Positions 1-58,954 of a DNA stretch of 58,954 nt are shown here, piece after piece. Under the pieces are notes generated by a model. That model worked only from the letters and a program-made list of their open reading frames with translations, was not told the DNA's origin and made no database searches. Position 1 is the stretch's first letter. Each line of letters begins with the position of its first letter. The position numbers and the translations under genes are program-made. The stretch lies in IMG/VR virus record IMGVR_UViG_3300045253_000079, positions 1 through 58,954 of that record. The stretch is one strand, 5' to 3'. The DNA is from a virus.

Positions 1-127
1 GGGGGGCGGGGGCGGGGGTCCGAAGTCGGCCCGAAGCAGCGGGATTGCGGACACGGGACTCTCCGGGCGGCACGAGGGTGGTGTATAAGCTACTCGCACA
101 GACCCGGTTGAGACAACCATGGAACCT
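1..127. repeat. Terminal direct repeat, left copy
   Basis: These 127 bases are identical to 58828-58954. The length equals a common maximum assembly k-mer, so the likeliest reading is the overlap of a circular contig rather than a packaged terminal repeat. Removing one copy gives a circle of 58,827 bp. The G-rich start encodes the proline run near the portal N-terminus on the opposite strand. Confidence 0.95.
54..118. promoter_or_regulatory. Divergent intergenic region between portal and TerS
   Basis: After circularisation the portal start (58881, equal to position 54) and the TerS start (119) face away from each other, so this 65-bp gap should hold leftward and rightward promoters. A TATAAG hexamer lies at 84-89 on the plus strand and TATACA on the opposite strand, but neither has a convincing -35 box. 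The portal ribosome site GGAG also falls here. Confidence 0.3.
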
Positions 128-631
128 GCACTGCGCCGCACACCGATGGACGTCGGGATCGAAGATGGGTTTTTCCGGCGCCGCGCCTACGAGCTCGCCA
201 CCGACATCGTACTGGAGCTCGACAGCCCCGAGAACCTCGCAAAGTCCTATGGCGTAACCGAGGAACAGTGGCCTGTGGTGCGGGACTGGCCCGCCTTCCG
301 GCACATGGTCGCCAAGGCTGTCGAGGAGCTCTCCGGGCCGCTGGGCGTCGCCGAGCGCGCTCGCCGGCAGGCAAAACTGGCGATCTCCGAGTTCGGCGTC
401 CACGACATGGCCGTGCTCATGGGAGACCCCAAAGTCCTCCCTCGCGACCGGATCAGCGCGTTCGACACGCTCAAGGACGTCGCCGGCCTGACGAGCAAGG
501 GCTCGGCTGCCGCGGTCAACAACGCCTCCGCTGGCCCCCTGATCCAGATCTTCTTCCCAGATGGCCGCCAGTTCGACGTGAACCTGCCGCGCCCCGCTCC
601 CGCGATCGAGGGCGAGGCGACCCGTGAGTAA
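119..631 (+). CDS. Putative terminase small subunit
   Basis: The 170-residue protein directly precedes and overlaps the large terminase gene by 8 bases, the usual place for TerS. TerS proteins bind phage DNA at packaging initiation and regulate the motor. The middle holds helical stretches suited to oligomerisation, and residues 50-110 are charged. The ATG at 119 is preceded only by a weak GAG; Met10 (146) is an alternative with no better ribosome site. The call rests on position and size more than on a recognised motif. Confidence 0.7.
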   Translation: MEPALRRTPMDVGIEDGFFRRRAYELATDIVLELDSPENLAKSYGVTEEQWPVVRDWPAFRHMVAKAVEELSGPLGVAERARRQAKLAISEFGVHDMAVLMGDPKVLPRDRISAFDTLKDVAGLTSKGSAAAVNNASAGPLIQIFFPDGRQFDVNLPRPAPAIEGEATRE

Positions 632-2021
632 GATCTACCGGCCGGCGCCGACCATCGCCAAGTTCCTCCTGTGTCGGAAGAAAGAACAGTTCCTGCTCGG
701 CCCGCTGGGCGGCGGCAAGACCACTGCGGTGCTGATGAAGATCCTCGCACTCTCACAGATGCAGGCGCCCAACACGGTGGGCGTACGCCGCACGCGCTTT
801 GCCGTGGTGCGCAACACCCGACCGCAGTTGCGCGACTCCGTGCTCAAGACCGTGTTCGACTGGCTGCCACCCGACGGCAACATGATCGAGTGGCGCGAGA
901 CCGAGATGAACCTGACGATCCGGATGAACCTGCCGGACGACACCCGCTCGGAGTGCGAGCTGATGTTCCGCCCGCTCGATGACGAGAACGACGCCCGGCG
1001 CCTGCTCTCCGTGGAGTACACGGGCGCGTGGTTGTCCGAGTTCCGCGAGATCCCGTTCGCCCTGCTCAACCCGGTGCTCTCGCGCACCAGCCGCTTCCCG
1101 TCCGACAGCGACGGCGGCCCGACGTGGCACGGCGTGCTGGGAGAGTCGAACATGCCCACGCGCGGAAGCGAGTGGCACCGGTTCCTCGAAGTGGAGCGCC
1201 CGGACTTCGTTGAACGCTTCATCCAGCCGTCAGGGCTCTCGCCCACCGCGGAGAATCGCGACCACCTCAGCGACCCGGACTACTACACGGACCTCGTAGC
1301 CGGCGCTCCCAGCCAGAACTGGGTCAAGGCGCACATCACGTGCGAGTACCCGGACTCGCTGGACGGCAAGGCCGTGCACGGCGCCACGTACGACTTCGAC
1401 CGGCACGTGGCAAAGGCGCCGTTCTCGCCGTTCCCGTCGGGCACGATCCTTATGGGCGTCGATCAGGGGCGCTCACCGGCAGCGGTGTTCGCGCAGGTGC
1501 ACCCGAGTGGTCAGCTGTTCGTCGTCGCCGAAGCCTGCGGCTCGAACATGGGCATGGAGAAGTTCGGGGCAGACATACTGCGCCCACTGGTCAACAAGCT
1601 ATTCATCGGCCTGCCGATCCTCGCCGTCATCGACCCGGCTGGTTTCCGCAAGACCGAGGTCAACGACGACACCCCTGCCGATGCACTCAAGCGTCTGGGC
1701 TTCCGGGTCATCAAAGCCCCGACCAACGCACTCGATCGTCGGCTCGAAGCTGTAGATCGCATGCTCCTCAAACACAACGGCCTCCTGATCAATCCGACGT
1801 GCACGCTGCTGATCAACGCACTCGCCGCCGACTACCGGTTCCGGACCAAGAAAAACGGGGAGCTTGAGGACATCCCGGAGAAGAAGCATCCGGTCAGCGA
1901 CCTGTGCGACTCGCTGCAGTACCTGTGCCTGATCGCGGCGGGTGAAAACTACGGGCGCGTGATGCGCCGGTTCACCCCCGGAGTGACGGCGAGTGCACCG
2001 CCATCCGGGGGCTGGACCTGA
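624..2021 (+). CDS. Terminase large subunit
   Basis: This is the ATPase/nuclease motor that packages DNA through the portal. The 465-residue protein has a Walker A motif GPLGGGKTT at residues 26-34 and a hydrophobic strand ending in acidic residues (AWLSEF, about 133-139) as the Walker B region. RNase H-fold nuclease aspartates lie in GVDQGRSP (about 280), AVIDPAGF (about 337) and SDLCDSLQY (about 425). It starts with GTG overlapping the TerS stop, with GAGGCGA as ribosome site. The gene ends next to a convergent minus-strand gene with no obvious terminator between them. Confidence 0.93.
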   Translation: MSKIYRPAPTIAKFLLCRKKEQFLLGPLGGGKTTAVLMKILALSQMQAPNTVGVRRTRFAVVRNTRPQLRDSVLKTVFDWLPPDGNMIEWRETEMNLTIRMNLPDDTRSECELMFRPLDDENDARRLLSVEYTGAWLSEFREIPFALLNPVLSRTSRFPSDSDGGPTWHGVLGESNMPTRGSEWHRFLEVERPDFVERFIQPSGLSPTAENRDHLSDPDYYTDLVAGAPSQNWVKAHITCEYPDSLDGKAVHGATYDFDRHVAKAPFSPFPSGTILMGVDQGRSPAAVFAQVHPSGQLFVVAEACGSNMGMEKFGADILRPLVNKLFIGLPILAVIDPAGFRKTEVNDDTPADALKRLGFRVIKAPTNALDRRLEAVDRMLLKHNGLLINPTCTLLINALAADYRFRTKKNGELEDIPEKKHPVSDLCDSLQYLCLIAAGENYGRVMRRFTPGVTASAPPSGGWT

Positions 2022-2162
2022 TCAGCACTTCTTCTTGACCTTGCCACCCTCGGCATAGCCGGGCTGCATGCCCGGAGGCATTCCACCGGGAGCGGGCATC
2101 GCACCTTTCTTCATGAACTGCGGCGGCATCTTTTTGCCGGGCTTTTTGCTGGCCTTGCTCAC
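2022..2162 (-). CDS. Small basic C-terminal-Cys protein
   Basis: A 46-residue Lys/Gly/Pro/Met-rich protein ending EGGKVKKKC. The GTG start at 2162 follows a 13-base perfect match to the 16S anti-Shine-Dalgarno tail (AAGGAGGTGATCC, 2164-2176), so expression is probably very high. It overlaps the end of the preceding gene. Function unknown; it is the last gene of the minus-strand lysis operon. The longer upstream reading frame is a shadow. Confidence 0.7.
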   Translation of the reverse strand: MSKASKKPGKKMPPQFMKKGAMPAPGGMPPGMQPGYAEGGKVKKKC

Positions 2163-2404
2163 TGGATCACCTCCTTCACCGCGGGGAACTCTTTGCGCTT
2201 GATGCGCTTGAGGGTGTTGATCGCATCCTGCAGCATGTGGATCTGCGCGTCGAACTCTGCAGCACAGCGATGTGGCATGGAGGTGGCGATGTACGGAGCG
2301 GATCCGCCGCGACTGCACGAGATCACGATCACGTCCTTGCTGGCGTGGACCTTCGCCGCTTCCAGCACGCGCTTGGCTGGGAGCCGTCCGCGCGTTGCAC
2401 TCAC
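2159..2404 (-). CDS. Hypothetical 81-residue protein
   Basis: Start chosen at the GTG at 2404, whose bases overlap the upstream stop (GTGA), implying translational coupling. Residues 20-30 read like a short beta strand (KDVIVISC) and the C-terminal half is a charged helix (QIHMLQDAINTLKRIKRKE). No family recognised. It lies in a tightly overlapping run of small genes after the lysis functions. Confidence 0.6.
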   Translation of the reverse strand: MSATRGRLPAKRVLEAAKVHASKDVIVISCSRGGSAPYIATSMPHRCAAEFDAQIHMLQDAINTLKRIKRKEFPAVKEVIQ

Positions 2405-2586
2405 GATGCAGCGATGGCGTTCTGCGGATGTGCGGCATTCCAACCCGCCACCGCGTCCGCAAACTCAGCCTGTGCTTGGTCAAGCGTTTCGGGCGATGCC
2501 GAACCGACGACCCCTTTGATCTGTTCGAGGATGCCCGGCAGTTGCGCGCCGAGGGTCAGGAGCTGCGCGAGGAGGGCTGCGTTCAT
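2401..2586 (-). CDS. Hypothetical 61-residue protein
   Basis: An Ala/Leu/Gln-rich small protein, probably two helices (MNAALLAQLLTLGAQ... and a DQAQAEFADAVAGW stretch). Its ATG overlaps the lipoprotein stop (ATGA) and its end overlaps the next gene. Function unknown; it could be a small accessory of the lysis cassette. Confidence 0.6.
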   Translation of the reverse strand: MNAALLAQLLTLGAQLPGILEQIKGVVGSASPETLDQAQAEFADAVAGWNAAHPQNAIAAS

Positions 2587-2789
2587 GGCTGCTTCCCCTT
2601 GGGCATGCAGGCGGGCGATAGGCCGGCGATCAGCGCGTTCACGTCGGCGGTTTCCTTGGCCGACAGGTGCGGCGCGGCGATGGTGCCGATCTTGATGGCG
2701 ACGGCTGCGTCATGGCAGACCTTGGTCTGGGTGTTGGCAGCGCAGCTGGCGAGCAGCAGGATCAGCGGTAGGAAAAAATAACGCTTCAT
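2583..2789 (-). CDS. Small lipoprotein, possible o-spanin
   Basis: The 68-residue product has a lipoprotein signal peptide: basic MKRY, a hydrophobic core (FFLPLILLLAS) and a lipobox ending LASC with the lipidated Cys at residue 16. It should be anchored to a membrane facing the periplasm. It follows the holin-like gene, where outer-membrane spanin (Rz1-type) lipoproteins are common, but lacks their usual proline richness, so the spanin role is tentative. The start is set by GGAG ahead of ATG 2789; the longer frame to 2876 is unsupported. Confidence 0.72.
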   Translation of the reverse strand: MKRYFFLPLILLLASCAANTQTKVCHDAAVAIKIGTIAAPHLSAKETADVNALIAGLSPACMPKGKQP

Positions 2790-2790
2790 C

Positions 2791-3096
2791 TTACTTTTCT
2801 CCGTTGGGTGGATCGCTGGGGATACTACTCCCATCTTCGGGCGGTGTCTGCACGACAACGCGCCCAACGATCCCAAGCACCAACTCGAACACCACGACTA
2901 CGGCAAACACCCAGTGCGGAACCGCGTCGCGCCACTCGGCGGGCAGACTTGCCCACGCAGTAACGGTGGCAGCAGCCAACGACATGGAGCGCGTGCTGGC
3001 CCACTTCCACGCATCCCTCCAGTCCACGACGACGCGCGGGCTGGCGTCGAGCTTCGCAGCGATCTTGTCGGTGAGTTTCGGCGGGATCATGTTCAT
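2791..3096 (-). CDS. Putative holin (RDAW-type small membrane protein)
   Basis: 101 residues with an N-terminal amphipathic stretch ending VVVDWRDAWKWASTRSM, a weakly hydrophobic helix (about 39-52) and a strong membrane helix (about 60-84, VPHWVFAVVVVFELVLGIVG), then a polar tail. The WRDAW-W-S then A-W-LP pattern is typical of a common phage holin-like family. It overlaps the upstream endolysin-like gene by 4 bases. Holins permeabilise the inner membrane at lysis; the assignment rests on topology, motif and context. Confidence 0.7.
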   Translation of the reverse strand: MNMIPPKLTDKIAAKLDASPRVVVDWRDAWKWASTRSMSLAAATVTAWASLPAEWRDAVPHWVFAVVVVFELVLGIVGRVVVQTPPEDGSSIPSDPPNGEK

Positions 3097-3497
3097 GCTT
3101 TCACCACTTCCAGCACGCGGACGTCGCTGTCGGCGATCGCTTGCCTTGCGACGCGGTTGAGGATAACGCAGCCTTCGGACGCCTGCCCCGAGCGCGGCGG
3201 CGAGAGGTCGCCGTGGATCATGAACGCGCTGCGGCCGTGCATGTCGTTCTCAGCGTGCGGAGTCAGGTGCATCGCGATCGGCCCCTTGTGCGGGTCGTGG
3301 AACGCCGGCTCGATGGTGTAGAGGCCGGCCGGGATCGGACCCAGCGCGTGCAGCGTCTGATCGGCGGAGCGGTTGCGGTGGTCGTTCGGACCACCCGTTG
3401 GCAGCACTCCGTCCCAGTGCCCAGAGTAGCCGAAGGCGAGCAGGCCGCCGTCCGGGCGGAACATCCGGCCTGTGTTTTGTTCGTAGCGCCAGTTCAA
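3093..3497 (-). CDS. tlde1/DUF2778-type peptidoglycan enzyme, putative endolysin
   Basis: The 134-residue protein matches the tlde1 (DUF2778, L,D-transpeptidase-like) pattern: an N-terminal FGYSG strand, GPIPAGLYTI at 53-62, MIHGD with His95, and SEGCVIL with Ser107 and Cys110, the usual catalytic His/Cys pair. Family members cut or exchange peptidoglycan peptide bonds. Sitting between two membrane-protein genes, and with no other lysin seen in this cassette, it is the best endolysin candidate. There is no signal peptide, so it would need the holin for export. It overlaps both neighbours by 4 bases. Confidence 0.75.
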   Translation of the reverse strand: MNWRYEQNTGRMFRPDGGLLAFGYSGHWDGVLPTGGPNDHRNRSADQTLHALGPIPAGLYTIEPAFHDPHKGPIAMHLTPHAENDMHGRSAFMIHGDLSPPRSGQASEGCVILNRVARQAIADSDVRVLEVVKA

Positions 3498-3850
3498 TTC
3501 GAACCTCCTACTGCTCGGCTGGGCGGCGGCGATTCGACCGACTCAATCGCGCGAATGCGAAGCTCCAATGACTCGTTCCTATGCTTCAAGTCCTCCAGTT
3601 GGCTGATGACTTGGTACTGCAGCCGAGTGTTGATGTCTTTGACATCACTTCCGAGCGTGTCCAGCTTGGCATTGGTTGTAGCGTTGGTCTTGAGCTGCTC
3701 GTTCAGCCCAGCTCGAATATCGTCGTTCGACTGCCGAGCGAAGAACACGATCAGCCCGAGCATGATCGGGACTATGAACCGCGTGATGCCCTTTGCCCAG
3801 CTGCTCTCAACTGCGTGCTCGAACGTGGTTTCGTCCTTATTATCAGTCAT
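3494..3850 (-). CDS. Coiled-coil membrane protein, i-spanin or holin candidate
   Basis: 118 residues: a short cytoplasmic N-terminus, one membrane helix (about 24-39, RFIVPIMLGLIVFFA), then a long charged helical region (45-105) likely to form a coiled coil. This N-in topology with a periplasmic coiled coil is that of Rz-type inner-membrane spanins, although some holins look similar. It is the first gene of the lysis cassette, with ATG overlap to the tlde1 gene. Confidence 0.65.
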   Translation of the reverse strand: MTDNKDETTFEHAVESSWAKGITRFIVPIMLGLIVFFARQSNDDIRAGLNEQLKTNATTNAKLDTLGSDVKDINTRLQYQVISQLEDLKHRNESLELRIRAIESVESPPPSRAVGGSN

Positions 3851-3865
3851 GGCAGGCCTCCTTTG

Positions 3866-4837
3866 TCAGTTGCCCATGCCCATCATCATCGCGCTGCGTC
3901 CCTGCGACGCGTAGCTGATCACGATGATGCCTTGTCCACCGAGGCCTCCTGTTCCTGCCGTGGTCGGCGTGGAGCCGCCGCCAGCTCCTGCTGCACCGTA
4001 GGTTCCACCGTTGCCGCCGTTGCCGGAAATGGCTTGACCAGCGCCGCCACCGCCGCCACCGCAGGCACCGTGCGTGCTATCCCATGCGGTATCGCAACCG
4101 CCGTTCGCGCCGTTCGCATGCGTGCCTGCCGTGTTCTCGCCACCACCGCCACCACCGCCCACCGTGCCGTCGGTGGCGTCCGTAGTCGTCGTCGCACCGG
4201 CACCGCTGCCAGCACCCGACGTGCCGTTGCCGCCCACGCCGCCGACAGTGGACGACCCAACCGCGCCGACCGATGAAGTGCCTCCGTTCGAACCGCTGCC
4301 ACCCGGGGCGCCGACGTTGGAGTTGGAGTTGGTGCCAGCGCGGCAGATGCCAGTCGGACCCGGTGCGCCCGCGCCTGAGCCACCGGGCTTCGTCGGCGTT
4401 GCGGCACCGTTGCCACCGATGCATCCAGCGCGCGTGGTCGTGCCTGTTCCATTGGTGCCGCCACTACCGCGAGATGACGTGACCGCGTTCGCGCCACCGT
4501 GGCACAAGAGAACATTCGTGCCCTGCGCGTTGGTCAGGTAGGTGTCAGCTGCCGTGCCGTGCGTGGCGACCGTGACGGTGAGGACTGCGCCAATTGGGAA
4601 CTGTGCCGCGACGAGCTGGCTCCAACCGCCTGAGCCGCCGCCGCTACCGGAACTGGTATTGATGACGCCAGCCGAGCCGTCGCCGCCCGCACCGAGGCAG
4701 TCAATCGTGCTGGTGCCGTTGTTCCAGTCGTAGGGGACCGTCCACGTTCCGGTGGCGGTAACGAAGGTCGTGCCGGCGAACGCAGGCGCGGTCAGCAGGC
4801 CGATGGTCAGGAGTGCGGCTTTCAGGAAGGCGCGCAT
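3866..4837 (-). CDS. Glycine-rich secreted/adhesin-like protein
   Basis: 323 residues beginning with a clear Sec signal peptide (MRAFLKAALLTIGLLTAPAFA, cut before GTTF). Then comes a beta-rich domain (22-120) and a long Gly/Ser/Thr-rich region with polyglycine runs (about 120-300), ending in GGLGGQGIIVISY. Polyglycine sandwich folds occur in tail-tip adhesins such as T4-type gp38, and GIIVISY endings are common in glycine-rich phage fibre proteins. A cleavable signal on a tail-associated protein is unusual. The antisense proline-rich frame is a shadow. Confidence 0.7.
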   Translation of the reverse strand: MRAFLKAALLTIGLLTAPAFAGTTFVTATGTWTVPYDWNNGTSTIDCLGAGGDGSAGVINTSSGSGGGSGGWSQLVAAQFPIGAVLTVTVATHGTAADTYLTNAQGTNVLLCHGGANAVTSSRGSGGTNGTGTTTRAGCIGGNGAATPTKPGGSGAGAPGPTGICRAGTNSNSNVGAPGGSGSNGGTSSVGAVGSSTVGGVGGNGTSGAGSGAGATTTTDATDGTVGGGGGGGENTAGTHANGANGGCDTAWDSTHGACGGGGGGAGQAISGNGGNGGTYGAAGAGGGSTPTTAGTGGLGGQGIIVISYASQGRSAMMMGMGN

Positions 4838-4838
4838 G

Positions 4839-5903
4839 TCAGCGATACAGGAAGTTGGCGGTCATCAGCGTACCGCACGCCGTGGACCCGCCATCGGTCG
4901 TGGTTTCAGCCGCTGTGATCGCCGTTGAAAACAGGATGCCGAACGGGAACGAGACGTTCGCGCCGCCGTTGGCCGGAATCGGGATGTCCAGCTTGTTTGC
5001 CGTGGTGCCGACCGTGACCGAGCCCGTCGCCAAGTCCCATAGCTGGACATGGCAAACCGTCGCGTTCGGGTTGTAGATGATGTAGCCGTAAAGCTGGCCA
5101 GGCAACGCATCGACGGCGGTAGCCGTGTTGGTGAGCGTGACGGAGTGGAACGTGGAAGCGCCGCCCGTGGTGGCCGCGTCCGCGACGACATGGCCGATCT
5201 GGTTCGTGCCGGCCGGGGTCGCACCCGCAACCGATGTAGCGATGGCTGCGAGCGAGGCGTTGCCGGTCACCTGCGTCGCTTCCAGCGCCAGCGCGGATGT
5301 GTTGAGGTTGATGCCGGCGTTCGCGGTGACGGTGCCGGACACAGGTTGAGTTACCTGCCAGAACGTTCCGCTCACTGGCTGCGTGACCGCCGAGCCGTCC
5401 ACCTTCCACGCGGTCGTGTTCGCCGTGTTTCCGGGTTGGACGGTAAACGTCCCCGACTGGGTGACGGGCACCGCAGACTGGTTGCTCGCGATCGCCACCG
5501 GCAAGCTATTCGCCATGGTGGCCTGCCCCAGCGCTGGAACAGCGCCGCTGGCAGGCGTGGGACCGAGGTCCGCCACGGCGCCGAGGCTCACTCCCGACGT
5601 GCTGATGTCAGCACGTTTGACCCGGTACGTGCCCGGCGTGGTCATGGTGTACGTGGGATTGGTTCCCGTGAGGTCAGCGACCTTCACCTCGGTGCTCGCA
5701 CCGACGAAGTACACCGTAAGTTTTACCTGCGAAGGCGTCGTCTCACCGTATCGAGTGATCGTACCTGTGCTGATGTTCGTCACATCGCTCGACGTCGCAG
5801 CCGACTGGCCCGTGGCGAGGATCGTGGTCTGTGCGAACGCCTGCCCACACAACGTGAGCAGCGCGAGGAAGATTGGAAGCAGCCAGCGGGTGCGCACGTT
5901 CAT
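4839..5903 (-). CDS. Secreted virion-associated or surface protein
   Basis: The start at 5903 is preferred because AGGAAAG precedes this ATG and it yields a good signal peptide (RTRWLLPIFLALLTLCGQAFA). An ATG at 5930 overlapping the upstream stop is the alternative. The 354-residue product is Thr/Ala/Val-rich with repeated VTQPVSGT motifs in the middle, suggesting beta-strand fibre repeats, and ends CGTLMTANFLYR. No family recognised. Together with the next gene it forms a pair of exported proteins inside a tail-fibre operon. Confidence 0.68.
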   Translation of the reverse strand: MNVRTRWLLPIFLALLTLCGQAFAQTTILATGQSAATSSDVTNISTGTITRYGETTPSQVKLTVYFVGASTEVKVADLTGTNPTYTMTTPGTYRVKRADISTSGVSLGAVADLGPTPASGAVPALGQATMANSLPVAIASNQSAVPVTQSGTFTVQPGNTANTTAWKVDGSAVTQPVSGTFWQVTQPVSGTVTANAGINLNTSALALEATQVTGNASLAAIATSVAGATPAGTNQIGHVVADAATTGGASTFHSVTLTNTATAVDALPGQLYGYIIYNPNATVCHVQLWDLATGSVTVGTTANKLDIPIPANGGANVSFPFGILFSTAITAAETTTDGGSTACGTLMTANFLYR

Positions 5904-5926
5904 GGTCTTTCCTCGGTCATCGGGCT

Positions 5927-6664
5927 TCATTGGACGGTAATGCCGCGTGCCAGCATGCGGGCCTTGCTATGCGTGTAGCACGTTGCGAGATCCGCAGCCG
6001 TGAGCGCCACGTCGTAGACAGCGAACTCCGCGAAGTCGAGAGCGTTGGTGTTCGCCGCAGAGAAGCCCGTGTTGCCCAAGCCAACAGTGAACGCGGACGG
6101 CACGTACGTTCCCGACGTGTCGGTCGTGGTCGTGCTCTGCCCACCGATGCTGGTGATCAACCGCTTCGGCGAGACCGACATGTCGATGGATGCCGCGGCA
6201 AAGTACCAGTTGCCCGCAACGATGGTGGAGCCGTTGACCACCGACGTGAAGATGTTCTTGTAGGTCGCGTTGACCGCCGCGTTGTTGAGGATCAGCAGGC
6301 CGCCCGAGGGACCCGTGGAGTCGTAGGAACCAAACAACTGGCGATTGGCCACGAGGGTCGGCGCGCGGAAAACAACGATCGCCGTCCGCGTCGCAGCCAG
6401 CACGTCGGGCAGATCGGTCAGCAGCGCGTTCCCGTTCGAGTTCGTTTGCGAGAGGTAGTTCGACGAGTGCGTCGGACTCGCGGACTGCGGCGTCAACACC
6501 TTCGCCCGGTTGCGCCCGGTCAGGTTCCCCGAGTTGCCCTTGTCGAAGATCCAGTGCTCGTAAGCCGTGGGATCGTTGTCGGTGTAGTAATCGAAATCCG
6601 TACGTGCCACGCGCGGCAGCGTCTGGTTTGCAGCCAGTACGGGCACCACCTGAATGATGGACAT
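5927..6664 (-). CDS. LamG/concanavalin A-like lectin-fold tail protein
   Basis: 245 residues with the pattern of LamG/ConA-like jelly-roll domains: TAIVVFRAP, FGSYDS, GNWYFAAASID, then a C-terminal DFAEFAVYDVALTAADL segment where these domains read E-hydrophobic-hydrophobic-Y/D-LT. Such domains bind glycans and are common accessory modules beside phage fibres. It follows the esterase-like fibre gene by 2 bases, so it is probably a receptor-binding partner. Confidence 0.7.
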   Translation of the reverse strand: MSIIQVVPVLAANQTLPRVARTDFDYYTDNDPTAYEHWIFDKGNSGNLTGRNRAKVLTPQSASPTHSSNYLSQTNSNGNALLTDLPDVLAATRTAIVVFRAPTLVANRQLFGSYDSTGPSGGLLILNNAAVNATYKNIFTSVVNGSTIVAGNWYFAAASIDMSVSPKRLITSIGGQSTTTTDTSGTYVPSAFTVGLGNTGFSAANTNALDFAEFAVYDVALTAADLATCYTHSKARMLARGITVQ

Positions 6665-6666
6665 GG

Positions 6667-8916
6667 TTATTCCCCTACTGGGACGATGTTGAGGATCGAA
6701 TGCGGCGCGAAGTTGTAGAGCGGGTACACGGTGCCTTGGATCGTGATCGTTTCAACCGCGCTATCGCGCAGGTTGCCAGCCGCCATGCTGACCGAGACCT
6801 GATTCAGCGCAAGGTAGTCGTAGCCGTAGCGCAGCGTGGACGCGCCGACCGGCGTGGTCGCAAGGTTCAGGATCACGTCCGTGCCGTCGATGTCGACGCT
6901 GTTGATGACCACGGTGCCGATGGTGTCCACCACCCGGAAGCCGTAGCCCGTAACCGCGCTGACGATGCTCGTGTCGATCGCCAGCGGGAGCGTCGGCACG
7001 TCGTAGCGTGCGCGAACCGTGTTGCCGCGCAGCGTTGCGGAGACAGGGTTGAGCCACTTCGGCTTCGTGCCCTTGATGACGAGCTGCTGGTACGCGCGCC
7101 CGACATATGCCCCGAACCACTTGTAGCCGACCGCTGAAAAGTGCAGGTTGCTCGAAGTGTTGCGCGGGAAGATATAGGTCGGCGACACGAGAACAAACCG
7201 GTTGTTCGTCTGCGCGAGATTCAGCTGCGCTTCGGCGACGTGCGGGTTCGACGTGATGTAGGGACTGAGCTGGTAGGTCAGGAAGTACACCGGTCCGCTC
7301 TGCCCGCTGATCGCCTTCGCATCCGTCTCAACGTCAATCTGCAGCTGGTTGAGCGCGGCCCTGTAGGCAGCGTAAGTCGTCCCGGCAGCGCCGTCCTGCT
7401 CGCCCTGCTCCCACGCGACGACCTGCAGCGCATAGCTGGCGTTGAGAGCCTTCGCACCGCTGATGTGCGGGAGCAGGCTCGATGTGTACCACGCGCTTCC
7501 CTTGGCCAGCTGTGAGATCGCATAACCGCCGTGGCCGGCCGCCGACGCAAGGATGATGTGGTCAGCCGGCTGCGCACCCGCAGCGACATTCAGCGTCACG
7601 GCGAAGTTCGCCGCACCCGAGCACAGGGTCTCGCCGTTCTCCGACGACCCGTCCGGCGTCGGCACGACAGCGTCTTCGACCAGCGGCTTGAACGCGGTGA
7701 AGTCGTAGGCCGAGCCCGTCCACGCGCGCGGGCCGCCGTTGAAGGTGACGTTCGAGTACGGCTGCGTCGTGCTGATCGCCGTGACCGCCCAACCGCCCAT
7801 CGACAGGGATTGTCCATAGGCAAGGATGTGGTTGATCGCACGCGCGACCGGAAGATCGGCGCCGGTCAGCGGCGTCAGCGCCGCTGCCTGTGGCCACGTC
7901 AAGCCCGACCCCACGAGCCGCCCCTTGCTAACGTCGTACGCCAGCAGCGGACGCAGCTGGTAGTCAGAGAACATCGGATAGAGGCTGGGAGACCCGCTGT
8001 ACTTCGGCGGCAGGCTCGGGTTGATATACCCCTGCACGTTCGCACTGGTCACCACCCCGTCGCCCACCACCGAGCGCGCCGCGGTGTCGTAGCCGAGCAG
8101 CACGCGCAGCTGGTAGTCGACCATCAGCGGGTACACCGTCCCGGCCGGCGCTGCGCTGCGCGCACCGATATTCAACGCCCGCACCGACGCCGCGGTCAGC
8201 ACCACCTCGTCCGCAGCCAGCTGGCTCGCCAGCGTCGTGGTACGATCCGCCGACTGCTGCCAGCTCCCCGCATCCACCGCCCCGAGCTTGATGTACAGCC
8301 CATCGTTCGCAACGGTGCCGTCGTTGGTGACGAACGCGAGCGTCCCGGCGGCATGGTGCAGGTCGGCGTTCATCGCCGCCACGCTCACGAACCCGATCGC
8401 CCCGGCCGCCTGCGCCGCTTGGACGGTACGCGCCAGCGCCAGCGCCGCGTTCGCCGCGTCGATCGCCGCCTGCTCACCGAGCTGCGCCGCGGTCGCGAGC
8501 GTGTTCACAGCCGCAATCGCTGCCATCGACGGCACCTTCACGTCGATGTCGACCTCGCGCAGGTACGGGGTGAACTGTGCGTTCATGGCCTCGGCGTGCG
8601 GCCACGTGTTCAGGTTGATGCTACCGGCGTCGAACGGCACCGTGATGTAGTACGGGGTCTGGCCCCCCTCGATCAGCTCGGTGACGCGGTAGGCCCACCC
8701 ACGCACTGCGATCACAGGGTCGTCGGTGGCCGGCAGCACGACCGAGAGCACGCCCGCCACCAGCTGCCCCACGATCCGGGTGGCCAGCACGACACCGCCC
8801 GGCAGGCCCTCGATCTGCGGCGACTCGAACACCACCGTGCCGCGCGCAGGCTGGCTGTCGCGGCGGTAGTAGGTCGCGGTGATCGGTACTTGGGTCCAGC
8901 TGGGCGGGAAGGTCAT
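6667..8916 (-). CDS. Tail fibre/spike with SGNH (sialate O-acetylesterase-like) domain
   Basis: The 749-residue protein starts with a virion-attachment-like region, then an Ala-rich helical segment (about 130-175), then a catalytic domain. Family motifs are ILAYGQSLSMG (about 368-378, nucleophile Ser), SAAGHGG, WEQGEQD and HFSAVGY (catalytic His), as in SASA/SGNH carbohydrate esterases. A beta-rich C-terminus follows. It would deacetylate capsule or O-antigen during adsorption. The last gene before it encodes a repeat-bearing fibre protein. The 668-residue antisense frame is a shadow. Confidence 0.82.
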   Translation of the reverse strand: MTFPPSWTQVPITATYYRRDSQPARGTVVFESPQIEGLPGGVVLATRIVGQLVAGVLSVVLPATDDPVIAVRGWAYRVTELIEGGQTPYYITVPFDAGSINLNTWPHAEAMNAQFTPYLREVDIDVKVPSMAAIAAVNTLATAAQLGEQAAIDAANAALALARTVQAAQAAGAIGFVSVAAMNADLHHAAGTLAFVTNDGTVANDGLYIKLGAVDAGSWQQSADRTTTLASQLAADEVVLTAASVRALNIGARSAAPAGTVYPLMVDYQLRVLLGYDTAARSVVGDGVVTSANVQGYINPSLPPKYSGSPSLYPMFSDYQLRPLLAYDVSKGRLVGSGLTWPQAAALTPLTGADLPVARAINHILAYGQSLSMGGWAVTAISTTQPYSNVTFNGGPRAWTGSAYDFTAFKPLVEDAVVPTPDGSSENGETLCSGAANFAVTLNVAAGAQPADHIILASAAGHGGYAISQLAKGSAWYTSSLLPHISGAKALNASYALQVVAWEQGEQDGAAGTTYAAYRAALNQLQIDVETDAKAISGQSGPVYFLTYQLSPYITSNPHVAEAQLNLAQTNNRFVLVSPTYIFPRNTSSNLHFSAVGYKWFGAYVGRAYQQLVIKGTKPKWLNPVSATLRGNTVRARYDVPTLPLAIDTSIVSAVTGYGFRVVDTIGTVVINSVDIDGTDVILNLATTPVGASTLRYGYDYLALNQVSVSMAAGNLRDSAVETITIQGTVYPLYNFAPHSILNIVPVGE

Positions 8917-8949
8917 GGAGGGCTCCGGGTGGCGGGGTCACCCCCGGAG

Positions 8950-9471
8950 TTACTTGGCGACCCAGCCGGTGTTGCCAGCACCCGATTCCTTCACGTACAG
9001 GGTGGTGCTGGCGCCGCCATTGGTGCGCAGGAACAGCGTGCCGACCGGCGCAGTGACCGCGGCCTCGGGGGTGCCGGCACCCGTCTGCACGAGCGCGGCA
9101 ACAGCCGTGGCGGAGACGTAGGCTACCCAGCCGGTGTTGCCGGCGCCGGTTTCCTTGACATAGATCGAGGTGCCGGCACCGCCGTTGGAACGCTGGTAGA
9201 CCGAGCCGACAGGAGCGGTAACGGCGCCCTCGGGCGTACCCGAGCCGCGGAAGAACACGGTGCCCGGGGAATTGGCGTAGTTGACCCAGCCGGTGTTGGT
9301 GTTGTCGCCGGTTTCCTTGACCCAGATCGTGTTGCCGGTGGCGGCATCGGTCTGGACGTACTTCTCGCCGATCTTGCCGGTGACAACGGAGTTCGGGGAC
9401 CCCGTACCGAAGCGGGAGCGGACGCGCTTGAGGTCGACTTCCATCTGGCGGAAGTGGGTGTGTCCGGACAT
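8950..9471 (-). CDS. Repeat-containing tail fibre protein
   Basis: The start at 9471 is fixed by AGGAGA seven bases before ATG; the frame upstream is spurious. The 173-residue product has a short helical N-terminus (SGHTHFRQMEVDLKRVRSR), then roughly three imperfect repeats combining TPEGAVTAPVGSVYQR, NGGAGTSIYVKETGAG and NTGWVAY, all beta-rich. Such W/G repeats are typical of fibre or spike baseplate-proximal segments. It is the first gene of the leftward fibre-lysis operon. Confidence 0.72.
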   Translation of the reverse strand: MSGHTHFRQMEVDLKRVRSRFGTGSPNSVVTGKIGEKYVQTDAATGNTIWVKETGDNTNTGWVNYANSPGTVFFRGSGTPEGAVTAPVGSVYQRSNGGAGTSIYVKETGAGNTGWVAYVSATAVAALVQTGAGTPEAAVTAPVGTLFLRTNGGASTTLYVKESGAGNTGWVAK

Positions 9472-9502
9472 GACGTTTCTCCTAGGAGAGGTGAGGAGCG
9501 GG

Positions 9503-9688
9503 GTGGTTGCGTGGGTAAGACTGCGCGCTTTGTGTGAGGGGGTCAAGGGGTCGGCTCTGGTAGGCCAGTCCAAGTCGGCTGCGACCATCACCGTTCCGCG
9601 CAACCTCGATGCCGACGATTGGGAGATGGTCAAGATGATGTTGGAGACGTACATCATCCGCATGCAGAAGAGGAGTCCCAAGAAATGA
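9503..9688 (+). CDS. Hypothetical 61-residue protein
   Basis: A small plus-strand gene divergent from the fibre operon. Its most protein-like part is the C-terminus (VPRNLDADDWEMVKMMLETYIIRM), probably a helix. The GTG at 9503 follows GAGGAG, a plausible ribosome site; an internal TTG is possible. It ends just before a hairpin and the tRNA gene. Function unknown. Confidence 0.45.
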   Translation: MVAWVRLRALCEGVKGSALVGQSKSAATITVPRNLDADDWEMVKMMLETYIIRMQKRSPKK

Positions 9689-9689
9689 A

Positions 9690-9722
9690 AAAGCCCGGCA
9701 AGCTCTGAATAGCTTGCCGGGC
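9690..9722. terminator. Hairpin with A-tract, terminator-like
   Basis: A perfect 12-bp stem (GCCCGGCAAGCT at 9693-9704 with AGCTTGCCGGGC at 9711-9722) and a 6-base loop. The flanking A-run sits on the left, so the U-tract arises only in leftward transcripts and the element would stop leftward RNA before the fibre promoter region. For rightward RNA it would act as a 3'-end hairpin for the small gene. Confidence 0.65.
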
Positions 9723-9745
9723 CAGATCACAAACTTTATAGCAAT

Positions 9746-9831
9746 GCCCGTGTGGCGAAACTGGTAGACGCAGCGGTCTTTAAAACCGACTCCTGGCAGG
9801 GAAATTGCGGGTTCGAGCCCCGCCACGGGCA
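9746..9831 (+). tRNA. Class II (Leu-type) tRNA, anticodon UUA, ochre suppressor
   Basis: The cloverleaf is complete: acceptor GCCCGTG/CACGGGC with A73; D-arm GCG/CGC around an AAACTGGTAGA loop; anticodon arm GCGGT-CTTTAAA-ACCGA (four pairs plus a G/A mismatch); a long variable arm (TCCT-GGC-AGGG); T-arm GCGGG-TTCGAGC-CCCGC. Canonical numbering puts anticodon UUA at 9780-9782, which reads the stop codon UAA and, by wobble, UAG. The long variable arm and A73 are leucine identity features. CCA is not encoded. TAA still ends about ten genes here, so suppression would be partial. Confidence 0.85.
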
Positions 9832-10134
9832 CATCACACTTGCTGCTGACATGGTAGCGAGGGCGTCCCTCTGTCCCTACAAAGTCAGGTCGTGGCCGAC
9901 TGCCGGATAGTAGCATTTCCGGGCCTTGTAGGCCAGTCCTGTACCTCAGTCCTTAAATCGGTATATGGAGGGGCTTGTTTTTTTCTGGGAAAAATCTCTG
10001 CGCTACGTAAAAGGGGGGTGCCGGCCCCTCAGCCTCGTGGTCCCTCATACCCCCCGGGTGGGGGCCTGTGCTCTTGGCTCACCGCATCGCACGCATCGTC
10101 TCCACGCGCTGCGGGGCCGTCAGCTCCGCGCGCG

Positions 10135-10151
10135 GTTATGCCGGGCATAAC
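10135..10151. promoter_or_regulatory. 17-bp palindrome, copy 1 (centre G)
   Basis: GTTATGCC-G-GGCATAAC, 66 bases before the 10218 gene. It ends 12 bases before a consensus TATAAT, so it covers the place of a -35 box, as an operator or activator site would. Confidence 0.9.
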
Positions 10152-10163
10152 TACGTGGTTCCG

Positions 10164-10169
10164 TATAAT
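10164..10169 (+). promoter_or_regulatory. Consensus -10 box before the 10218 gene
   Basis: A perfect TATAAT about 49 bases before the ATG. The -35 position falls inside palindrome copy 1, which has no TTGACA match, so the promoter may need a factor bound there or be blocked by one. Confidence 0.5.
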
Positions 10170-10217
10170 GGTCTTACTGGAGCACATCCCGTGCACAGTG
10201 AACCCTTGGAGAACATC

Positions 10218-11120
10218 ATGTCCGCCACGAAAACCCCGCTCGTTTCGTCGATTCAACCCGCGAATCCCAACGCGCCGGCATACATCGCGACTCCCGGTCA
10301 CAAGCAACGCATGACCGAACAGGCTCGGGAAGCCGCTGCAATCCTCGCAGGTGAATCTGTGCTCGGTCGCGCGTACCTTATCGGCGTCCGCTCCGCCATC
10401 GCGCACGGCCCGCTGTTGCCCGCGGAGCGCGCAGACTTCACCGGAAAATGGGAAACGAAGTCTGCAACGGACAAGACGCTGGTACCGTCTGGCGCGTGCG
10501 ATTCCTACGTGTCGCGCGTCAACACCGGACCGAAGGCAGCCAAGATCATTGGCCAGAAAAACGCGCTGGCGATCGTCGACTCGATCGAAAAGTCCCCGCC
10601 CATCGGGGTCAGGATGTATGAAGCCTGTGCGGTTGCGTTCCGCGCGATTGTCGCGGCCGCGAAGGACGACGGCGACACGACGAAGGCTAGCGCGCCGCAA
10701 GTCGTCGCGTTCACGGCCGCCGCGCGCGATGCGGTAAAAGCCCGCGTTGCCAAGCTCGCGAACGAGGACAAGACCGCGAAGACCACGCGCAAGCCTGCGA
10801 CCACAGCCAGCGCCAGCGTCACGCTCGCACCGTGCGCTCTCGCGGTCGCCGATGCCTGCCGCAAGTCGGAATCGGAGCTGCCGTTCGCACAGCAGCGCGC
10901 CAGCCTGCGCGCGTTGTCAGTGCAATTCGAATCGCAGTGCAAGCAAGGCATGCCGAAGCAAACGGCCGCCGTTGTCGCGCGCATCTCCGCGAGCTTCACG
11001 ACACTGTGCAAGGACTTCGGCGTTCTGGTACAGGCCGAAGGCAAGGACGCGGCGCCGCAGGACAAGCCGCAATCGCGCGGGCAAAAAGCGGCCGCAACGC
11101 GTCGCGCGAACCGCAAGTAG
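10218..11120 (+). CDS. Ala/Lys-rich hypothetical protein
   Basis: 300 residues starting at the ATG after TTGGAGAACATC; the longer frame reads through the palindrome and is rejected. Residues 30-160 look globular (VLGRAYLIGVRSAIAHGP, CDSYVSRVNTG). A Lys/Thr/Ala-rich linker lies at about 175-200, then a helical domain with three Cys, and a basic tail (SRGQKAAATRRANRK). A basic C-terminus fits nucleic-acid binding, but no family is recognised. It is a single-gene unit between palindrome copy 1 and a strong terminator, suggesting strong early expression. Confidence 0.75.
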   Translation: MSATKTPLVSSIQPANPNAPAYIATPGHKQRMTEQAREAAAILAGESVLGRAYLIGVRSAIAHGPLLPAERADFTGKWETKSATDKTLVPSGACDSYVSRVNTGPKAAKIIGQKNALAIVDSIEKSPPIGVRMYEACAVAFRAIVAAAKDDGDTTKASAPQVVAFTAAARDAVKARVAKLANEDKTAKTTRKPATTASASVTLAPCALAVADACRKSESELPFAQQRASLRALSVQFESQCKQGMPKQTAAVVARISASFTTLCKDFGVLVQAEGKDAAPQDKPQSRGQKAAATRRANRK

Positions 11121-11140
11121 AATCTCCCCAGTGCGAACCC

Positions 11141-11167
11141 AGCCGGCCCTTCGGGGCCGGCTTTTTT
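11141..11167 (+). terminator. Rho-independent terminator
   Basis: The stem AGCCGGCCC/GGGCCGGCT is closed by a UUCG tetraloop and followed by six T. It ends the 10218 transcript and isolates the AT-rich island downstream. Confidence 0.92.
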
Positions 11168-12091
11168 GTGCCCGCGTTTTGACCCTCACGCGTTCCCTGC
11201 CTGTTGGGCTGGCACGGTGCTTGCATGGCAGCGCACACGCGCTTTGCGCCCCTATGCAAGCCGCGTGCCAAGTGCCAATCATGACAGTTGGTTCAAGTCG
11301 CCGCGTGTGCGTTCAGTATGGTGACGACCCGTTTAACGATAATCCTGTGGCGCCAACAACTGGGCAGCAGAATGGATAGATGTTAATTAACTAGGATTGG
11401 TGGGGTTTATTGGATAGACCCCTTCGATAAACTATGACAGTTTTTCGTAGTCGCGGGGTTTAGTGGCTTTAAGTTTTACATGTGAACTGTGCAGCGCGAA
11501 GTGGCGGCAGGCTCGGCAGATAAGGATAAATCATGTTATGCCTGGCATAACTGGCGTTTCAGGTGCTAAACCCAACTTCGCAGCGATCGGCTCGGTCTAT
11601 CGGCAGTAATGGCAATCGGGTGGGTTAGGAGCCGGCAGAAGATTAAATAAAGCCCTATATATATAATACTATTACTAATAAGTGTATATATATATAGATG
11701 TTATTTAAAAAAACTGAAAACGACGCTCGTGTGAGAGTTTTAATTTTTGAATATATTGACTCACAAAACGCGTTTCGTACGCCATTCTACAGCCGAGTGC
11801 GAAATCAAGAACTCCTCATCTGTTTTTGAACTTTTTCCGCCATAGTAGATACAATGTAAATATGTTCCCCCAAACCCCCCAGATCCGCTAAACCTTCCAC
11901 ACCAATCCTAGCTTTCAATATTCCCCAATAAACCCAAATATTTACTCCGTACGACGAACACAGTTGAAACCCCTCAAACATCTGTTTGAACTCCTCCCAC
12001 AAACGATTCCTTTGCCCTTTCCCAATTAGCACCGCATATTTCCAACTTCGGCCCCCAAACCAATTATTCCTTAATAAACAACCATATACGC
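11168..12091. other. AT-rich island, possible replication origin
   Basis: From about 11380 the base composition drops sharply below the rest of the genome. It holds palindrome copy 2 and an AT-only inverted repeat (CTATATATATA at 11655-11665 with TATATATATAG at 11687-11697, 21-nt loop), and ends at a strong rightward promoter. A 32-codon frame at 11281-11379 lacks a ribosome site. An unwinding element of an origin, or a recently acquired segment, are both possible. Confidence 0.5.
11535..11551. promoter_or_regulatory. 17-bp palindrome, copy 2 (centre T)
   Basis: GTTATGCC-T-GGCATAAC inside the AT-rich island. It is the only copy without a gene start within about 130 bases downstream and the only one with T at the centre. 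Confidence 0.88.
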
Positions 12092-12098
12092 TTGACAC
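11805..12098 (-). CDS. Uncertain low-GC protein, 97 residues
   Basis: A minus-strand frame inside the AT-rich island, starting with GTG after AGAGG. The translation is aromatic and hydrophobic in places (GVNIWVYWGILKARIG) with a charged C-terminus (AEKVQKQMRSS). An internal ATG at 11989, preceded by GGAGGAG, could be the true start. Codon use is unlike the rest of the genome, so it is either foreign or not coding. Its 5' end overlaps the rightward promoter at 12092. Confidence 0.35.
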   Translation of the reverse strand: MSSVYGCLLRNNWFGGRSWKYAVLIGKGQRNRLWEEFKQMFEGFQLCSSYGVNIWVYWGILKARIGVEGLADLGGLGEHIYIVSTMAEKVQKQMRSS

Positions 12099-12120
12099 AA
12101 GCCTCTTGACATGCTATACT
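12092..12120 (+). promoter_or_regulatory. Strong sigma70-type early promoter
   Basis: TTGACA (12092-12097), a 17-base spacer, then TATACT (12115-12120): a near-perfect housekeeping promoter pointing into the early genes. A second TTGACA sits at 12106 within the spacer. Palindrome copy 3 lies about 110 bases downstream in the transcribed leader. Confidence 0.85.
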
Positions 12121-12238
12121 CCGCGCTAGAAGTGAGAGAAGTGCCTGCAAACCCACGCCATACAGCGATTCTGGAGTGGCCAACTTCGCTAACTTCTACG
12201 TCGCATGCACACAAGCCCGGCTGTGCACTCGATCTGTA

Positions 12239-12255
12239 GTTATGCCGGGCATAAC
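12239..12255. promoter_or_regulatory. 17-bp palindrome, copy 3 (centre G)
   Basis: GTTATGCC-G-GGCATAAC in the leader of the main early promoter, 33 bases before the 12289 start codon. A bound protein here could act as a roadblock rather than blocking polymerase entry. Confidence 0.9.
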
Positions 12256-12288
12256 CCTGCTGTACATTCAACCCATGGAGACACCCTC

Positions 12289-12528
12289 ATGAACACGCAT
12301 TCCGACCGCCACACGTTCCTCTGCCTCGACCCCTCGCTCAGCGTGGAGCTGGTGCAGCAGCCGCACCTCACGCGGGTGCACGACCGCTCGCCCGGTGCCG
12401 ACGCGTTCCGCAACCTGCTGGGCACGATCGCACCCGATGTGCTCGACGCGCTCTGGGAGATGCACGGTGACAACCCGTCCGAGTTCTGCCGCTGCGTCCG
12501 CATGCTGACCACGCGCCGCGTCCGCTGA
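12289..12528 (+). CDS. Hypothetical early protein, 79 residues
   Basis: Starts at the ATG behind GGAGACACCCTC. The product is acidic to neutral with a middle segment DAFRNLLGTIAPDVLDALWEMHG that looks like a helix pair, and a basic end. It is the first gene after the strong early promoter, a position often used for host-takeover proteins. No family recognised. Confidence 0.6.
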   Translation: MNTHSDRHTFLCLDPSLSVELVQQPHLTRVHDRSPGADAFRNLLGTIAPDVLDALWEMHGDNPSEFCRCVRMLTTRRVR

Positions 12529-12596
12529 CGCGGGCCGACCCCTCCATCCCCTGCGCGGTGGGGCGCGCACTACGAACCCTGCTTGGGAGTACAACC

Positions 12597-12704
12597 ATGA
12601 TCGCGCTTTACTACATCCTGTGGTACGCGTTGACGTACCTGTTGTGGGCGGTCGTCACCTATCGCATCGGCGCCCTGATCGTCGATGCGTACGACCGCAG
12701 CTGA
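12597..12704 (+). CDS. 35-residue single-span membrane microprotein
   Basis: A short gene with a good ribosome site (TGGGAGTACAACC-ATG). The product is nearly all one membrane helix rich in Tyr, Leu and Trp (ALYYILWYALTYLLWAVV) with a charged C-terminus (DAYDRS). Early phage membrane microproteins can alter host envelope or defence functions; no specific role can be assigned. Confidence 0.6.
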   Translation: MIALYYILWYALTYLLWAVVTYRIGALIVDAYDRS

Positions 12705-12775
12705 CCCACCCCCCATAGCGCATGGCATCCTGCTGTGCGCTTCACTGTGTCTGCTGCTGTTCCAACCCCACCCCG

Positions 12776-12792
12776 GTTATGCCGGGCATAAC
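12776..12792. promoter_or_regulatory. 17-bp palindrome, copy 4 (centre G)
   Basis: GTTATGCC-G-GGCATAAC in a 117-bp gap between the membrane microprotein and the 12822 gene, 29 bases before that gene's ATG. Confidence 0.9.
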
Positions 12793-12821
12793 CCCACCTC
12801 CACAGTATGGAGAATCGAACC

Positions 12822-13250
12822 ATGAACGCATCCTCGAACCTTCGTAACAACTCTGCGCGCAGGACCTATGTGCTCCTGCTGCGCATGACAGATCGCCGCG
12901 TCGCGCATGCCGTGGCGCAGCTGCACGCGCTGTACTCCCCGCGCATCCGCGTGCTGCTGTACGACAACCCGCTCACGGCCGAGTTCCACCGTGTGTACGA
13001 CGAGTGGTCGGCCCAGCTGGACGCTGTGAACGCGGCGGCGATGGCCGATCGGCACTGGCTGCGGCTGTCGCTGATGAAGGGCGCGTTGGCGCCGCCCGAG
13101 CCCGTGTACGCGCCCAAGACGGCAGCCGTGCGCGCAGCGGCGCTGGACGCTGGCTGCACGGTGCGTGAGCTGCCGCTGTTCCGCTTGGCGGACGACTACA
13201 TCGTCGACACGCAGCTGCTCGCAGCGTTCGGGGGAGCGTGCTGTGCGTAG
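12822..13250 (+). CDS. Hypothetical early protein, 142 residues
   Basis: The start is at the second in-frame ATG (after GGAGAATCGAACC). An alpha/beta character is suggested by YVLLLRMTDRRVAHAVAQLHALY, then IRVLLYDN, then helices, ending FGGACCA with paired Cys. No family recognised. Its end overlaps the next gene by 8 bases. Confidence 0.65.
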   Translation: MNASSNLRNNSARRTYVLLLRMTDRRVAHAVAQLHALYSPRIRVLLYDNPLTAEFHRVYDEWSAQLDAVNAAAMADRHWLRLSLMKGALAPPEPVYAPKTAAVRAAALDAGCTVRELPLFRLADDYIVDTQLLAAFGGACCA

Positions 13251-13548
13251 GCGGCTGCTGCTCGACGGCACCGCTGCATCCGCGCTCGACTCGGCCACGC
13301 GCGACGTGCAGGAGGTGTTCGCGCGTCAGTACCTGCTCGTGTGCCTGCTTGTGCTGGCACATGGGCTCGACCCCGCCACCGCTTGGCAGGAGAGCACAGA
13401 GGGTTTGCGCGTGGCGGACAGCAGCAACCATCGGCCCGACTACGACGCGGAGGTCGACGTGGGTTTGAACGGCGGCAGGGCGACGCAGGGATGGTGGTAT
13501 TCGTTCGAGGTTATGCCGGGCATAACCGAGGAGAGTGATCATGGCTAG
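13243..13548 (+). CDS. Hypothetical early protein, 101 residues
   Basis: A GTG start preceded by GGAGCGTGCT and overlapping the upstream stop. A hydrophobic helix (EVFARQYLLVCLLVLAHGLDPATAW, about 24-48) dominates. The last residues (FEVMPGITEESDHG) are encoded by palindrome copy 5, so the operator is embedded in the 3' end of the gene. Function unknown. Confidence 0.6.
   Translation: MRRRLLLDGTAASALDSATRDVQEVFARQYLLVCLLVLAHGLDPATAWQESTEGLRVADSSNHRPDYDAEVDVGLNGGRATQGWWYSFEVMPGITEESDHG
13510..13526. promoter_or_regulatory. 17-bp palindrome, copy 5 (centre G)
   Basis: GTTATGCC-G-GGCATAAC overlapping the 3' end of the 13243 gene, followed at once by GAGGAG and an ATG at 13541 that opens only a 22-codon frame. 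The next substantial gene starts at 13649. Confidence 0.9.
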
Positions 13549-13609
13549 GATCAACATGACGCCGAGGGTCGACAGCACGTACGGTGCACCGACGCACCAC
13601 AGTAGGTGA
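13541..13609 (+). CDS. Possible 22-residue leader peptide
   Basis: This ATG has a good ribosome site (GAGGAGAGTGATC) directly after palindrome copy 5 and opens a 22-codon frame ending 39 bases before the 13649 gene. It could be a leader peptide or a non-functional remnant. The sequence alone does not decide. Confidence 0.3.
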   Translation: MARINMTPRVDSTYGAPTHHSR

Positions 13610-13648
13610 TATGCTGCACCACAAACTTCCAACCATGAGGGGAAAACC

Positions 13649-14083
13649 ATGTACTCACACCTGACCCAAAGAAAGTCCAAGCTGTGGCTGTTCGACCTGA
13701 CCGGCCGTTACTGGTTCGTCGAGGTCGAGTCCGGACGCGCGGTGATGATCGAAAACGCGGACAACGACTCGGACTACCAGATCCCGCCCGGCCGCATCCA
13801 GCTGTTCGCTACGGACGGCAACGACAACGTGGAGCCGCTGTCGGCGCTGCTGCACGACCAGCCGGTGCGGATCACCTCGCATGGGTACATCATCGTGCAC
13901 GACGAGCGCGGTGCCGACTACCTGCTGCGCCTGCTCAAGCCGGTCGACCCGGCGCGGCTGGAGTGGACGTGGCAGCGATGGCTGACCACGTTCCTGATGA
14001 TGGGCGTGCTCGTGTTCGGGTTCGTGCTCGCGACCCAGCGCGCGTTCGAGATCGCGGTCGGCGCGTCGCTGCCGGTGCATTGA
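13649..14083 (+). CDS. Membrane-anchored early protein
   Basis: 144 residues with a soluble beta-rich N-terminal part (KLWLFDLTGRYWFVEVESG...) and one membrane helix at about 111-129 (WLTTFLMMGVLVFGFVLAT) near the C-terminus, so the bulk should face one side of the inner membrane as a tail-anchored protein. The start follows AGGGGAAAACC. No family recognised; a role in superinfection control or host envelope change is possible but unproven. Confidence 0.68.
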   Translation: MYSHLTQRKSKLWLFDLTGRYWFVEVESGRAVMIENADNDSDYQIPPGRIQLFATDGNDNVEPLSALLHDQPVRITSHGYIIVHDERGADYLLRLLKPVDPARLEWTWQRWLTTFLMMGVLVFGFVLATQRAFEIAVGASLPVH

Positions 14084-14084
14084 C

Positions 14085-14456
14085 GTGTCGGTCGCCCATG
14101 AAGTGTCGTGGCTGGAGCTGCGCGTGATGGCGGCGCAGCTGGGCATGCGCGAGGTGTTGCAGGTGTTCGCCAGCACGGCCAAGCCGACGGGTATCTGGGT
14201 CGACAGCAGGGCTGTCGTGGGCTGCTGCATGGGGTTGGTCGACTGGCAGGCGCGCACGTGGGAGCGCATCGAGGACATGTACACGCTCTCGGACTACGTG
14301 CTCAAGGCGCGCGTGCTGCGGTTCGACGAGATACCCTCGTCGATGCAGACGCAGATGTGCGACCCGTGCGGCAGGTATCTGAACGTGCATCCGGGTTGGG
14401 ATCATGCGCGTGCGAAGCTGCTGGAGTTCTCGCGCGCAGGGAGGTTGCCATGGTAA
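14085..14456 (+). CDS. Hypothetical protein with CxxC
   Basis: 123 residues from a GTG start one base after the previous stop. A helical first half (WLELRVMAAQLGMREVLQVF) is followed by MCDPCGRYLNVHPGWDHAR, a CxxC plus His that could bind metal. It stops with TAA inside the next gene's start region. Function unknown. Confidence 0.62.
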   Translation: MSVAHEVSWLELRVMAAQLGMREVLQVFASTAKPTGIWVDSRAVVGCCMGLVDWQARTWERIEDMYTLSDYVLKARVLRFDEIPSSMQTQMCDPCGRYLNVHPGWDHARAKLLEFSRAGRLPW

Positions 14457-14869
14457 AGCATGACAGTGGCGCGCTCCTGCTGGCGCGCACGCAGGAGAAC
14501 GGTGGCGCGGGCGAGTTCCTCGACGAGCTCACCCTCGCCGTGTTCCTCGCCCAAGCTGACCCGCGCTCGCGCGTGCACGTCGCGATGCGGGCCATCGACC
14601 ATCACGTCGTGTACTGCATCCGGCACTTTGCGATCGTGAACGGTTTCCTGCAGCAGGGCAGCGGTACGCCCTACGAGACCAACGCGCTGGCCGACTACAA
14701 GGCGTGCCGGCCGGATGGGATGCTGGTGTTGCGTCGGCACGAGCAGGCGCTGGAGTTCCTGCGGAGCCACAACAAGCTGAAAGTGTTGTGCGTGTACCCG
14801 CTGGACGAAGGTCCGCGGTGCGTCCGCTGCACGCCGCCGGTTATGCCCGGCATAACGAAGGGAGTTTGA
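14450..14869 (+). CDS. Tandem Cys-rich paralog A
   Basis: 139 residues, GGGAGG before ATG. It shares with the next three genes an N-terminal LDELTLAVFLAQA motif, a YCIRHF Cys-His motif in the middle, a GMLVLRR strand shared with B, and a C-terminal CVRC pair, suggesting a small zinc-binding fold. Its last residues (PVMPGITKGV) are encoded by palindrome copy 6. The function is unknown; the fourfold tandem duplication points to a diversifying early gene family. Confidence 0.65.
   Translation: MVKHDSGALLLARTQENGGAGEFLDELTLAVFLAQADPRSRVHVAMRAIDHHVVYCIRHFAIVNGFLQQGSGTPYETNALADYKACRPDGMLVLRRHEQALEFLRSHNKLKVLCVYPLDEGPRCVRCTPPVMPGITKGV
14840..14856. promoter_or_regulatory. 17-bp palindrome, copy 6 (centre C)
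   Basis: GTTATGCC-C-GGCATAAC overlapping the 3' end of paralog A and lying 16 bases before the ATG of paralog B. Confidence 0.9.
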
Positions 14870-14872
14870 ACC

Positions 14873-15316
14873 ATGATGCAGAAGAAAGGCAGGCTGCCCA
14901 CCCTCGACGACCTGACGCTGGCCGTGCTCGCCACGCAGGCGCTGCCGACGCACATCGTGGTGTTCTCGCGGCCTGAGAGCACGACGGTGCGCAGGCTGTG
15001 CACGAAGCACTTCATGCAGCGGATGCAGGGTTACTACAACACGCCGCCGGGCGTGCTTACGCTACGTCGAACGTGCGACATCATGGCCAGCAAAGGCTGG
15101 TACGTGCACAACATCGTGCCCGGCTGTGCAGATTCATGCTGCCCCTGCCAGAAAGCTGCATACGGCAAGCGCGGCATGCGGCTGAGGCTGGCGAAGAACG
15201 AGCGGGACGCGGTGCGGTTCGCGAGTCTGCCGACCGGCAAGAACGCTGTGCTGTCTAAGTATGGCAGGAGCGCCGGCTGGGTTACGTCCACGTACCGCAC
15301 GCCGAGGACATACTGA
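14873..15316 (+). CDS. Tandem Cys-rich paralog B
   Basis: 147 residues; its ribosome site GGGAG directly follows palindrome copy 6. The shared family features are LDDLTLAVLATQA near the N-terminus, LCTKHFM in the middle, GVLTLRR, and a Cys cluster (GCADSCCPCQK, about 85-95). Unlike its relatives it has about 50 extra basic residues after the Cys cluster. Its stop overlaps the ATG of paralog C. Confidence 0.65.
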   Translation: MMQKKGRLPTLDDLTLAVLATQALPTHIVVFSRPESTTVRRLCTKHFMQRMQGYYNTPPGVLTLRRTCDIMASKGWYVHNIVPGCADSCCPCQKAAYGKRGMRLRLAKNERDAVRFASLPTGKNAVLSKYGRSAGWVTSTYRTPRTY

Positions 15317-15645
15317 TGAACGACCTCGAACTCGCTGTTGCGGTGGCGCAAGCCGAGCCATCGGACATGGTGGTGTACCGGCGCGGGAAGGATCCATACC
15401 CGGGATTCGATCCGCTCGACCGCCACTGCTTCGCCCACTTCATGGTGCAGGTGGTGAGCGGAGCACCGCTCAATGGTGACCCCGTGCAGCACGTACTGTG
15501 GCGCGTGCACAAGTGCGACTGGAGGGTCACAAGCATCTGCAGGAACGCGGCGTACGCCTGCACGCTGTGCCACGAGAAGATCATCCAGCAGAAGGATCCG
15601 CTGTGGGAGGTAACGGCCTCATGGCAAAGCCGGCTCAAGGGCTAG
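15316..15645 (+). CDS. Tandem Cys-rich paralog C
   Basis: 109 residues whose ATG shares an A with the preceding TGA. It begins at once with the family motif NDLELAVAVAQAEP, has HCFAHFM in the middle and CTLCHEK toward the end, preceded by KCDWRVTSICRNAAYA. The pattern of conserved Cys/His with otherwise divergent sequence suggests a shared metal-binding fold. Confidence 0.65.
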   Translation: MNDLELAVAVAQAEPSDMVVYRRGKDPYPGFDPLDRHCFAHFMVQVVSGAPLNGDPVQHVLWRVHKCDWRVTSICRNAAYACTLCHEKIIQQKDPLWEVTASWQSRLKG

Positions 15646-15929
15646 ACCCGCTCACGTTTGCGGTGGAGTGCGCGCAGCGTGGCGGTGCGGAGAAGTGCGT
15701 GTTCCTGTTCCCGGCAGGGCTGCGGGTTAACGTCCTTGGAACAGAGGCGCTGGCCAAGCCAACGTGGTACTGCCTTCGCCACATCCCCGGCGTAATGCTG
15801 GGGGCTGGTCTGCGCTATGGCCCGGGCGCAGTAGCAGCGCATCTGCTGGACAACCAGACGCAGCTGTTCCCTGTTCTGGAGGTTGACTACAAAGACGGGT
15901 TGTATGTACGTTGTGCAAGCTGCCGGTAG
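15621..15929 (+). CDS. Tandem Cys-rich paralog D
   Basis: 102 residues, overlapping paralog C by 25 bases. It has LDPLTFAVECAQR, then WYCLRHIPGVM matching the YC-RH motif of paralog A, and ends VLEVDYKDGLYVRCASCR, closely parallel to the end of paralog A. The TAG stop is followed directly by palindrome copy 7. Confidence 0.62.
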   Translation: MAKPAQGLDPLTFAVECAQRGGAEKCVFLFPAGLRVNVLGTEALAKPTWYCLRHIPGVMLGAGLRYGPGAVAAHLLDNQTQLFPVLEVDYKDGLYVRCASCR

Positions 15930-15945
15930 TTATGCCCGGCATAAC
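15929..15945. promoter_or_regulatory. 17-bp palindrome, copy 7 (centre C)
   Basis: GTTATGCC-C-GGCATAAC starting on the last base of the paralog D stop codon, 23 bases before the ATG at 15969. Confidence 0.9.
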
Positions 15946-15968
15946 TTTCAAACCATGAGGAGTGTGTG

Positions 15969-16730
15969 ATGGATACTTACACCGATGCACAGATGCGCCT
16001 GATCGACGAGCATCGCGACATCAACGTCGACTACGAGAGCTGGAGCTCGTACATCACCGACGCGTTCAAGGAACTGCTGACCAAGTTCGGCATCCCGGTG
16101 AGCGACGTGTACTGGTCCGGGTTCTGGAGCCAAGGCGACGGCGCGAGTTTCGACACCAACGGTGCGTTCACCATCGCGGATCTGGTGGATGCGTGGGAGC
16201 TGCGCAAGTTCGAGGCCGTGCACTGCTCGGACAGCGAGGGTGCACGAGAGCTTGCGTGGTTCGTGGAGCCGCCCAAGGACTACCCCCTGCTCAAGCTGCT
16301 GCAGGATCAAGCGCAGCACTACGCACTCAAGTACGCCGCGTATCTGATGGTTAAGGAAACGCGCGACGTGATCGAGCAATGCGAGTTCAGGGTCAACGCG
16401 CGCAGCAACCACTACTCGCACAGCGGTACGATGTTCCTCGACTGGGAGGACCGTAACACGTGGCGAGAGGACGACAACTCAGGGCTGGACGAGGATGTGC
16501 ACAACAGCCTGTGCGATCTGCTGGCCGACGAGGAAAAGCCCCTGCAAGACTGGCTCCGTGAACTCGCCGACGCGCTGTACCGTGAGCTCGAATCCGAACA
16601 CGAATACCAGACCAGCGACGAGCAGGTTTGGGAGAGTATCGTCGCCAACGACATGCACCTCGATCTTGAGGACGATGACGCTGACGAAGATGAAAGTGCG
16701 ACACAGCCTGCCATCCCGGCAGCAGCCTAA
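15969..16730 (+). CDS. Conserved acidic phage protein with SGFWSQGDGA motif
   Basis: 253 residues beginning at the ATG after GGAGTGTGTG. It contains VYWSGFWSQGDGASF (about 48-62), a motif I associate with a widespread uncharacterised phage protein family, and a very acidic C-terminus (LEDDDADEDES, about 233-243). The acidic tail could mimic nucleic acid. Function unknown. It follows palindrome copy 7. Confidence 0.7.
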   Translation: MDTYTDAQMRLIDEHRDINVDYESWSSYITDAFKELLTKFGIPVSDVYWSGFWSQGDGASFDTNGAFTIADLVDAWELRKFEAVHCSDSEGARELAWFVEPPKDYPLLKLLQDQAQHYALKYAAYLMVKETRDVIEQCEFRVNARSNHYSHSGTMFLDWEDRNTWREDDNSGLDEDVHNSLCDLLADEEKPLQDWLRELADALYRELESEHEYQTSDEQVWESIVANDMHLDLEDDDADEDESATQPAIPAAA

Positions 16731-16750
16731 CCAACTCAGGAGTTAAAACC

Positions 16751-17617
16751 ATGCCGTCTCCCAACCTTGCCGCGAATGTTCCCGCGGTCGAATCGGTGCT
16801 CAGGACCTTTCGGTTCAAGACCTACACCGACCTCGCAACCACCCGCACCATCCTCGGGGAGCAGATCCGCCTGTCGATGCAGCACCCCGAGGCGTACCAG
16901 ATCCCGATCGACCAGCTGTGCCCGGAGCTCTCCAGCGGGCAGGTGCCCGCGCAGTTCGTGCATCCGTGGAACATCGCGGCGGCACTGATGAACGTGTGCG
17001 TGTCGGGCCTGCGGTTCGGTGGCGACAACCTCGCGCCGCAGGAGGACCTGCAGGTGTACGTGGGCGAGTGGACACGCCTGCAGGACTGCACGTTCCCCAG
17101 CGCGGTGCTGGCGAAGCACGAGGACCCGAAGCCCAAGCTGCCGGTCGCCACGGCCAGCGAGGTGGTGCAAAGCACGCTTGCCGGGGATGACAGTTCGACC
17201 GGCGGCGAGCCCCTCCAACCCGAGTTGCTCGGCGCCGACGGCCTGCCGAATCCGTCGATCCACGCCGAGCGCACGGGCCAGACCGGGCGTCCGCAGAAGT
17301 CGCCGTTCACCAAGCAGCTGCGCGAGCGGTCGAAGGTGGGCGCCGAGCCGTTCTGGATGGCGCACTTGCGCGTCTCATTGAAGCGGATCTTCACCCGCTC
17401 GCCGGCAGCGGCGGTCGACCCGAGCAGCGACGGCGTGGGTCCGGTGCAGACTTACATGGCACTGGTGCAGCTGCTGCAGATCGCGCTGGCCGATGTGCCG
17501 GGCCACGTCACCGCTGCGCAGTTGAAGCATTACCTCGCCACGATCGACGCGCAGGTGGCGGGGATCCAAGACGCGAAGGCGGCCAACCAGCTGCGTCGCG
17601 CGTTGTTCTCCAAGTAA
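16751..17617 (+). CDS. Hypothetical early protein, 288 residues
   Basis: Starts after AGGAGTTAAAACC. A helical N-terminal domain (1-125) is followed by a low-complexity linker (about 130-200) and a C-terminal domain with LVQLLQIALADVPGHVTAAQLKHYLATID, probably helical. Two Cys occur in the first domain. No family recognised. It shares a transcript with the 15969 and 17654 genes. Confidence 0.65.
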   Translation: MPSPNLAANVPAVESVLRTFRFKTYTDLATTRTILGEQIRLSMQHPEAYQIPIDQLCPELSSGQVPAQFVHPWNIAAALMNVCVSGLRFGGDNLAPQEDLQVYVGEWTRLQDCTFPSAVLAKHEDPKPKLPVATASEVVQSTLAGDDSSTGGEPLQPELLGADGLPNPSIHAERTGQTGRPQKSPFTKQLRERSKVGAEPFWMAHLRVSLKRIFTRSPAAAVDPSSDGVGPVQTYMALVQLLQIALADVPGHVTAAQLKHYLATIDAQVAGIQDAKAANQLRRALFSK

Positions 17618-17653
17618 CTCCACGGGCATGGACGCCCTCTCGTAAGGAAAACC

Positions 17654-17851
17654 ATGAACACGACCGCATCAGCGGCCGACTTCCAGAGGCTGAACCCGCA
17701 GCTGCAGGGCTCGATCATCGAGCTCCTGCAGGTGTGCCAGCGCAACTGCATGACCTGCCGTTGCGAGCTGGTCGGACGCGACTTCATCATCGTCGTGGGC
17801 CGAGGATTCAGTTCCCCGAAGTACTGGCTGGACATGTACGAACGAGCGTAG
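17654..17851 (+). CDS. Small Cys-rich hypothetical protein
   Basis: 65 residues after AAGGAAAACC. It has CQRNCMTCRCE (about 28-38), four Cys suited to metal binding, then DFIIVVGRGF and a polar end. Last gene before palindrome copy 8. Function unknown. Confidence 0.6.
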   Translation: MNTTASAADFQRLNPQLQGSIIELLQVCQRNCMTCRCELVGRDFIIVVGRGFSSPKYWLDMYERA

Positions 17852-17853
17852 TC

Positions 17854-17874
17854 TTGACATAGCCATACTATGTA
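17854..17874 (+). promoter_or_regulatory. Possible promoter upstream of the MoxR module
   Basis: A perfect TTGACA at 17854-17859 is followed by CATACTATGTA, but no -10 hexamer falls at the usual 16-18 base spacing. It may be a weak or factor-dependent promoter. The gap to the next gene is 103 bases and holds palindrome copy 8. Confidence 0.35.
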
Positions 17875-17922
17875 CACATTGGGCAGCCTTGCCCGATGTA
17901 ACCCCATGATCTACCCCGCCCG

Positions 17923-17939
17923 GTTATGCCGGGCATAAC
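17923..17939. promoter_or_regulatory. 17-bp palindrome, copy 8 (centre G)
   Basis: GTTATGCC-G-GGCATAAC, 15 bases before the ATG of the MoxR-like gene and about 65 bases downstream of a TTGACA. Confidence 0.9.
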
Positions 17940-17954
17940 CAAGGATTACAAACC

Positions 17955-19046
17955 ATGAGCAGGATCAATGCCATTCCCTCGACCGAACTCGCCACCCTGA
18001 TCCGGGTGTTCTTCCTCGCCAAGCGCACGATGTACGCCGTCGGCAAGCCGGGCATCGCCAAGACCGCGATGGTCCGCAAGGGTTGCGAGGATGTCGGCAA
18101 GGCGCTCGGCAAGCCCTTCGTGGTGCGCGAGCTGCATCTGGCCAGCATGTCCGAGGTGGACATCCGCGGCTACCTGATCCCCGACGGGGACGACAGCAAG
18201 TTCACCAAGCCCGAGTTCTGGCGGGTGGTGGAGGCCAACGAGTACGGGTGCCTGTTCCTCGACGAGTTCCCGCAGGCGCCGCACGAAGTGCAGAAAGCCG
18301 TCGCGCCGCTGATCCTTGAGCGCCGCATCGGTGAGTGGTATCTGCCTGACGGCTGGATGGTGGTGTGTGCCGGCAACAGCATCGAGGACAACAGCGGTGC
18401 GAACTCGCTGCTGGCGCACGTCCTCAACCGCATGAGCCGCATCGAGGTGTGTGCGCCGGACGTGGACGAGTGGATCACGTGGGCTGCGCAGAACAACCTG
18501 CCGCCCGAGCTGATCGCGATCGCGAAGCTGCGCCCGGACATCGTGTTCAATTCCGACATCCCGTCGGAGCCCGACACGCCCTACTGCACCCCGCGTTCTC
18601 TCCACGCGTTGGGCGACATCGCCAACGCCTACACGGGTGGTCTGGTCGAGATGGTGGCGTGCCCGACGGGCATATCCATCCTCAACGGCACGATCGGGCA
18701 GGGGCCGGCGGTCGAGGTCGCTGCGATGGTGCGCACCTCCATGCGCCTGCCGTCGTATCAGGACGTGATGGCCGACCCGGAGAAGTGCCCCGTGCCGACC
18801 AAGCAGGACGAGGCGTACGCGATGGCGATGCTGGTGGCCGTGCGCGGCGATGCGAAGCGTGACGCGGGCAAGCCGGTGCAGTACCTCGGCCGGTTCCCGC
18901 CGAACATCGCGCTGGCCGGGATCATGCCGCTGATCCGCAGGGACGGTGAGTTCCTCAAGACCAAGGAGATCGCGCGGTGGGTGATCGCGAACAAGGAGAT
19001 CACCAACAAGTTCCGCCACTACCTGACGCTGGCGAAGGGGAAGTGA
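17955..19046 (+). CDS. MoxR-type AAA+ ATPase
   Basis: 363 residues. Walker A is GKPGIAKT (30-37), Walker B LFLDEF (about 99-104), and a sensor-type CAGN lies near 136, with an extended C-terminal lid. MoxR ATPases act as chaperones that activate or insert metal into partner proteins, usually VWA-domain proteins. The very next gene encodes such a partner, one base after this stop, and a DUF3150-like gene follows. The module is found in several phages with no settled role; host protein remodelling or defence interference are possible. Confidence 0.88.
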   Translation: MSRINAIPSTELATLIRVFFLAKRTMYAVGKPGIAKTAMVRKGCEDVGKALGKPFVVRELHLASMSEVDIRGYLIPDGDDSKFTKPEFWRVVEANEYGCLFLDEFPQAPHEVQKAVAPLILERRIGEWYLPDGWMVVCAGNSIEDNSGANSLLAHVLNRMSRIEVCAPDVDEWITWAAQNNLPPELIAIAKLRPDIVFNSDIPSEPDTPYCTPRSLHALGDIANAYTGGLVEMVACPTGISILNGTIGQGPAVEVAAMVRTSMRLPSYQDVMADPEKCPVPTKQDEAYAMAMLVAVRGDAKRDAGKPVQYLGRFPPNIALAGIMPLIRRDGEFLKTKEIARWVIANKEITNKFRHYLTLAKGK

Positions 19047-19047
19047 C

Positions 19048-20283
19048 ATGAAAACCGTGATCCTCAACGAAGCCTACATGCCTGAGGACGTGTGGGTCCC
19101 CAACCCGCTGGGCGTCCAGCGGTTCGAGGAGGGCGTGCAGGCCGTGCTGCTGTCGCAGCCGTTCTTCGCGTCGCTCCTGATGAAGATGAACCATCAGGCC
19201 AAGCCGTGCGGCACCGCGGGCGTCAACGGGCGCGACCTGATGTACGACCCGGAGTTTTTCGCCAAGATGGACATGGACGAGGCGATGTTCGTGGTGTGCC
19301 ACGAGGTGCTCCACTGTGCGTGGGACCAGCTGCACCGCGCGCAGGCGTATCACACGGCGAACGTCGGCCCGGATGGGCAGGAGTACGACCATCAGCTGTT
19401 CAACATGGCGATGGACTACCCCGTGAACGCATCGCTGGTGGAGTCGTGCATCGGCAAGGTGCCCAAGTTGGTGCAGTGCTGCCTCGACCAGAAGCGGTTC
19501 CCGTCGAGCATGACGCCCGAGGAGGTGTACTGCGAGCTGAAAAAGGACCAGAAGAAACAGGGCGGCAAGCTGGGCAACGGACCCCCGGGACCGGGCGAGC
19601 CGGGCGGGCATCAGGTGCTCGACCAGCATGGTGAGCCGTCCACGGACCCGCAGTCGATCACGGCAGCGGACGTGCAGCAGGCAGCGAACCTGTGCGAGGC
19701 GCAGCGCGGCACCCTGCCGGCGGGCATCGACCGCCTGCTGGGCCAGATCAAGCGCCCGCCTGTGAGCCCGTGGCGGCGTTTGCGGCAAGCGGTGGTCACC
19801 TCCCTCAAGGGATACGACTCGACGTCGTGGCGGCGCCTGCACCGCACCCTGATCGTGCGTCGGATCGGAGTCCCCGGCCGGATCGCGCACGGGTCCGGGA
19901 CGATCGGGATCGTGGTGGATACGTCGGGCTCGATCGGCGAGGCGATGCTGAACCTGTTCGGCTCGCACATGGCGGCGATCATCGACGACGCGCGTCCGGA
20001 GAAAGTGTTCCTGTACTGGACCGACGCGGCGATGCACAGGCGGGACGAGGTGAAGTCCTCGACCGCACTGCGCTCGCTGCTGACCAAGCCGGTGCCCGGT
20101 GGTGGCGGCACCGACATGCCCGTCGGCGTGCGCTGCGCGGAGGAGGACAAGTGCGACTGCGTGGTGGTGCTCACGGACGGCTACACCCCGTTCTGTGGCT
20201 CCAAGAAAAAGCTGGTGTGGGCGATCACCTCGCACAACGTCAGCGCCCCGAAGGGTATGGGAGAAACCATCCACATCACCTGA
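19048..20283 (+). CDS. VWA-like metallopeptidase, MoxR partner
   Basis: 411 residues. The N-terminal part has a zincin motif CHEVLHCAWDQ with His85, Glu86 and His89. A Lys/Gly/Pro-rich linker lies near 170-200, and a C-terminal VWA fold has the MIDAS motif DTSGSIGE (about 291-298) and GGGGTDMPVG. This layout matches DUF2201/VWA-like metallopeptidases paired with MoxR ATPases. It begins two bases after the ATPase gene, with GGGGAAG as ribosome site, so they are co-translated. Palindrome copy 9 overlaps its immediate 3' flank. Confidence 0.86.
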   Translation: MKTVILNEAYMPEDVWVPNPLGVQRFEEGVQAVLLSQPFFASLLMKMNHQAKPCGTAGVNGRDLMYDPEFFAKMDMDEAMFVVCHEVLHCAWDQLHRAQAYHTANVGPDGQEYDHQLFNMAMDYPVNASLVESCIGKVPKLVQCCLDQKRFPSSMTPEEVYCELKKDQKKQGGKLGNGPPGPGEPGGHQVLDQHGEPSTDPQSITAADVQQAANLCEAQRGTLPAGIDRLLGQIKRPPVSPWRRLRQAVVTSLKGYDSTSWRRLHRTLIVRRIGVPGRIAHGSGTIGIVVDTSGSIGEAMLNLFGSHMAAIIDDARPEKVFLYWTDAAMHRRDEVKSSTALRSLLTKPVPGGGGTDMPVGVRCAEEDKCDCVVVLTDGYTPFCGSKKKLVWAITSHNVSAPKGMGETIHIT

Positions 20284-20300
20284 GTTATGCCCGGCATAAC
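20284..20300. promoter_or_regulatory. 17-bp palindrome, copy 9 (centre C)
   Basis: GTTATGCC-C-GGCATAAC immediately after the VWA gene stop. Its last base begins the terminator stem, so an operator and a terminator are fused here. Confidence 0.9.
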
Positions 20301-20325
20301 CCGGCTCCCTCGGAGCCGGGTCTTT
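20300..20325 (+). terminator. Rho-independent terminator after the VWA gene
   Basis: The stem CCCGGCTCC/GGAGCCGGG with a CTC loop is followed by TCTTT. The weak U-tract suggests partial termination, lowering expression of the DUF3150-like gene relative to the ATPase and VWA genes. Confidence 0.8.
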
Positions 20326-20355
20326 CAACCATGATCTAAACTATTGGAGAATCAC

Positions 20356-21240
20356 ATGGACCTCGCAAACCTGAACGACCGCGCCTCCCTCGTCTACCTG
20401 CGCATCGGCGCGTGGTCGGCACGCAAGCTCGACCGCACGGCCACCAAACACGTGACCGACGACAACGGCGCTACCGCGGACGCCGCGCGCGTGAACAAGC
20501 ACCTGCTGGCCAACGCCGACAAGCAGCTCAAGGACATCCAGAAGATCGGGTCCGAAGCGCGCCGCTACGTCGAGTCGTGCACGCTGCCGTGGGACGACGC
20601 CGGCAACCGGCTGCTGCCGAACGAAGCCACGCTCGAAACCGTGACCCAGCTCACCGGGTACGAGCACCAGTACAACGACGCGGTGGCCGAGTTCATCGAC
20701 CTGTACCCGGACCTGCGCGAGCAGGCGAAGCTGGCGCTGGGCACGCTGGCCAACGACGACGACTACCCGCCGGCCGAGGCGATCCGCGACAAGTTCTCCT
20801 ACCGGCTGAGCTTCAACCCGGTGCCGGTGAAGTTCAACGACCTGCGCACGGGGCTATCCCCGGAGCAGGCCAGCGCGATCAGCCAGCACTTCGAGGCGAA
20901 CGCCAAGCGGCAGGTGCGTGACGCGCTGACCACGGCGTGGAAGCGCCTGCAGGAAAACCTGATGCGCTACAGCGACCGCCTCAAGATCAAGGACGACGGG
21001 TCGGGCAAGATGGAGGTGTTCCGCGACTCGATGGTTGAGGGCATGCGCGACACGTGCAGCATGCTCAAGGCGATGAACGTGTTCGACGACGACGATCTGG
21101 AGCGCATCCGGATCGAGGTCGAGCGCGAGATCTGCCAGTTCGACGCCGACCAGCTGCGCGGGAACCAGCTGCTGGCCATGAGCGTGAAGTCGAAGGCCGA
21201 CGACATCCTCGCCAAGATGCGCGAACATCTGGGCCTGTGA
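20356..21240 (+). CDS. DUF3150-like protein of the MoxR/VWA module
   Basis: 294 residues from the ATG after TTGGAGAATCAC. The N-terminus (ASLVYLRIGAWSARKLDRTATKHV, then ADAARVNKHLL) resembles DUF3150 proteins, which accompany MoxR and VWA genes in phages. The rest is mostly helical and charged, with many Asp and Glu. It is probably the third component of the module; the biochemical role is unknown. Confidence 0.7.
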   Translation: MDLANLNDRASLVYLRIGAWSARKLDRTATKHVTDDNGATADAARVNKHLLANADKQLKDIQKIGSEARRYVESCTLPWDDAGNRLLPNEATLETVTQLTGYEHQYNDAVAEFIDLYPDLREQAKLALGTLANDDDYPPAEAIRDKFSYRLSFNPVPVKFNDLRTGLSPEQASAISQHFEANAKRQVRDALTTAWKRLQENLMRYSDRLKIKDDGSGKMEVFRDSMVEGMRDTCSMLKAMNVFDDDDLERIRIEVEREICQFDADQLRGNQLLAMSVKSKADDILAKMREHLGL

Positions 21241-21830
21241 TGCTGCAGTCCTTCATCGACTCGGTGAGGGAACAGGTGAGGCTTCGGCCTCACCTGTCGG
21301 CGTTCGTCCCCTTGATCCATAAACTGCCGGAACACATGGAGTGGAAGTCCAAGCAGACGGCGGTGGCGTTGTGCGCGGACTCCGTAGTGCTGTGCCACCG
21401 GGGGCTGCCGTACCCGGCTGCGCTGGAGACGCTGCGCACGGCGATGGCGCGCGACCGCTTGAAGATGCGGGCGGTGCGGCTGATGAACCAGCAGCAGGCG
21501 CTTCAAGCGTTCGGCCCGGTAGGCGGCCTGATCATGCAGGCACTCGATGACCCGGAGGATGACCCGTACCTGCACGCGCTGCTGATGGCCGTGGAGAAAC
21601 CTTACGGGGAGCGTGAGCCGGTGTTCGGTCGGCACACCTACACAGAAAGTTATGTGTCCATGCCGGTAGGGATGAAAAGCGAGTGGCAGGTGGGGCTTAT
21701 CGAGCGCATCTCGCTTGACCGTGCCAAACTACTTTACAATGCGGCCACGAACGGGCAACATCTGAAACCTGAGTTCTGTGTGGGAGTGAACAATGAAATC
21801 TTTGAAGAAGATCAACAAGCGATACGGTAA
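21240..21830 (+). CDS. Hypothetical protein, 196 residues
   Basis: The ATG shares an A with the preceding TGA, indicating coupled translation. The product is mainly helical (QTAVALCADSVVLCHRGLPYPAALETLRTAMARDRLKMRAVRLMNQQQALQ) and its last 13 codons overlap the next gene. No family recognised; co-translation suggests a link to the DUF3150-like protein. Confidence 0.62.
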   Translation: MLQSFIDSVREQVRLRPHLSAFVPLIHKLPEHMEWKSKQTAVALCADSVVLCHRGLPYPAALETLRTAMARDRLKMRAVRLMNQQQALQAFGPVGGLIMQALDDPEDDPYLHALLMAVEKPYGEREPVFGRHTYTESYVSMPVGMKSEWQVGLIERISLDRAKLLYNAATNGQHLKPEFCVGVNNEIFEEDQQAIR

Positions 21831-22203
21831 GCTCTCGGTGCTGTCCGAGGACACGGTGGACGGGCGCCGCACGGCGCTCGTCCAGTGTTCGTGCGGTCAG
21901 CAGAAGCGGGTGATGGTCGACGCCCTCACAGCCGGCCGCACGCGGTCGTGCGGCCGGTACGAGTGCAAGTACGGCAAGGCCAAGCGCGTGAAGGGTTACA
22001 CCCCGACCGGCTCGCGCACGCTGCCGCTGGGAAAGATCCAAGAGGCATGGGATCTGACCACGCGGCTGGTGGACCGCAAGACCACGCCCGAAGCGTCCAA
22101 GCGCCTGCGGGTGCCCGTCCACAGGGTCTATGCGGTGATCCGCAGCGTGCGTCGGGCGGGCGGCATCGACCAGTACATGAAGGCAGTAGGTGCACCCGGT
22201 TGA
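21793..22203 (+). CDS. Zinc-ribbon/HTH DNA-binding protein
   Basis: 136 residues with good GGGAG spacing. Residues 8-55 follow the pattern seen beside homing-endonuclease and AP2-like DNA binders (YGKLSVL, VQCSCGQQKRV, TRSCGRYEC), a four-Cys zinc ribbon. The C-terminal part (TPEASKRLRVPVHRVYAVIRSVRR) reads like a helix-turn-helix. It is the best candidate regulator within the palindrome-bearing region. A truncated homing endonuclease is the alternative. Confidence 0.65.
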   Translation: MKSLKKINKRYGKLSVLSEDTVDGRRTALVQCSCGQQKRVMVDALTAGRTRSCGRYECKYGKAKRVKGYTPTGSRTLPLGKIQEAWDLTTRLVDRKTTPEASKRLRVPVHRVYAVIRSVRRAGGIDQYMKAVGAPG

Positions 22204-22247
22204 CCCCGGGTGCATCATGACAGTTCATTGATCAGGAGAGCCGTGCC

Positions 22248-22478
22248 ATGGCACCCAAGCCCCGCAACTACAAGCGCGAAGATGCGATGTACGAGGACAA
22301 CCCCGTGCAGGTGAAAGAGCGCGAGAACCGGAACACGGCGCGTCGACAGGCCGAGAAGAAAGGTCAGGTGCACAAGGGCGACGGGCTGGAGGTCGACCAC
22401 AAGGACGGCAACCCGCTGCACAACAGCCCGAAGAATCGGCAGATCCTCACGCGTCACGCCAACAGGAAGAAAGCCTGA
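22248..22478 (+). CDS. Small HNH-type protein
   Basis: 76 basic residues ending with an HNH-like signature (LEVDHKDGNPLHNSPKNRQIL, about 48-68). Phages often carry these short basic HNH proteins near packaging or replication genes. Nuclease activity is plausible, but the domain is minimal. Preceded by GGAGAGCCGTGCC. Its stop overlaps the start of the next gene. Confidence 0.7.
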   Translation: MAPKPRNYKREDAMYEDNPVQVKERENRNTARRQAEKKGQVHKGDGLEVDHKDGNPLHNSPKNRQILTRHANRKKA

Positions 22479-22663
22479 TGCCATTCAACTGCCCGTGTCC
22501 AAAGTGTGGCAGCGGGCGGTGGGCGCACAGGGATGCTTCGACACCCCAGTACTACGCACAGGCTGTGTGGTGCCTTGACTGCAACTTCACGATGCCTGTT
22601 GACGACTGGCCCAAGTCCGAGACGTTTGTACCACCACGAACTGTTTACCCGAGGAAAAAATGA
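22478..22663 (+). CDS. Zinc-ribbon microprotein
   Basis: 61 residues with two Cys pairs, CPCPKCG near the N-terminus and CLDC near residue 35, typical of a zinc ribbon that could bind nucleic acid or a protein partner. Overlaps both neighbours. Role unknown. Confidence 0.62.
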   Translation: MPFNCPCPKCGSGRWAHRDASTPQYYAQAVWCLDCNFTMPVDDWPKSETFVPPRTVYPRKK

Positions 22664-22857
22664 ACCCGATCATGAAGTACTTCGCGTACCAACACGCGTA
22701 CCAACACCTGCCAGACAAGTTGCAGGGAGTGAGCAAGCCGTTCTTCGATCTGGCGTGGACGATGGATGCAGCCATGCCGGACAGCCCCGAGAAGTCGGCA
22801 GGCCTGCGCAAGCTGCTCGAAGCGAAGGACTGCTTTGTTCGGGCATCGCTGCCGTGA
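22660..22857 (+). CDS. Acb2/Tad1 hairpin-like protein, possible anti-defence sponge
   Basis: 65 residues: PIMKYFAYQH..HLPDKLQGVSKPFFDLAWTM then PDSPEKSAGLRKLLEAKDCFVRA. The pattern of a helix, a Pro-Asp-Ser-x-Glu-Lys-Ser turn and an LRKLLEAKD helix is that of the small phage proteins grouped with the Acb2/Tad1 hairpin, some of which sequester cyclic nucleotide signals of CBASS or Thoeris defence. Binding cannot be judged from sequence. The start overlaps the zinc-ribbon stop. Confidence 0.68.
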   Translation: MNPIMKYFAYQHAYQHLPDKLQGVSKPFFDLAWTMDAAMPDSPEKSAGLRKLLEAKDCFVRASLP

Positions 22858-23051
22858 GCCGCGAAGCGTGGCAGCAGCGCGTTGTCGACGAGCAGGCGGA
22901 GCTCGACGAAAAGATCCTGCTGCTCGGGAACTTTTTCGGCACACCAACCTTCGCTGGGCTGAGTCCGCTGGAACGAGCGCGCATGTGCAACCAATACGAA
23001 GTGATGCAGCGTTACAGCGAGATCCTCGGAGACCGCATCAACGCATTCTAG
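22854..23051 (+). CDS. Partner of the Acb2/Tad1-like protein
   Basis: 65 residues from a GTG overlapping the previous stop (GTGA). The sequence WQQRVVDEQAELDEKILLLG, then FFGTPTFAGLSPLERARM, then MQRYSEILGDRI matches a short helical protein widely found directly after the 22660-type gene in unrelated phages, sometimes fused to it. A functional pairing is likely. The TAG stop is joined to palindrome copy 10. Confidence 0.65.
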   Translation: MSREAWQQRVVDEQAELDEKILLLGNFFGTPTFAGLSPLERARMCNQYEVMQRYSEILGDRINAF

Positions 23052-23067
23052 TTATGCCGGGCATAAC
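23051..23067. promoter_or_regulatory. 17-bp palindrome, copy 10 (centre G)
   Basis: GTTATGCC-G-GGCATAAC beginning on the last base of the preceding stop codon, 56 bases before the next ATG. It is the last copy; the replication genes to the right have none by eye. Confidence 0.9.
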
Positions 23068-23123
23068 TGATGTCACACAGCGATATTTAAGAGAGTTGTG
23101 TCTACCGTAGCTGGGAGAGAGCT

Positions 23124-23504
23124 ATGCCGCAGAAACGATCACCCCTACGGGACTTGGCCGTAGGGCAGCGAGCCGCGTACTTCCCCACCGGGGCAGATAC
23201 GCTGGAGAAGTTGTACGAACGCCTCGACAAGGCGCGCGAGAACCTCAAGCGTCGGCTCGGCTGGGTGTTCGAGATCCACACCCAGAAGCAGCAGGGCGTT
23301 GTCGTGGTCGAGCGCCTCGACCACACCCTGCCGCGTCCGGCGCATTGCCGCCACCACCGCAAGCTCACAAAGGCGGAGCTGGCGAATCCACAGCTGGTGG
23401 CGCTGGTGCATGCCGCTCGCGATCGGGTTGCGTCAGAAAACGACTACTACGGGCATAATTCAGATCTGGTGGAAGCGCTGCAGTTCTACAAGGACATCCC
23501 GTGA
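23124..23504 (+). CDS. Hypothetical protein, 126 residues
   Basis: Preceded by GGGAGAGAGCT. The N-terminus (SPLRDLAVGQRAAYFPTGADTLEKLYERLDKARENLKRRLGWVFEIHTQ) has the basic, aromatic pattern of small phage DNA-associated proteins, followed by a His-rich stretch (HCRHHRKLTKAEL). No family recognised. The stop overlaps the next GTG start. Confidence 0.62.
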   Translation: MPQKRSPLRDLAVGQRAAYFPTGADTLEKLYERLDKARENLKRRLGWVFEIHTQKQQGVVVVERLDHTLPRPAHCRHHRKLTKAELANPQLVALVHAARDRVASENDYYGHNSDLVEALQFYKDIP

Positions 23505-23704
23505 AACTCGCAGGCGTGGTCCTCGACGCATGGAAGCTGGACATCTTCAAGCGCCACCTTGACGCTGCTGGGTTCGATTACACGCAGCAGCCCGGGATAA
23601 CAGACGGCACGCTGATCCTGAAAGTTAGCTACGAGTGGGTGTTTGAACTACAACCCATCATTGAAGCTGCAAACGCCGAGTGCGCAGCGAAAGGAAAGCC
23701 ATGA
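23501..23704 (+). CDS. Conserved small phage protein
   Basis: 67 residues from a GTG overlapping the upstream stop. The sequence KLAGVVLDAWKLDIFKRHLDAAGFDY then TLILKVSYEWVFELQPIIEAANAEC follows a small alpha/beta family common in phage early regions, function unknown. Coupled to the HslV-like gene through ATGA. Confidence 0.65.
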   Translation: MKLAGVVLDAWKLDIFKRHLDAAGFDYTQQPGITDGTLILKVSYEWVFELQPIIEAANAECAAKGKP

Positions 23705-24159
23705 CAGTCATCGCTTACAAAGCCGGCATCCTCGCTGCGGATCGCCAGACGTCGATGCACAACAACCCGACTACCAAAGTCCGCCGCATGAAGAACGGCG
23801 ATCTGGTGGGTGGGTGCGGATCTGCTGCAGGCGTGCTGGCGCTGCTGGATGCGATGGACGCTCCGGTCGGAGCCACACGCAACACCGCTGAGCTGATGAA
23901 GGACTACAAGGGCGACGATCTCGTGTCTGGGATCCTCGTGCGGAAAGCGGACGGCAAGGTGTTTTCCTGCGAGTGGCCGTTTACGCACAACATTCCGATC
24001 GAGCTGCCGTTCTTTGCGCTCGGCTCCGGGCGCGAGTACGCGATGGGCGCCATGGCTGCCGGCAAGTCCGCGCAGCAGGCAATCGAGATCACCTCGATGT
24101 ATGAGTCTAACTGCGGCGGCGGCGTGGACTACCTGCACCTGTGCGGAGAAACTGCATGA
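23701..24159 (+). CDS. HslV/proteasome-like Ntn hydrolase
   Basis: 152 residues starting at the ATG at 23701 so that Thr2 becomes the N-terminal nucleophile (MT-VIAYKAGILAADRQTS). ADRQ and KVRRMKNGDLVGGCGSAAG align with the Asp17 and Lys33 regions and the glycine-rich strand of HslV/proteasome beta subunits. No HslU-type unfoldase is seen in the window. Related phage proteins exist; the substrate is unknown. The overlap with the upstream gene is four bases. Confidence 0.78.
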   Translation: MTVIAYKAGILAADRQTSMHNNPTTKVRRMKNGDLVGGCGSAAGVLALLDAMDAPVGATRNTAELMKDYKGDDLVSGILVRKADGKVFSCEWPFTHNIPIELPFFALGSGREYAMGAMAAGKSAQQAIEITSMYESNCGGGVDYLHLCGETA

Positions 24160-24335
24160 GCAGCGTGCGCGAGCAGCCCGTGCCTACCGAGGGGGCCGAG
24201 GGCGACCTGCGCGAGGGTGGCTACATCGACGAGATGGTGCCGAGCCCTAAGCCCCCGTTCGAGCAGATCGTGCGCCGTCGCTATGGCGACTGGGTGAAGT
24301 TCAACGGCAAGTGGGTGTGGAGGAATCGCAAGTGA
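24156..24335 (+). CDS. Hypothetical 59-residue protein
   Basis: The ATG overlaps the HslV-like stop (ATGA). Acidic first half, aromatic basic end (RRRYGDWVKFNGKWVWRNRK). Fully embedded in a chain of overlapping genes. Function unknown. Confidence 0.5.
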   Translation: MSSVREQPVPTEGAEGDLREGGYIDEMVPSPKPPFEQIVRRRYGDWVKFNGKWVWRNRK

Positions 24336-24658
24336 ACCCTGCCGACCTCCCGCTCGTCCTCGACGAGCTCACCAAGACCTACCCGGCGATCGTGCCGCAC
24401 ATCCGCGTGCTGACCCAAGCGCGCGACACCCCGTTTGCGGCAGCCGCCACGGAGCTGCTCAGCGCCCTGCTGGTGGCCTTCGACCGCGGACAGCAGTACC
24501 GCTGGCAGCTCAGGGATCTGTTGGAGCTGCGCGGCGGATGCGTTTACGCTCAAGCCATATCCACCGCTCACGGCAGAAAAGTGTGCGCAATGGCTGGATG
24601 CAAAGTTCAGTCGGCATGGCGAGGACGAAGATCGTCAATGCGCCGCCATGATTCGTAG
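24332..24658 (+). CDS. Hypothetical protein, apparently frameshifted
   Basis: A GTG overlaps the upstream stop. The first 66 residues look genuine (DLPLVLDELTKTYPAIVPHIRVL, then LLSALLVAFDRGQQYRWQLRDLLEL). After about 24530 the frame turns unlikely while the +1 frame carries normal codon use and continues to 24842. This suggests a +1 frameshift, programmed or mutational, or two overlapping genes. Confidence 0.5.
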   Translation: MNPADLPLVLDELTKTYPAIVPHIRVLTQARDTPFAAAATELLSALLVAFDRGQQYRWQLRDLLELRGGCVYAQAISTAHGRKVCAMAGCKVQSAWRGRRSSMRRHDS

Positions 24659-24842
24659 ATTCGCCGCCCCGCAGCCCTACGCGTTGGTCGCCGCCCGCCA
24701 AGAGGTCACGGATGCGATGGTGGAACGTGCTCGCGCTGCATGGGTTGGCGCTGACCATAGCGAAGCGTGGACGAAGGATTATCTTGCATTGGTGCGAATG
24801 CGCGCCGCCCTAACCGCCGCATTGAAGGAGAATGATAAGTGA
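24648..24842 (+). CDS. Conserved phage C-terminal segment
   Basis: 64 residues from an ATG without a clear ribosome site. Coding character extends upstream in this frame to about 24530 with no start codon, so it may be the true C-terminus of the 24332 gene. The end (VTDAMVERARAAWVGADHSEAW then MRAALTAAL) matches a motif common to small phage proteins of unknown function. Confidence 0.5.
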   Translation: MIRRFAAPQPYALVAARQEVTDAMVERARAAWVGADHSEAWTKDYLALVRMRAALTAALKENDK

Positions 24843-25144
24843 GCCATTCTAACGCCGACATAGCGCGCAGGCTTCTGTCCTACACAAACCGCAATGTGCT
24901 GCTAGGCAACCCAGATGATGTACTGCTGCGTTTACTCAAGGATGCTGCGGCAGCACTCCAAGCCACAGCATTCCCGCATGTTCCGGATGCGGTCGATTCA
25001 GTCGATGCGAAGCGTTATCGCTGGCTGCGAACGCAGCCGGTAACAATCGACCACGGACGGATCGCTCCGGTACGCCCCGACAAACTGGATGCAATGATCG
25101 ACCGTGAAACAGCATCACGGGAACCGAACGCACGCAATGCGTAA
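24839..25144 (+). CDS. Conserved small phage protein (YRWLR type)
   Basis: 101 residues from a GTG overlapping the upstream stop. The segment SVDAKRYRWLRTQPVTID then LDAMIDRET follows a frequent phage family (AKRYRWLR..LDAAID) of unknown function. Stops with TAA. Confidence 0.62.
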   Translation: MSHSNADIARRLLSYTNRNVLLGNPDDVLLRLLKDAAAALQATAFPHVPDAVDSVDAKRYRWLRTQPVTIDHGRIAPVRPDKLDAMIDRETASREPNARNA

Positions 25145-25325
25145 CGGACCGCGAGTCCTCGGTACGCAGGTCCGCTCCGAGCGGTTGCGCCGAGCGCACG
25201 GAAAGCCGCAAAACTTTTGCGAGTTGCGGTTGGCGACGTGCAGAGCCGGAATAAATACCCGGCACAGCGGGAGGATGTCCCGCACTAAACTCGACGCCGC
25301 CCTATCGAAAGGAGAGAAGTCGTGA
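25137..25325 (+). CDS. Possible 62-residue basic protein
   Basis: A frame filling the gap between two better-supported genes, overlapping both. Arg-rich with three Cys. The ATG lacks a ribosome site, so it may be non-coding. Confidence 0.35.
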   Translation: MRNGPRVLGTQVRSERLRRAHGKPQNFCELRLATCRAGINTRHSGRMSRTKLDAALSKGEKS

Positions 25326-25711
25326 GCGACTTGAAGGCTGCAAGGCTGGCGTTGGTAGAAATATCCGCACTCTCCGCACAGTTTGCAAAAATGGTGCGGG
25401 ACCGCAGGCACGCTAAGTTGCCGCCTATTTCCGATTTTGAACTGGACGCGGCAGCATTCTTCAAGACGCACGGCCCCACCATCCTCCGCGCACTCGAACA
25501 GCGCGAAGGGTGGCAGCCGATTGAGAGCGCGCCGAGGGATGGGATGCCAATCTTGGTCTGTAGGTATGAGGGCGGAGTCGTGTGGTGGATTTGCGCATCT
25601 AAGTATCACAAACCAGTTGGGTTCTACGGACTACACGGCGATGCAATAGGAACGCCGACCCACTGGCAGCCACTCCCCGCAGCGCCCAACCCGGAGGGAT
25701 CGACGGAATGA
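25322..25711 (+). CDS. DUF551-like phage protein
   Basis: 129 residues, GTG start after GGAGAGAAGTC. The C-terminal half carries the DUF551 pattern: WQPIESAPRDGMPILVCR, a W-rich strand, and THWQPLPAAP. The family is frequent in phages with unknown function. The N-terminal helical part is variable. Overlaps the next gene by 4 bases. Confidence 0.7.
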   Translation: MSDLKAARLALVEISALSAQFAKMVRDRRHAKLPPISDFELDAAAFFKTHGPTILRALEQREGWQPIESAPRDGMPILVCRYEGGVVWWICASKYHKPVGFYGLHGDAIGTPTHWQPLPAAPNPEGSTE

Positions 25712-25860
25712 TGCTCAGGATCGTATCGCCGCATTTCGTTGCCGGGATCGTTCGCGGCGGACTTTGCGCGCCGATCATCGGCTACATGAGGGGATGGACG
25801 TTCGCGCAGATTCGAGACTACTGCGTCCGCAAGAACTGGACTGTTGAGGTGATGCCATGA
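25708..25860 (+). CDS. Small conserved phage protein
   Basis: 50 residues, ATG overlapping the upstream stop. The sequence PHFVAGIVRGGLCAPIIGYMRGW then IRDYCVRKNW follows a frequent microprotein type (phage PHFVAGIV...I.YMRGW) of unknown role. A further 14-codon frame (25857-25901) links it to the polymerase gene by ATGA overlaps. Confidence 0.6.
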   Translation: MMLRIVSPHFVAGIVRGGLCAPIIGYMRGWTFAQIRDYCVRKNWTVEVMP

Positions 25861-25897
25861 CCGACGCCGAACTGCTGGACGCGCTTGCGGGGATGCT

Positions 25898-27796
25898 ATG
25901 AGCCTGATCACCATCGACTTTGAAAGTTTCTACGACTCCGACTTCGGATTCTCCAAGCTGACAACGGAGGAGTATGTCCGTGACCGTAGGTTCGAGGTCA
26001 TCGGTTTCTCGATCAAGGTCGATCGCGCGCCTGCCGTGTGGTACACAGGCGATCACGCGTACCTGCTGGGCGTGCTCCAAGGCTATAACCTCGAACAGCA
26101 TGCCGTGTGCATGCACAACGCGATGTTCGACGCGGCGATCCTGCACTGGATCTACGGCATCAAGCCAAAGCTGATCATGGACACGATGGCGATGGGTCGC
26201 GGGCTGGTCGGGCTCGACACCTCCTGCTCGCTCAAAAAGCTGGGTGAATACTTCAAGCTCGACCGTGCCAAGGGCACCGAGGTCGAGGACTTCAAAGGCT
26301 ACCGGCGCGGCATGTTCACCTCCGAGCAGCTCGCCCGCTACGGTGCGTACTGCTGCAACGATACCGAGATGACGTTCGACCTGCTGCAGATCCTGCTCCC
26401 GCACATGGTGCAGGGCGAGATGGAGCTGATCGACTGGACGGTGCGTTGTTTCACCGAGCCCAAGCTGGTGCTCGACGCCGACCTGATCGACGTGGAGTAC
26501 CGCGCGTTCATGGCGCGGCGCGACGGCCTGCTGCTCAAGTGCGGCATCAGCGACGTGAGCGTGCTGCGCAGTGACGACACGATGGCAGACTTCCTGCTGG
26601 CGCTGGGCATCGAGCCGCCCACGAAGTACTCCGTCGCGCAGGAGAAGATGGTGTGGGCGTTCGCGAAGTCCGACACGGAGTTCATGGACCTGCGCGAGCA
26701 CTCGGACGAGCGTGTCGTGGCACTGGTCGAGGCCCGGCTGGGCAGCAAGACCTCGCAGGTGCAGACGCGTCTGGAGCGGTTCCGCGGCATCGCCAGCCGC
26801 GGCCCACTGCCCGTGCCGCTGGTATATGCCGGCGCGACACCCACAAGGCGCTGGGCGGGCACCGACAACATCAACCTGCAGAACCTGCCGCGCGGTACGA
26901 AGGAAAACCCCAGCGCGCTGCGCCGTGCGATCAAGGCACCGCCGGGCAAAAAGATGGCGGCGCCCGACCTTTCACAGATCGAGCTGCGCGTGAACGCGTG
27001 GCAGTCAGGGCAGACCGACGTGCTGCACCTGCTGCGATCGGGGGGTGACAGTTACGCCGACATGGCCACCGCGGTGTTCGGCTACCCGGTCACGAAGAAA
27101 ACCCACGAGCTCGAACGGTTCATCGGCAAGTCGGCCGTGCTCGGCTGCGGGTACGGCTGCGCTGGCTTGAAGTTCCAGACCATGCTCAAGATCGGCGCAC
27201 GCCGCGAGGGCAAGACGTTGCAGGACGAGTCCCTGCCGTTCGCGCAGAACGTGGTCGACATCTACCGCGCGAAGAACTCGCAGATCAAGAACTTCTGGTA
27301 CACCGCCGACCGTGCGCTGGAGACGATCGCGCTAGGCGGGCGCTGCATGATAGGGCCGTACGAGGTCCGCGACCACAAGGTGTGGCTGCCGAACGGGAGC
27401 TACCTGTATTTCCCTAACCTTTCCTACCGGGAAAAGACCGGCAAGAACGAGCAGGGCTGCGAGTGGATGTACGAGCGGATCCGGTTCCGCAGCCGGGTGG
27501 CGACGAAGATCTACGGTGCCAAGCTGGTAGAGAACATCACCCAAGCCGTGGCCCGGCTGTTCATCACCGACGCCCTGCTGCGCCTGCAGACCGTGAAGTA
27601 CGCCGACGGGCGCCCGGTGTTCGACATCGTTATGTCCGTACACGACGAGCTGGGTGTACTCTGCGAGCAGGGACTGGACGACAAGTGGATCATGGAGGTC
27701 ATGAAGTGGGCGCTCACCACGCCGCCGGCATGGGCTCCGGACATCCCGCTGGACTTCGAGTGCAACATCGGCCAGTGCTATGCAGACTGCAAGTAG
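25898..27796 (+). CDS. Family A (Pol I-type) DNA polymerase with 3'-5' exonuclease
   Basis: 632 residues. Exonuclease motifs: DFE (7-9, Exo I), NAMFDAA (about 74-80, Exo II), and YCCNDTE (about 148-154, Exo III). Polymerase motif A is DLSQIELRV (about 355), motif B lies around GKSAVLGCGYG (about 407) and motif C is VHDELGV (about 581). This is the replicative polymerase. The gene starts an overlapping replication cluster and is followed by a tRNA-like gene. Length is near that of T7-type enzymes; no 5' nuclease domain. Confidence 0.93.
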   Translation: MSLITIDFESFYDSDFGFSKLTTEEYVRDRRFEVIGFSIKVDRAPAVWYTGDHAYLLGVLQGYNLEQHAVCMHNAMFDAAILHWIYGIKPKLIMDTMAMGRGLVGLDTSCSLKKLGEYFKLDRAKGTEVEDFKGYRRGMFTSEQLARYGAYCCNDTEMTFDLLQILLPHMVQGEMELIDWTVRCFTEPKLVLDADLIDVEYRAFMARRDGLLLKCGISDVSVLRSDDTMADFLLALGIEPPTKYSVAQEKMVWAFAKSDTEFMDLREHSDERVVALVEARLGSKTSQVQTRLERFRGIASRGPLPVPLVYAGATPTRRWAGTDNINLQNLPRGTKENPSALRRAIKAPPGKKMAAPDLSQIELRVNAWQSGQTDVLHLLRSGGDSYADMATAVFGYPVTKKTHELERFIGKSAVLGCGYGCAGLKFQTMLKIGARREGKTLQDESLPFAQNVVDIYRAKNSQIKNFWYTADRALETIALGGRCMIGPYEVRDHKVWLPNGSYLYFPNLSYREKTGKNEQGCEWMYERIRFRSRVATKIYGAKLVENITQAVARLFITDALLRLQTVKYADGRPVFDIVMSVHDELGVLCEQGLDDKWIMEVMKWALTTPPAWAPDIPLDFECNIGQCYADCK

Positions 27797-27820
27797 TATG
27801 GTATAGTTGTATGGAACTGA

Positions 27821-27898
27821 GGGGGCGCTGCTAGTAAGGTTTCTAGCATTGGAACTTAAAGTCCAGTCACTTAGCGGGTTCGATTTCCGTCGCCTCCA
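27821..27898 (+). tRNA. tRNA-like gene, class I body, 8-nt anticodon loop
   Basis: Acceptor GGGGGCG/CGCCTCC with A73; D-arm GCTA/TAGC; T-arm GCGGG-TTCGATT-TCCGT; short variable region. The anticodon stem TTGGA/TCCAG closes an 8-base loop, ACTTAAAG, one longer than normal. Depending on where the extra base is placed, the anticodon reads UAA (Leu UUA codon) or UUA (stop codon UAA). No leucine-type long variable arm. It may be a degraded or specialised tRNA. A TATAGT lies about 20 bases upstream. Confidence 0.6.
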
Positions 27899-27916
27899 TC
27901 ACCTTGAAGGGTAGTA

Positions 27917-28603
27917 ATGGCCACCAAGCCCATCGTTGCATGGTCCCACAGCGTCATCGAGATGTTTGAGAACTGCCCGCGCAAGTATTGGGCGGTGCGG
28001 ATCCAGAAGTGCGTGAGCGACGTGAACAACTTCAACCTCGGCGGCGACGTCGAGCACGATGCCCTGATGCACTACATGAAGCAGGGGCTGCCGCCGCCCG
28101 AACGGCTGCAGCCGCTGATCCCGCTGATGGACAAGATCCGGTCTGCGCCGGGCCAGCTGTACGTTGAGCACAAGATGACGCTCGACAACGACTTCATGCC
28201 CTGCGGCTTCAAGGACTGGGACCGTGCGTGGGTGCGTGGCGCGGCTGACGTGATCAACGTCAACGGCGACCACGCCAGCTACTTCGACTGGAAGTCGGGC
28301 AAGGCGAGCTACCCGAAGGAATCGCAGATCGAGTTGACCAGCCTGCTGATCTTCGCGCACTTCCCGCACGTACAGTCCGTGAGCGGCGGGCTGGTGTTCT
28401 ACCGGCACAACAAGATCCACCCGCTGGTGGTGCGCCGTGGTGAGGCGCCTCTGCTGTGGAACAAGTTCCTGACCACCGTGAAACAGATCGAGGAAGCGAT
28501 CCAGACCAAGACGTTCGAGCCGACGCCGAACCCGTTGTGTGGGTGGTGTCCCTACGCGAAGTGCCAGTTCAACACGAACAAGAACCTGCCGCCGCAGACA
28601 TGA
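27917..28603 (+). CDS. Cas4/RecB-like PD-(D/E)XK nuclease with Fe-S cysteines
   Basis: 228 residues. The core has GAADVINVNG (Asp near 112) and FDWKSGK (about 124-130), the D...(D/E)XK motif. Cys20 in the N-terminal ENCPRKY plus Cys208, Cys211 and Cys216 in CGWCPYAKC form the one-plus-three pattern of iron-sulphur Cas4/AddB-type exonucleases. Probably a DNA-end processing or recombination exonuclease. It overlaps the VRR-NUC gene by 4 bases. Confidence 0.82.
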   Translation: MATKPIVAWSHSVIEMFENCPRKYWAVRIQKCVSDVNNFNLGGDVEHDALMHYMKQGLPPPERLQPLIPLMDKIRSAPGQLYVEHKMTLDNDFMPCGFKDWDRAWVRGAADVINVNGDHASYFDWKSGKASYPKESQIELTSLLIFAHFPHVQSVSGGLVFYRHNKIHPLVVRRGEAPLLWNKFLTTVKQIEEAIQTKTFEPTPNPLCGWCPYAKCQFNTNKNLPPQT

Positions 28604-28956
28604 CCAAGCCGCCCGAAGCGCAGTTCAAAAAGCACATCAAAAAGATGGTGCAGCTTGCGCTGATCGGGCGGCAGCTGCACTCGAAGCTGGTGTGGTCGGC
28701 AGGCTCGGCGTTCGGCGGTGCAGACACGCTGGACCTCACAGGTGTCATCGCCGGCCACCCGGTGGCTATCGAGGTCAAGCGGCCGGACGGTAAGGGCCAG
28801 CTCACGACGCGACAGAAACTGTGCCTGCGCGAGTTCCACGATGCAGGTGCGTTCGCGATGGTGATCGAGGACGATGTAACGCTACAGTTCTTTATTGATT
28901 GGATCGGCAACCTCAACCCACGTTCCTCCAACGTAGGACTTCCACAACTCACATGA
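28600..28956 (+). CDS. VRR-NUC domain nuclease
   Basis: 118 residues. It has an N-terminal Gln (EAQFKKHIKKM), VWSAGSAFGGADTLDLTGVIAGHPVAIEVKRPDGKG with the core Asp and EVK, and LTTRQKLCLREFHDAGA, all typical of stand-alone VRR-NUC phage nucleases, which process branched or flapped DNA. Overlaps both neighbours with ATGA junctions. Confidence 0.88.
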   Translation: MTKPPEAQFKKHIKKMVQLALIGRQLHSKLVWSAGSAFGGADTLDLTGVIAGHPVAIEVKRPDGKGQLTTRQKLCLREFHDAGAFAMVIEDDVTLQFFIDWIGNLNPRSSNVGLPQLT

Positions 28957-30518
28957 ACGGCATCACTCCGATCCCGTACCGCGAGCACCTGCTGATCCCG
29001 GCAGACAAGCGCCTGCTGACGCTGATCCCGCACGCCCAGACGCTCATGCACGAGGGTCGCGAGGTGATGATCGTGCCGCACAGGGTCGACGAGACGCAGG
29101 TCCTGCGTAACCTCGGCTACGACGTGCGCCCGCCGGTCATGCTGAACTACGACTGGTGCGGCTCGCGCCCGTTCGACACCCAGCGCGTGACCACCGCGCT
29201 GATTACCATGCACAAGCGGTGCTATGTCCTCAACGGCATCGGCACCGGCAAGACCCGCTCGCTGCTGTTCGCATTCGACTACCTCAAGCGCATGGGCGAG
29301 GTCACCAAGATGCTGGTGGTGGCGCCGCTCTCGACGCTGCGGCTGACGTGGCTGCGCGAGATCACCCTGATCTTCCCGCACCTCACCGCGCAGGTGCTGC
29401 ACTCCAGCGGCGGCAAGGCGAGCCGGCTCAAGGCACTGGCGAAGGACGCGGACATCTACATCATCAACCACGACGGCGTGGAGGTGATCCAGAAAGAACT
29501 GCTGGCACGTACCGACATCGACATGCTGGGCCTCGACGAGTGCTCGGCGTACAAAAACCGCACCACGGATCTGTGGAAGTCGATGCACGTGCTCAGCCGC
29601 GGCTACAAGCGCGTGGTAGGGCTCACCGCTACTCCGGTCACGACAGCGCCAACGGACGCCTTCGGCCAGCTCAAGATGATCACGCCGGGTAACTGCCCAC
29701 TCTCGTACACAGGCTTCCGCGACGAGACCATGCTCAAGCTCACCGCATTCAAGTGGGTGGCGCGCAAAAACGCGATGGAGACGATCCACAGGCGCATGCA
29801 GCCGGCGGTGCGCTTCACCCGCGACGAGTGCTACGACCTGCCGCCCTGCCAGACGGTGACCCGCACCGTGGCGCTCTCGCAGCAGCAGAAGTCGTACTAC
29901 ACCGAGATGGCGAACGAGTGTGCGATCGAGATCGCATCGGGCAACGTCAAGGCGGTCAACGAAGCCGATCGGATCAACAAGCTGGTGCAGATCGCGCTGG
30001 GTGTGGTGTACGACGTGAACCGGAACCCGATCCGGCTCGACTGCGCCAGCCGCTTGGCCGTGCTCAACGAGATGATCGCCGAGTCGAACTCCAAGACGAT
30101 CGTGTTCACGCCCTACAAGTCCTCGCTGGCCATGCTGCAGGACTTCCTGTCGAAACACTGGTCTGTAGAGGTGATTTCGGGCGACGTAGCAGCTGGCAAA
30201 CGTGAGCAGATCTTCACCCGGTTCATGCACGCGCCGGACCCGCACGTGCTGCTGGCGCACCCTGCCACGATGTCGCACGGATTGACCTTGACAGAAGCAT
30301 CCACAGTAGTATGGTATGGACCTCCGGGCTCTGCTGAGGAGTACCAGCAGGCGAACGGTCGCATCTCCCGCGCGGGTCAGCGCCATGCACAGTTGATCGT
30401 GCATCTGGCCGCTACCCGCATGGAGCAACGTATCTACACCCGCCTCGAAAAGAACATGTCCATGTCGGGCCTGCTGCTCGACATGTTCGAGGCCCAAGAA
30501 TTGAAGGAGTTGCTGTGA
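28953..30518 (+). CDS. SNF2-like superfamily 2 helicase
   Basis: 521 residues from the ATG overlapping the VRR-NUC stop. Walker A GIGTGKTRS (about 95-103), DECSAYKN as motif II (about 193), LTATP (about 222) and motif VI RISRAGQ (about 470). This matches SNF2-type phage helicases that remodel or unwind DNA during replication. A TTGACA-N16-TATGGT near 30290 is within coding sequence. Its GTGA end overlaps the next gene. Confidence 0.9.
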   Translation: MNGITPIPYREHLLIPADKRLLTLIPHAQTLMHEGREVMIVPHRVDETQVLRNLGYDVRPPVMLNYDWCGSRPFDTQRVTTALITMHKRCYVLNGIGTGKTRSLLFAFDYLKRMGEVTKMLVVAPLSTLRLTWLREITLIFPHLTAQVLHSSGGKASRLKALAKDADIYIINHDGVEVIQKELLARTDIDMLGLDECSAYKNRTTDLWKSMHVLSRGYKRVVGLTATPVTTAPTDAFGQLKMITPGNCPLSYTGFRDETMLKLTAFKWVARKNAMETIHRRMQPAVRFTRDECYDLPPCQTVTRTVALSQQQKSYYTEMANECAIEIASGNVKAVNEADRINKLVQIALGVVYDVNRNPIRLDCASRLAVLNEMIAESNSKTIVFTPYKSSLAMLQDFLSKHWSVEVISGDVAAGKREQIFTRFMHAPDPHVLLAHPATMSHGLTLTEASTVVWYGPPGSAEEYQQANGRISRAGQRHAQLIVHLAATRMEQRIYTRLEKNMSMSGLLLDMFEAQELKELL

Positions 30519-30799
30519 GGGCTGACATCATCGCTGCAATCGAGAACCTGCCGCTCGACACGGCATTCATCGGCGCCATCGTCACCGGCAATCCGGGCGA
30601 TGGCAGGATCGAGGTCAACGTCATGGCGCCTCCGGGCTATCCGGAAATCCAAGAATTGGTGCAGCAGTTTGGGCGGGACCTGCTGCGCTTGCTCCTCCCC
30701 CCGCATTCCGACCTTCCTCCAAAGGACGACAACCATGAGCACTCCAGTACCAGCATTCTCAATGGGTCCGCCCCCGACGGCACTGGCACCACCCATTGA
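30515..30799 (+). CDS. Hypothetical protein, 94 residues
   Basis: GTG start overlapping the helicase stop. The first 65 residues look globular (IEVNVMAPPGYPEIQELVQQFGRDLLRLLLP); the end is polar and overlaps the next gene by 65 bases. Function unknown, translationally tied to the helicase. Confidence 0.55.
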   Translation: MRADIIAAIENLPLDTAFIGAIVTGNPGDGRIEVNVMAPPGYPEIQELVQQFGRDLLRLLLPPHSDLPPKDDNHEHSSTSILNGSAPDGTGTTH

Positions 30800-31208
30800 A
30801 CCGGCGCACGTCGCGGCCACACTGAGCGGGTTCGACTTCAACGAACACGTCTCGAAGTATCGCCAGCTGCGCGATATGAAGGCCACCATCGCAGCGCGCC
30901 ACAAGGAAGAACTTGCGCCTTACAACGAGGCGCTCGACGCACTCGAACTGGCCATGCTCAATGCACTCACCGCGTCGGGCCAAGAGTCCACGCGCACCGC
31001 GAGTGGCACGGCCTACAAGTCCACCAAGAGCAGCTACACTGTGCAGGACGCCAGTGCGTTCCGCACATGGCTTGAAGTCAACGACCGATGGGACCTGTTG
31101 GAGACACGCGTCTCCAAAGAGGCTCTCGAATCGTTCGCCACGGAAGGCGGAACACTACCCCCCGGCATCGGCGTGTCCAGCGTCGTCACCGTCAACGTCC
31201 GCAAGTAA
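30735..31208 (+). CDS. Conserved phage replication-region protein
   Basis: 157 residues starting after AAGGACGACAACC. A long charged helix (RDMKATIAARHKEELAPYNEALDALELAMLNAL) precedes ASGTAYKSTKSSYTVQDASAFRTWL and WDLLETRVSKEALESF..LPPGIGVSSVVTVNVRK, an arrangement recurring in phage replication modules next to ssDNA-binding genes. Exact function unknown; Gam-like or nucleotide-related roles are guesses. Confidence 0.7.
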   Translation: MSTPVPAFSMGPPPTALAPPIEPAHVAATLSGFDFNEHVSKYRQLRDMKATIAARHKEELAPYNEALDALELAMLNALTASGQESTRTASGTAYKSTKSSYTVQDASAFRTWLEVNDRWDLLETRVSKEALESFATEGGTLPPGIGVSSVVTVNVRK

Positions 31209-31223
31209 CCTTCCGAGGATCCC

Positions 31224-32432
31224 ATGAACAATCTACCCATGAACCCCCTGACGGCTGCTATGCCGTCGATCTTCCAATCCCTGATGCAGGACATCGGCGA
31301 CGGCGACATGACCGAGGGCGTAGGCCCCCAGTACGCCGTGCTCTCGATCCGCGGCAAGGTGTTCCGCGTGAAGTACAACGGTGCCGAGGAGATCATCACG
31401 ATCGACCATCAGGGCCAGCGCTTCGCTGCGCCCGCGTTCGACGTGGTGATCCTCAACGCCAGCGCTGCACGCGCCAAGACGTACTACAAGAGCGGCTTCG
31501 TTGAGGGCGCTGCCGATGCACCCGACTGCTGGTCCGAGGATGGCGTGACTCCGCTCGCGCCGCTGGCGAATCGGCCGCTGGTGGAAGGTCGTCCATGTCT
31601 GGACTGCAGGCTGTGCCCGATGAACGCATTCGGTTCCAAGCCGAAAGGTCCCAACGACGTCGAGGCGAGCAACGCGAAGGCGTGTGCGGATACCCGCAAG
31701 ATCGCGATCGTGCCGCTCGATGACAACCAGAACGTCGACGTGGGCAACGCGCGCTTTGGCGGACCCATGCTGCTGCGCATCCCGGCCGACTCGCTCAAGA
31801 CGCTGGCCGAGTACAGCAAGAAACTCCAGAACGTCGGCTACCCGTACTGCGCGATCGTCACCCGCATCACGTTCGACCAGCAGGTGGCGTACCCGAAGCT
31901 CGCGTTCCAAGCGGTGCGTGCGGTGACCGAGGCCGAGGCGGCGCAGATCCTCGCCGCGCGCAACCAGCCGAACGTGCTGGAGATCCTGCACGGTGCGCAC
32001 AGCTCGGCGCCACAGACCCAGCCGCAGCTGGCGGGTCCGTCGCCGATCCCGATGGACGCGGTACAGCAGCAGCCCGTGCTGGCTGCTCCGGTGAACGTGC
32101 CGGCGAATACGATCCCGCAGGCTGTTCCGCTCGCGCCCCCCGCGCCGGCCACCGCTGCGCCGTTCGTGCCGCCCGCTGCACCCGCGCCACAGACGTTCGT
32201 GGCGCCCCAGCAGCCCGCTCCGCAGACGTTCGTGCCGCCGGCCGCCCCCTCGGTCCCGACGGCTCCTGCGCCCGCTCCTGCGTTCTCCGTGCCCGCTGCG
32301 GCGGCGCCCGTCACGGCTGCACCGTTCGTGCCGCCCGCCACCGTCCTGCCGACCCAGTCAGCCGCCGTTCCGGTGAACGTTAGCGCCGACCTGCTCTCGC
32401 GCGTCGATAGCCTGCTCGGTCGTCCGGGTTAA
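31224..32432 (+). CDS. Cys-containing protein, possible ssDNA-binding protein
   Basis: 402 residues. The N-terminal 250 are globular with DCWSEDG (about 92-98), CLDCRLCPMNAFGS (about 117-130) and a further Cys, a likely zinc site, then NARFGGPMLLRIPADSL and a domain end near 250. Residues 255-400 are Ala/Pro/Gln-rich and disordered, ending VDSLLGRPG. Location between replication genes and the flexible tail suggest an ssDNA-binding-type protein; a conserved phage protein of unknown function is the safe statement. Confidence 0.72.
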   Translation: MNNLPMNPLTAAMPSIFQSLMQDIGDGDMTEGVGPQYAVLSIRGKVFRVKYNGAEEIITIDHQGQRFAAPAFDVVILNASAARAKTYYKSGFVEGAADAPDCWSEDGVTPLAPLANRPLVEGRPCLDCRLCPMNAFGSKPKGPNDVEASNAKACADTRKIAIVPLDDNQNVDVGNARFGGPMLLRIPADSLKTLAEYSKKLQNVGYPYCAIVTRITFDQQVAYPKLAFQAVRAVTEAEAAQILAARNQPNVLEILHGAHSSAPQTQPQLAGPSPIPMDAVQQQPVLAAPVNVPANTIPQAVPLAPPAPATAAPFVPPAAPAPQTFVAPQQPAPQTFVPPAAPSVPTAPAPAPAFSVPAAAAPVTAAPFVPPATVLPTQSAAVPVNVSADLLSRVDSLLGRPG

Positions 32433-32495
32433 CCGGCAAGCAACGTAGCAAGGGGTCTGCAGCCGCAGGCCCCCACGTTGTTGCCGGGGCGTGTG

Positions 32496-35486
32496 ATGAC
32501 CACAGAGCGGCTACTCGCGGCTGTGCTGCCCTCCAGCGGCCACCGCTTCATTCTGGTCACGTTTGGTGAGCAAGGCTCGCCGGACTTCCGACCCGTGCAG
32601 CGATCGTTCCCTCCCGGACAGGAAGCGGACGCGATCAGCTATGCGTACTGGGGCTCGGGCAAGGGCGCGAACGCGTACTTCGCGACCGCCGGCTTCCACG
32701 TGAACCCCGACGAGCCCAACGCCGGCAGGACCGGCGCCAACGCCCACACGCTGCGCTGCCTGCGCGTCGACATCGACTGCGGCGCGGGTAAGCCCTACCC
32801 GGACAAGCGCGCTGGCGTAGCGGCTCTGGGAGCGTTCTGCGAGGCGTACGCCCTGCCCGCACCGTGGATCGTCGACAGCGGCCACGGGCTGCACGCGTAC
32901 TGGCCGTTCGATCAGGACGTGCCGACACAGGTCTGGGCTTCCTACGCGCAGCGCCTTGCAACGGCCTGCCACCTGAACGACTTCCACGTCGACCAGACCA
33001 CCACCGTGGACGCTGCGCGCGTGCTGCGCGTGCCGGGGACGAACAACTACAAGCGCAGCGGCTGCGAGCCGGTGCGGATCCTGCACGAGGGTGTCGCCAC
33101 AGCCCCCGAGCAGCTCATGCTCAAGCTGCCAGCGGGCGAGGCCCCGCTGCTGTTCGCGATCCCGGCCGCGATGCAGGGGCTGGTATTGGCGCAGATGGAG
33201 GAGCCGCACCAGCCGTACTTCCTGCGTGGTGTGCTCACCCAGTGCCCGGGCATGGCAGCGATGGTCAACGACGGCGGCGTGCGTGCCCGCGAGCCGCTGT
33301 GGAAGGCGAGCCTCGACCTGATCTGGAAGTCGGACGACGACGAGGAGTCTAAGTGGCGCGTGGCGCGTGCGGTCAGCGCCGGGCACGCCGGGTTCTCCGA
33401 GGACGCGTTCGCAGCGAAGTGGAACCAGACCCGCAAGCAGGATTACCACCCGCCGACTTGCCGCGTCATGCAGGGCGCTGGCATGCTTGAGTGCGCCGGC
33501 TGCCCGTTTCGTGGCAAGATCAGCTCACCGCTTACCCTCGGACGGGCACAGCCGCCACGGCTGCCGGACGAGGCTCCGCTCCCTCCGCCGGCAGCGTCGG
33601 TCTCCCCACCGACGGGTCTCGCTCCCCCGAGTACCCCGCTGCCGGCGGTGGGTCTCATGCCGATGGTCGGCGTGTTCCGCTCGATAGACGCCACCCGCAT
33701 CGGCGTGATCGACGGCCCGATCACCAAGAAACTCTCGATCGACGGCGGCCAGCCGATGCAGCTGATCACCGTGCCGAACGAGGACGGCACCGAGCGGAAG
33801 TTCCTGCGCCCAATCCTGTGCTACCGGCTGCTCGAAGTGGAGCGCCTGATCGACGTGGTGGGCCAGCGCTCGGTGATCGCGCTGACCATGGACCGCGGAC
33901 TCGACAAGCCGGTACGGGTCGAGTTCACGCACGGGGATCTCTCCGACACGCGCGCCTTCCATACGAAGCTGATGGCGAACAACTTGTACGCCACCCGAAA
34001 AGACTCCAACATCTTCGTGGAGCAATTCATGCCTGAGTTCCTCGCCCAGCTGCAGCGCTCGCGCGCAGCCAACCAGATCGCCGGTCGCTGCGGGTGGACC
34101 GACGACCGCACGGGCTTTGTGCTCGGCAGCAGCCTGATCACCGCTGGGGGCGTCGAGCATGTGCGACCCGGTGGGATCGCCGAGGAGATGCTGGCCTACC
34201 GCAGCGAGGGCGACGAGGCCCTGTGGCGCCGAGCGATGGACATCGTGCTGGCCGGCGGCAGCGACCGGCAGGCGGTGGTGGCGCTGGCGATCGCATCGCC
34301 GCTGATGGTGTTCACCGGGCTCAACGGCGTACTGCTGAACGCGTACTCGCCCGAGTCCGGCATCGGCAAGAGCACGCTCGGCGATGCGTCCCTGTCGATC
34401 TGGGGGAGCCCCGACGACCTGCGCAAGAGTGCGCAGGATACCCAGAACGCCACGTGGAGGATCGCGGGCGTGACCGGTAACATGCCGATGGTCATCGACG
34501 AGTTCACGAACGTCGAGGGGCGGGCACTCTCAGACTTCGTCTACACCGTCACGCAGGGCCGCGAGAAGCACCGGCTGGGGTCGGATGCGAAGCTGCAGGC
34601 GGGCGGCTCGCTGCGCTGGTGTCTTGCCGCGATCACCACCGCGAACAACTCGATCCACGACAAGCTGCAGGCACACCGTGCCGACGCGGTGGCCGAGGCG
34701 ACACGCGTGTTCGACCTACGGCTCACCCCGCTGCACGTGAGCGCCTCAGAGCTCGGTCGGCTCAAGTCCGAGCTGCAGGCGCTCAGGGCTAACTTCGGGT
34801 TCCTCGGCCCCCGCGTGGTGCAGATGTTCCTCTCGAAGCCGCCCGAATATTGGCGCGAGATGGTGAGCCGCAAGATCTCCGAGTGGGACGCCAAGGTCGG
34901 ACAGTCCGCGAGCGACCGGTTCCGGGCCGCCACCGCGGCGCTGATCGAGATCGGGGCGGCGGTCGGAGCGGCGATGGGGCTGCAGTTCGACACCGACCGG
35001 ATCAAGAAACTGGTCGCCAGCGCGTGGCAGCAGCAGCTTGACGAGTTCGAGTCGGAACGACGCAAGCCGATCGACTTCGTGAAAACATACCTTGTCGATT
35101 TCGCGAACGACTTCCAGCTGATGGGCGGCGTGCACGGCGACCTTGCGATGTCATCCACACCGCGTAAGCTGCGCGGCGAGATCCGCGGGCGCAGCGTCGA
35201 CGGGAAGTTCAAGCCGGCGACCGTGATGATCCCGACCGACCTGCTGCGCAAGCACGTGCGAGACACGAAGGGGAACTACAAGTCGTTTCGCGAGTGGATC
35301 AAGACTGCGCAGCTCGACGGGACCGTGACCCGCATCGGCGTGCACAAGTACCTTGAGGGTAGTATTTACCAGATCAGTACCGACATCGTGGAGTTCTCGG
35401 CTGCGGCACTCCTGCACGATGAAGTGATGGAACGTCTCATCCAGCAGCCCAACCCGAATGCCCTTCCTCCGAGGAGTACACCATGA
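32496..35486 (+). CDS. PrimPol-DUF927-type primase/helicase
   Basis: 996 residues. The N-terminal archaeo-eukaryotic primase fold has RVDIDCG (Asp92, Asp94), SGHGLHAY (128-135) and RVLRVPGTNNY (175-185). A Pro-rich linker lies near 360-385. The C-terminal ATPase has GIGKST (about 622-627) and VIDEF (about 664-668), in the manner of DUF927 helicases. It would prime and unwind DNA for the Pol I-type enzyme. The ATG at 32496 is preferred over the TTG at 32478; the ribosome site is weak. Confidence 0.86.
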   Translation: MTTERLLAAVLPSSGHRFILVTFGEQGSPDFRPVQRSFPPGQEADAISYAYWGSGKGANAYFATAGFHVNPDEPNAGRTGANAHTLRCLRVDIDCGAGKPYPDKRAGVAALGAFCEAYALPAPWIVDSGHGLHAYWPFDQDVPTQVWASYAQRLATACHLNDFHVDQTTTVDAARVLRVPGTNNYKRSGCEPVRILHEGVATAPEQLMLKLPAGEAPLLFAIPAAMQGLVLAQMEEPHQPYFLRGVLTQCPGMAAMVNDGGVRAREPLWKASLDLIWKSDDDEESKWRVARAVSAGHAGFSEDAFAAKWNQTRKQDYHPPTCRVMQGAGMLECAGCPFRGKISSPLTLGRAQPPRLPDEAPLPPPAASVSPPTGLAPPSTPLPAVGLMPMVGVFRSIDATRIGVIDGPITKKLSIDGGQPMQLITVPNEDGTERKFLRPILCYRLLEVERLIDVVGQRSVIALTMDRGLDKPVRVEFTHGDLSDTRAFHTKLMANNLYATRKDSNIFVEQFMPEFLAQLQRSRAANQIAGRCGWTDDRTGFVLGSSLITAGGVEHVRPGGIAEEMLAYRSEGDEALWRRAMDIVLAGGSDRQAVVALAIASPLMVFTGLNGVLLNAYSPESGIGKSTLGDASLSIWGSPDDLRKSAQDTQNATWRIAGVTGNMPMVIDEFTNVEGRALSDFVYTVTQGREKHRLGSDAKLQAGGSLRWCLAAITTANNSIHDKLQAHRADAVAEATRVFDLRLTPLHVSASELGRLKSELQALRANFGFLGPRVVQMFLSKPPEYWREMVSRKISEWDAKVGQSASDRFRAATAALIEIGAAVGAAMGLQFDTDRIKKLVASAWQQQLDEFESERRKPIDFVKTYLVDFANDFQLMGGVHGDLAMSSTPRKLRGEIRGRSVDGKFKPATVMIPTDLLRKHVRDTKGNYKSFREWIKTAQLDGTVTRIGVHKYLEGSIYQISTDIVEFSAAALLHDEVMERLIQQPNPNALPPRSTP

Positions 35487-36160
35487 ATGTTTTTGAACGC
35501 CTGTGGCGCGCAGCGCGTAGCACCCAGCCCAAGCCTGAGGGAGGGGCGGGCATGACGGCGCCATCCACCCAGCGCATATCCGCTGTGACCCCACCACCGC
35601 ACTTCAACGTCGATGACGTCGACGAACCCAGCGAGTTCGGGAACATGGTGGTGTCGTTGTTGTCGCTCGATGTGGACGGTTGGAACTGCAACGTAGAGCT
35701 GAATCACTTCTACCACGAAAAAGTGGGCACGCTGCTCATCACCGAGGACGCTCACGTGCGCCACGCCGGGCTGACTGATATGGGTAGCTACACCGCGAGA
35801 GGTGTGCGCGTGCTGACCGGCTACGATCAGCGCGAGATCCTCGCGCAGATGAAGTACTGGCTGAGCAGCGTGCCGCCAGCAGTGCAGAAGCCGAACCCCG
35901 TACCGCAGCAGGCCCACAAGCAGAGCCTGCCGTCGTTCGTGAGTAGCGGGGCGTCAGGCGGCGGCGGGCACAGCGCAATAGAGATCCTCGACAAGCAAGG
36001 CCAGAACGTTGGTGCTATGCAGGATTACCAGAACCAGATCGCGAGTGCTATGGCGCGTGCAGCGGATCAGCACGTCGCGCAAGTCTATGGCGCCAGTCTC
36101 GCCAGCGCCCACCAAGCCGATGCACTCAAGTACGCAACCATGCCGATTGTCTACAAGTAG
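35483..36160 (+). CDS. Hypothetical protein, 225 residues
   Basis: ATG overlapping the primase stop, with GAGGAGTACACC upstream. A middle beta-rich region (VVSLLSLDVDGWNCNVELNHFYHEKVGTLLITED) precedes a Gln/Ala/Ser-rich C-terminal half. Last gene of the rightward early region, ending before a strong terminator. Function unknown. Confidence 0.65.
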   Translation: MNVFERLWRAARSTQPKPEGGAGMTAPSTQRISAVTPPPHFNVDDVDEPSEFGNMVVSLLSLDVDGWNCNVELNHFYHEKVGTLLITEDAHVRHAGLTDMGSYTARGVRVLTGYDQREILAQMKYWLSSVPPAVQKPNPVPQQAHKQSLPSFVSSGASGGGGHSAIEILDKQGQNVGAMQDYQNQIASAMARAADQHVAQVYGASLASAHQADALKYATMPIVYK

Positions 36161-36231
36161 TTGAGCCTGCGTGCGGGAGGCGACGTCGTGGAGGCGGCGT
36201 CGCTACACACCCCGCTGCCCCGCGCAGGGGG

Positions 36232-36262
36232 CGCCCCGGGCTAACCCCCCGGGGCGTTTTTT
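36232..36262 (+). terminator. Terminator between the convergent early and late regions
   Basis: CGCCCCGGG/CCCGGGGCG stem, 7-base loop and six T after it. It ends the rightward early transcript. The T-run overlaps the stop codon region of the giant leftward gene. Confidence 0.92.
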
Positions 36263-39200
36263 ATTCCTGATGCAGGAACCGCTTGACCTCGCGCTCCTGC
36301 CTGCTCTCGATGCCCGCCGCATCCTTCGCCCGGCTCTGCACGGTGGCCGAGAGCGCGCTGCCGCGGATCTGGAACCCGGTCGGCACGGACTGGTTGAAGT
36401 CGTCGATCGCTGCCTTCACCGCGTCGCGGTCTGCACCCTGCGCCGCGCCGTACTGCTTGAGCAGCGTGCCGCGCTCCTGCTGGATCCGCGCGGTGGTGCC
36501 GATGCGCTCGCTGCGCTGCTGCTGCGCCTGCTGCTCGACGGCGGGGGTAAGCCCGAGCACCTTGAGCCCGACGTCGCCCCAGCCCATCTCGCTGGCCGGC
36601 ACGATTGTGTTCCCGTGCTGATCCAGCAGGCCGGTGGTGCTCGCCCGGAACGCGTTCACCACCGAGCGGATACCGCCCGGCAGCGCGTCGCTGGCATGCG
36701 TGTATGGGTTCCCGTCGAACGCGTTGCCGGCGCCCGTTACGATCCGCCGGATGTTCGAGTACGGTGCGCCGCCGGCCATGCTGATCACCCACTTGTCGAG
36801 CGCGGAGCCTGCGTTGTCGCCAGCCTTCACGCCGACGTAGCGCGAGTCGGCCAACGAGGGCCAGCCCACGCGATCGGCGATGTCCACTCCGAACAGCGCC
36901 GGCAGGCCACGCTCGACCACGTTCCCCACCGTGTCGCCGAACACGGAGCGCGCATCCTCGTGGAACTTTTCGTCGCCCGTTTTCCACTTCTTGTCGTCGC
37001 CCTGCTGCTTCGCGCCGCCGCCAGCGATCGTGGCCGCGATGAGTCCAACGCCCAGCTTCGCAGCGACCGCGAATGGCCCCATGCCGCTCACGCCCGCCGC
37101 TGCGCCGTGCGTGCCCATCAGGTACATCAGGGTGCGCCGCCCCTCCTGCCGCTCCTCGGGCGAGTCGCCGTTGAGCGCAAGCGCGGCGTTCTTCACGAAC
37201 AGCGCATACATGCCCTGCGTGAATACCTTGAACTGCAGTGCCACACGTAGGAACGACTTGTTGAACACGACCGGCCGGTTGAACTTGGAGTAGTCGAGCT
37301 GGGTCTCGCCGATCACGGACGATGCGAGGTGGCTCGCCTCGTCGTGCCCCATCGCCTCGCCGCCCCGGCCCTTGAGCTCGCCGAGCGCCATGCGGTAGGT
37401 GGCCAGCGCGGTGACCACGCGGTTCATCGCCTCGGTCTGCTGCGCGAACGCCATGCCCAGCCGGGCGACACCCGTGAACAGGCGCTGCGCCTTGCCGCCG
37501 CGCATGGCGTCTTGGATCGTGTTGAGGAACGAAAAGTCGAGGCGCCCGGTTTCGAGCATGGTGCGCAGCATCTGCTGCTCGCCCTCGCTGGCGCCGAACT
37601 TCCTGATCATCTCCTCGGCGAGCCAGTGCGTGTCGTGGCCTTCGACTTTCTCTCCCTGCAGCCGCTTGATCTCGTTCGTGAAGTCCTGCAGCCCGCGCTT
37701 GGAGAAGTACGGCACGGCGCCCTTGTACGCGTCCTGCACGTACTTCGCAGCCTTAGCCACGCCGATCAGATCACCCTTTGCGTTGCGCATGCCGCCGAGC
37801 ACGGGGGTCGTGATCATGTGTGGCTGCAGCGCGTTCGCGAGGATGTAGCCCGGCGAGAATGCGAGGAACGCCATGGATGACAGATCGGTCATCACGTTCT
37901 GGGCGCGGTTCCACGCGGTCGGCCGCATCATCGCAGCGATCGCATCCTGCTGCTCTTGGATGTTGTTGAGCACCGCGGTAGTCGGCTCGAACGTCTCTTT
38001 CGTGTCGTACATCTGCTGCCATGCTTTCTTTGACTCGGGAGAGTGCACGATGCGGCTGTACATGTGCGCACGGCCGTGGATACGGATCGCATACGCCTTG
38101 AGCATGTCGCGGTCGGCGCCGAGCACGTTCTCACGCGGCAGCAGTGAGCGGCGCGGCGACAGCTCGGGCGAGGCTTCGAGCTGGGCGTCGATCAGCGCCT
38201 GCTGCACCACCGGGTCGATCGCACCCTTCGCCTTGAGCTGCGCGGTGAACTCTTGGATGAACTGCTTGTCGCTCTGTTCGAGCATGTTGTAGTGGTCATC
38301 TTTCGAGAACGGCTGGCCGATCAGCGTGTCGAGCAGGTTGAACGGCACGTCGCCATCCGGGTGCGCCTCGTCGTGCAGTGCGCGGGCCTCTTTCTCCATG
38401 TCCAGATCGTTGACCTCGTACTCCTCCTGCAGCGCCTTGAGCATGTGCTCGCGTGCGTCGCGGGCAGCGCCCGACGAGTCGAAGAACTGCACCATGCGAC
38501 GCTGCATGTTCAGCGCGTAGTCGCCTTTTACAGGCTCGTCGATCTGGATCCGCGCGCCGGGGTTCAGCGCCTTGAGGTCGCGTGCGCGCTGGTCCGCCTC
38601 GGCCCGCGTGTTGAACGACTCGGACACGCCCGGCAGATGCGCGGACACGATCCACCGGCCCTCGCGCATCAGCGGGAAGTAGTCGCCCTTCACCAGTTCG
38701 AGGCTGGCCTGCTTGAGCCGATTCATCGCACGCTCGATCACGGCATCGGTCAGGCCCAGCTCGGCGCCCTTATCCAGCAGGTTCTTCTGCTTGGCCTCGA
38801 TCTCCTTCGTGTGCAGCTCGACGAACCCATCGCGCAGCTTGGTGTAGATGTCCGCCGCGGTCGCGTCTTTGTCCACCAAGCCCTGCCACAGCGTCTGCAG
38901 CTCGGCGTAGCGCTGCCGGTTACGCAGCACGGCCAGATCCCCCAGCCCGGTCTGCAGGTGCATGTTGCCGGGGCCGTCGAACGCTTGGTCGAGCACGATG
39001 CCGTAACGCGTAGCCTTGGCCATCACGGTCATCAGCATCTCGCGCACCTTCGGCGTGAGGTTGCGGGCGCGCTCAATCGCGTTGGCCACGCCGGGGAACT
39101 GGTGCGGCGTACCGTCAGCGTCCAGCACCGCCTCGGACTTGCCGCCGTACAGCACGACGGTGACCAGCTGCGAGGCACGGCGTTCGAGATCGACCCACCG

Positions 39201-42200
39201 GCGCAGCGGCTCGCCGAGCGGGGTGCCTTTGTACAGCGCGACGATCTGGTCCATCGTCGCGAGCTTGAGCCCGACGCGGCGCAGGGAGTCGCCTGCCGGG
39301 GACTCCATGATGGTCCGGCTGACGTTCTTCACCGCTTCCATGCCCGAAGCACGGGCCTTGTCCCAGTTCCCGGTGAGGATGTCGCCGAGCATCGTCTTGG
39401 AGGGCGCAAGGTCGGCTGTGGCGCGGTTGAGAATCGCCTTGGCGGCCTTGGCGCCGGGGATCTCGCGGTTGCCCTCCTCGTCGCGCTTGCCCAGCCAGTC
39501 CAGCGCATGCCCCTCGGGTTCGTGAGGCATCATCTCGTAGGGCGAGGCATTCTTCATCGCCGCCTTCGACTGGAATCGGTTGAGCATGTTGCGCACGGCC
39601 GGGTCCGCCATGTCTTTCCCGGTAATGCCCGACCACATCTTGCGCAGGAAGTCTCCGACGCGGGCGAAATACTTCTCGACCAGCGAGCGTGGTTCTTGCT
39701 CAGTCAACAGGTGGCGGGCGACGTGGTTCGCCAGCCACTCGGAGAAGTGACCGGCGTAGCTCGCATCCATGAACGGGTTGCCGGCCGCCGCCTTCATCAG
39801 GTGGGTGGCGTGCGAGCGGAACATCTCGGTGGGCGAGAGGTGGCCGTGCGCGCTGAGCCACGCGTTGTACGCCCGGATCACTTCCTCCTGCGTGCCGCGG
39901 TCGGAGCGGTTGAAGATTTCGTGCTCGGCGTAGTGGCCGACCTCGTGCGCGAGCGCCTCGATCGCGATCGGGTCGTTGTTGATCCCGTGCCCGGCGATCC
40001 CTTCCCAGTCCACCGCCACCACGTGCCGCAGCTTGCCGTCGACCATCACCTGCGCGTAGTGGCCGTCGGTGTCGCGCGGGAACGCTTCGGGGTACATCTC
40101 GCGCGCGTGCTGCATCGACATCACGTGCAGCGGCCCGGACAGTTTCGTGCCACCGCGTTCGAGCATCTGCAGCCAGCCCTCGACCAGCTTGACCGCTTCG
40201 CGCGGCAGGTCGCCAGCGCCCTTGTAGGACACCGTGCGGGCGCCGTTGCGCTCGACGAGACCCATCTCGGCGGCCGTCTTGGGCGCCAGTGGCGGCTTCG
40301 GCGCGGGCTGCTCCTCGGGCTTCGGGCCGCTGCGCGGCAGCTTGGCGCGTTCCTCGTTGTCGCGCATCGGCATGGCGTGCGCAACTTCGGACGCACCGCG
40401 CATGACCTGCTTGGCCAGCGGCGAGTCCTTGATCGAATTGATCGCGCTGCGCGCCATCTGGTCGAGGTGCTCGTCGGTGAACTCGGCCACCGAGCGCAGG
40501 ACGGCGTGCATCTGGCCGGGCCATGTTTCCTCGTTGGCCATGTGCGGGGAGAACAGCGCGATCATGCGGCGCGCGACTGAGCGGGCTGGCTCGACACCGC
40601 GCGCGAGCTCAGCACGGGCTTGGTCGCGCATCAGGCGGGCGAAGTGGAGAACCTCCTCGGCCAGCAGGGGTAGGCGGATCAGCAGGGACACGGTGGGGCG
40701 GCCGATCGGACGGCCGCGGTTGTCCTTGCCGGCAGCCTCGCGCTCAGCGCGCCGGTCGGCGATCTCCTGCCGCAGGTCGATCGCGTCCTGTGCCGACACC
40801 AGAGAGCGGCCCTCGGCGCTCTGGTCGACGCGCTTGAGGAGTTCTTCCACCGCGCGTTCTTCGTGCACGTCCAGCAGTGTGTGCAGCTGATCGAGCTTGG
40901 TCAGCGTGCTGCTGATCGTCTCGCGGTCGCCGGCCGTGAGCGTGGTGCGCTTGAGCGCGTCCTTGAGCTGCTGGCGCAGGGCTTCGTTGGGGACCTGCAC
41001 GCGCAGGTCCACCGGGTCGCCCGAGTGGCCCTCGCCGGTCTCGACCTTGAGCGTGTCCGGGATCGTCAGGTGCTCGTTGGCCCCGAGCGGGATCTTGGCC
41101 GGGGTCACGCGTGCCGGCGTGGTGAGGTCCACCGCGGGCGCTGCTTTGGACGGACCCTCTACCTTTGCCACCTGCTGCAGCGCTTCGTGCTTCTCGACCT
41201 CGGGCTCCGGGTCGGCCGGTTCCTCGTCGACGATCGGCTTACTTACGGGTGCCGTGGCTTCGGCTGGCGGCGCGGCCGGCTCGGCGCTTGGCGGCTGCGT
41301 TTCGCCCGACTTTTTTTTTTCTTCCTCGGCAGCCTTGGCCTTGTCGATCACCGCTTGGGCTTTCTTGCTGACGGGCACGGCCTTGGCCGGGGTCTCGGTG
41401 ACCCCCGACTTCGCCGTTTCCTTGGCCTTCGCCTTGTCGATCGCCGCTTGACCCTTCGCACCGACGGCTTTCTCACCCTTGGGAGTGACCGGGGTAGCAG
41501 CGGGTGCAGACTTCTCACGCGCAGCTTTCGCCGCGGCGGCCTCGGCAGCGCGTGGATTGGTCGGCAGGGCTGCAGGAGCGGGCGCAGGAGCGTCTACAGC
41601 GATCGGGGCCTGTCCACGGGCAGCCTGAGCTTGCGCACGTCCCTGCGCCTCGCCTGCGGTCATCGGGACGGGGTTGGTGACTGGCGGCGGCGACACGCCG
41701 ACGGGGCGGCCGTCGGGAGTACGGTCGGCAGGGGCTTGCGGGGGCTCGGGTGCGGCCGGGCCGAGCGTACTGGCATCGCCGCCCTTGGCGGTCAGCGGGC
41801 GGCGTACGGACGGGCCGAGCTGCGGCGGGCGAGCCGGCAGCGGCTGCGGGCCGCCGTCGAGCACGTCCTCACGCTGCCCGAAGCGTCCCGGAGGCGCTTG
41901 GTTGAACTGGTCGGCGGCAGCGGCAGCGGCAGGGTCGTGCACTTGGTCCAGCAGCCCTGAGTCTGCCAGCGCCTGCATGAGCGGCGTCTGGGGGTGCTCG
42001 CGCGCAGCTTGCACAACGTCGCGCAGGTTCGCGATCACTTCCTCCGGAGAGTGCAGGCCAGTGATCTGCAGCACGGCAGCCATCGCGTGCGCTTGCGGAG
42101 AGTCTTGCGGGCCGGGGCCGAGCTCGGGGGCGTGGGTTAGCTGTGCTGGCGGCGCCGGGGGTGGGGGCTCCGGGCCGAGCTCGGGAGTGTGCGTGAGCTG

Positions 42201-44015
42201 CGCCGTGTCAAGGCCCGCAGCGCGCAGTGCCATGGCGAGCTGGGGGTGCTCCAGCGACGCACGCACGATGTCCGGCAGGTGCTGCTGGATCTCCTGCGGC
42301 GAGTGCAGGCCGGTGATCTGCAGGAGCGCCTGCATGCCCTGCACGCGCGGATCGGGGCCGGGCGGTGGTGCAGGCGCTCGTAGGTCCAGATTCCCCTGCT
42401 GCGGGCCGAACAGGTCGCCTTGGTTCGGATCCGGCCCTGCCGGCGCTTCGGGGGTCGGCGTGTGGCCACCGCCGCCGAACAGGTCACCCTGCGGGCCACC
42501 GGGAGGCGCTCCGGGCGGAGGCGGTTGGCGTGGGTTGTCCAACGGAAGATCGCGCTGCACGTCGTTGTTGACGCCCGGCACGTTCCGCAGCACGCGATCA
42601 CGCGGCAGGTCGGTGTTGCCGCCACCCATCGCCGCCGCCATGTCCGCACCGGCAGCGCCGGGGATCTTGTTGTTCGGATCGGCTTCCGGGGTGGGTGCCT
42701 TGTTGCCGTGCGGTGCGCCGCCGAAGAATCCGAACAGGGCGCCGGCTTGGGTTGCCGGCACGCCCACGCTCAGATCCAGATTGTCGGCGAGGCTGGACGA
42801 GCCAATGCCGGTGCGCGCTGCGCCCGCCGACTGGCCCAGATCCTGCTGCGCCACCATCAGGCCGCCGGCACCGATCGCGCCGCCCACGGCACGGGTCGTG
42901 TTGTTCGCCAGACCGCGCATGGAGAGGAACCCGGGCGCGTCACTGGCGCCTTCGGACGCTGCGCCGGGCAGCAGCTTCGAGCCTGCGGCTTTCGCGAACG
43001 AGAGCTTCGCGAGGAAGTTGCCAGCGAGCTTACGGCCGAAGATCGCCTCCACCGCGCCGGGCACGGAGCCTGCTGCGCCCGCTGCACGCGCGCCGTCGGC
43101 AGCGATGCCCTTGATCAGCTGTTCCTTGCTCGCACCGGGGTTCGCGGTCACCGCGTTCTGGTAGCCCGGCAGCGCTTCGAGCTCGGCCGACGACATCTTG
43201 TGCATGGCGTCGACGGCGTTCGTGTAGAACTCGCCGGCCTGCATGCCCCACGACTGCAGCCCACCCGTGACTGCGTACGCGCCCGTGCTGATCGCACCCG
43301 CTGCCGTACCTGCACCGGGCTCAGCCGCCGTACCCGCTGCCGCGCCAGCGAGCGTCGCAGGAGCTGCCATCGCAACCGAGCTGCCCACGTATCCGGCGGT
43401 CTGGCCGAGGCCCGTGATGAACGCGTGATACCCGGAGTACCACGGCTGGGTGCCCGCCTTGAACTGGCCGATCGTCTGGTTGCTCGCGTGCTCGGTCTGC
43501 GCATCCGACCACGCGTTGTTCGGATCCTCGTCGCTGGTCATCGACTTGATCGCCGACCAACCCTGCCCCAGCCCGGTCTTGAACGACGCGCCGAGCGAGC
43601 CCCAGAAGTCGGACTCGGTGGGGATGTTGTCGATGTCGCTCGCGAGCTTGTGCTGCGTGAGCAGGTCCCAACCCTTGGGCGCCTGCGTCATCTTCGGCAG
43701 GGGCGTGCCGTCCTCGGTAGCAGCCGTTGCGAGGTGCACCATCGTCGGTGCATTCATCTTGAACTTGCGGCCGGTGGCGTCCATCACCTCGCCGGTACGC
43801 ACGTTGATCGCGAACTCGGCACCGTCAGCGTTCGAGGTGCGCGAGGCGGCGTAGCCGTCGTTGATCTGGTTGCGGGCAGCAGCGCCCGCATCGAGGATCT
43901 TGTTGGTGTTGTCGCCGCTGCGGTTGATCGTGTCGATCAGCGAGCTGACGTCAATCGCACTCTGGGTCGGCGGCGCGAGCGCCTCATCGAGAACCGGATC
44001 GTTGTACTGGCCCAT
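36261..44015 (-). CDS. Giant internal virion protein with zincin motif
   Basis: 2,584 residues, the largest gene. Residues 1-430 include Ala/Gly-rich possible membrane-interacting stretches (YHAFITGLGQTAGYVGSSVAMAAPATLAGAA). Residues about 430-1000 are Pro/Gln/Lys-rich linkers. A HEVGH zincin motif lies at 1357-1361, with likely downstream ligands in FSEWLANH. The C-terminal half is helical. Giant podovirus ejection proteins of this kind leave the capsid with the DNA. A run of ten A at 41311-41320 encodes the EEEKKK stretch. Preceded by AAGGA. Followed by the terminator. Confidence 0.85.
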   Translation of the reverse strand: MGQYNDPVLDEALAPPTQSAIDVSSLIDTINRSGDNTNKILDAGAAARNQINDGYAASRTSNADGAEFAINVRTGEVMDATGRKFKMNAPTMVHLATAATEDGTPLPKMTQAPKGWDLLTQHKLASDIDNIPTESDFWGSLGASFKTGLGQGWSAIKSMTSDEDPNNAWSDAQTEHASNQTIGQFKAGTQPWYSGYHAFITGLGQTAGYVGSSVAMAAPATLAGAAAGTAAEPGAGTAAGAISTGAYAVTGGLQSWGMQAGEFYTNAVDAMHKMSSAELEALPGYQNAVTANPGASKEQLIKGIAADGARAAGAAGSVPGAVEAIFGRKLAGNFLAKLSFAKAAGSKLLPGAASEGASDAPGFLSMRGLANNTTRAVGGAIGAGGLMVAQQDLGQSAGAARTGIGSSSLADNLDLSVGVPATQAGALFGFFGGAPHGNKAPTPEADPNNKIPGAAGADMAAAMGGGNTDLPRDRVLRNVPGVNNDVQRDLPLDNPRQPPPPGAPPGGPQGDLFGGGGHTPTPEAPAGPDPNQGDLFGPQQGNLDLRAPAPPPGPDPRVQGMQALLQITGLHSPQEIQQHLPDIVRASLEHPQLAMALRAAGLDTAQLTHTPELGPEPPPPAPPAQLTHAPELGPGPQDSPQAHAMAAVLQITGLHSPEEVIANLRDVVQAAREHPQTPLMQALADSGLLDQVHDPAAAAAADQFNQAPPGRFGQREDVLDGGPQPLPARPPQLGPSVRRPLTAKGGDASTLGPAAPEPPQAPADRTPDGRPVGVSPPPVTNPVPMTAGEAQGRAQAQAARGQAPIAVDAPAPAPAALPTNPRAAEAAAAKAAREKSAPAATPVTPKGEKAVGAKGQAAIDKAKAKETAKSGVTETPAKAVPVSKKAQAVIDKAKAAEEEKKKSGETQPPSAEPAAPPAEATAPVSKPIVDEEPADPEPEVEKHEALQQVAKVEGPSKAAPAVDLTTPARVTPAKIPLGANEHLTIPDTLKVETGEGHSGDPVDLRVQVPNEALRQQLKDALKRTTLTAGDRETISSTLTKLDQLHTLLDVHEERAVEELLKRVDQSAEGRSLVSAQDAIDLRQEIADRRAEREAAGKDNRGRPIGRPTVSLLIRLPLLAEEVLHFARLMRDQARAELARGVEPARSVARRMIALFSPHMANEETWPGQMHAVLRSVAEFTDEHLDQMARSAINSIKDSPLAKQVMRGASEVAHAMPMRDNEERAKLPRSGPKPEEQPAPKPPLAPKTAAEMGLVERNGARTVSYKGAGDLPREAVKLVEGWLQMLERGGTKLSGPLHVMSMQHAREMYPEAFPRDTDGHYAQVMVDGKLRHVVAVDWEGIAGHGINNDPIAIEALAHEVGHYAEHEIFNRSDRGTQEEVIRAYNAWLSAHGHLSPTEMFRSHATHLMKAAAGNPFMDASYAGHFSEWLANHVARHLLTEQEPRSLVEKYFARVGDFLRKMWSGITGKDMADPAVRNMLNRFQSKAAMKNASPYEMMPHEPEGHALDWLGKRDEEGNREIPGAKAAKAILNRATADLAPSKTMLGDILTGNWDKARASGMEAVKNVSRTIMESPAGDSLRRVGLKLATMDQIVALYKGTPLGEPLRRWVDLERRASQLVTVVLYGGKSEAVLDADGTPHQFPGVANAIERARNLTPKVREMLMTVMAKATRYGIVLDQAFDGPGNMHLQTGLGDLAVLRNRQRYAELQTLWQGLVDKDATAADIYTKLRDGFVELHTKEIEAKQKNLLDKGAELGLTDAVIERAMNRLKQASLELVKGDYFPLMREGRWIVSAHLPGVSESFNTRAEADQRARDLKALNPGARIQIDEPVKGDYALNMQRRMVQFFDSSGAARDAREHMLKALQEEYEVNDLDMEKEARALHDEAHPDGDVPFNLLDTLIGQPFSKDDHYNMLEQSDKQFIQEFTAQLKAKGAIDPVVQQALIDAQLEASPELSPRRSLLPRENVLGADRDMLKAYAIRIHGRAHMYSRIVHSPESKKAWQQMYDTKETFEPTTAVLNNIQEQQDAIAAMMRPTAWNRAQNVMTDLSSMAFLAFSPGYILANALQPHMITTPVLGGMRNAKGDLIGVAKAAKYVQDAYKGAVPYFSKRGLQDFTNEIKRLQGEKVEGHDTHWLAEEMIRKFGASEGEQQMLRTMLETGRLDFSFLNTIQDAMRGGKAQRLFTGVARLGMAFAQQTEAMNRVVTALATYRMALGELKGRGGEAMGHDEASHLASSVIGETQLDYSKFNRPVVFNKSFLRVALQFKVFTQGMYALFVKNAALALNGDSPEERQEGRRTLMYLMGTHGAAAGVSGMGPFAVAAKLGVGLIAATIAGGGAKQQGDDKKWKTGDEKFHEDARSVFGDTVGNVVERGLPALFGVDIADRVGWPSLADSRYVGVKAGDNAGSALDKWVISMAGGAPYSNIRRIVTGAGNAFDGNPYTHASDALPGGIRSVVNAFRASTTGLLDQHGNTIVPASEMGWGDVGLKVLGLTPAVEQQAQQQRSERIGTTARIQQERGTLLKQYGAAQGADRDAVKAAIDDFNQSVPTGFQIRGSALSATVQSRAKDAAGIESRQEREVKRFLHQE

Positions 44016-44024
44016 GGCCGGTCC

Positions 44025-46364
44025 TTATTTTGGATTGACGCCCAGCTGCTTGAGCAGGTCGGGAATGCCCGGGCCTGTGCTGTACTTCGAGAGCCGCTCG
44101 GTTTCTTTTTGTGCGCTCTGGTCGATGTTCGTTTTCGCAGCGTTGGATGCGAGCTGGTCAAGGCCGTGGTTGACCGCATCGAGCTCGCGCTGCAGCCCAT
44201 CACGTACTGCCTGCTGCTGCGGGTTGAGCTGGCGGGTAGTCGGAATCGGAGCGCGGCCAATCGCAGCACGCGCCATCGTTGCTTGCGGCTGTTCGTTGTC
44301 GTCGAACTCTTTGATCTGCTGGAGGATGCGGTTCTTGTGTGCCCGGTACGCCCACAGCAGCACCTTGTCCTGCGCGAGGATCGGCGGCGGCTTCGGTGCA
44401 TCTGCTTTCGCCGTGGGGATCGCCTGCTTTGGTGCAGCTCCAGCGTCGGCAGGTGCGGCATCCGCGGTGCTCGGCGTGCCGGGAGTGCCCGGATCCGTTG
44501 CGAGCGCAGGAGCGTCCGACGCGCCGCCTTCGAGCTTCGCCTTCCATGCGGCGGCTTTCTTGATGTAGTCGCTGCTGTAGCCGTTCACGCTCGGCATGAC
44601 CGAGCCGTCAGCGGTCGTCTGGGCAGCATTGCCAGTTGGCTTGCCCAGATGGTCCAGTGCGCCTTGCTCGCCTGCATAGTGCGCGGCCATCGCGAACTCG
44701 GGGCCGTGCGCTTTCATGTTCGTTGCGAACCGGCGCATCGCGCCGTCGATCTCCGACTGGGTATCGCCCAGCGTCACGCCGTACGCCTTCGCAGAGCTGG
44801 GCATCCACTGCATGATGCCCTGCGCCTGCTCGCCATTGACCATCTTGCCCTTTGCCTTCGGGTCGAACGAGCTCTCGCCGTCTGCAATGGCGTACGCGTA
44901 CTCACGGGGCACTTTGTACTTCGCTGCTGCTGCATCGAGCATCTTCGCCACTTCCGGCGAGGGTGCACCGAGCTTGCCCGCGGACGCGCCCGAGTCTCCA
45001 CCGACCGTAGCGATCTTACCGTAGATCTGTGGGATCAGTTGCAGGCTGAGCATCAGCTTCTGGCGATCGTTCGCGTCGAGCATCTTGGCCATTGCCGTCT
45101 GGCCGTCGACCACGCTCTTGCTGTACGCCTGCAGCGTGCTGTCTGCATCGAGCTCGGACTGCGGAACGGGGTTGTTCTGCGCGTCGGTGATCTGGGCAGC
45201 GGTGGTCAGGCCCGTCTTGGGGTCGGTGACTGCACCCATGTGCATGATGTAGAGCTTGTGGCTGGGACTCTCCAGCGTCGTCATTGACCCGTCGCCAGCC
45301 GTGGACGGCGTAACTTTCCAGCCGGCTTTCTCAGCAGCGGCACTCGCCGCGCTGATCGACATGATCGCTGTGGTTGCATCCTTGTTGTTCGCGTAATTCG
45401 CCACGATCTCCGCCATCTTGTCGCGGGATTTCGTGTCGAGCTCGAACTCGTGCTTTTGCAGCTCGTCCGCGTTCTGCTTCAACAGGCCCACCAACGTCGG
45501 CACGGTGCCTGCCGGGTCCGTCATGAACGAGTGCAGCATGTTGAGCTTTTCTTTCGAGTCCATCTTGCTGTAGTTGAGCAGCTGCTGGTCGCCGCGCATG
45601 ATCCACACGTCGCCGTCTTTCGCCACGCGCGCGTTCAACCCCGAACCCAATTCAGGTACGTTGCCCATCAGTGCCGTCAGGTGTCCCGCCTGTTGCTCGC
45701 CGTCATACAGCGTGGGGTTCGCAGCCATGGTCATCAGTACGCCCGACTGCTGCGCAGCGATCTGCAACGACGTTGCACGTGCAAGCTGGTGGTTCTGGTC
45801 AGCGCCCGCGAGATCGCCTGTTCGCGCACTGGTGATCGACCGGTTCTGGTAAGCCTGCGAGAGGTTGACCTGCCCGTCGGCGCCGATCGCATTGTTCGTG
45901 TCGTTGATGCCCATGCGGTTGATTGTGTGCTTCTCTGCACCCGCAAGGTCCCCCACTTGTCCAGAGCCAATCGCCGCCGTGTTCTCAGCGCCAGCGAAGT
46001 TTCCGTTGATCGCGCTCTGCGATGCCGTACGGTTGTTCTTGCGTGTGTACAACGAGTCCATGTCGCCGAGCGCACTGCTTGCCATCGAGCCGCCACCGGG
46101 AGCGGTAATGCCACGACGTGAAACGCCGCTGCTCGACGCGAGCGCGTTGATCTTATCTTCAATATCTGCATAGCGAGACTGCGTAGCACCGTCTGGACGC
46201 TGGTTCAGATACGCGTCGAGCGTAATACCCTGCTGCTGTGCCTCGGCAGCGGCCTGCTGCTTGATCTGGTCCACGCCGCGGTTGAAGCGCCACGTGGACA
46301 CTTTGTCGCCGATTGCTTGGCCGCCTTGAAAGTTACGCGTGATAATGTCACCCCAAGTATCCAT
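44025..46364 (-). CDS. Internal virion protein with lytic transglycosylase (SLT) domain
   Basis: 779 residues. The N-terminal two-thirds are helical with Gln-rich repeats. Residues about 475-610 form an SLT domain: KYKVPREYAYAIADGESSFDPKAKG with the catalytic Glu near 497, GIMQWMPSSAKAYGV, and AAHYAGEQGALDHLG. Such enzymes open the peptidoglycan for DNA entry, as T7 gp16 does. The ATG at 46364 overlaps the upstream stop; a GTG at 46367 is the alternative. Confidence 0.87.
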   Translation of the reverse strand: MDTWGDIITRNFQGGQAIGDKVSTWRFNRGVDQIKQQAAAEAQQQGITLDAYLNQRPDGATQSRYADIEDKINALASSSGVSRRGITAPGGGSMASSALGDMDSLYTRKNNRTASQSAINGNFAGAENTAAIGSGQVGDLAGAEKHTINRMGINDTNNAIGADGQVNLSQAYQNRSITSARTGDLAGADQNHQLARATSLQIAAQQSGVLMTMAANPTLYDGEQQAGHLTALMGNVPELGSGLNARVAKDGDVWIMRGDQQLLNYSKMDSKEKLNMLHSFMTDPAGTVPTLVGLLKQNADELQKHEFELDTKSRDKMAEIVANYANNKDATTAIMSISAASAAAEKAGWKVTPSTAGDGSMTTLESPSHKLYIMHMGAVTDPKTGLTTAAQITDAQNNPVPQSELDADSTLQAYSKSVVDGQTAMAKMLDANDRQKLMLSLQLIPQIYGKIATVGGDSGASAGKLGAPSPEVAKMLDAAAAKYKVPREYAYAIADGESSFDPKAKGKMVNGEQAQGIMQWMPSSAKAYGVTLGDTQSEIDGAMRRFATNMKAHGPEFAMAAHYAGEQGALDHLGKPTGNAAQTTADGSVMPSVNGYSSDYIKKAAAWKAKLEGGASDAPALATDPGTPGTPSTADAAPADAGAAPKQAIPTAKADAPKPPPILAQDKVLLWAYRAHKNRILQQIKEFDDNEQPQATMARAAIGRAPIPTTRQLNPQQQAVRDGLQRELDAVNHGLDQLASNAAKTNIDQSAQKETERLSKYSTGPGIPDLLKQLGVNPK

Positions 46365-48094
46365 CACGCATTCTCCCGGTGGTACTTGCCCACCAGCTTG
46401 TCGAAGAACTCGATGCCCTTCGAGCGCACCACGTCAGCCGGCACGACGAACTCACCATGCGCGAGCATCGCCGGGATCTGGTCACGCGACTGCGGCATGG
46501 GCAACGCGCCCTGTGCGCGCATCGGCATGCCACCGCCCTCGGCGTTGAAGTGCACCGTCGGCAGCACTTGGACCTGACCTTGCGGAACGAAGTTGTGGTC
46601 CGCCCACACGTTGCTCGGACTACCTCCACCGCCCTGTGCGCTGTGCGCTTGGGCAGCACGCAACCGCGTGCGCAGCTTGTCGAGGAACGATGGCTCCGCC
46701 GCCGCCACCGTGCCGCTACCCGCCGCGTCCGGCGTGAACGCAGCGATGTTGCTGGTGTCGAACCCTTCGGTGGCGAAGATCGGATGGACGTTGTTCTGGA
46801 ACCCACCGCCGAACTGCGGGCCTCCACCGAACCGATTCATCCACCACGGCGGCTGCTGGGTCGGCGGCATCGGGCCGGGGTTGTAGGGCGGGAACGAGTT
46901 CGGCGGACGGTAGCCCTGCCCCGGACCTTGGCCCGGCGGGAAGAACGGGCGTGGCAGCACGCCACCGCTACCGCCCGCAGCGATCGGCTGCAGGTTCCCG
47001 CCTGCCATGATCGGGTGGATAGCGTTGGCGAATCCCCCGCCACCGAGCGCACCGCCGAGCTTGTTCTGGTCGACGTCGCCACCCTCAGCGAGGAAGAACC
47101 CGGCTACAGCGCTTGCCCCTCCTAGAATGTTCCCCCACTGCTGCTGGTTCTGCGCCTGCCCCGCCTGCCATTGGGCCATCTGGTTCTGGTAGCCCTGATT
47201 GAGCATGTTCCCGGCCGAGCTGTAGCCCGCCATGGCGTTGCCCATCATGTTCCCGCTGAGCGCACCCCACTGCATCGGTGTACCGGTGAGGTTCGCCACG
47301 TTCTGGAGTGCGTTCGAGCGCCAGCCGAGCCCTTGGCCTGCGAGGTTCGCACCGCCCTGCAGCGCCTGCAGCTGCGCGTTCTGGCCGGCCATGCCCGCAT
47401 TGACCGCGCCCTGTCCGGACTGGCCCGCACCTTGATACCCAGCCGACGCCTGCGCCGGCAACCCCATGCCGATGTTCAGCGCGCTCGCACGCAGCGAGCG
47501 GCCGGTGTTCTCGACCTGTGTGCGTGCATTGTTTCCGGCAAGCGCCTGCGCGCCCGCTGCCTGCACGCCGAGCTGGTTCATCAGGGACGAGCTGCGCACC
47601 TGTGAGGGGTCGATGCCCATCGAGCTGAGCTGTGCGTCGGCCTGCTGGCGCTGTGCGTCGGCCTGCCGCTGGACGTCGACCATCGACTGCGACGCCGCGG
47701 CCTCGCGCCGGGCTGGCGTGTCGTACTGGTTCGCCTCGTCGATGAAGCGGTCCTGCATCGGCAGGAACACGTTCTCGTAGCGCTTGCGGTCCTCGGCCGC
47801 GTAACCCATCTGCTGACGCATCGCGTCCATCTGGGTCTGGCCCACTTCCTGCGCGAACGCGCGGGCCTGCTTGTCCGACTCGAACGCCTTGTTCTGGAGT
47901 CCGAACAGGCGGTCAGCCTGCTGCCGCGCAAGCGAGAGCTCATCGCCAGCGTTCTTCTGCATCCACTGCATCTGGGCTTCGCTGAGCCCCAGATACTTCA
48001 TCGCGATCGCATTCGACTGCTGGGCAATCGCGATCTGCGCGTTGGAAATAGGAGTCAGGTCCGGCGGGGGTGGCGGAGAACTTTTCTTGCCCAT
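46364..48094 (-). CDS. Internal virion/ejection protein
   Basis: 576 residues. A helical Gln/Ala/Met-rich N-terminal part (1-300) is typical of podovirus internal proteins. FFLAEGGDVDQNKLGG follows, then a Pro/Gly-rich linker (about 370-430), and the C-terminal motif IPAMLAHGEFVVPADVVRSKGIEFFDKL, often found at the end of phage internal or tape-like proteins. RBS GAGGGTAAGG. First of three large internal protein genes in order. Confidence 0.78.
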   Translation of the reverse strand: MGKKSSPPPPPDLTPISNAQIAIAQQSNAIAMKYLGLSEAQMQWMQKNAGDELSLARQQADRLFGLQNKAFESDKQARAFAQEVGQTQMDAMRQQMGYAAEDRKRYENVFLPMQDRFIDEANQYDTPARREAAASQSMVDVQRQADAQRQQADAQLSSMGIDPSQVRSSSLMNQLGVQAAGAQALAGNNARTQVENTGRSLRASALNIGMGLPAQASAGYQGAGQSGQGAVNAGMAGQNAQLQALQGGANLAGQGLGWRSNALQNVANLTGTPMQWGALSGNMMGNAMAGYSSAGNMLNQGYQNQMAQWQAGQAQNQQQWGNILGGASAVAGFFLAEGGDVDQNKLGGALGGGGFANAIHPIMAGGNLQPIAAGGSGGVLPRPFFPPGQGPGQGYRPPNSFPPYNPGPMPPTQQPPWWMNRFGGGPQFGGGFQNNVHPIFATEGFDTSNIAAFTPDAAGSGTVAAAEPSFLDKLRTRLRAAQAHSAQGGGGSPSNVWADHNFVPQGQVQVLPTVHFNAEGGGMPMRAQGALPMPQSRDQIPAMLAHGEFVVPADVVRSKGIEFFDKLVGKYHRENA

Positions 48095-48104
48095 GGCCTT
48101 ACCC

Positions 48105-48542
48105 TCAGTGTGCGAGAAGCGGGCGCTTGACCCGCTGGTGGAACGCTTCTCGGGTCAGCCTGTAGTGGACAAACCCGTCCTTGTCAACCCCGATCGGTTC
48201 GGCGCCCATCTTACGCGTCAACTTCACAGAGGGAAAGTTGAGTGGGTGAACCATGTGCAGGGTCTCCCCGTGGGCCTCCAGCAGGTGCTCCATCACCCGG
48301 TAAGCTTCCCGGCTGGCCGCGCGCATCTCGTACGGGGGCCATGCAGCCATCACGTAGCCGTTGAAGTACGCCAGCACCCCAGTAGGTGAGAGCTGGTGGA
48401 TCTCGGCGTCGTCCCGGAGAGCCGCGCGCTGCAGGTCGGCCATCACGTCAGACATCAGCTCCACGTCCGCTCCGCAAAACCGGTGCGCCGCGTTGAGCAG
48501 GCCGCGCAGTCGGATCGCCAGAGCGAGCGGGTGGTCGCTCAC
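48105..48542 (-). CDS. GNAT-like virion-associated protein
   Basis: 145 residues from a GTG overlapping the upstream stop. The end reads MVHPLNFPSVKLTRKMGAEPIGVDKDGFVHYRLTREAF, the pattern of GNAT acetyltransferase C-termini, and the position beside internal proteins matches gp13-like genes of T7-type phages. Enzyme activity is uncertain. Confidence 0.68.
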   Translation of the reverse strand: MSDHPLALAIRLRGLLNAAHRFCGADVELMSDVMADLQRAALRDDAEIHQLSPTGVLAYFNGYVMAAWPPYEMRAASREAYRVMEHLLEAHGETLHMVHPLNFPSVKLTRKMGAEPIGVDKDGFVHYRLTREAFHQRVKRPLLAH

Positions 48543-48880
48543 AAGTCGAGCTCGTCCAGTTGCGATGCGCTTTGCAGGAGCTTCACCAGCTCCTCCGCCT
48601 TGGTCTGGGTGATCGTATCCAGACGGCCCTGCGTGGGGGGCGCACCCTGCACAACAATCGTGTGCGGTGTGCCAGCGGTGCGGGAGGGCGATCCGTCCGC
48701 AGCGGCCACGAACCGGCCACCCTTGTCGACCTCGAACGCTTGCGCGTGGATCACGCGGTGCGTGCGCTGGTTCTCCTGCTGGTGGTAGATCACTCGCGCA
48801 TAGCGCGACGGTGTGAACTCGTCGAGCTCGAAGTCCACCGCGCGGCGGTCGGGACGTCCGGGAAGCTGTGTTACTTTCAT
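48539..48880 (-). CDS. Hypothetical virion-region protein
   Basis: 113 residues starting at the ATG after AGGTGCAACC; the longer frame to 49066 is rejected. Beta-rich, charged (AVDFELDEFTPSRYARVIYHQQENQRTHRVIHAQAFEVDKGG), ending with a helix (KAEELVKLLQSASQLDEL). Function unknown; its place suggests a virion or assembly role. Confidence 0.6.
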   Translation of the reverse strand: MKVTQLPGRPDRRAVDFELDEFTPSRYARVIYHQQENQRTHRVIHAQAFEVDKGGRFVAAADGSPSRTAGTPHTIVVQGAPPTQGRLDTITQTKAEELVKLLQSASQLDELDL

Positions 48881-48893
48881 GGTTGCACCTAAG

Positions 48894-49898
48894 TTAGAAA
48901 CGACCCGGCGGGAAGTTGCCGCCGCCACTACCGCTACCCCCGTTGGCCGTCCCTGCGGCGGGGATCTTGATCTGGCCTGCCACCACGACATCATCGCCTT
49001 GCTGCATTGCTGCATCTGGGTCCGCAGCGGCGTACCACGTGCGCGTACCGCCAGCATAGCCCGCATCGTGGCAGTAAATCACGTAGGTGGTGTTTACCGT
49101 CAATCCCGTCACTGCGTTGGTCACCGCTGCGTAGGACACCGAGACCGAGCCGTAACGAGCGCTATGCGCGTTGACTGAAACATTTCCAGACGAGTCCGCG
49201 GTGAGCGCATCGGTGCTGCGAACGGAGCCGTACGCGGTCGCGATCGACTGTGGGAGATTCCGCTGGTCGCCAATCCTGTGACCGGAGCCCGCGACGCGCA
49301 GCCCCAGCCGCCGCGTAAGCGATACGTCAACGAGATCCGTATTGGCAACGCGTCCATACGTCGTGCCGTGCGGAATGTTGTCGACGTTGCTGGTGTTCTC
49401 CAAGGTCATCGCAAGCGACGTATGGATGTTCTGTGTATCCTGCCGCAGCAGCTCGGCCAGCTGCTCGTTGCGGGCCAGCCGCAACATGAGCTGGCGACGC
49501 TGGGACTGCTCGATGCCCAGCCGGTCCTGCAACCCGCGGATGTGCGAGGAGGCAACGTCGAGCTGGGCCTGTGCGTCGGCCACCGCCTGCACATTAGTCG
49601 CATGCTTTCGGCTGAGCGCGTCGAGCTCCGTTTGCAGCTGGTCCGCCGTTGTTCCTGCTGCGCCCACTCCGCTGAGCGCACCTGCCGCCTGCGTGGACAG
49701 CTTGTTCCATGCAGGACCGTGGCGAAGTTGGTTTGCACCGTCCACGGTCAGCACGCCGAGCGATACCAGATCCGACACGCGCACCGCACGCTGATCTTTC
49801 TTTCCCGCCGCGCCCGTAAGCTGATTCAGCACTTCGGCGAGCTGCTGGTCAGCAGAGCTAGTCCCGGCAACCGCAGCGCCGCGACGAACAGCCATCAC
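48894..49898 (-). CDS. Coiled-coil tail-associated protein
   Basis: 334 residues. A helical coiled-coil N-terminal half (about 80-155, LQTELDALSRKHATNVQAVADAQAQLDVAS) precedes a beta-rich C-terminal half (YVIYCHDAGYAGGTRTWYAAADPDAAM) and a Gly-rich end (GGSGSGGGNFPPGRF). Typical of tail-tip or fibre components. ATG overlaps the nozzle gene stop. Confidence 0.68.
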   Translation of the reverse strand: MMAVRRGAAVAGTSSADQQLAEVLNQLTGAAGKKDQRAVRVSDLVSLGVLTVDGANQLRHGPAWNKLSTQAAGALSGVGAAGTTADQLQTELDALSRKHATNVQAVADAQAQLDVASSHIRGLQDRLGIEQSQRRQLMLRLARNEQLAELLRQDTQNIHTSLAMTLENTSNVDNIPHGTTYGRVANTDLVDVSLTRRLGLRVAGSGHRIGDQRNLPQSIATAYGSVRSTDALTADSSGNVSVNAHSARYGSVSVSYAAVTNAVTGLTVNTTYVIYCHDAGYAGGTRTWYAAADPDAAMQQGDDVVVAGQIKIPAAGTANGGSGSGGGNFPPGRF

Positions 49899-51655
49899 GG
49901 CACCTGCGCAAGTTCAGCCGCTGTGGACGCCAGCGTGATCGAGTAGATAGGCACTGAGCCCGTCACTTCGACCTCGTACTCGTTCGCCTTGTACCCGCTG
50001 GGGAGCTTCCCGATCGCTTCGGAATTGACCGGGCACTCGTACACCAGTTTCTTGTCGGCATACACCCGGAACAGAACACAAGAGTACGCAGGGTCGTCCG
50101 TCTTGGCGTCGGTCGGGCCGTCGATCGCAGTAACCTCGTTGAGTCCGATCTCGTTGTTCCCGAGTGGATCGCCGATCGTGATGTCGGTCAGTGGGTAAAC
50201 GTCGGGGCGCCCCGCGTCCACTTTGTCGAACGCCCCGCGCAGCTGGAACACTCCGAAGTTTGCCGGCTTGGCGAGCTGAAACGGCTTCGACTTCCAGCTG
50301 TACTCATCCGAGTTGTTCGTATCCCCGTTCCACTCCAGCACGTCCGCACCGGCAAGCAGCAGCGTGCGGCCCGTGGTGAGATCCTGCGCAACTGCGGTAA
50401 CGTTCTGGTGCTGCACGTCGGTCCACGCTGTATTCGGGTCGTCGAACTGGAACGAGAACCCCAGCGTGTGGCTGTAGAAACCGAGATACCGGTTCTCGTA
50501 GAGCGCAGCCTTGATGTTCGCGGGCGAGAACAGATCCCACTCGTCCTTGGTCAGGAATGCTCGGGTGACCAGCGCGGCGCCGCTGCTATCCACCGAGATG
50601 AGACCCTCGGTCGATGCGAACAGAACCGCGCTCGACGACGACACCATGCTGTCGGCCGAAACGCACGGCGCCACTTTTTGGCCGAGGATCAAAGTCATCA
50701 GCGCGGGGTGTGATCCCACCGCTGCTGATACACGACCCTTGGTTGCGATCACCACCGTATTGCCGAAGCATCCGAGCGCCACAATGTCGTCCTGCACGGC
50801 GAGCTGGTAGTCCGGCGGCCACGCGTGCGGGTAGTACGGCTCGGAAAAATACAACGTCCGACCCTTGAACCCAGCGAGGAACCCGCCCGGCATGCTGATC
50901 ACGCCGTTGAGCTGGCTCGGCGGAAGGTCCCACGCCAGAGAGATCAACGCAGGCCGCGCGGAGATCACCGAGGCCAACTCGTTGTCGACGAACGTCGCCG
51001 GCACCGCACCGATCAGGAACTCGGCTGCCATGCGGTAATCAACTCCCGTGTCGCTGGTGATCGTGCGATACAAGCGCAGCTTGGTGATGTTCGGGTACTT
51101 CGTCGCATCGTAGATCAGAGAGTTGAGACCATTGACGCGCCATACACCATCCGCATTTCCCTCGACGAGGTTGGTAGCCGACGGTGCCGACTCCTCACCG
51201 TACTTCGACACCAGCGTGGTGAGGTAGACCCGCGTCTCTGCGGTTTCATCCGTGCCGCCGCTAGCCACCACCTGAAACAGATTGACGATCGGCGCGGGTA
51301 CGCCCGCAGCGACCGCAGCGGTGTTGCTCTGGATGTCCGCCTTGGTTGTGATCCAGAACCCGTCCTCGTTGCTGTAGTACAGCCGCCCAAACGCATCGTT
51401 GACCAGTGCGGACTCCACCGCATAGGTCTTGCGCTTGAAGCCGATGAACTTCTGCACGCCGTCTTGGAGGTAGCGATACACCGACTGCGGGCGCACGATG
51501 CTGAGCGTTGCAAGCCACTTGGGCTTCCACCACGCGCGCAGCTCACCCGACGACAGCCGCGTGTTGACCGCCTGCTGGGCAGCCGTGTCCGGCAGCAGGC
51601 GAGGAACCAGCCGTGGAATACGTCCACCAAAGGTAGCGATGCGAAGGACCGTCAT
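49895..51655 (-). CDS. Tail nozzle-like protein
   Basis: 586 residues, beta-rich with the N-terminus FGGRIPRLVPRLLPDTAAQQAVNTRLSSGEL, frequent in podovirus tail tubular/nozzle proteins, and beta-propeller-like strands. It would form the distal tail tube. Overlaps both flanking genes (ATGA). Confidence 0.78.
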   Translation of the reverse strand: MTVLRIATFGGRIPRLVPRLLPDTAAQQAVNTRLSSGELRAWWKPKWLATLSIVRPQSVYRYLQDGVQKFIGFKRKTYAVESALVNDAFGRLYYSNEDGFWITTKADIQSNTAAVAAGVPAPIVNLFQVVASGGTDETAETRVYLTTLVSKYGEESAPSATNLVEGNADGVWRVNGLNSLIYDATKYPNITKLRLYRTITSDTGVDYRMAAEFLIGAVPATFVDNELASVISARPALISLAWDLPPSQLNGVISMPGGFLAGFKGRTLYFSEPYYPHAWPPDYQLAVQDDIVALGCFGNTVVIATKGRVSAAVGSHPALMTLILGQKVAPCVSADSMVSSSSAVLFASTEGLISVDSSGAALVTRAFLTKDEWDLFSPANIKAALYENRYLGFYSHTLGFSFQFDDPNTAWTDVQHQNVTAVAQDLTTGRTLLLAGADVLEWNGDTNNSDEYSWKSKPFQLAKPANFGVFQLRGAFDKVDAGRPDVYPLTDITIGDPLGNNEIGLNEVTAIDGPTDAKTDDPAYSCVLFRVYADKKLVYECPVNSEAIGKLPSGYKANEYEVEVTGSVPIYSITLASTAAELAQVP

Positions 51656-52266
51656 ACAGGCTCGAACCGGCTGCGTGGACCGATGTCAACGCCACCGTTG
51701 CGGCCGGTCACTCCGATCGGATACGCAACGCCCCATGTAACAACACTCAGGCTGACCAAGGCGGTGGCGATCGGCGCGGATCCACCCACAGGGCGGATGT
51801 CGATCTGCAGCGAGATCGACACCGCGGCGTTGCGCAGCGCCGTGCCGTCGATCTCCCAACCGCGCGCAGAGCTCAATGCCAGCCAACTACCCAATGCCGA
51901 GCCCGCAACAGTTGCCACCCCACCCACGACACTCGCCTTGATCTCGAACCCGTCGCCGACCGTGGTATCCGTCGGGTCGTACCAGTTGCCCGTATCGGCT
52001 GTGGCAAGGATCGTGGTGTCCGTGAACGAGCCCAACGAGCTGCCGTTGCGGTTGAAGTCGATCCGCGCGATCGGCGTATCCGGGTCGTTCGCAACGCCGC
52101 GCACAGTGACGGGTACGAGCTCCACGGTGCCTGCTGAGAAGTACAGCTTCCACGCACCGCCGACACCAATCCAGCGCCCGATAACCCGCTTCCAGCCGCC
52201 ACTACGCCCCACCCAGCAGGCTTTGACCGCTTTCCATGTGGCAACGGGGCTGACCGAGAAGGGCAT
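51652..52266 (-). CDS. Tail-associated structural protein
   Basis: 204 residues, beta-rich, Trp/Gly-rich N-terminus (WKAVKACWVGRSGGWKRVIGRWIGVGGAWKLYF), a pattern seen in tail-tip or fibre-attachment proteins. The ATG overlaps the region just before the 52270 gene stop. No specific family recognised. Confidence 0.62.
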   Translation of the reverse strand: MPFSVSPVATWKAVKACWVGRSGGWKRVIGRWIGVGGAWKLYFSAGTVELVPVTVRGVANDPDTPIARIDFNRNGSSLGSFTDTTILATADTGNWYDPTDTTVGDGFEIKASVVGGVATVAGSALGSWLALSSARGWEIDGTALRNAAVSISLQIDIRPVGGSAPIATALVSLSVVTWGVAYPIGVTGRNGGVDIGPRSRFEPV

Positions 52267-52269
52267 GGG

Positions 52270-53163
52270 TCAGGCCGCGTGCTGGATCCACTCATCGCCT
52301 TCCCCCGGCGTACCGCTCGGCGGGCTGGTCGACAGAGTGAGTTTGCCGCGGAGCGCGCCGCCTTGGATCAGGAGGGTCTCCGTGATCTCGACGGTCGTCG
52401 CTGAGATGTCGTCGCCCACCAGATTGCCGGTGACGTTCACGTTGTTTGCTTGGATCGTCCCGCCGAACGTCGCGGTGCCTGAGAACGTAGGCGCAGCCTT
52501 GGTCGCGTACGCCGTCAGGTCGATGATCGACGCATCGAAGTTCGCCGCCGGCAGCTTGCCAGCTGTGTCCAGTGGTGCAACACCCTTCACCGAGCCCACC
52601 GTCACCGCGCCGATCTGCGTCTTGGGGATGTAGACCGCATCGGCTGCGGTCGTTGTCAGCAGCGAGCTGGGCAGGTTCGTAAACTGCACTTTCGCCGCAC
52701 CATCGAGCGCAGGGTAGCCCGAGGGGTTGCCTGCCGACGACAGCCGCACGTAGCGCCCATCACCCGAGGTCTGGGTGATCACGCCTGCGGGTAGGTACGC
52801 CAACGGCACCAGCGAGCTCCCATCGAGCGGCGCGAACCCACCGGGGATGCCAACCTGCGAAGCGAACGACATGCGCCGCAAAGTCTCGGCGTTCGTGCGG
52901 TGGTCCACCGTAGAACCGTTGGGGAAGCTCTTGGCCGCGGTCCCGTCCTGCCCGCGGGTCACGGTGAGCACGTCCGTGCTGCGCGCCGTCACTTCGACGA
53001 TCTCGACATTGCCGAGGGAGTCGACCAGCGTGACGAAGAACGTGTCTGAACCGGAGATGGTCGGGAACCGCGCGCCCGTACCGGTAGCCAAGTAGAGCTG
53101 CGTATCGCCCACCAAGGCAGGGATCCGGAGCGTTGAACTGGCGTTGTTCGCAAAGAGCAGCAT
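52270..53163 (-). CDS. Tail fibre-like protein with attachment domain
   Basis: 297 residues from the ATG after GGAGTCTGATC; the extra N-terminal frame to 53301 overlaps the upstream gene and is rejected. The N-terminus (MLLFANNASSTLRIPALVGDTQLYL, then VTRGQDGTAAKSFPNGSTVDHR) resembles phage collar/fibre N-termini, followed by repeats (GKLPAANFDASIIDL, ATFSGTATFGG) and an end FTSPPSGTPGEGDEW-like segment. Likely a fibre or adaptor. Confidence 0.72.
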   Translation of the reverse strand: MLLFANNASSTLRIPALVGDTQLYLATGTGARFPTISGSDTFFVTLVDSLGNVEIVEVTARSTDVLTVTRGQDGTAAKSFPNGSTVDHRTNAETLRRMSFASQVGIPGGFAPLDGSSLVPLAYLPAGVITQTSGDGRYVRLSSAGNPSGYPALDGAAKVQFTNLPSSLLTTTAADAVYIPKTQIGAVTVGSVKGVAPLDTAGKLPAANFDASIIDLTAYATKAAPTFSGTATFGGTIQANNVNVTGNLVGDDISATTVEITETLLIQGGALRGKLTLSTSPPSGTPGEGDEWIQHAA

Positions 53164-53165
53164 GA

Positions 53166-53792
53166 TCAGACTCCAAACCGGCAAGGTGCCCGGAACGTGC
53201 TCTGGTTGGGTTGGCCGCCATCGCGCAACTTGCCGCGCGTGTCGCGGATCGCCTTGCCGAACGCTCCGCCGTAGACCTGCGCGGAGTCCATCTTGCTCCA
53301 CGGCTTGCCGGGCATCGCCATCATGGCGCCCATCACGCCGTTTGCAATCGCTTCGGCGTGCTCGGAGTGGACCTCCTCGGGATACGTGCGCAACGAACCG
53401 TCGATCGGCAGGGTGATCACCGCGGTGAGCGAGATCGGGTAAATCGCATCAGGGACGGGGTAGAGCACCAGCAGGCGCGGGATCAGCGAGTACCATCCAC
53501 GAGGTGGTCCCGGAACTGCGTTCGGATCGCGCAGTTGTTCGGGCGCCGGGTCGATCTTGTTGCCTTGCGCCTTGACCAGCAGGGTGGAGCTCACCTCGCC
53601 AGCGGTCGGAGTCAGGCTATACGTATCGGCGCCGATCGTAGTGTTGAACGCGAAGGTCTCGCGCCAGACCGTGGTGCGCTTGAAGAACTCCCGGAGCGCC
53701 TTGCAGATCTGCAGGTCGACGATCGCCTGCTCCGCGCCGGGCAGGTAGGGCAGGATCAGGTCGTAGAGGTCCTCGAAGGTCTTGTTCGCCAT
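53166..53792 (-). CDS. Head-tail adaptor protein
   Basis: 208 residues between the capsid and fibre genes. Helical N-terminus (FEDLYDLILPYLPGAEQAIVDLQICKALREFFKRTTVWRETF) followed by beta strands (LLVLYPVPD...) fits podovirus adaptor/gatekeeper proteins that sit below the portal. Assigned by position and pattern. Confidence 0.68.
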   Translation of the reverse strand: MANKTFEDLYDLILPYLPGAEQAIVDLQICKALREFFKRTTVWRETFAFNTTIGADTYSLTPTAGEVSSTLLVKAQGNKIDPAPEQLRDPNAVPGPPRGWYSLIPRLLVLYPVPDAIYPISLTAVITLPIDGSLRTYPEEVHSEHAEAIANGVMGAMMAMPGKPWSKMDSAQVYGGAFGKAIRDTRGKLRDGGQPNQSTFRAPCRFGV

Positions 53793-53793
53793 G

Positions 53794-54129
53794 TCACCCT
53801 CCGACCAGCTTCGCGCGGTAGGTCTCGACCAGCGCCTGTGCTCGACCCGCTACAGCGTACTCATCGTCGCGCATCTCGGCCCGGCCCGCAACGTAGAACA
53901 CGACGGCGGGGTAGAACTGGTCAGGGAGCGGGAAGTCATTCCCTTTGTCAGTGACCACCACCAGCGGCTGACCAAACCGACGCACGAACAGATCAGGGCG
54001 CACCGAGCGCGCTTCCAGCATGGCATCGTTGATGTACCGCAGCAGGTCAGCGTCGAGGTAGCGACCGCCCGCCGCGTCCTGCAGGATGTCGCGAACCCCC
54101 ACGAACACGTCGTTGACGATTCGCGACAT
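53794..54129 (-). CDS. Head-tail adaptor (DUF6682-like)
   Basis: 111 residues. The segment VRDILQDAAGGRYLDADLLRYINDAMLEARSVRPDLF and PLPDQFYPAVVFYVAGRAEMRDDEYAVAGRAQAL match small phage adaptor proteins. It likely completes the head-tail connector with the adjacent 53166 gene. Confidence 0.7.
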   Translation of the reverse strand: MSRIVNDVFVGVRDILQDAAGGRYLDADLLRYINDAMLEARSVRPDLFVRRFGQPLVVVTDKGNDFPLPDQFYPAVVFYVAGRAEMRDDEYAVAGRAQALVETYRAKLVGG

Positions 54130-54141
54130 TGCAAGCTCCTA

Positions 54142-54522
54142 TCAGGAGGCGGACAGCCCCGGCGGCAGGGGCGGGAGCGGCGGGATCGCAGCGGCGGCCT
54201 TCGCAGCCTTGGTGGGCGCCGGGGGAGGAGCAACCGGGATCGCCTGCGCCGCCACGGGCTCGTCGTCGTCCACCAACTTGAGCGACCGCGGCGTGGCAAC
54301 CACCGCTGGCGCTGCGTTGAAGTCGATGTCGCCGCTGTTCACCGACGTGCGGTCGCCAGCGAGGTAATTCTGCTTCTCGGCGCTGTTCGCCGGTCGCCAT
54401 TCCTTCGGGTTGTCGTCCTCGTAGCCCGGCAGCCCGGTCATGGCCGGGTACACGTGCAGGTTTTCGTTCGAGACGTAGTGCGAATGCTTGGGCTTGCGGT
54501 CTTTCAGGCTATCGTCGTACAT
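54142..54522 (-). CDS. Hypothetical virion-region protein
   Basis: 126 residues. Polar N-terminus (SLKDRKPKHSHYVSNENLHVYPAMTGLPGYEDD) and an Ala/Pro-rich C-terminus. Located after the capsid terminator, between the capsid and adaptor genes. Could be a capsid decoration or assembly factor; no family recognised. Confidence 0.6.
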   Translation of the reverse strand: MYDDSLKDRKPKHSHYVSNENLHVYPAMTGLPGYEDDNPKEWRPANSAEKQNYLAGDRTSVNSGDIDFNAAPAVVATPRSLKLVDDDEPVAAQAIPVAPPPAPTKAAKAAAAIPPLPPLPPGLSAS

Positions 54523-54541
54523 GGTCGTGGCCTCGGGTTAG

Positions 54542-54572
54542 AAAAAAGCCTCGCTGGGTGGCCCAGCGAGGC
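54542..54572 (-). terminator. Terminator after the major capsid gene
   Basis: The stem GCCTCGCTGGG/CCCAGCGAGGC with a 3-base loop is followed in the leftward direction by six T. Placed just after the capsid gene it would let capsid mRNA outnumber the downstream tail transcript. Confidence 0.88.
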
Positions 54573-54600
54573 TTTACGGTAGCACGGCTGCGAGCCCGGA

Positions 54601-55515
54601 TCAGCCCTTGATGACGACGCCCTCGGTGATCAGCGTCGGCTGGACCACCTTGCGGCCGTAGACCATCAGGCCGCGCATCAGGTCACCGAAGGTGGTCTGG
54701 GCGCGCAGCGATTCGGTCTTGGTCAGCTGGGTGGCGAACGTGAGCGCCTTCGGGAGCATGGCGAACACGTACTGAGCACCGCTGGTCGTCGGCAGCAGGT
54801 TCGAGACGTAGAGCTCGAAGCGGTCGATGACGCCGAGGCGGCCGTTGCGCAGCACCGACACCGAGTCGCCCGTGATCGCGGCGTCCTTGAGGTCGGATTT
54901 CTTGATCATCGCGGCCATCCACGCCGGGATCACCAGCTTGCGGCCGGTCTCCGGGCAGCTGTTCTCGTCGAGGACCAGACCGTGGTCGACGATGTAGTCG
55001 AGCACGTTGGTCTTGTCGATCACGAACGGGGTGCCCGAGATGCCGAGATTGCTGTCGGTGATGCGGCCGGCGGTCGCGCCGCGGTTGTTCGCATCCGCCT
55101 TGCCGACCAGATACGCGAGCACCTCGGTGTCGACGGTGATCTTGAGCTGCTCGGAGGCGTTCTCGGACCACGGCCCCATCATCTTGAACATGGACTGGAC
55201 GTCTTGCACGTCGTCCATCTGGAGGCCCCAGTACTTGCCTTGGTCGATCAGCAGGTCGATCACCGCCGAGGCGGGGGTCTGGTAGGTGAGCGTGTCGCCC
55301 ATCCGGTAGTTGCTGATCGTGATGTCCGGGATCTTGTTGATCCGGACGGTATCGCCCATGCCCTTGATCTCGCCCTCGTAATCGGTCGTCGAGATGGCCG
55401 TGAGGACCGTGGCGTCGTAAAAACGCTCCAAGAGTTTCTTGGACCACAGCATCGGAATCAGCTTGCCCGAATGATCCGGGTAAGCCGGGGAGTCATTCAG
55501 CGGGTAAACGGCCAT
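54601..55515 (-). CDS. Major capsid protein
   Basis: 304 residues, in place between the scaffold and adaptor genes. The sequence is typical of podovirus major capsid proteins: N-terminal WSKKLLERFYDATVLTAISTTDYEG, VRINKIPDITISNY, DQGKYWGLQMDDVQ, and C-terminal LMRGLMVYGRKVVQPTLI. It should adopt the HK97 fold. A strong terminator follows immediately. Confidence 0.9.
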   Translation of the reverse strand: MAVYPLNDSPAYPDHSGKLIPMLWSKKLLERFYDATVLTAISTTDYEGEIKGMGDTVRINKIPDITISNYRMGDTLTYQTPASAVIDLLIDQGKYWGLQMDDVQDVQSMFKMMGPWSENASEQLKITVDTEVLAYLVGKADANNRGATAGRITDSNLGISGTPFVIDKTNVLDYIVDHGLVLDENSCPETGRKLVIPAWMAAMIKKSDLKDAAITGDSVSVLRNGRLGVIDRFELYVSNLLPTTSGAQYVFAMLPKALTFATQLTKTESLRAQTTFGDLMRGLMVYGRKVVQPTLITEGVVIKG

Positions 55516-55542
55516 GGCACAGTCCTCGGGTCAGTATGCGGG

Positions 55543-56550
55543 TCAGGTCTGGACTCGACCCTCCATCACCGCTTGGGTGATCTCGGCTTCGAGCTTTTTG
55601 AAATCGGCTTCTGGGATGCGACGTGCCATCTTGTCTGCGTACACCTTGTCGATCTCAGCCTGCGTCCAGATCCGACCGCCGCGCGGGTTCGCCGCGGGGG
55701 CAGGAGACGATGCCGGGGTGGGAGCGACGAGAGACGCGGGGTCGATGTGCGAGGGGGCAAGAGCTGCGGGTGCCGGGGTAGCCGGGGCCGGGCTTGCCGA
55801 TGCTGCGATGTAATCCTTGAAGAACTTCGAGACCTGATCCGCATTGCCCGACTGGTGGGCGGCGACGAGCAGCTCGTGGAAGGATTTCCCGCTATATACC
55901 TCACATTGGCGCAGCCAGTCAACAAACTTCGGATCGTCGTTGATCGCCTGCCAGTTCGGCACGATGCGCGAGAGCTTCTCAAAGTACGTTTCCGCGCGCA
56001 GCTCCTCGCTGGTCTTGGTCGCCTGCGCCGCGGTATTGGTCGCCTGCTGCAGTCGCAGCTCCAGCGCCGACAGCCGGTTCGCGATCTGGGTGAGCGAGTC
56101 GCCCAGCAGGTCGCGCGTGGCGCGGTGCACGAAGTCGATCATGTCGCGGCCGAAGTCCGTCTCGTCGGCCGGCGTGAGATATCGGGTCGGAGCAGGAGCC
56201 GGTGCTGGCGCATGCTGCGGCTGCGCAAGGCGGCGCTCGGTTTCGAGCAGCTGGCGGCGCAGCTCGAGGTTCTCGGTGTTGTTCGCGGTGACGCGCCCCT
56301 CCATCGTCGTCAGACGCTGCTGGAGCAGCGCCAGCTCGCTGGCTGGGTTGGTCGGCTGCGCAGTCGGCGCAGGAGCGGGGGCTGGTGCGGGAGCCGGTGC
56401 AGGTGCAGGAGCTGGCGGCGGCACGACGGCAGCGGGTGCCATCGGGTTGGGTGCTGGTGCAGGCGGTGCGCCGAGCAGTTCCTGCTGGATGCGTTGCAGT
56501 TCGACATCAGCTTCGGCGGCTTCGCGACGCACTTGTTCAAGGGTTGCCAT
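55543..56550 (-). CDS. Scaffolding protein
   Basis: 335 residues with a helical N-terminus, a (PA)n-rich linker (about 31-65), a coiled-coil central region (70-110), a further helical domain (about 125-245) and an Ala/Pro-rich tail before the C-terminal helix (WTQAEIDKVYADKMARRIPEADFKKLEAEI). Position directly before the capsid gene and the helical, low-complexity make-up are typical of scaffolds. It is not expected in the mature virion. Confidence 0.82.
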   Translation of the reverse strand: MATLEQVRREAAEADVELQRIQQELLGAPPAPAPNPMAPAAVVPPPAPAPAPAPAPAPAPAPTAQPTNPASELALLQQRLTTMEGRVTANNTENLELRRQLLETERRLAQPQHAPAPAPAPTRYLTPADETDFGRDMIDFVHRATRDLLGDSLTQIANRLSALELRLQQATNTAAQATKTSEELRAETYFEKLSRIVPNWQAINDDPKFVDWLRQCEVYSGKSFHELLVAAHQSGNADQVSKFFKDYIAASASPAPATPAPAALAPSHIDPASLVAPTPASSPAPAANPRGGRIWTQAEIDKVYADKMARRIPEADFKKLEAEITQAVMEGRVQT

Positions 56551-56552
56551 TT

Positions 56553-56765
56553 TTATTCCTTCCGAGTTAGGAGTTTGAGGGTGGTGCGCATCTGCTGGGC
56601 GCGTCCTTGCAATTTCGTCGGCTCCGTTTCATCGACGATGATCTCCTTTACGTGGTCGTACTCCCGCTGCAGGAATGCAACAAGCAGCTGGAAGTCCGCG
56701 TTGTGCGACAAGCGCTCGATGCCCTCGCTCAGACGGGCGTCGGGACGCGGGCGAAGCTCTGCCAT
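56553..56765 (-). CDS. Small helical protein between portal and scaffold
   Basis: 70 residues from the ATG overlapping the portal stop region; the longer frame to 56927 lies over the portal gene. Charged helices (LSEGIERLSHNADFQLLVAFLQREYDHVKEII). Such small proteins between portal and scaffold are frequent; function unknown. Confidence 0.6.
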   Translation of the reverse strand: MAELRPRPDARLSEGIERLSHNADFQLLVAFLQREYDHVKEIIVDETEPTKLQGRAQQMRTTLKLLTRKE

Positions 56766-56766
56766 A

Positions 56767-58881
56767 TCAGGGTCCGGGGTTGTTGGTCTGCGGGCGTGCG
56801 ATGCCCTGCGTCGGCTGCGCGCTCGGCGCCGACCCGTTCGGCGAAGGCGGCTGCTGCCCCGGCTGTCCGCCTTGGCGCTGCGGCGGACCCGGAGGCCCAC
56901 CTTGCCCCGGCTGCGGTGGCGGTGCAAGCATATTCCCCAGCAGGCGCTGCTGGATCTGCTTGATCGTATCCTCGGAGACCGACATTGTGTCGGAGAGCGG
57001 CATCTGCAGGTCGCGCGCGATTTCCTTGAGGATGTTGTAGCGACCGTCGAGCCCGGTGAGCTGCTGGTCGACCGGGTTGTTCGTGATGTTGAGGAACTCC
57101 AGCCGGCGCATGCGCATCGTCTCGCGCTGCATCAGCTCAGCTGCGCCGCGCGCCTGCACGCTGATATCGCCGGCCATCACGATGTCGGGGCGGGTCAGGG
57201 CGAGGTACACGTTGAGATGCTCGATCACCTGCTCGACCACGTTCGTGTCGATCGAGGTCACGGTCTGCTTGATCGTTCGGTTCGCTGCTTCCATCAGCAT
57301 CGACAGGCCGGCGGCGGTGCGGCCGGCGGTGCCGATGCCTTGCGAGTTTCCCTGCATGTAACGCGGCAGCGTGGTGATCTCGTCAGCCATGTTGAGCATC
57401 TGCTCGTACACAGCGAACAGCTTCTCGACGTTCGCATCGGGCTGGAAGAACTCCATGGGCTTTTCGGAGTTCGAGGAGGTCTGCGGATCGGTGAACCGGA
57501 AGATCTTCCACGGCCAGATCTTGCCGGGGTTCGCCTCGTTCGGCGCAATGCGGTCCTCGTTGATCCAGCCCATCGGGCCAGATGCCATCGACAGGTTGTT
57601 CACCAGCGCACGCAGCGCGGCGTTGCCCACCGACTGCACGTCGTTGATCAGACCGGGGATCGCGTTGCCGTACACACTGCCGGGCACGCGCTCGAAGCTG
57701 TCGCCGTAGAACGGAGTGAGTCCCTGCGGGTGGGGGTTGAGTGTGACGCCGATCACTTCGTTCCCGATCAGGTACGCGAACACGTTGACATCTTCGGAGT
57801 CCGCCGGCAACGCGTCGCGCTTCATCCCCCAGTCGAGCAGCGTGTCCACACTCACCGAGCCGTAGAACGACAGCATGGGCTGCGGACGATCGGAGGCGCG
57901 TGAGCTGTATGTCGGGTTTGTCTGCGACTCGCGCTGCTCCAGCAGCGCACGATCGGTCTCGATGTAGTCGTACCACTCGGTGTTGAGCGTGTCCCAGCTC
58001 GCCAACACCCGGTTGATCGCGTCCTTGTTGTAGCTCTGCAAGCCGATCAGCGACTGCACCGTGCGGCGCGTGACGCGCTCGCGGTGGATGATGTAGCCGT
58101 CTTGGAAACTCTGCGCCCACGGCGCGAAGTAAACGTCGAACGGCGAGCAGCGCACCCAGTGCGGAACCGGCTTGCGGACCACGCTCGGCTTGCCGTTCTC
58201 CCACGCGAGCACCGGCTTGTTCCGGATCACCGGACCCTTGATGACGGCGTAGGGGAACGCCGCGATGTCGCCGAGGAACTCCCACAGCGCGGTGTAGAAC
58301 CCGCCTTCCCACAGCATGTCGTCGAGCGAGTTCTCGCGCGTACGTAGTGCAGCCTTCGCCTGTTTCTTCCGATGTTCGAGCACCAACTCGCGCAGGTCGA
58401 TCTGGCGCTGGGTGATCTGGTCCGGGGTCGGCGGCGTGCCCGCGGCAGCCGCTTCGGCGACCTCCGCATTGAGCTGGGTGGTCACCACCGAGTTGATGTC
58501 CGGGCCGGGCAGGTCCGGGTCTGGTGTCGGGTTCAACGCCCATGGGCGATCGCTCGCCGTGTAGATCTCGCGCAGCAGCGCCGAGGTGCCGCGCACCTTG
58601 GATGCCGTAATGCGCGCGTAGACCTTCGACCCGCCGAACTGGTTGATGTCGTTGAGCGTGTTCTGATCGTACTCGCCGCGTACCGCGCGCAGCGCATCGA
58701 GCATGGACTCCTCGATGTTGTGCAGCCGGCGCGCATCGCGCGATCCGATGAAGCACTCCCTCACATACTTCGCCAGCGCATCTCGCATCACACCGTCGTT
58801 GGCGGCCGGGCCGACGGGGGAAACCGTGGGGGGCGGGGGCGGGGGTCCGAAGTCGGCCCGAAGCAGCGGGATTGCGGACAC
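56767..58881 (-). CDS. Portal protein
   Basis: 704 residues. The GTG at 58881 follows GGAG with a six-base spacing and gives SAIPLLRADFGPPPPPP; the ATG at 58947 would overlap TerS and lacks a ribosome site. Large P22/Bpp-1-like portals of this length have long helical cores. Segments include TASKVRGTSALLREIYTASDRPWALNPTPDP, FDVYFAPWAQSFQDGYIIHRERVTR, and a Pro/Gln/Gly-rich tail. It forms the dodecameric DNA channel and heads the leftward late operon. Confidence 0.9.
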   Translation of the reverse strand: MSAIPLLRADFGPPPPPPTVSPVGPAANDGVMRDALAKYVRECFIGSRDARRLHNIEESMLDALRAVRGEYDQNTLNDINQFGGSKVYARITASKVRGTSALLREIYTASDRPWALNPTPDPDLPGPDINSVVTTQLNAEVAEAAAAGTPPTPDQITQRQIDLRELVLEHRKKQAKAALRTRENSLDDMLWEGGFYTALWEFLGDIAAFPYAVIKGPVIRNKPVLAWENGKPSVVRKPVPHWVRCSPFDVYFAPWAQSFQDGYIIHRERVTRRTVQSLIGLQSYNKDAINRVLASWDTLNTEWYDYIETDRALLEQRESQTNPTYSSRASDRPQPMLSFYGSVSVDTLLDWGMKRDALPADSEDVNVFAYLIGNEVIGVTLNPHPQGLTPFYGDSFERVPGSVYGNAIPGLINDVQSVGNAALRALVNNLSMASGPMGWINEDRIAPNEANPGKIWPWKIFRFTDPQTSSNSEKPMEFFQPDANVEKLFAVYEQMLNMADEITTLPRYMQGNSQGIGTAGRTAAGLSMLMEAANRTIKQTVTSIDTNVVEQVIEHLNVYLALTRPDIVMAGDISVQARGAAELMQRETMRMRRLEFLNITNNPVDQQLTGLDGRYNILKEIARDLQMPLSDTMSVSEDTIKQIQQRLLGNMLAPPPQPGQGGPPGPPQRQGGQPGQQPPSPNGSAPSAQPTQGIARPQTNNPGP

Positions 58882-58954
58882 GGGACTCTCCGGGCGGCAC
58901 GAGGGTGGTGTATAAGCTACTCGCACAGACCCGGTTGAGACAACCATGGAACCT
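58828..58954. repeat. Terminal direct repeat, right copy
   Basis: Identical to 1-127. It covers the portal N-terminus, the divergent promoter region and the first nine bases of TerS, confirming that the two window ends join. Confidence 0.95.

Follow-up and report, generated by a model that had tools for sequence, protein, structure and literature searches.

A repeated palindrome in the early region of a phage genome, replaced by other palindromes in its relatives, points to a virus-encoded early-gene switch

Ten copies of a perfect palindrome in the early half of a phage genome are probably operators for one phage-encoded dimeric early regulator. The likeliest regulator is the protein that the first early gene (10218-11120) encodes, and it would silence the early genes by blocking transcription. 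Related phages each have a palindrome of their own, together with a matching, fast-changing first gene, and this combination points to an undescribed virus-encoded early-gene switch.

Results

Ten identical palindromes in the early half of the genome

The window analysed here, a stretch of viral DNA of 58,954 nucleotides, has ends that are identical over 127 bp and represents a complete phage genome of 58,827 bp. Scanning the whole window for GTTATGCC-N-GGCATAAC recovered the ten copies described in an earlier, sequence-only reading, with perfect arms in all of them and with the centre bases that it had counted (on the + strand, G in six, C in three and T in one). The mismatch search proposed at that time gave no additional matches in the window with 1-3 mismatches, the chance expectation for matches with three or fewer being 0.10 in dinucleotide shuffles of the window. 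All ten copies were confined to the early half and, as the window is the whole genome, the reported absence of the 17-mer from the late region is real. A purine was found just outside the half-site in 18 of 20 cases, giving an effective operator of the form R-GTTATGCC-N-GGCATAAC-Y. A DNA similarity search of the palindrome region against phage records produced no match, and the 17-mer occurred in IMG/VR as four lone single matches, about the level expected by chance.

Operator A (10135-10151; none of the operators is assigned to a strand) lies 66 nt 5' of the first early gene and is followed, 12 nt downstream, by a TATAAT. This gene (10218-11120, + strand; 300 amino acids) is monocistronic and has its own intrinsic terminator behind it (11141-11162, + strand). 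Beyond the terminator is operator B (11535-11551), after which the DNA is gene-free for 737 nt. The operators at 12239-12255, 12776-12792, 14840-14856 and 15929-15945 precede the genes at 12289, 12822, 14873 and 15969 by 33, 29, 16 and 23 nt, respectively, and that at 17923-17939 is 15 nt 5' of the gene for a MoxR-type AAA ATPase (AAA_5, N4 gp24-like; 17955-19046, + strand). Next comes the gene for a DUF2201 metallopeptidase/VWA-like protein (19048-20283, + strand), whose stop codon abuts the operator at 20284-20300; this site is 55 nt 5' of a DUF3150-like gene with a weak Pfam match (20356-21240, + strand), and the last operator (23051-23067) is 56 nt 5' of the gene at 23124. The operator at 13510-13526 falls within the end of the gene at 13243-13548. 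Nine sites thus stand 14-66 nt before a start codon, as had been stated, except that the distance of 14 nt runs to a 22-codon ORF at 13541, the next real gene (13649) being 122 nt off. At four sites the operator runs into the 3' end of the gene upstream.

Other palindromes occupy the same places in related phages

On comparison of the genomes, the sites are part of a family-wide system in which the sequence shifts from phage to phage. The earlier proposal of an unrecognised early-gene regulon stands as regards the restriction to the early region, and had missed the wider system with its phage-specific sequence. Among the closest complete genomes, the equivalent places hold the palindrome TTAAAACGTTTTAA in G001, TTAAAAC-C-RTTTTAA in G022 and G005, GTTACCGA-N-TCGGTAAC in G023 and GTTACCG-N2-CGGTAAC in G026 and G027, and in farther phages the palindrome is ATTTACC-N-GGTAAAT, ATTAACC-N2-GGTTAAT or CTTAG-N6-CTAAG. 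Among the places that stay fixed are those before the first early gene, behind the first gene, before the MoxR gene and before the DUF3150 gene. In the window phage, G001, G022, G023, G026 and G027 a site stands 66-97 nt 5' of the first early gene. Operator B has an equivalent in G001, G022 and G023, and the last operator in these three and G005; both the operator at 17923 and that at 20284 have equivalents in G001, G005, G022, G023, G026 and G027, and the latter also in most of the distant relatives with a repeated palindrome. A copy was located 34-77 bp 5' of DUF3150 in 8 of 12 loci from the farther phages, these 12 being the loci with the strongest repeats.

Relatives of the MoxR protein were retrieved with an alignment query, a single-sequence search having returned none, and the same alignment had no match in bacterial genomes. 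No comparable palindrome set was present in Rollin, G016, G017, G020, G010 or the plasmid pSTEC648_2, nor, by whole-contig scan, in G028, G031, G036 and G037; smaller loci from G036 and G037 contain three-copy GTGTTC repeats.

The sites as DNA operators near early promoters

The earlier reading had preferred a DNA operator for a dimeric protein to an RNA hairpin, and the relatives bear this out. Of 16 changes in the arms, 12 disrupt base pairing without compensation, and as RNA the hairpins of G001, G005 and G022 have energies near 0 kcal/mol; the sites therefore act as DNA and not as RNA. A sigma-70 promoter whose -35 lies -54 to -65 relative to the site accompanied 8 of 45 sites, compared with 0.09 expected at random positions, which places the site at roughly +20 to +40. 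In the window, a sigma-70 promoter (TTGACA-17-TATACT with an extended -10; 12092-12120, + strand) is upstream of the operator at 12239, and most window sites were without a clear promoter.

These data bear on two other readings. Hairpins in leaders, acting in processing or translation control, or hairpin promoters for an N4-type virion RNA polymerase, might be argued from the window site, which can be folded (7-bp stem, 3-nt loop, -5.6 kcal/mol), and from the N4-like relatives of the MoxR protein. However, N4 promoters have a small, stable hairpin immediately 5' of the point where transcription begins and are accompanied by a virion polymerase gene, whereas the sites of G001, G005 and G022 have almost no stability as hairpins and no polymerase was recognised in the giant protein of 2584 amino acids; moreover, the Shine-Dalgarno sequence abuts or overlaps the palindrome, so that transcripts begun downstream would be without one. 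We regard this reading as highly improbable. Activator or processivity sites, which would switch the early genes on, seem improbable too. The site of operator A lies around -32 to -45 with respect to a promoter-like -10 whose -35 is poor in several relatives, a placement as for some activators, but after most other sites a start codon with its Shine-Dalgarno sequence follows within 10-25 nt, so that no activated promoter fits downstream, and the good promoters stand upstream of the site. The palindromes were also considered as terminators, a reading that was set aside.

The first early gene as the candidate regulator

The first early gene is, we infer from sequence comparison, the best candidate for the gene of the operator-binding protein, because its similarity falls off with operator class much more sharply than that of 15 other orthologues: in a covariation test covering three operator classes in six genomes, its ratio of between-class to within-class similarity was 0.16, as against 0.45-0.78 for the others. 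Its orthologues are found in the same place, and in all four complete genomes (window phage, G001, G022 and G023) the gene is flanked by sites. The statement that no repressor is evident in this genome is not supported, this gene being a good candidate. Nor is there support for the 21793 protein, formerly named for a binding test, as the likely binder; it looks HNH-related and is without an orthologue in G001, G022, G023 or G005.

The first-gene product had no match in Pfam, PHROG or PDB, and no helix-turn-helix (HTH) or other DNA-binding domain was recognised in it. A PDB profile search gave weak CusF matches alone, which were judged to be due to chance, and two poor AlphaFold models (pLDDT 53 and 59) had no fold match in PDB or BFVD. 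Homologues were not found in phage records, and the first genes of the farther phages G032, G033 and a Rhizobium phage showed no detectable homology to that of the window.

The want of a visible DNA-binding domain would fit the idea that the sites serve a different protein, which could be a factor of the host or some other product of the phage's early genes, and that the first gene is simply fast-evolving; a host regulator that recognises degenerate sites would be compatible with this. We consider it unlikely, though deserving of attention. The exact 17-mer was found only as lone single copies, with 27 isolated matches in 84,980 species genomes, so in these genomes there is no sign of a host regulon or of the common occurrence that had been named as counting against the regulon; the operator switches between close relatives, with the first gene changing alongside; and the other early protein proposed, that at 21793, is missing from the four relatives listed above. 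Partition (parS-like) sites or sites of recombination at gene boundaries might likewise be repeated as palindromes at gene junctions, and one distant cousin is a plasmid carrying phage genes and ParB. ParB/parS or KorB operators, however, go with a ParB-family gene on the element, whereas neither the window nor 10 relatives gave a ParB_N match and ParA was not matched either (integrase, ParA and ParB families all being absent above cut-off in the window), and the sites are near early-gene start codons only, beside promoters. This reading is barely credible.

Discussion

In the mechanism that we favour, the candidate regulator, most likely a dimeric repressor working in the manner of phage stoperators, would bind the symmetric sites, which lie a little 3' of early promoters and within short intergenic stretches. 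The bound protein would block the start of transcription or the passage of RNA polymerase, so that the early genes are silenced, and at operator A it would also control its own gene. We infer that the 10218 product binds the sites, that repression is by blocking, and that the role is one in immunity or early-gene shut-off. With no integrase family above cut-off in the window, a lysogenic use by this phage would be conjectural. The contrast with temperate phages drawn earlier is not firm, as one relative has 13 such sites and a tyrosine integrase. It is possible, and we put it forward tentatively, that the system represents an undescribed regulator family in a widespread environmental phage lineage, with a helical first-gene protein whose operator specificity was swapped repeatedly while the positions stayed fixed, a pattern that selection on phages to evade one another's immunity repressor would predict.

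The likeness to L5-like stoperators noted previously was upheld. Cluster A stoperators (L5, TipsytheTRex) are present in many copies in promoters and short intergenic gaps, and their motif shifts between related phages along with the repressor (PMC6550527, PMC9283540); the ten identical sites described here, early only and at gene junctions, resemble them and presumably are repressor sites too. However, the Cluster A site is an asymmetric 13-mer that a monomer binds and whose orientation follows transcription (PMC6550527, PMC9283540), whereas the present sites are perfect palindromes and the candidate protein has no relation to a known family. Transcription is halted by binding at Cluster A stoperators, as we predict for the present sites. 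The Cluster A immunity repressor bears an HTH; the 10218-11120 product gave no family or fold match, its models being poor.

The conserved inverted repeats of phiC31 are multi-copy intergenic repressor sites in the early region, and our sites are similarly palindromic, in the early region and probably targets of a repressor. The R4 stoperators of Streptomyces phages are multi-copy intergenic repressor sites (PMC10276819). Searches of Pfam, PHROG and PDB did not link the candidate gene to the repressors of phiC31 (c) or R4, and the striking part here is the diversification of the operator at fixed places. Extended start-associated sequences (ESAS) of Cluster K are inverted repeats at the starts of non-structural genes, with a consensus that varies by subcluster, and are not RNA hairpins (PMC3203893), in all of which they are like the present sites. 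They are, however, imperfect 17-bp repeats that are separated by a spacer of 4-13 bp and adjoin a 13-mer resembling a Shine-Dalgarno sequence, and the SAS itself is an asymmetric 13-mer that contains AGGAG and lies 3-7 bp 5' of start codons (PMC3203893), whereas here there is a compact palindrome of 14-17 bp, with no 13-mer and without a Shine-Dalgarno sequence, 14-66 nt before starts. The SPBRE of prophage SPbeta, a 15-bp motif, likewise recurs upstream of several phage genes, and is bound by the master repressor MrpR, a protein of tyrosine-recombinase fold that was long unidentified (PMC10516654); the present candidate gave no tyrosine-recombinase match in Pfam or by fold, its models being poor.

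The phages of this family would provide natural operator-protein pairs with at least three specificities inside one recognisable protein family, and such pairs could be used to study the joint change of a phage regulator and of its operators at ten genomic places simultaneously. The results also suggest that immunity-like control may exist even in phages in which neither an integrase nor a repressor can be recognised, and that a route to such regulators is to seek the gene whose divergence tracks the operator.

Ten copies of one palindrome in the early region

The sequence-only reading had listed ten 17-mers of the form GTTATGCC-N-GGCATAAC at 10135, 11535, 12239, 12776, 13510, 14840, 15929, 17923, 20284 and 23051; all were present, and a whole-genome search allowing up to three mismatches gave no others (0.10 expected). 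A search of the window for any palindrome with 6–8-base arms, made blind to the known motif, turned up no other family of comparable size. Because the window carries an identical 127-bp repeat at its ends, it represents a whole genome (58,827 bp), in which the early genes occupy the + strand between about 10 and 36 kb and the virion genes lie mostly on the − strand. A gene starts 15–66 nt after eight of the ten sites; after another, a 22-codon ORF begins at 14 nt, and site B (11535) is followed by 737 nt without a gene. A purine lies just outside 18 of the 20 half-sites. The exact 17-mer occurred 27 times in 84,980 species genomes, each time alone, so that no host regulon is visible in these genomes.

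Several other features of the window were recorded. The gap from site B to the next gene contains an AT-rich non-coding stretch (11640–12120; TATATATAATACTATTACTAATAAG...), a possible replication origin, with similar stretches at the same place in the relatives G001, G023 and G026. ARAGORN detected a tRNA-like gene at 9746–9832 (+) with a long variable arm and anticodon TTA, predicted to be an ochre (UAA) suppressor-type tRNA; Rfam confirmed a tRNA here, several genes of the phage use TAA stops, and no counterpart of the ochre-type tRNA was found in G001, G002, G005, G022 or G023. A 152-aa protein (23701–24159) weakly matched proteasome subunits in Pfam (E 0.005, below cut-off).

Relatives carry other palindromes at the same positions

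Annotated phages shared no DNA similarity to the region. Relatives were IMG/VR contigs found through the major capsid, MoxR and DUF3150 proteins and then read whole. They had palindromes other than that of the window: TTAAAACGTTTTAA in G001 (12-bp core in nine copies, plus two with one change), TTAAAAC-N-RTTTTAA in G022 (11 places), GTTACCGA-N-TCGGTAAC in G023 (10 places) and GTTACCG-N2-CGGTAAC in both G026 (six) and G027 (eight). Variants of GTTAAAAC-C-GTTTTAAC stood at all three places within the G005 fragment, namely before MoxR, after the VWA gene and before the next equivalent unit. Repeated palindromes were also present in more distant contigs: ATTTACC-N-GGTAAAT in G029, ATTAACC-N2-GGTTAAT in G032 (13 copies), and CTTAG-N6-CTAAG within a longer GGACA...TGTCC repeat in G033 and G034. 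GTTA opens the half-site in the window, G005, G023, G026 and G027. Even in closely related phages the spacing between half-sites can differ by one base (G001 vs G005; G026 vs G023).

The layout was shared. The window, G001, G022 and G023 have site A (10135 in the window), the first early gene (10218–11120, +, in the window), a terminator and a site B that no gene follows, then several sites before genes without orthologues, a site before the MoxR gene (window 17955–19046), a site between the VWA and DUF3150 genes (window 19048–20283 and 20356–21240) and a last site. G026 and G027 have site A, the MoxR and VWA/DUF3150 sites and one later site. Among the more distant phages, the DUF3150 gene is preceded by a copy at 34–77 bp in 8 of the 12 loci whose repeats were strongest. 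The proposal that the palindromes define an early-gene regulon was largely right. The operator system is real and conserved, and the phages that share it form a group that is apparently undescribed.

Sites A and B differed slightly from the other sites of their own genome in G001 (TTAAATCG), G022 (a GGTTTT centre) and G023 (single changes), perhaps reflecting affinity classes. In Rhizobium phage RHph_TM3_14A an 18-bp palindrome, GTTACC-N6-GGTAAC, recurs about 40 times across the 48 kb covered, and two of its copies enclose the first early gene; the copies occur in both early and late regions, in contrast to the early-only sets. In contig G030 (L241–L244), GGAAATGGAGATTTCC occurs 1–3 nt upstream of start codons at 26222, 27346, 28294, 30302 and 30940 (read orientation); it is a start-associated sequence with the Shine-Dalgarno inside, recalling the SAS of Cluster K.

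Nature and possible mode of action of the sites

As an RNA hairpin the window site would fold at −5.6 kcal/mol, but it is foldable in the window alone, the equivalent elements of G001, G005 and G022 giving 0 to about −2 kcal/mol. Changed arm bases in 16 sites of relatives, by our own count and excluding the centre-flanking position, broke the pair in 12, gave G-T in two and were compensated in two. Most changes are uncompensated, as is usual in half-sites bound by a dimer, and the sites behave as DNA rather than RNA elements.

A sigma-70 promoter, mostly with an extended −10, had its −35 starting 50–70 bp upstream of 8 of 45 sites (random positions: mean 0.09, maximum 2 in 500 trials), which places these sites at roughly +20 to +40 relative to the transcription start. 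The remainder, without a promoter, are found in gaps or where the gene upstream ends. Both arrangements would suit a protein that halts RNA polymerase when bound. Several sites directly precede or overlap a Shine-Dalgarno sequence (G023 5371, G001 4381), so a site-activated promoter starting downstream is impossible there.

A candidate regulator

Sites A and B enclose the first early gene (300 aa), which is followed by a terminator of its own; each of the six genomes examined has an orthologue of it in the equivalent position. Normalised similarity of its product was 0.44, 0.67, 0.37 and 0.34 within operator classes and 0.02–0.12 between them, a between/within ratio of 0.16, compared with 0.45 to 0.78 for 15 other orthologues, among them virion and replication proteins. 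In other proteins the likeness of the window to G001 nearly equals that of G001 to G022, whereas for the first gene the score drops from 0.44 to 0.10. That its similarity tracks operator class singles out the product as the likely, predicted operator-binding protein. No DNA-binding domain was recognised in it and no fold matched, the structure models being weak. The window protein is soundly homologous to those of G001 and G022 (HHalign E 2e-7); for the G023 group the homology is only suggestive. The distance from site A to the nearest −10-like hexamer is 12 nt in the window and about 24 in G023, and with spacing so variable autoregulation at site A may be of either sign.

Comparison with known systems and lifestyle

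Two findings stand out most as new: operator sequences have been exchanged while their positions stayed fixed, and the first gene has emerged as a candidate for the regulator. We take the conserved inverted repeats of phiC31 to be the closest likeness to the window's operators. In its action the system would resemble the stoperators found in Cluster A mycobacteriophages and in Streptomyces phages of the R4 type (PMC6550527, PMC9283540, PMC10276819). Membership of the Cluster A stoperators was rejected, the window site being symmetric and without orientation, as was membership of the Cluster K SAS system (PMC3203893). The same study assigned no function to the ESAS repeats of Cluster K, whose consensus nevertheless shifts between subclusters in the way that the operators here do.

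In the window no phage-integrase, resolvase, ParA or ParB family scored above its own cut-off, and a MoxR-based search with only two short patterns gave no prophage relative. G032, a relative with the layout, encodes a tyrosine integrase adjoining an excisionase-like gene. On the 60.5-kb plasmid pSTEC648_2 (CP061838.1) a DUF927 primase related to that of the window is encoded together with ParB, a giant protein and phage lysis proteins; the plasmid is apparently a phage-plasmid and a distant cousin of the window's replication module. Because of the G032 integrase and this cousin with its lysis genes and ParB, an immunity role is plausible for the lineage; in the window phage itself, the sites may equally well serve to shut off the early genes or to exclude relatives.
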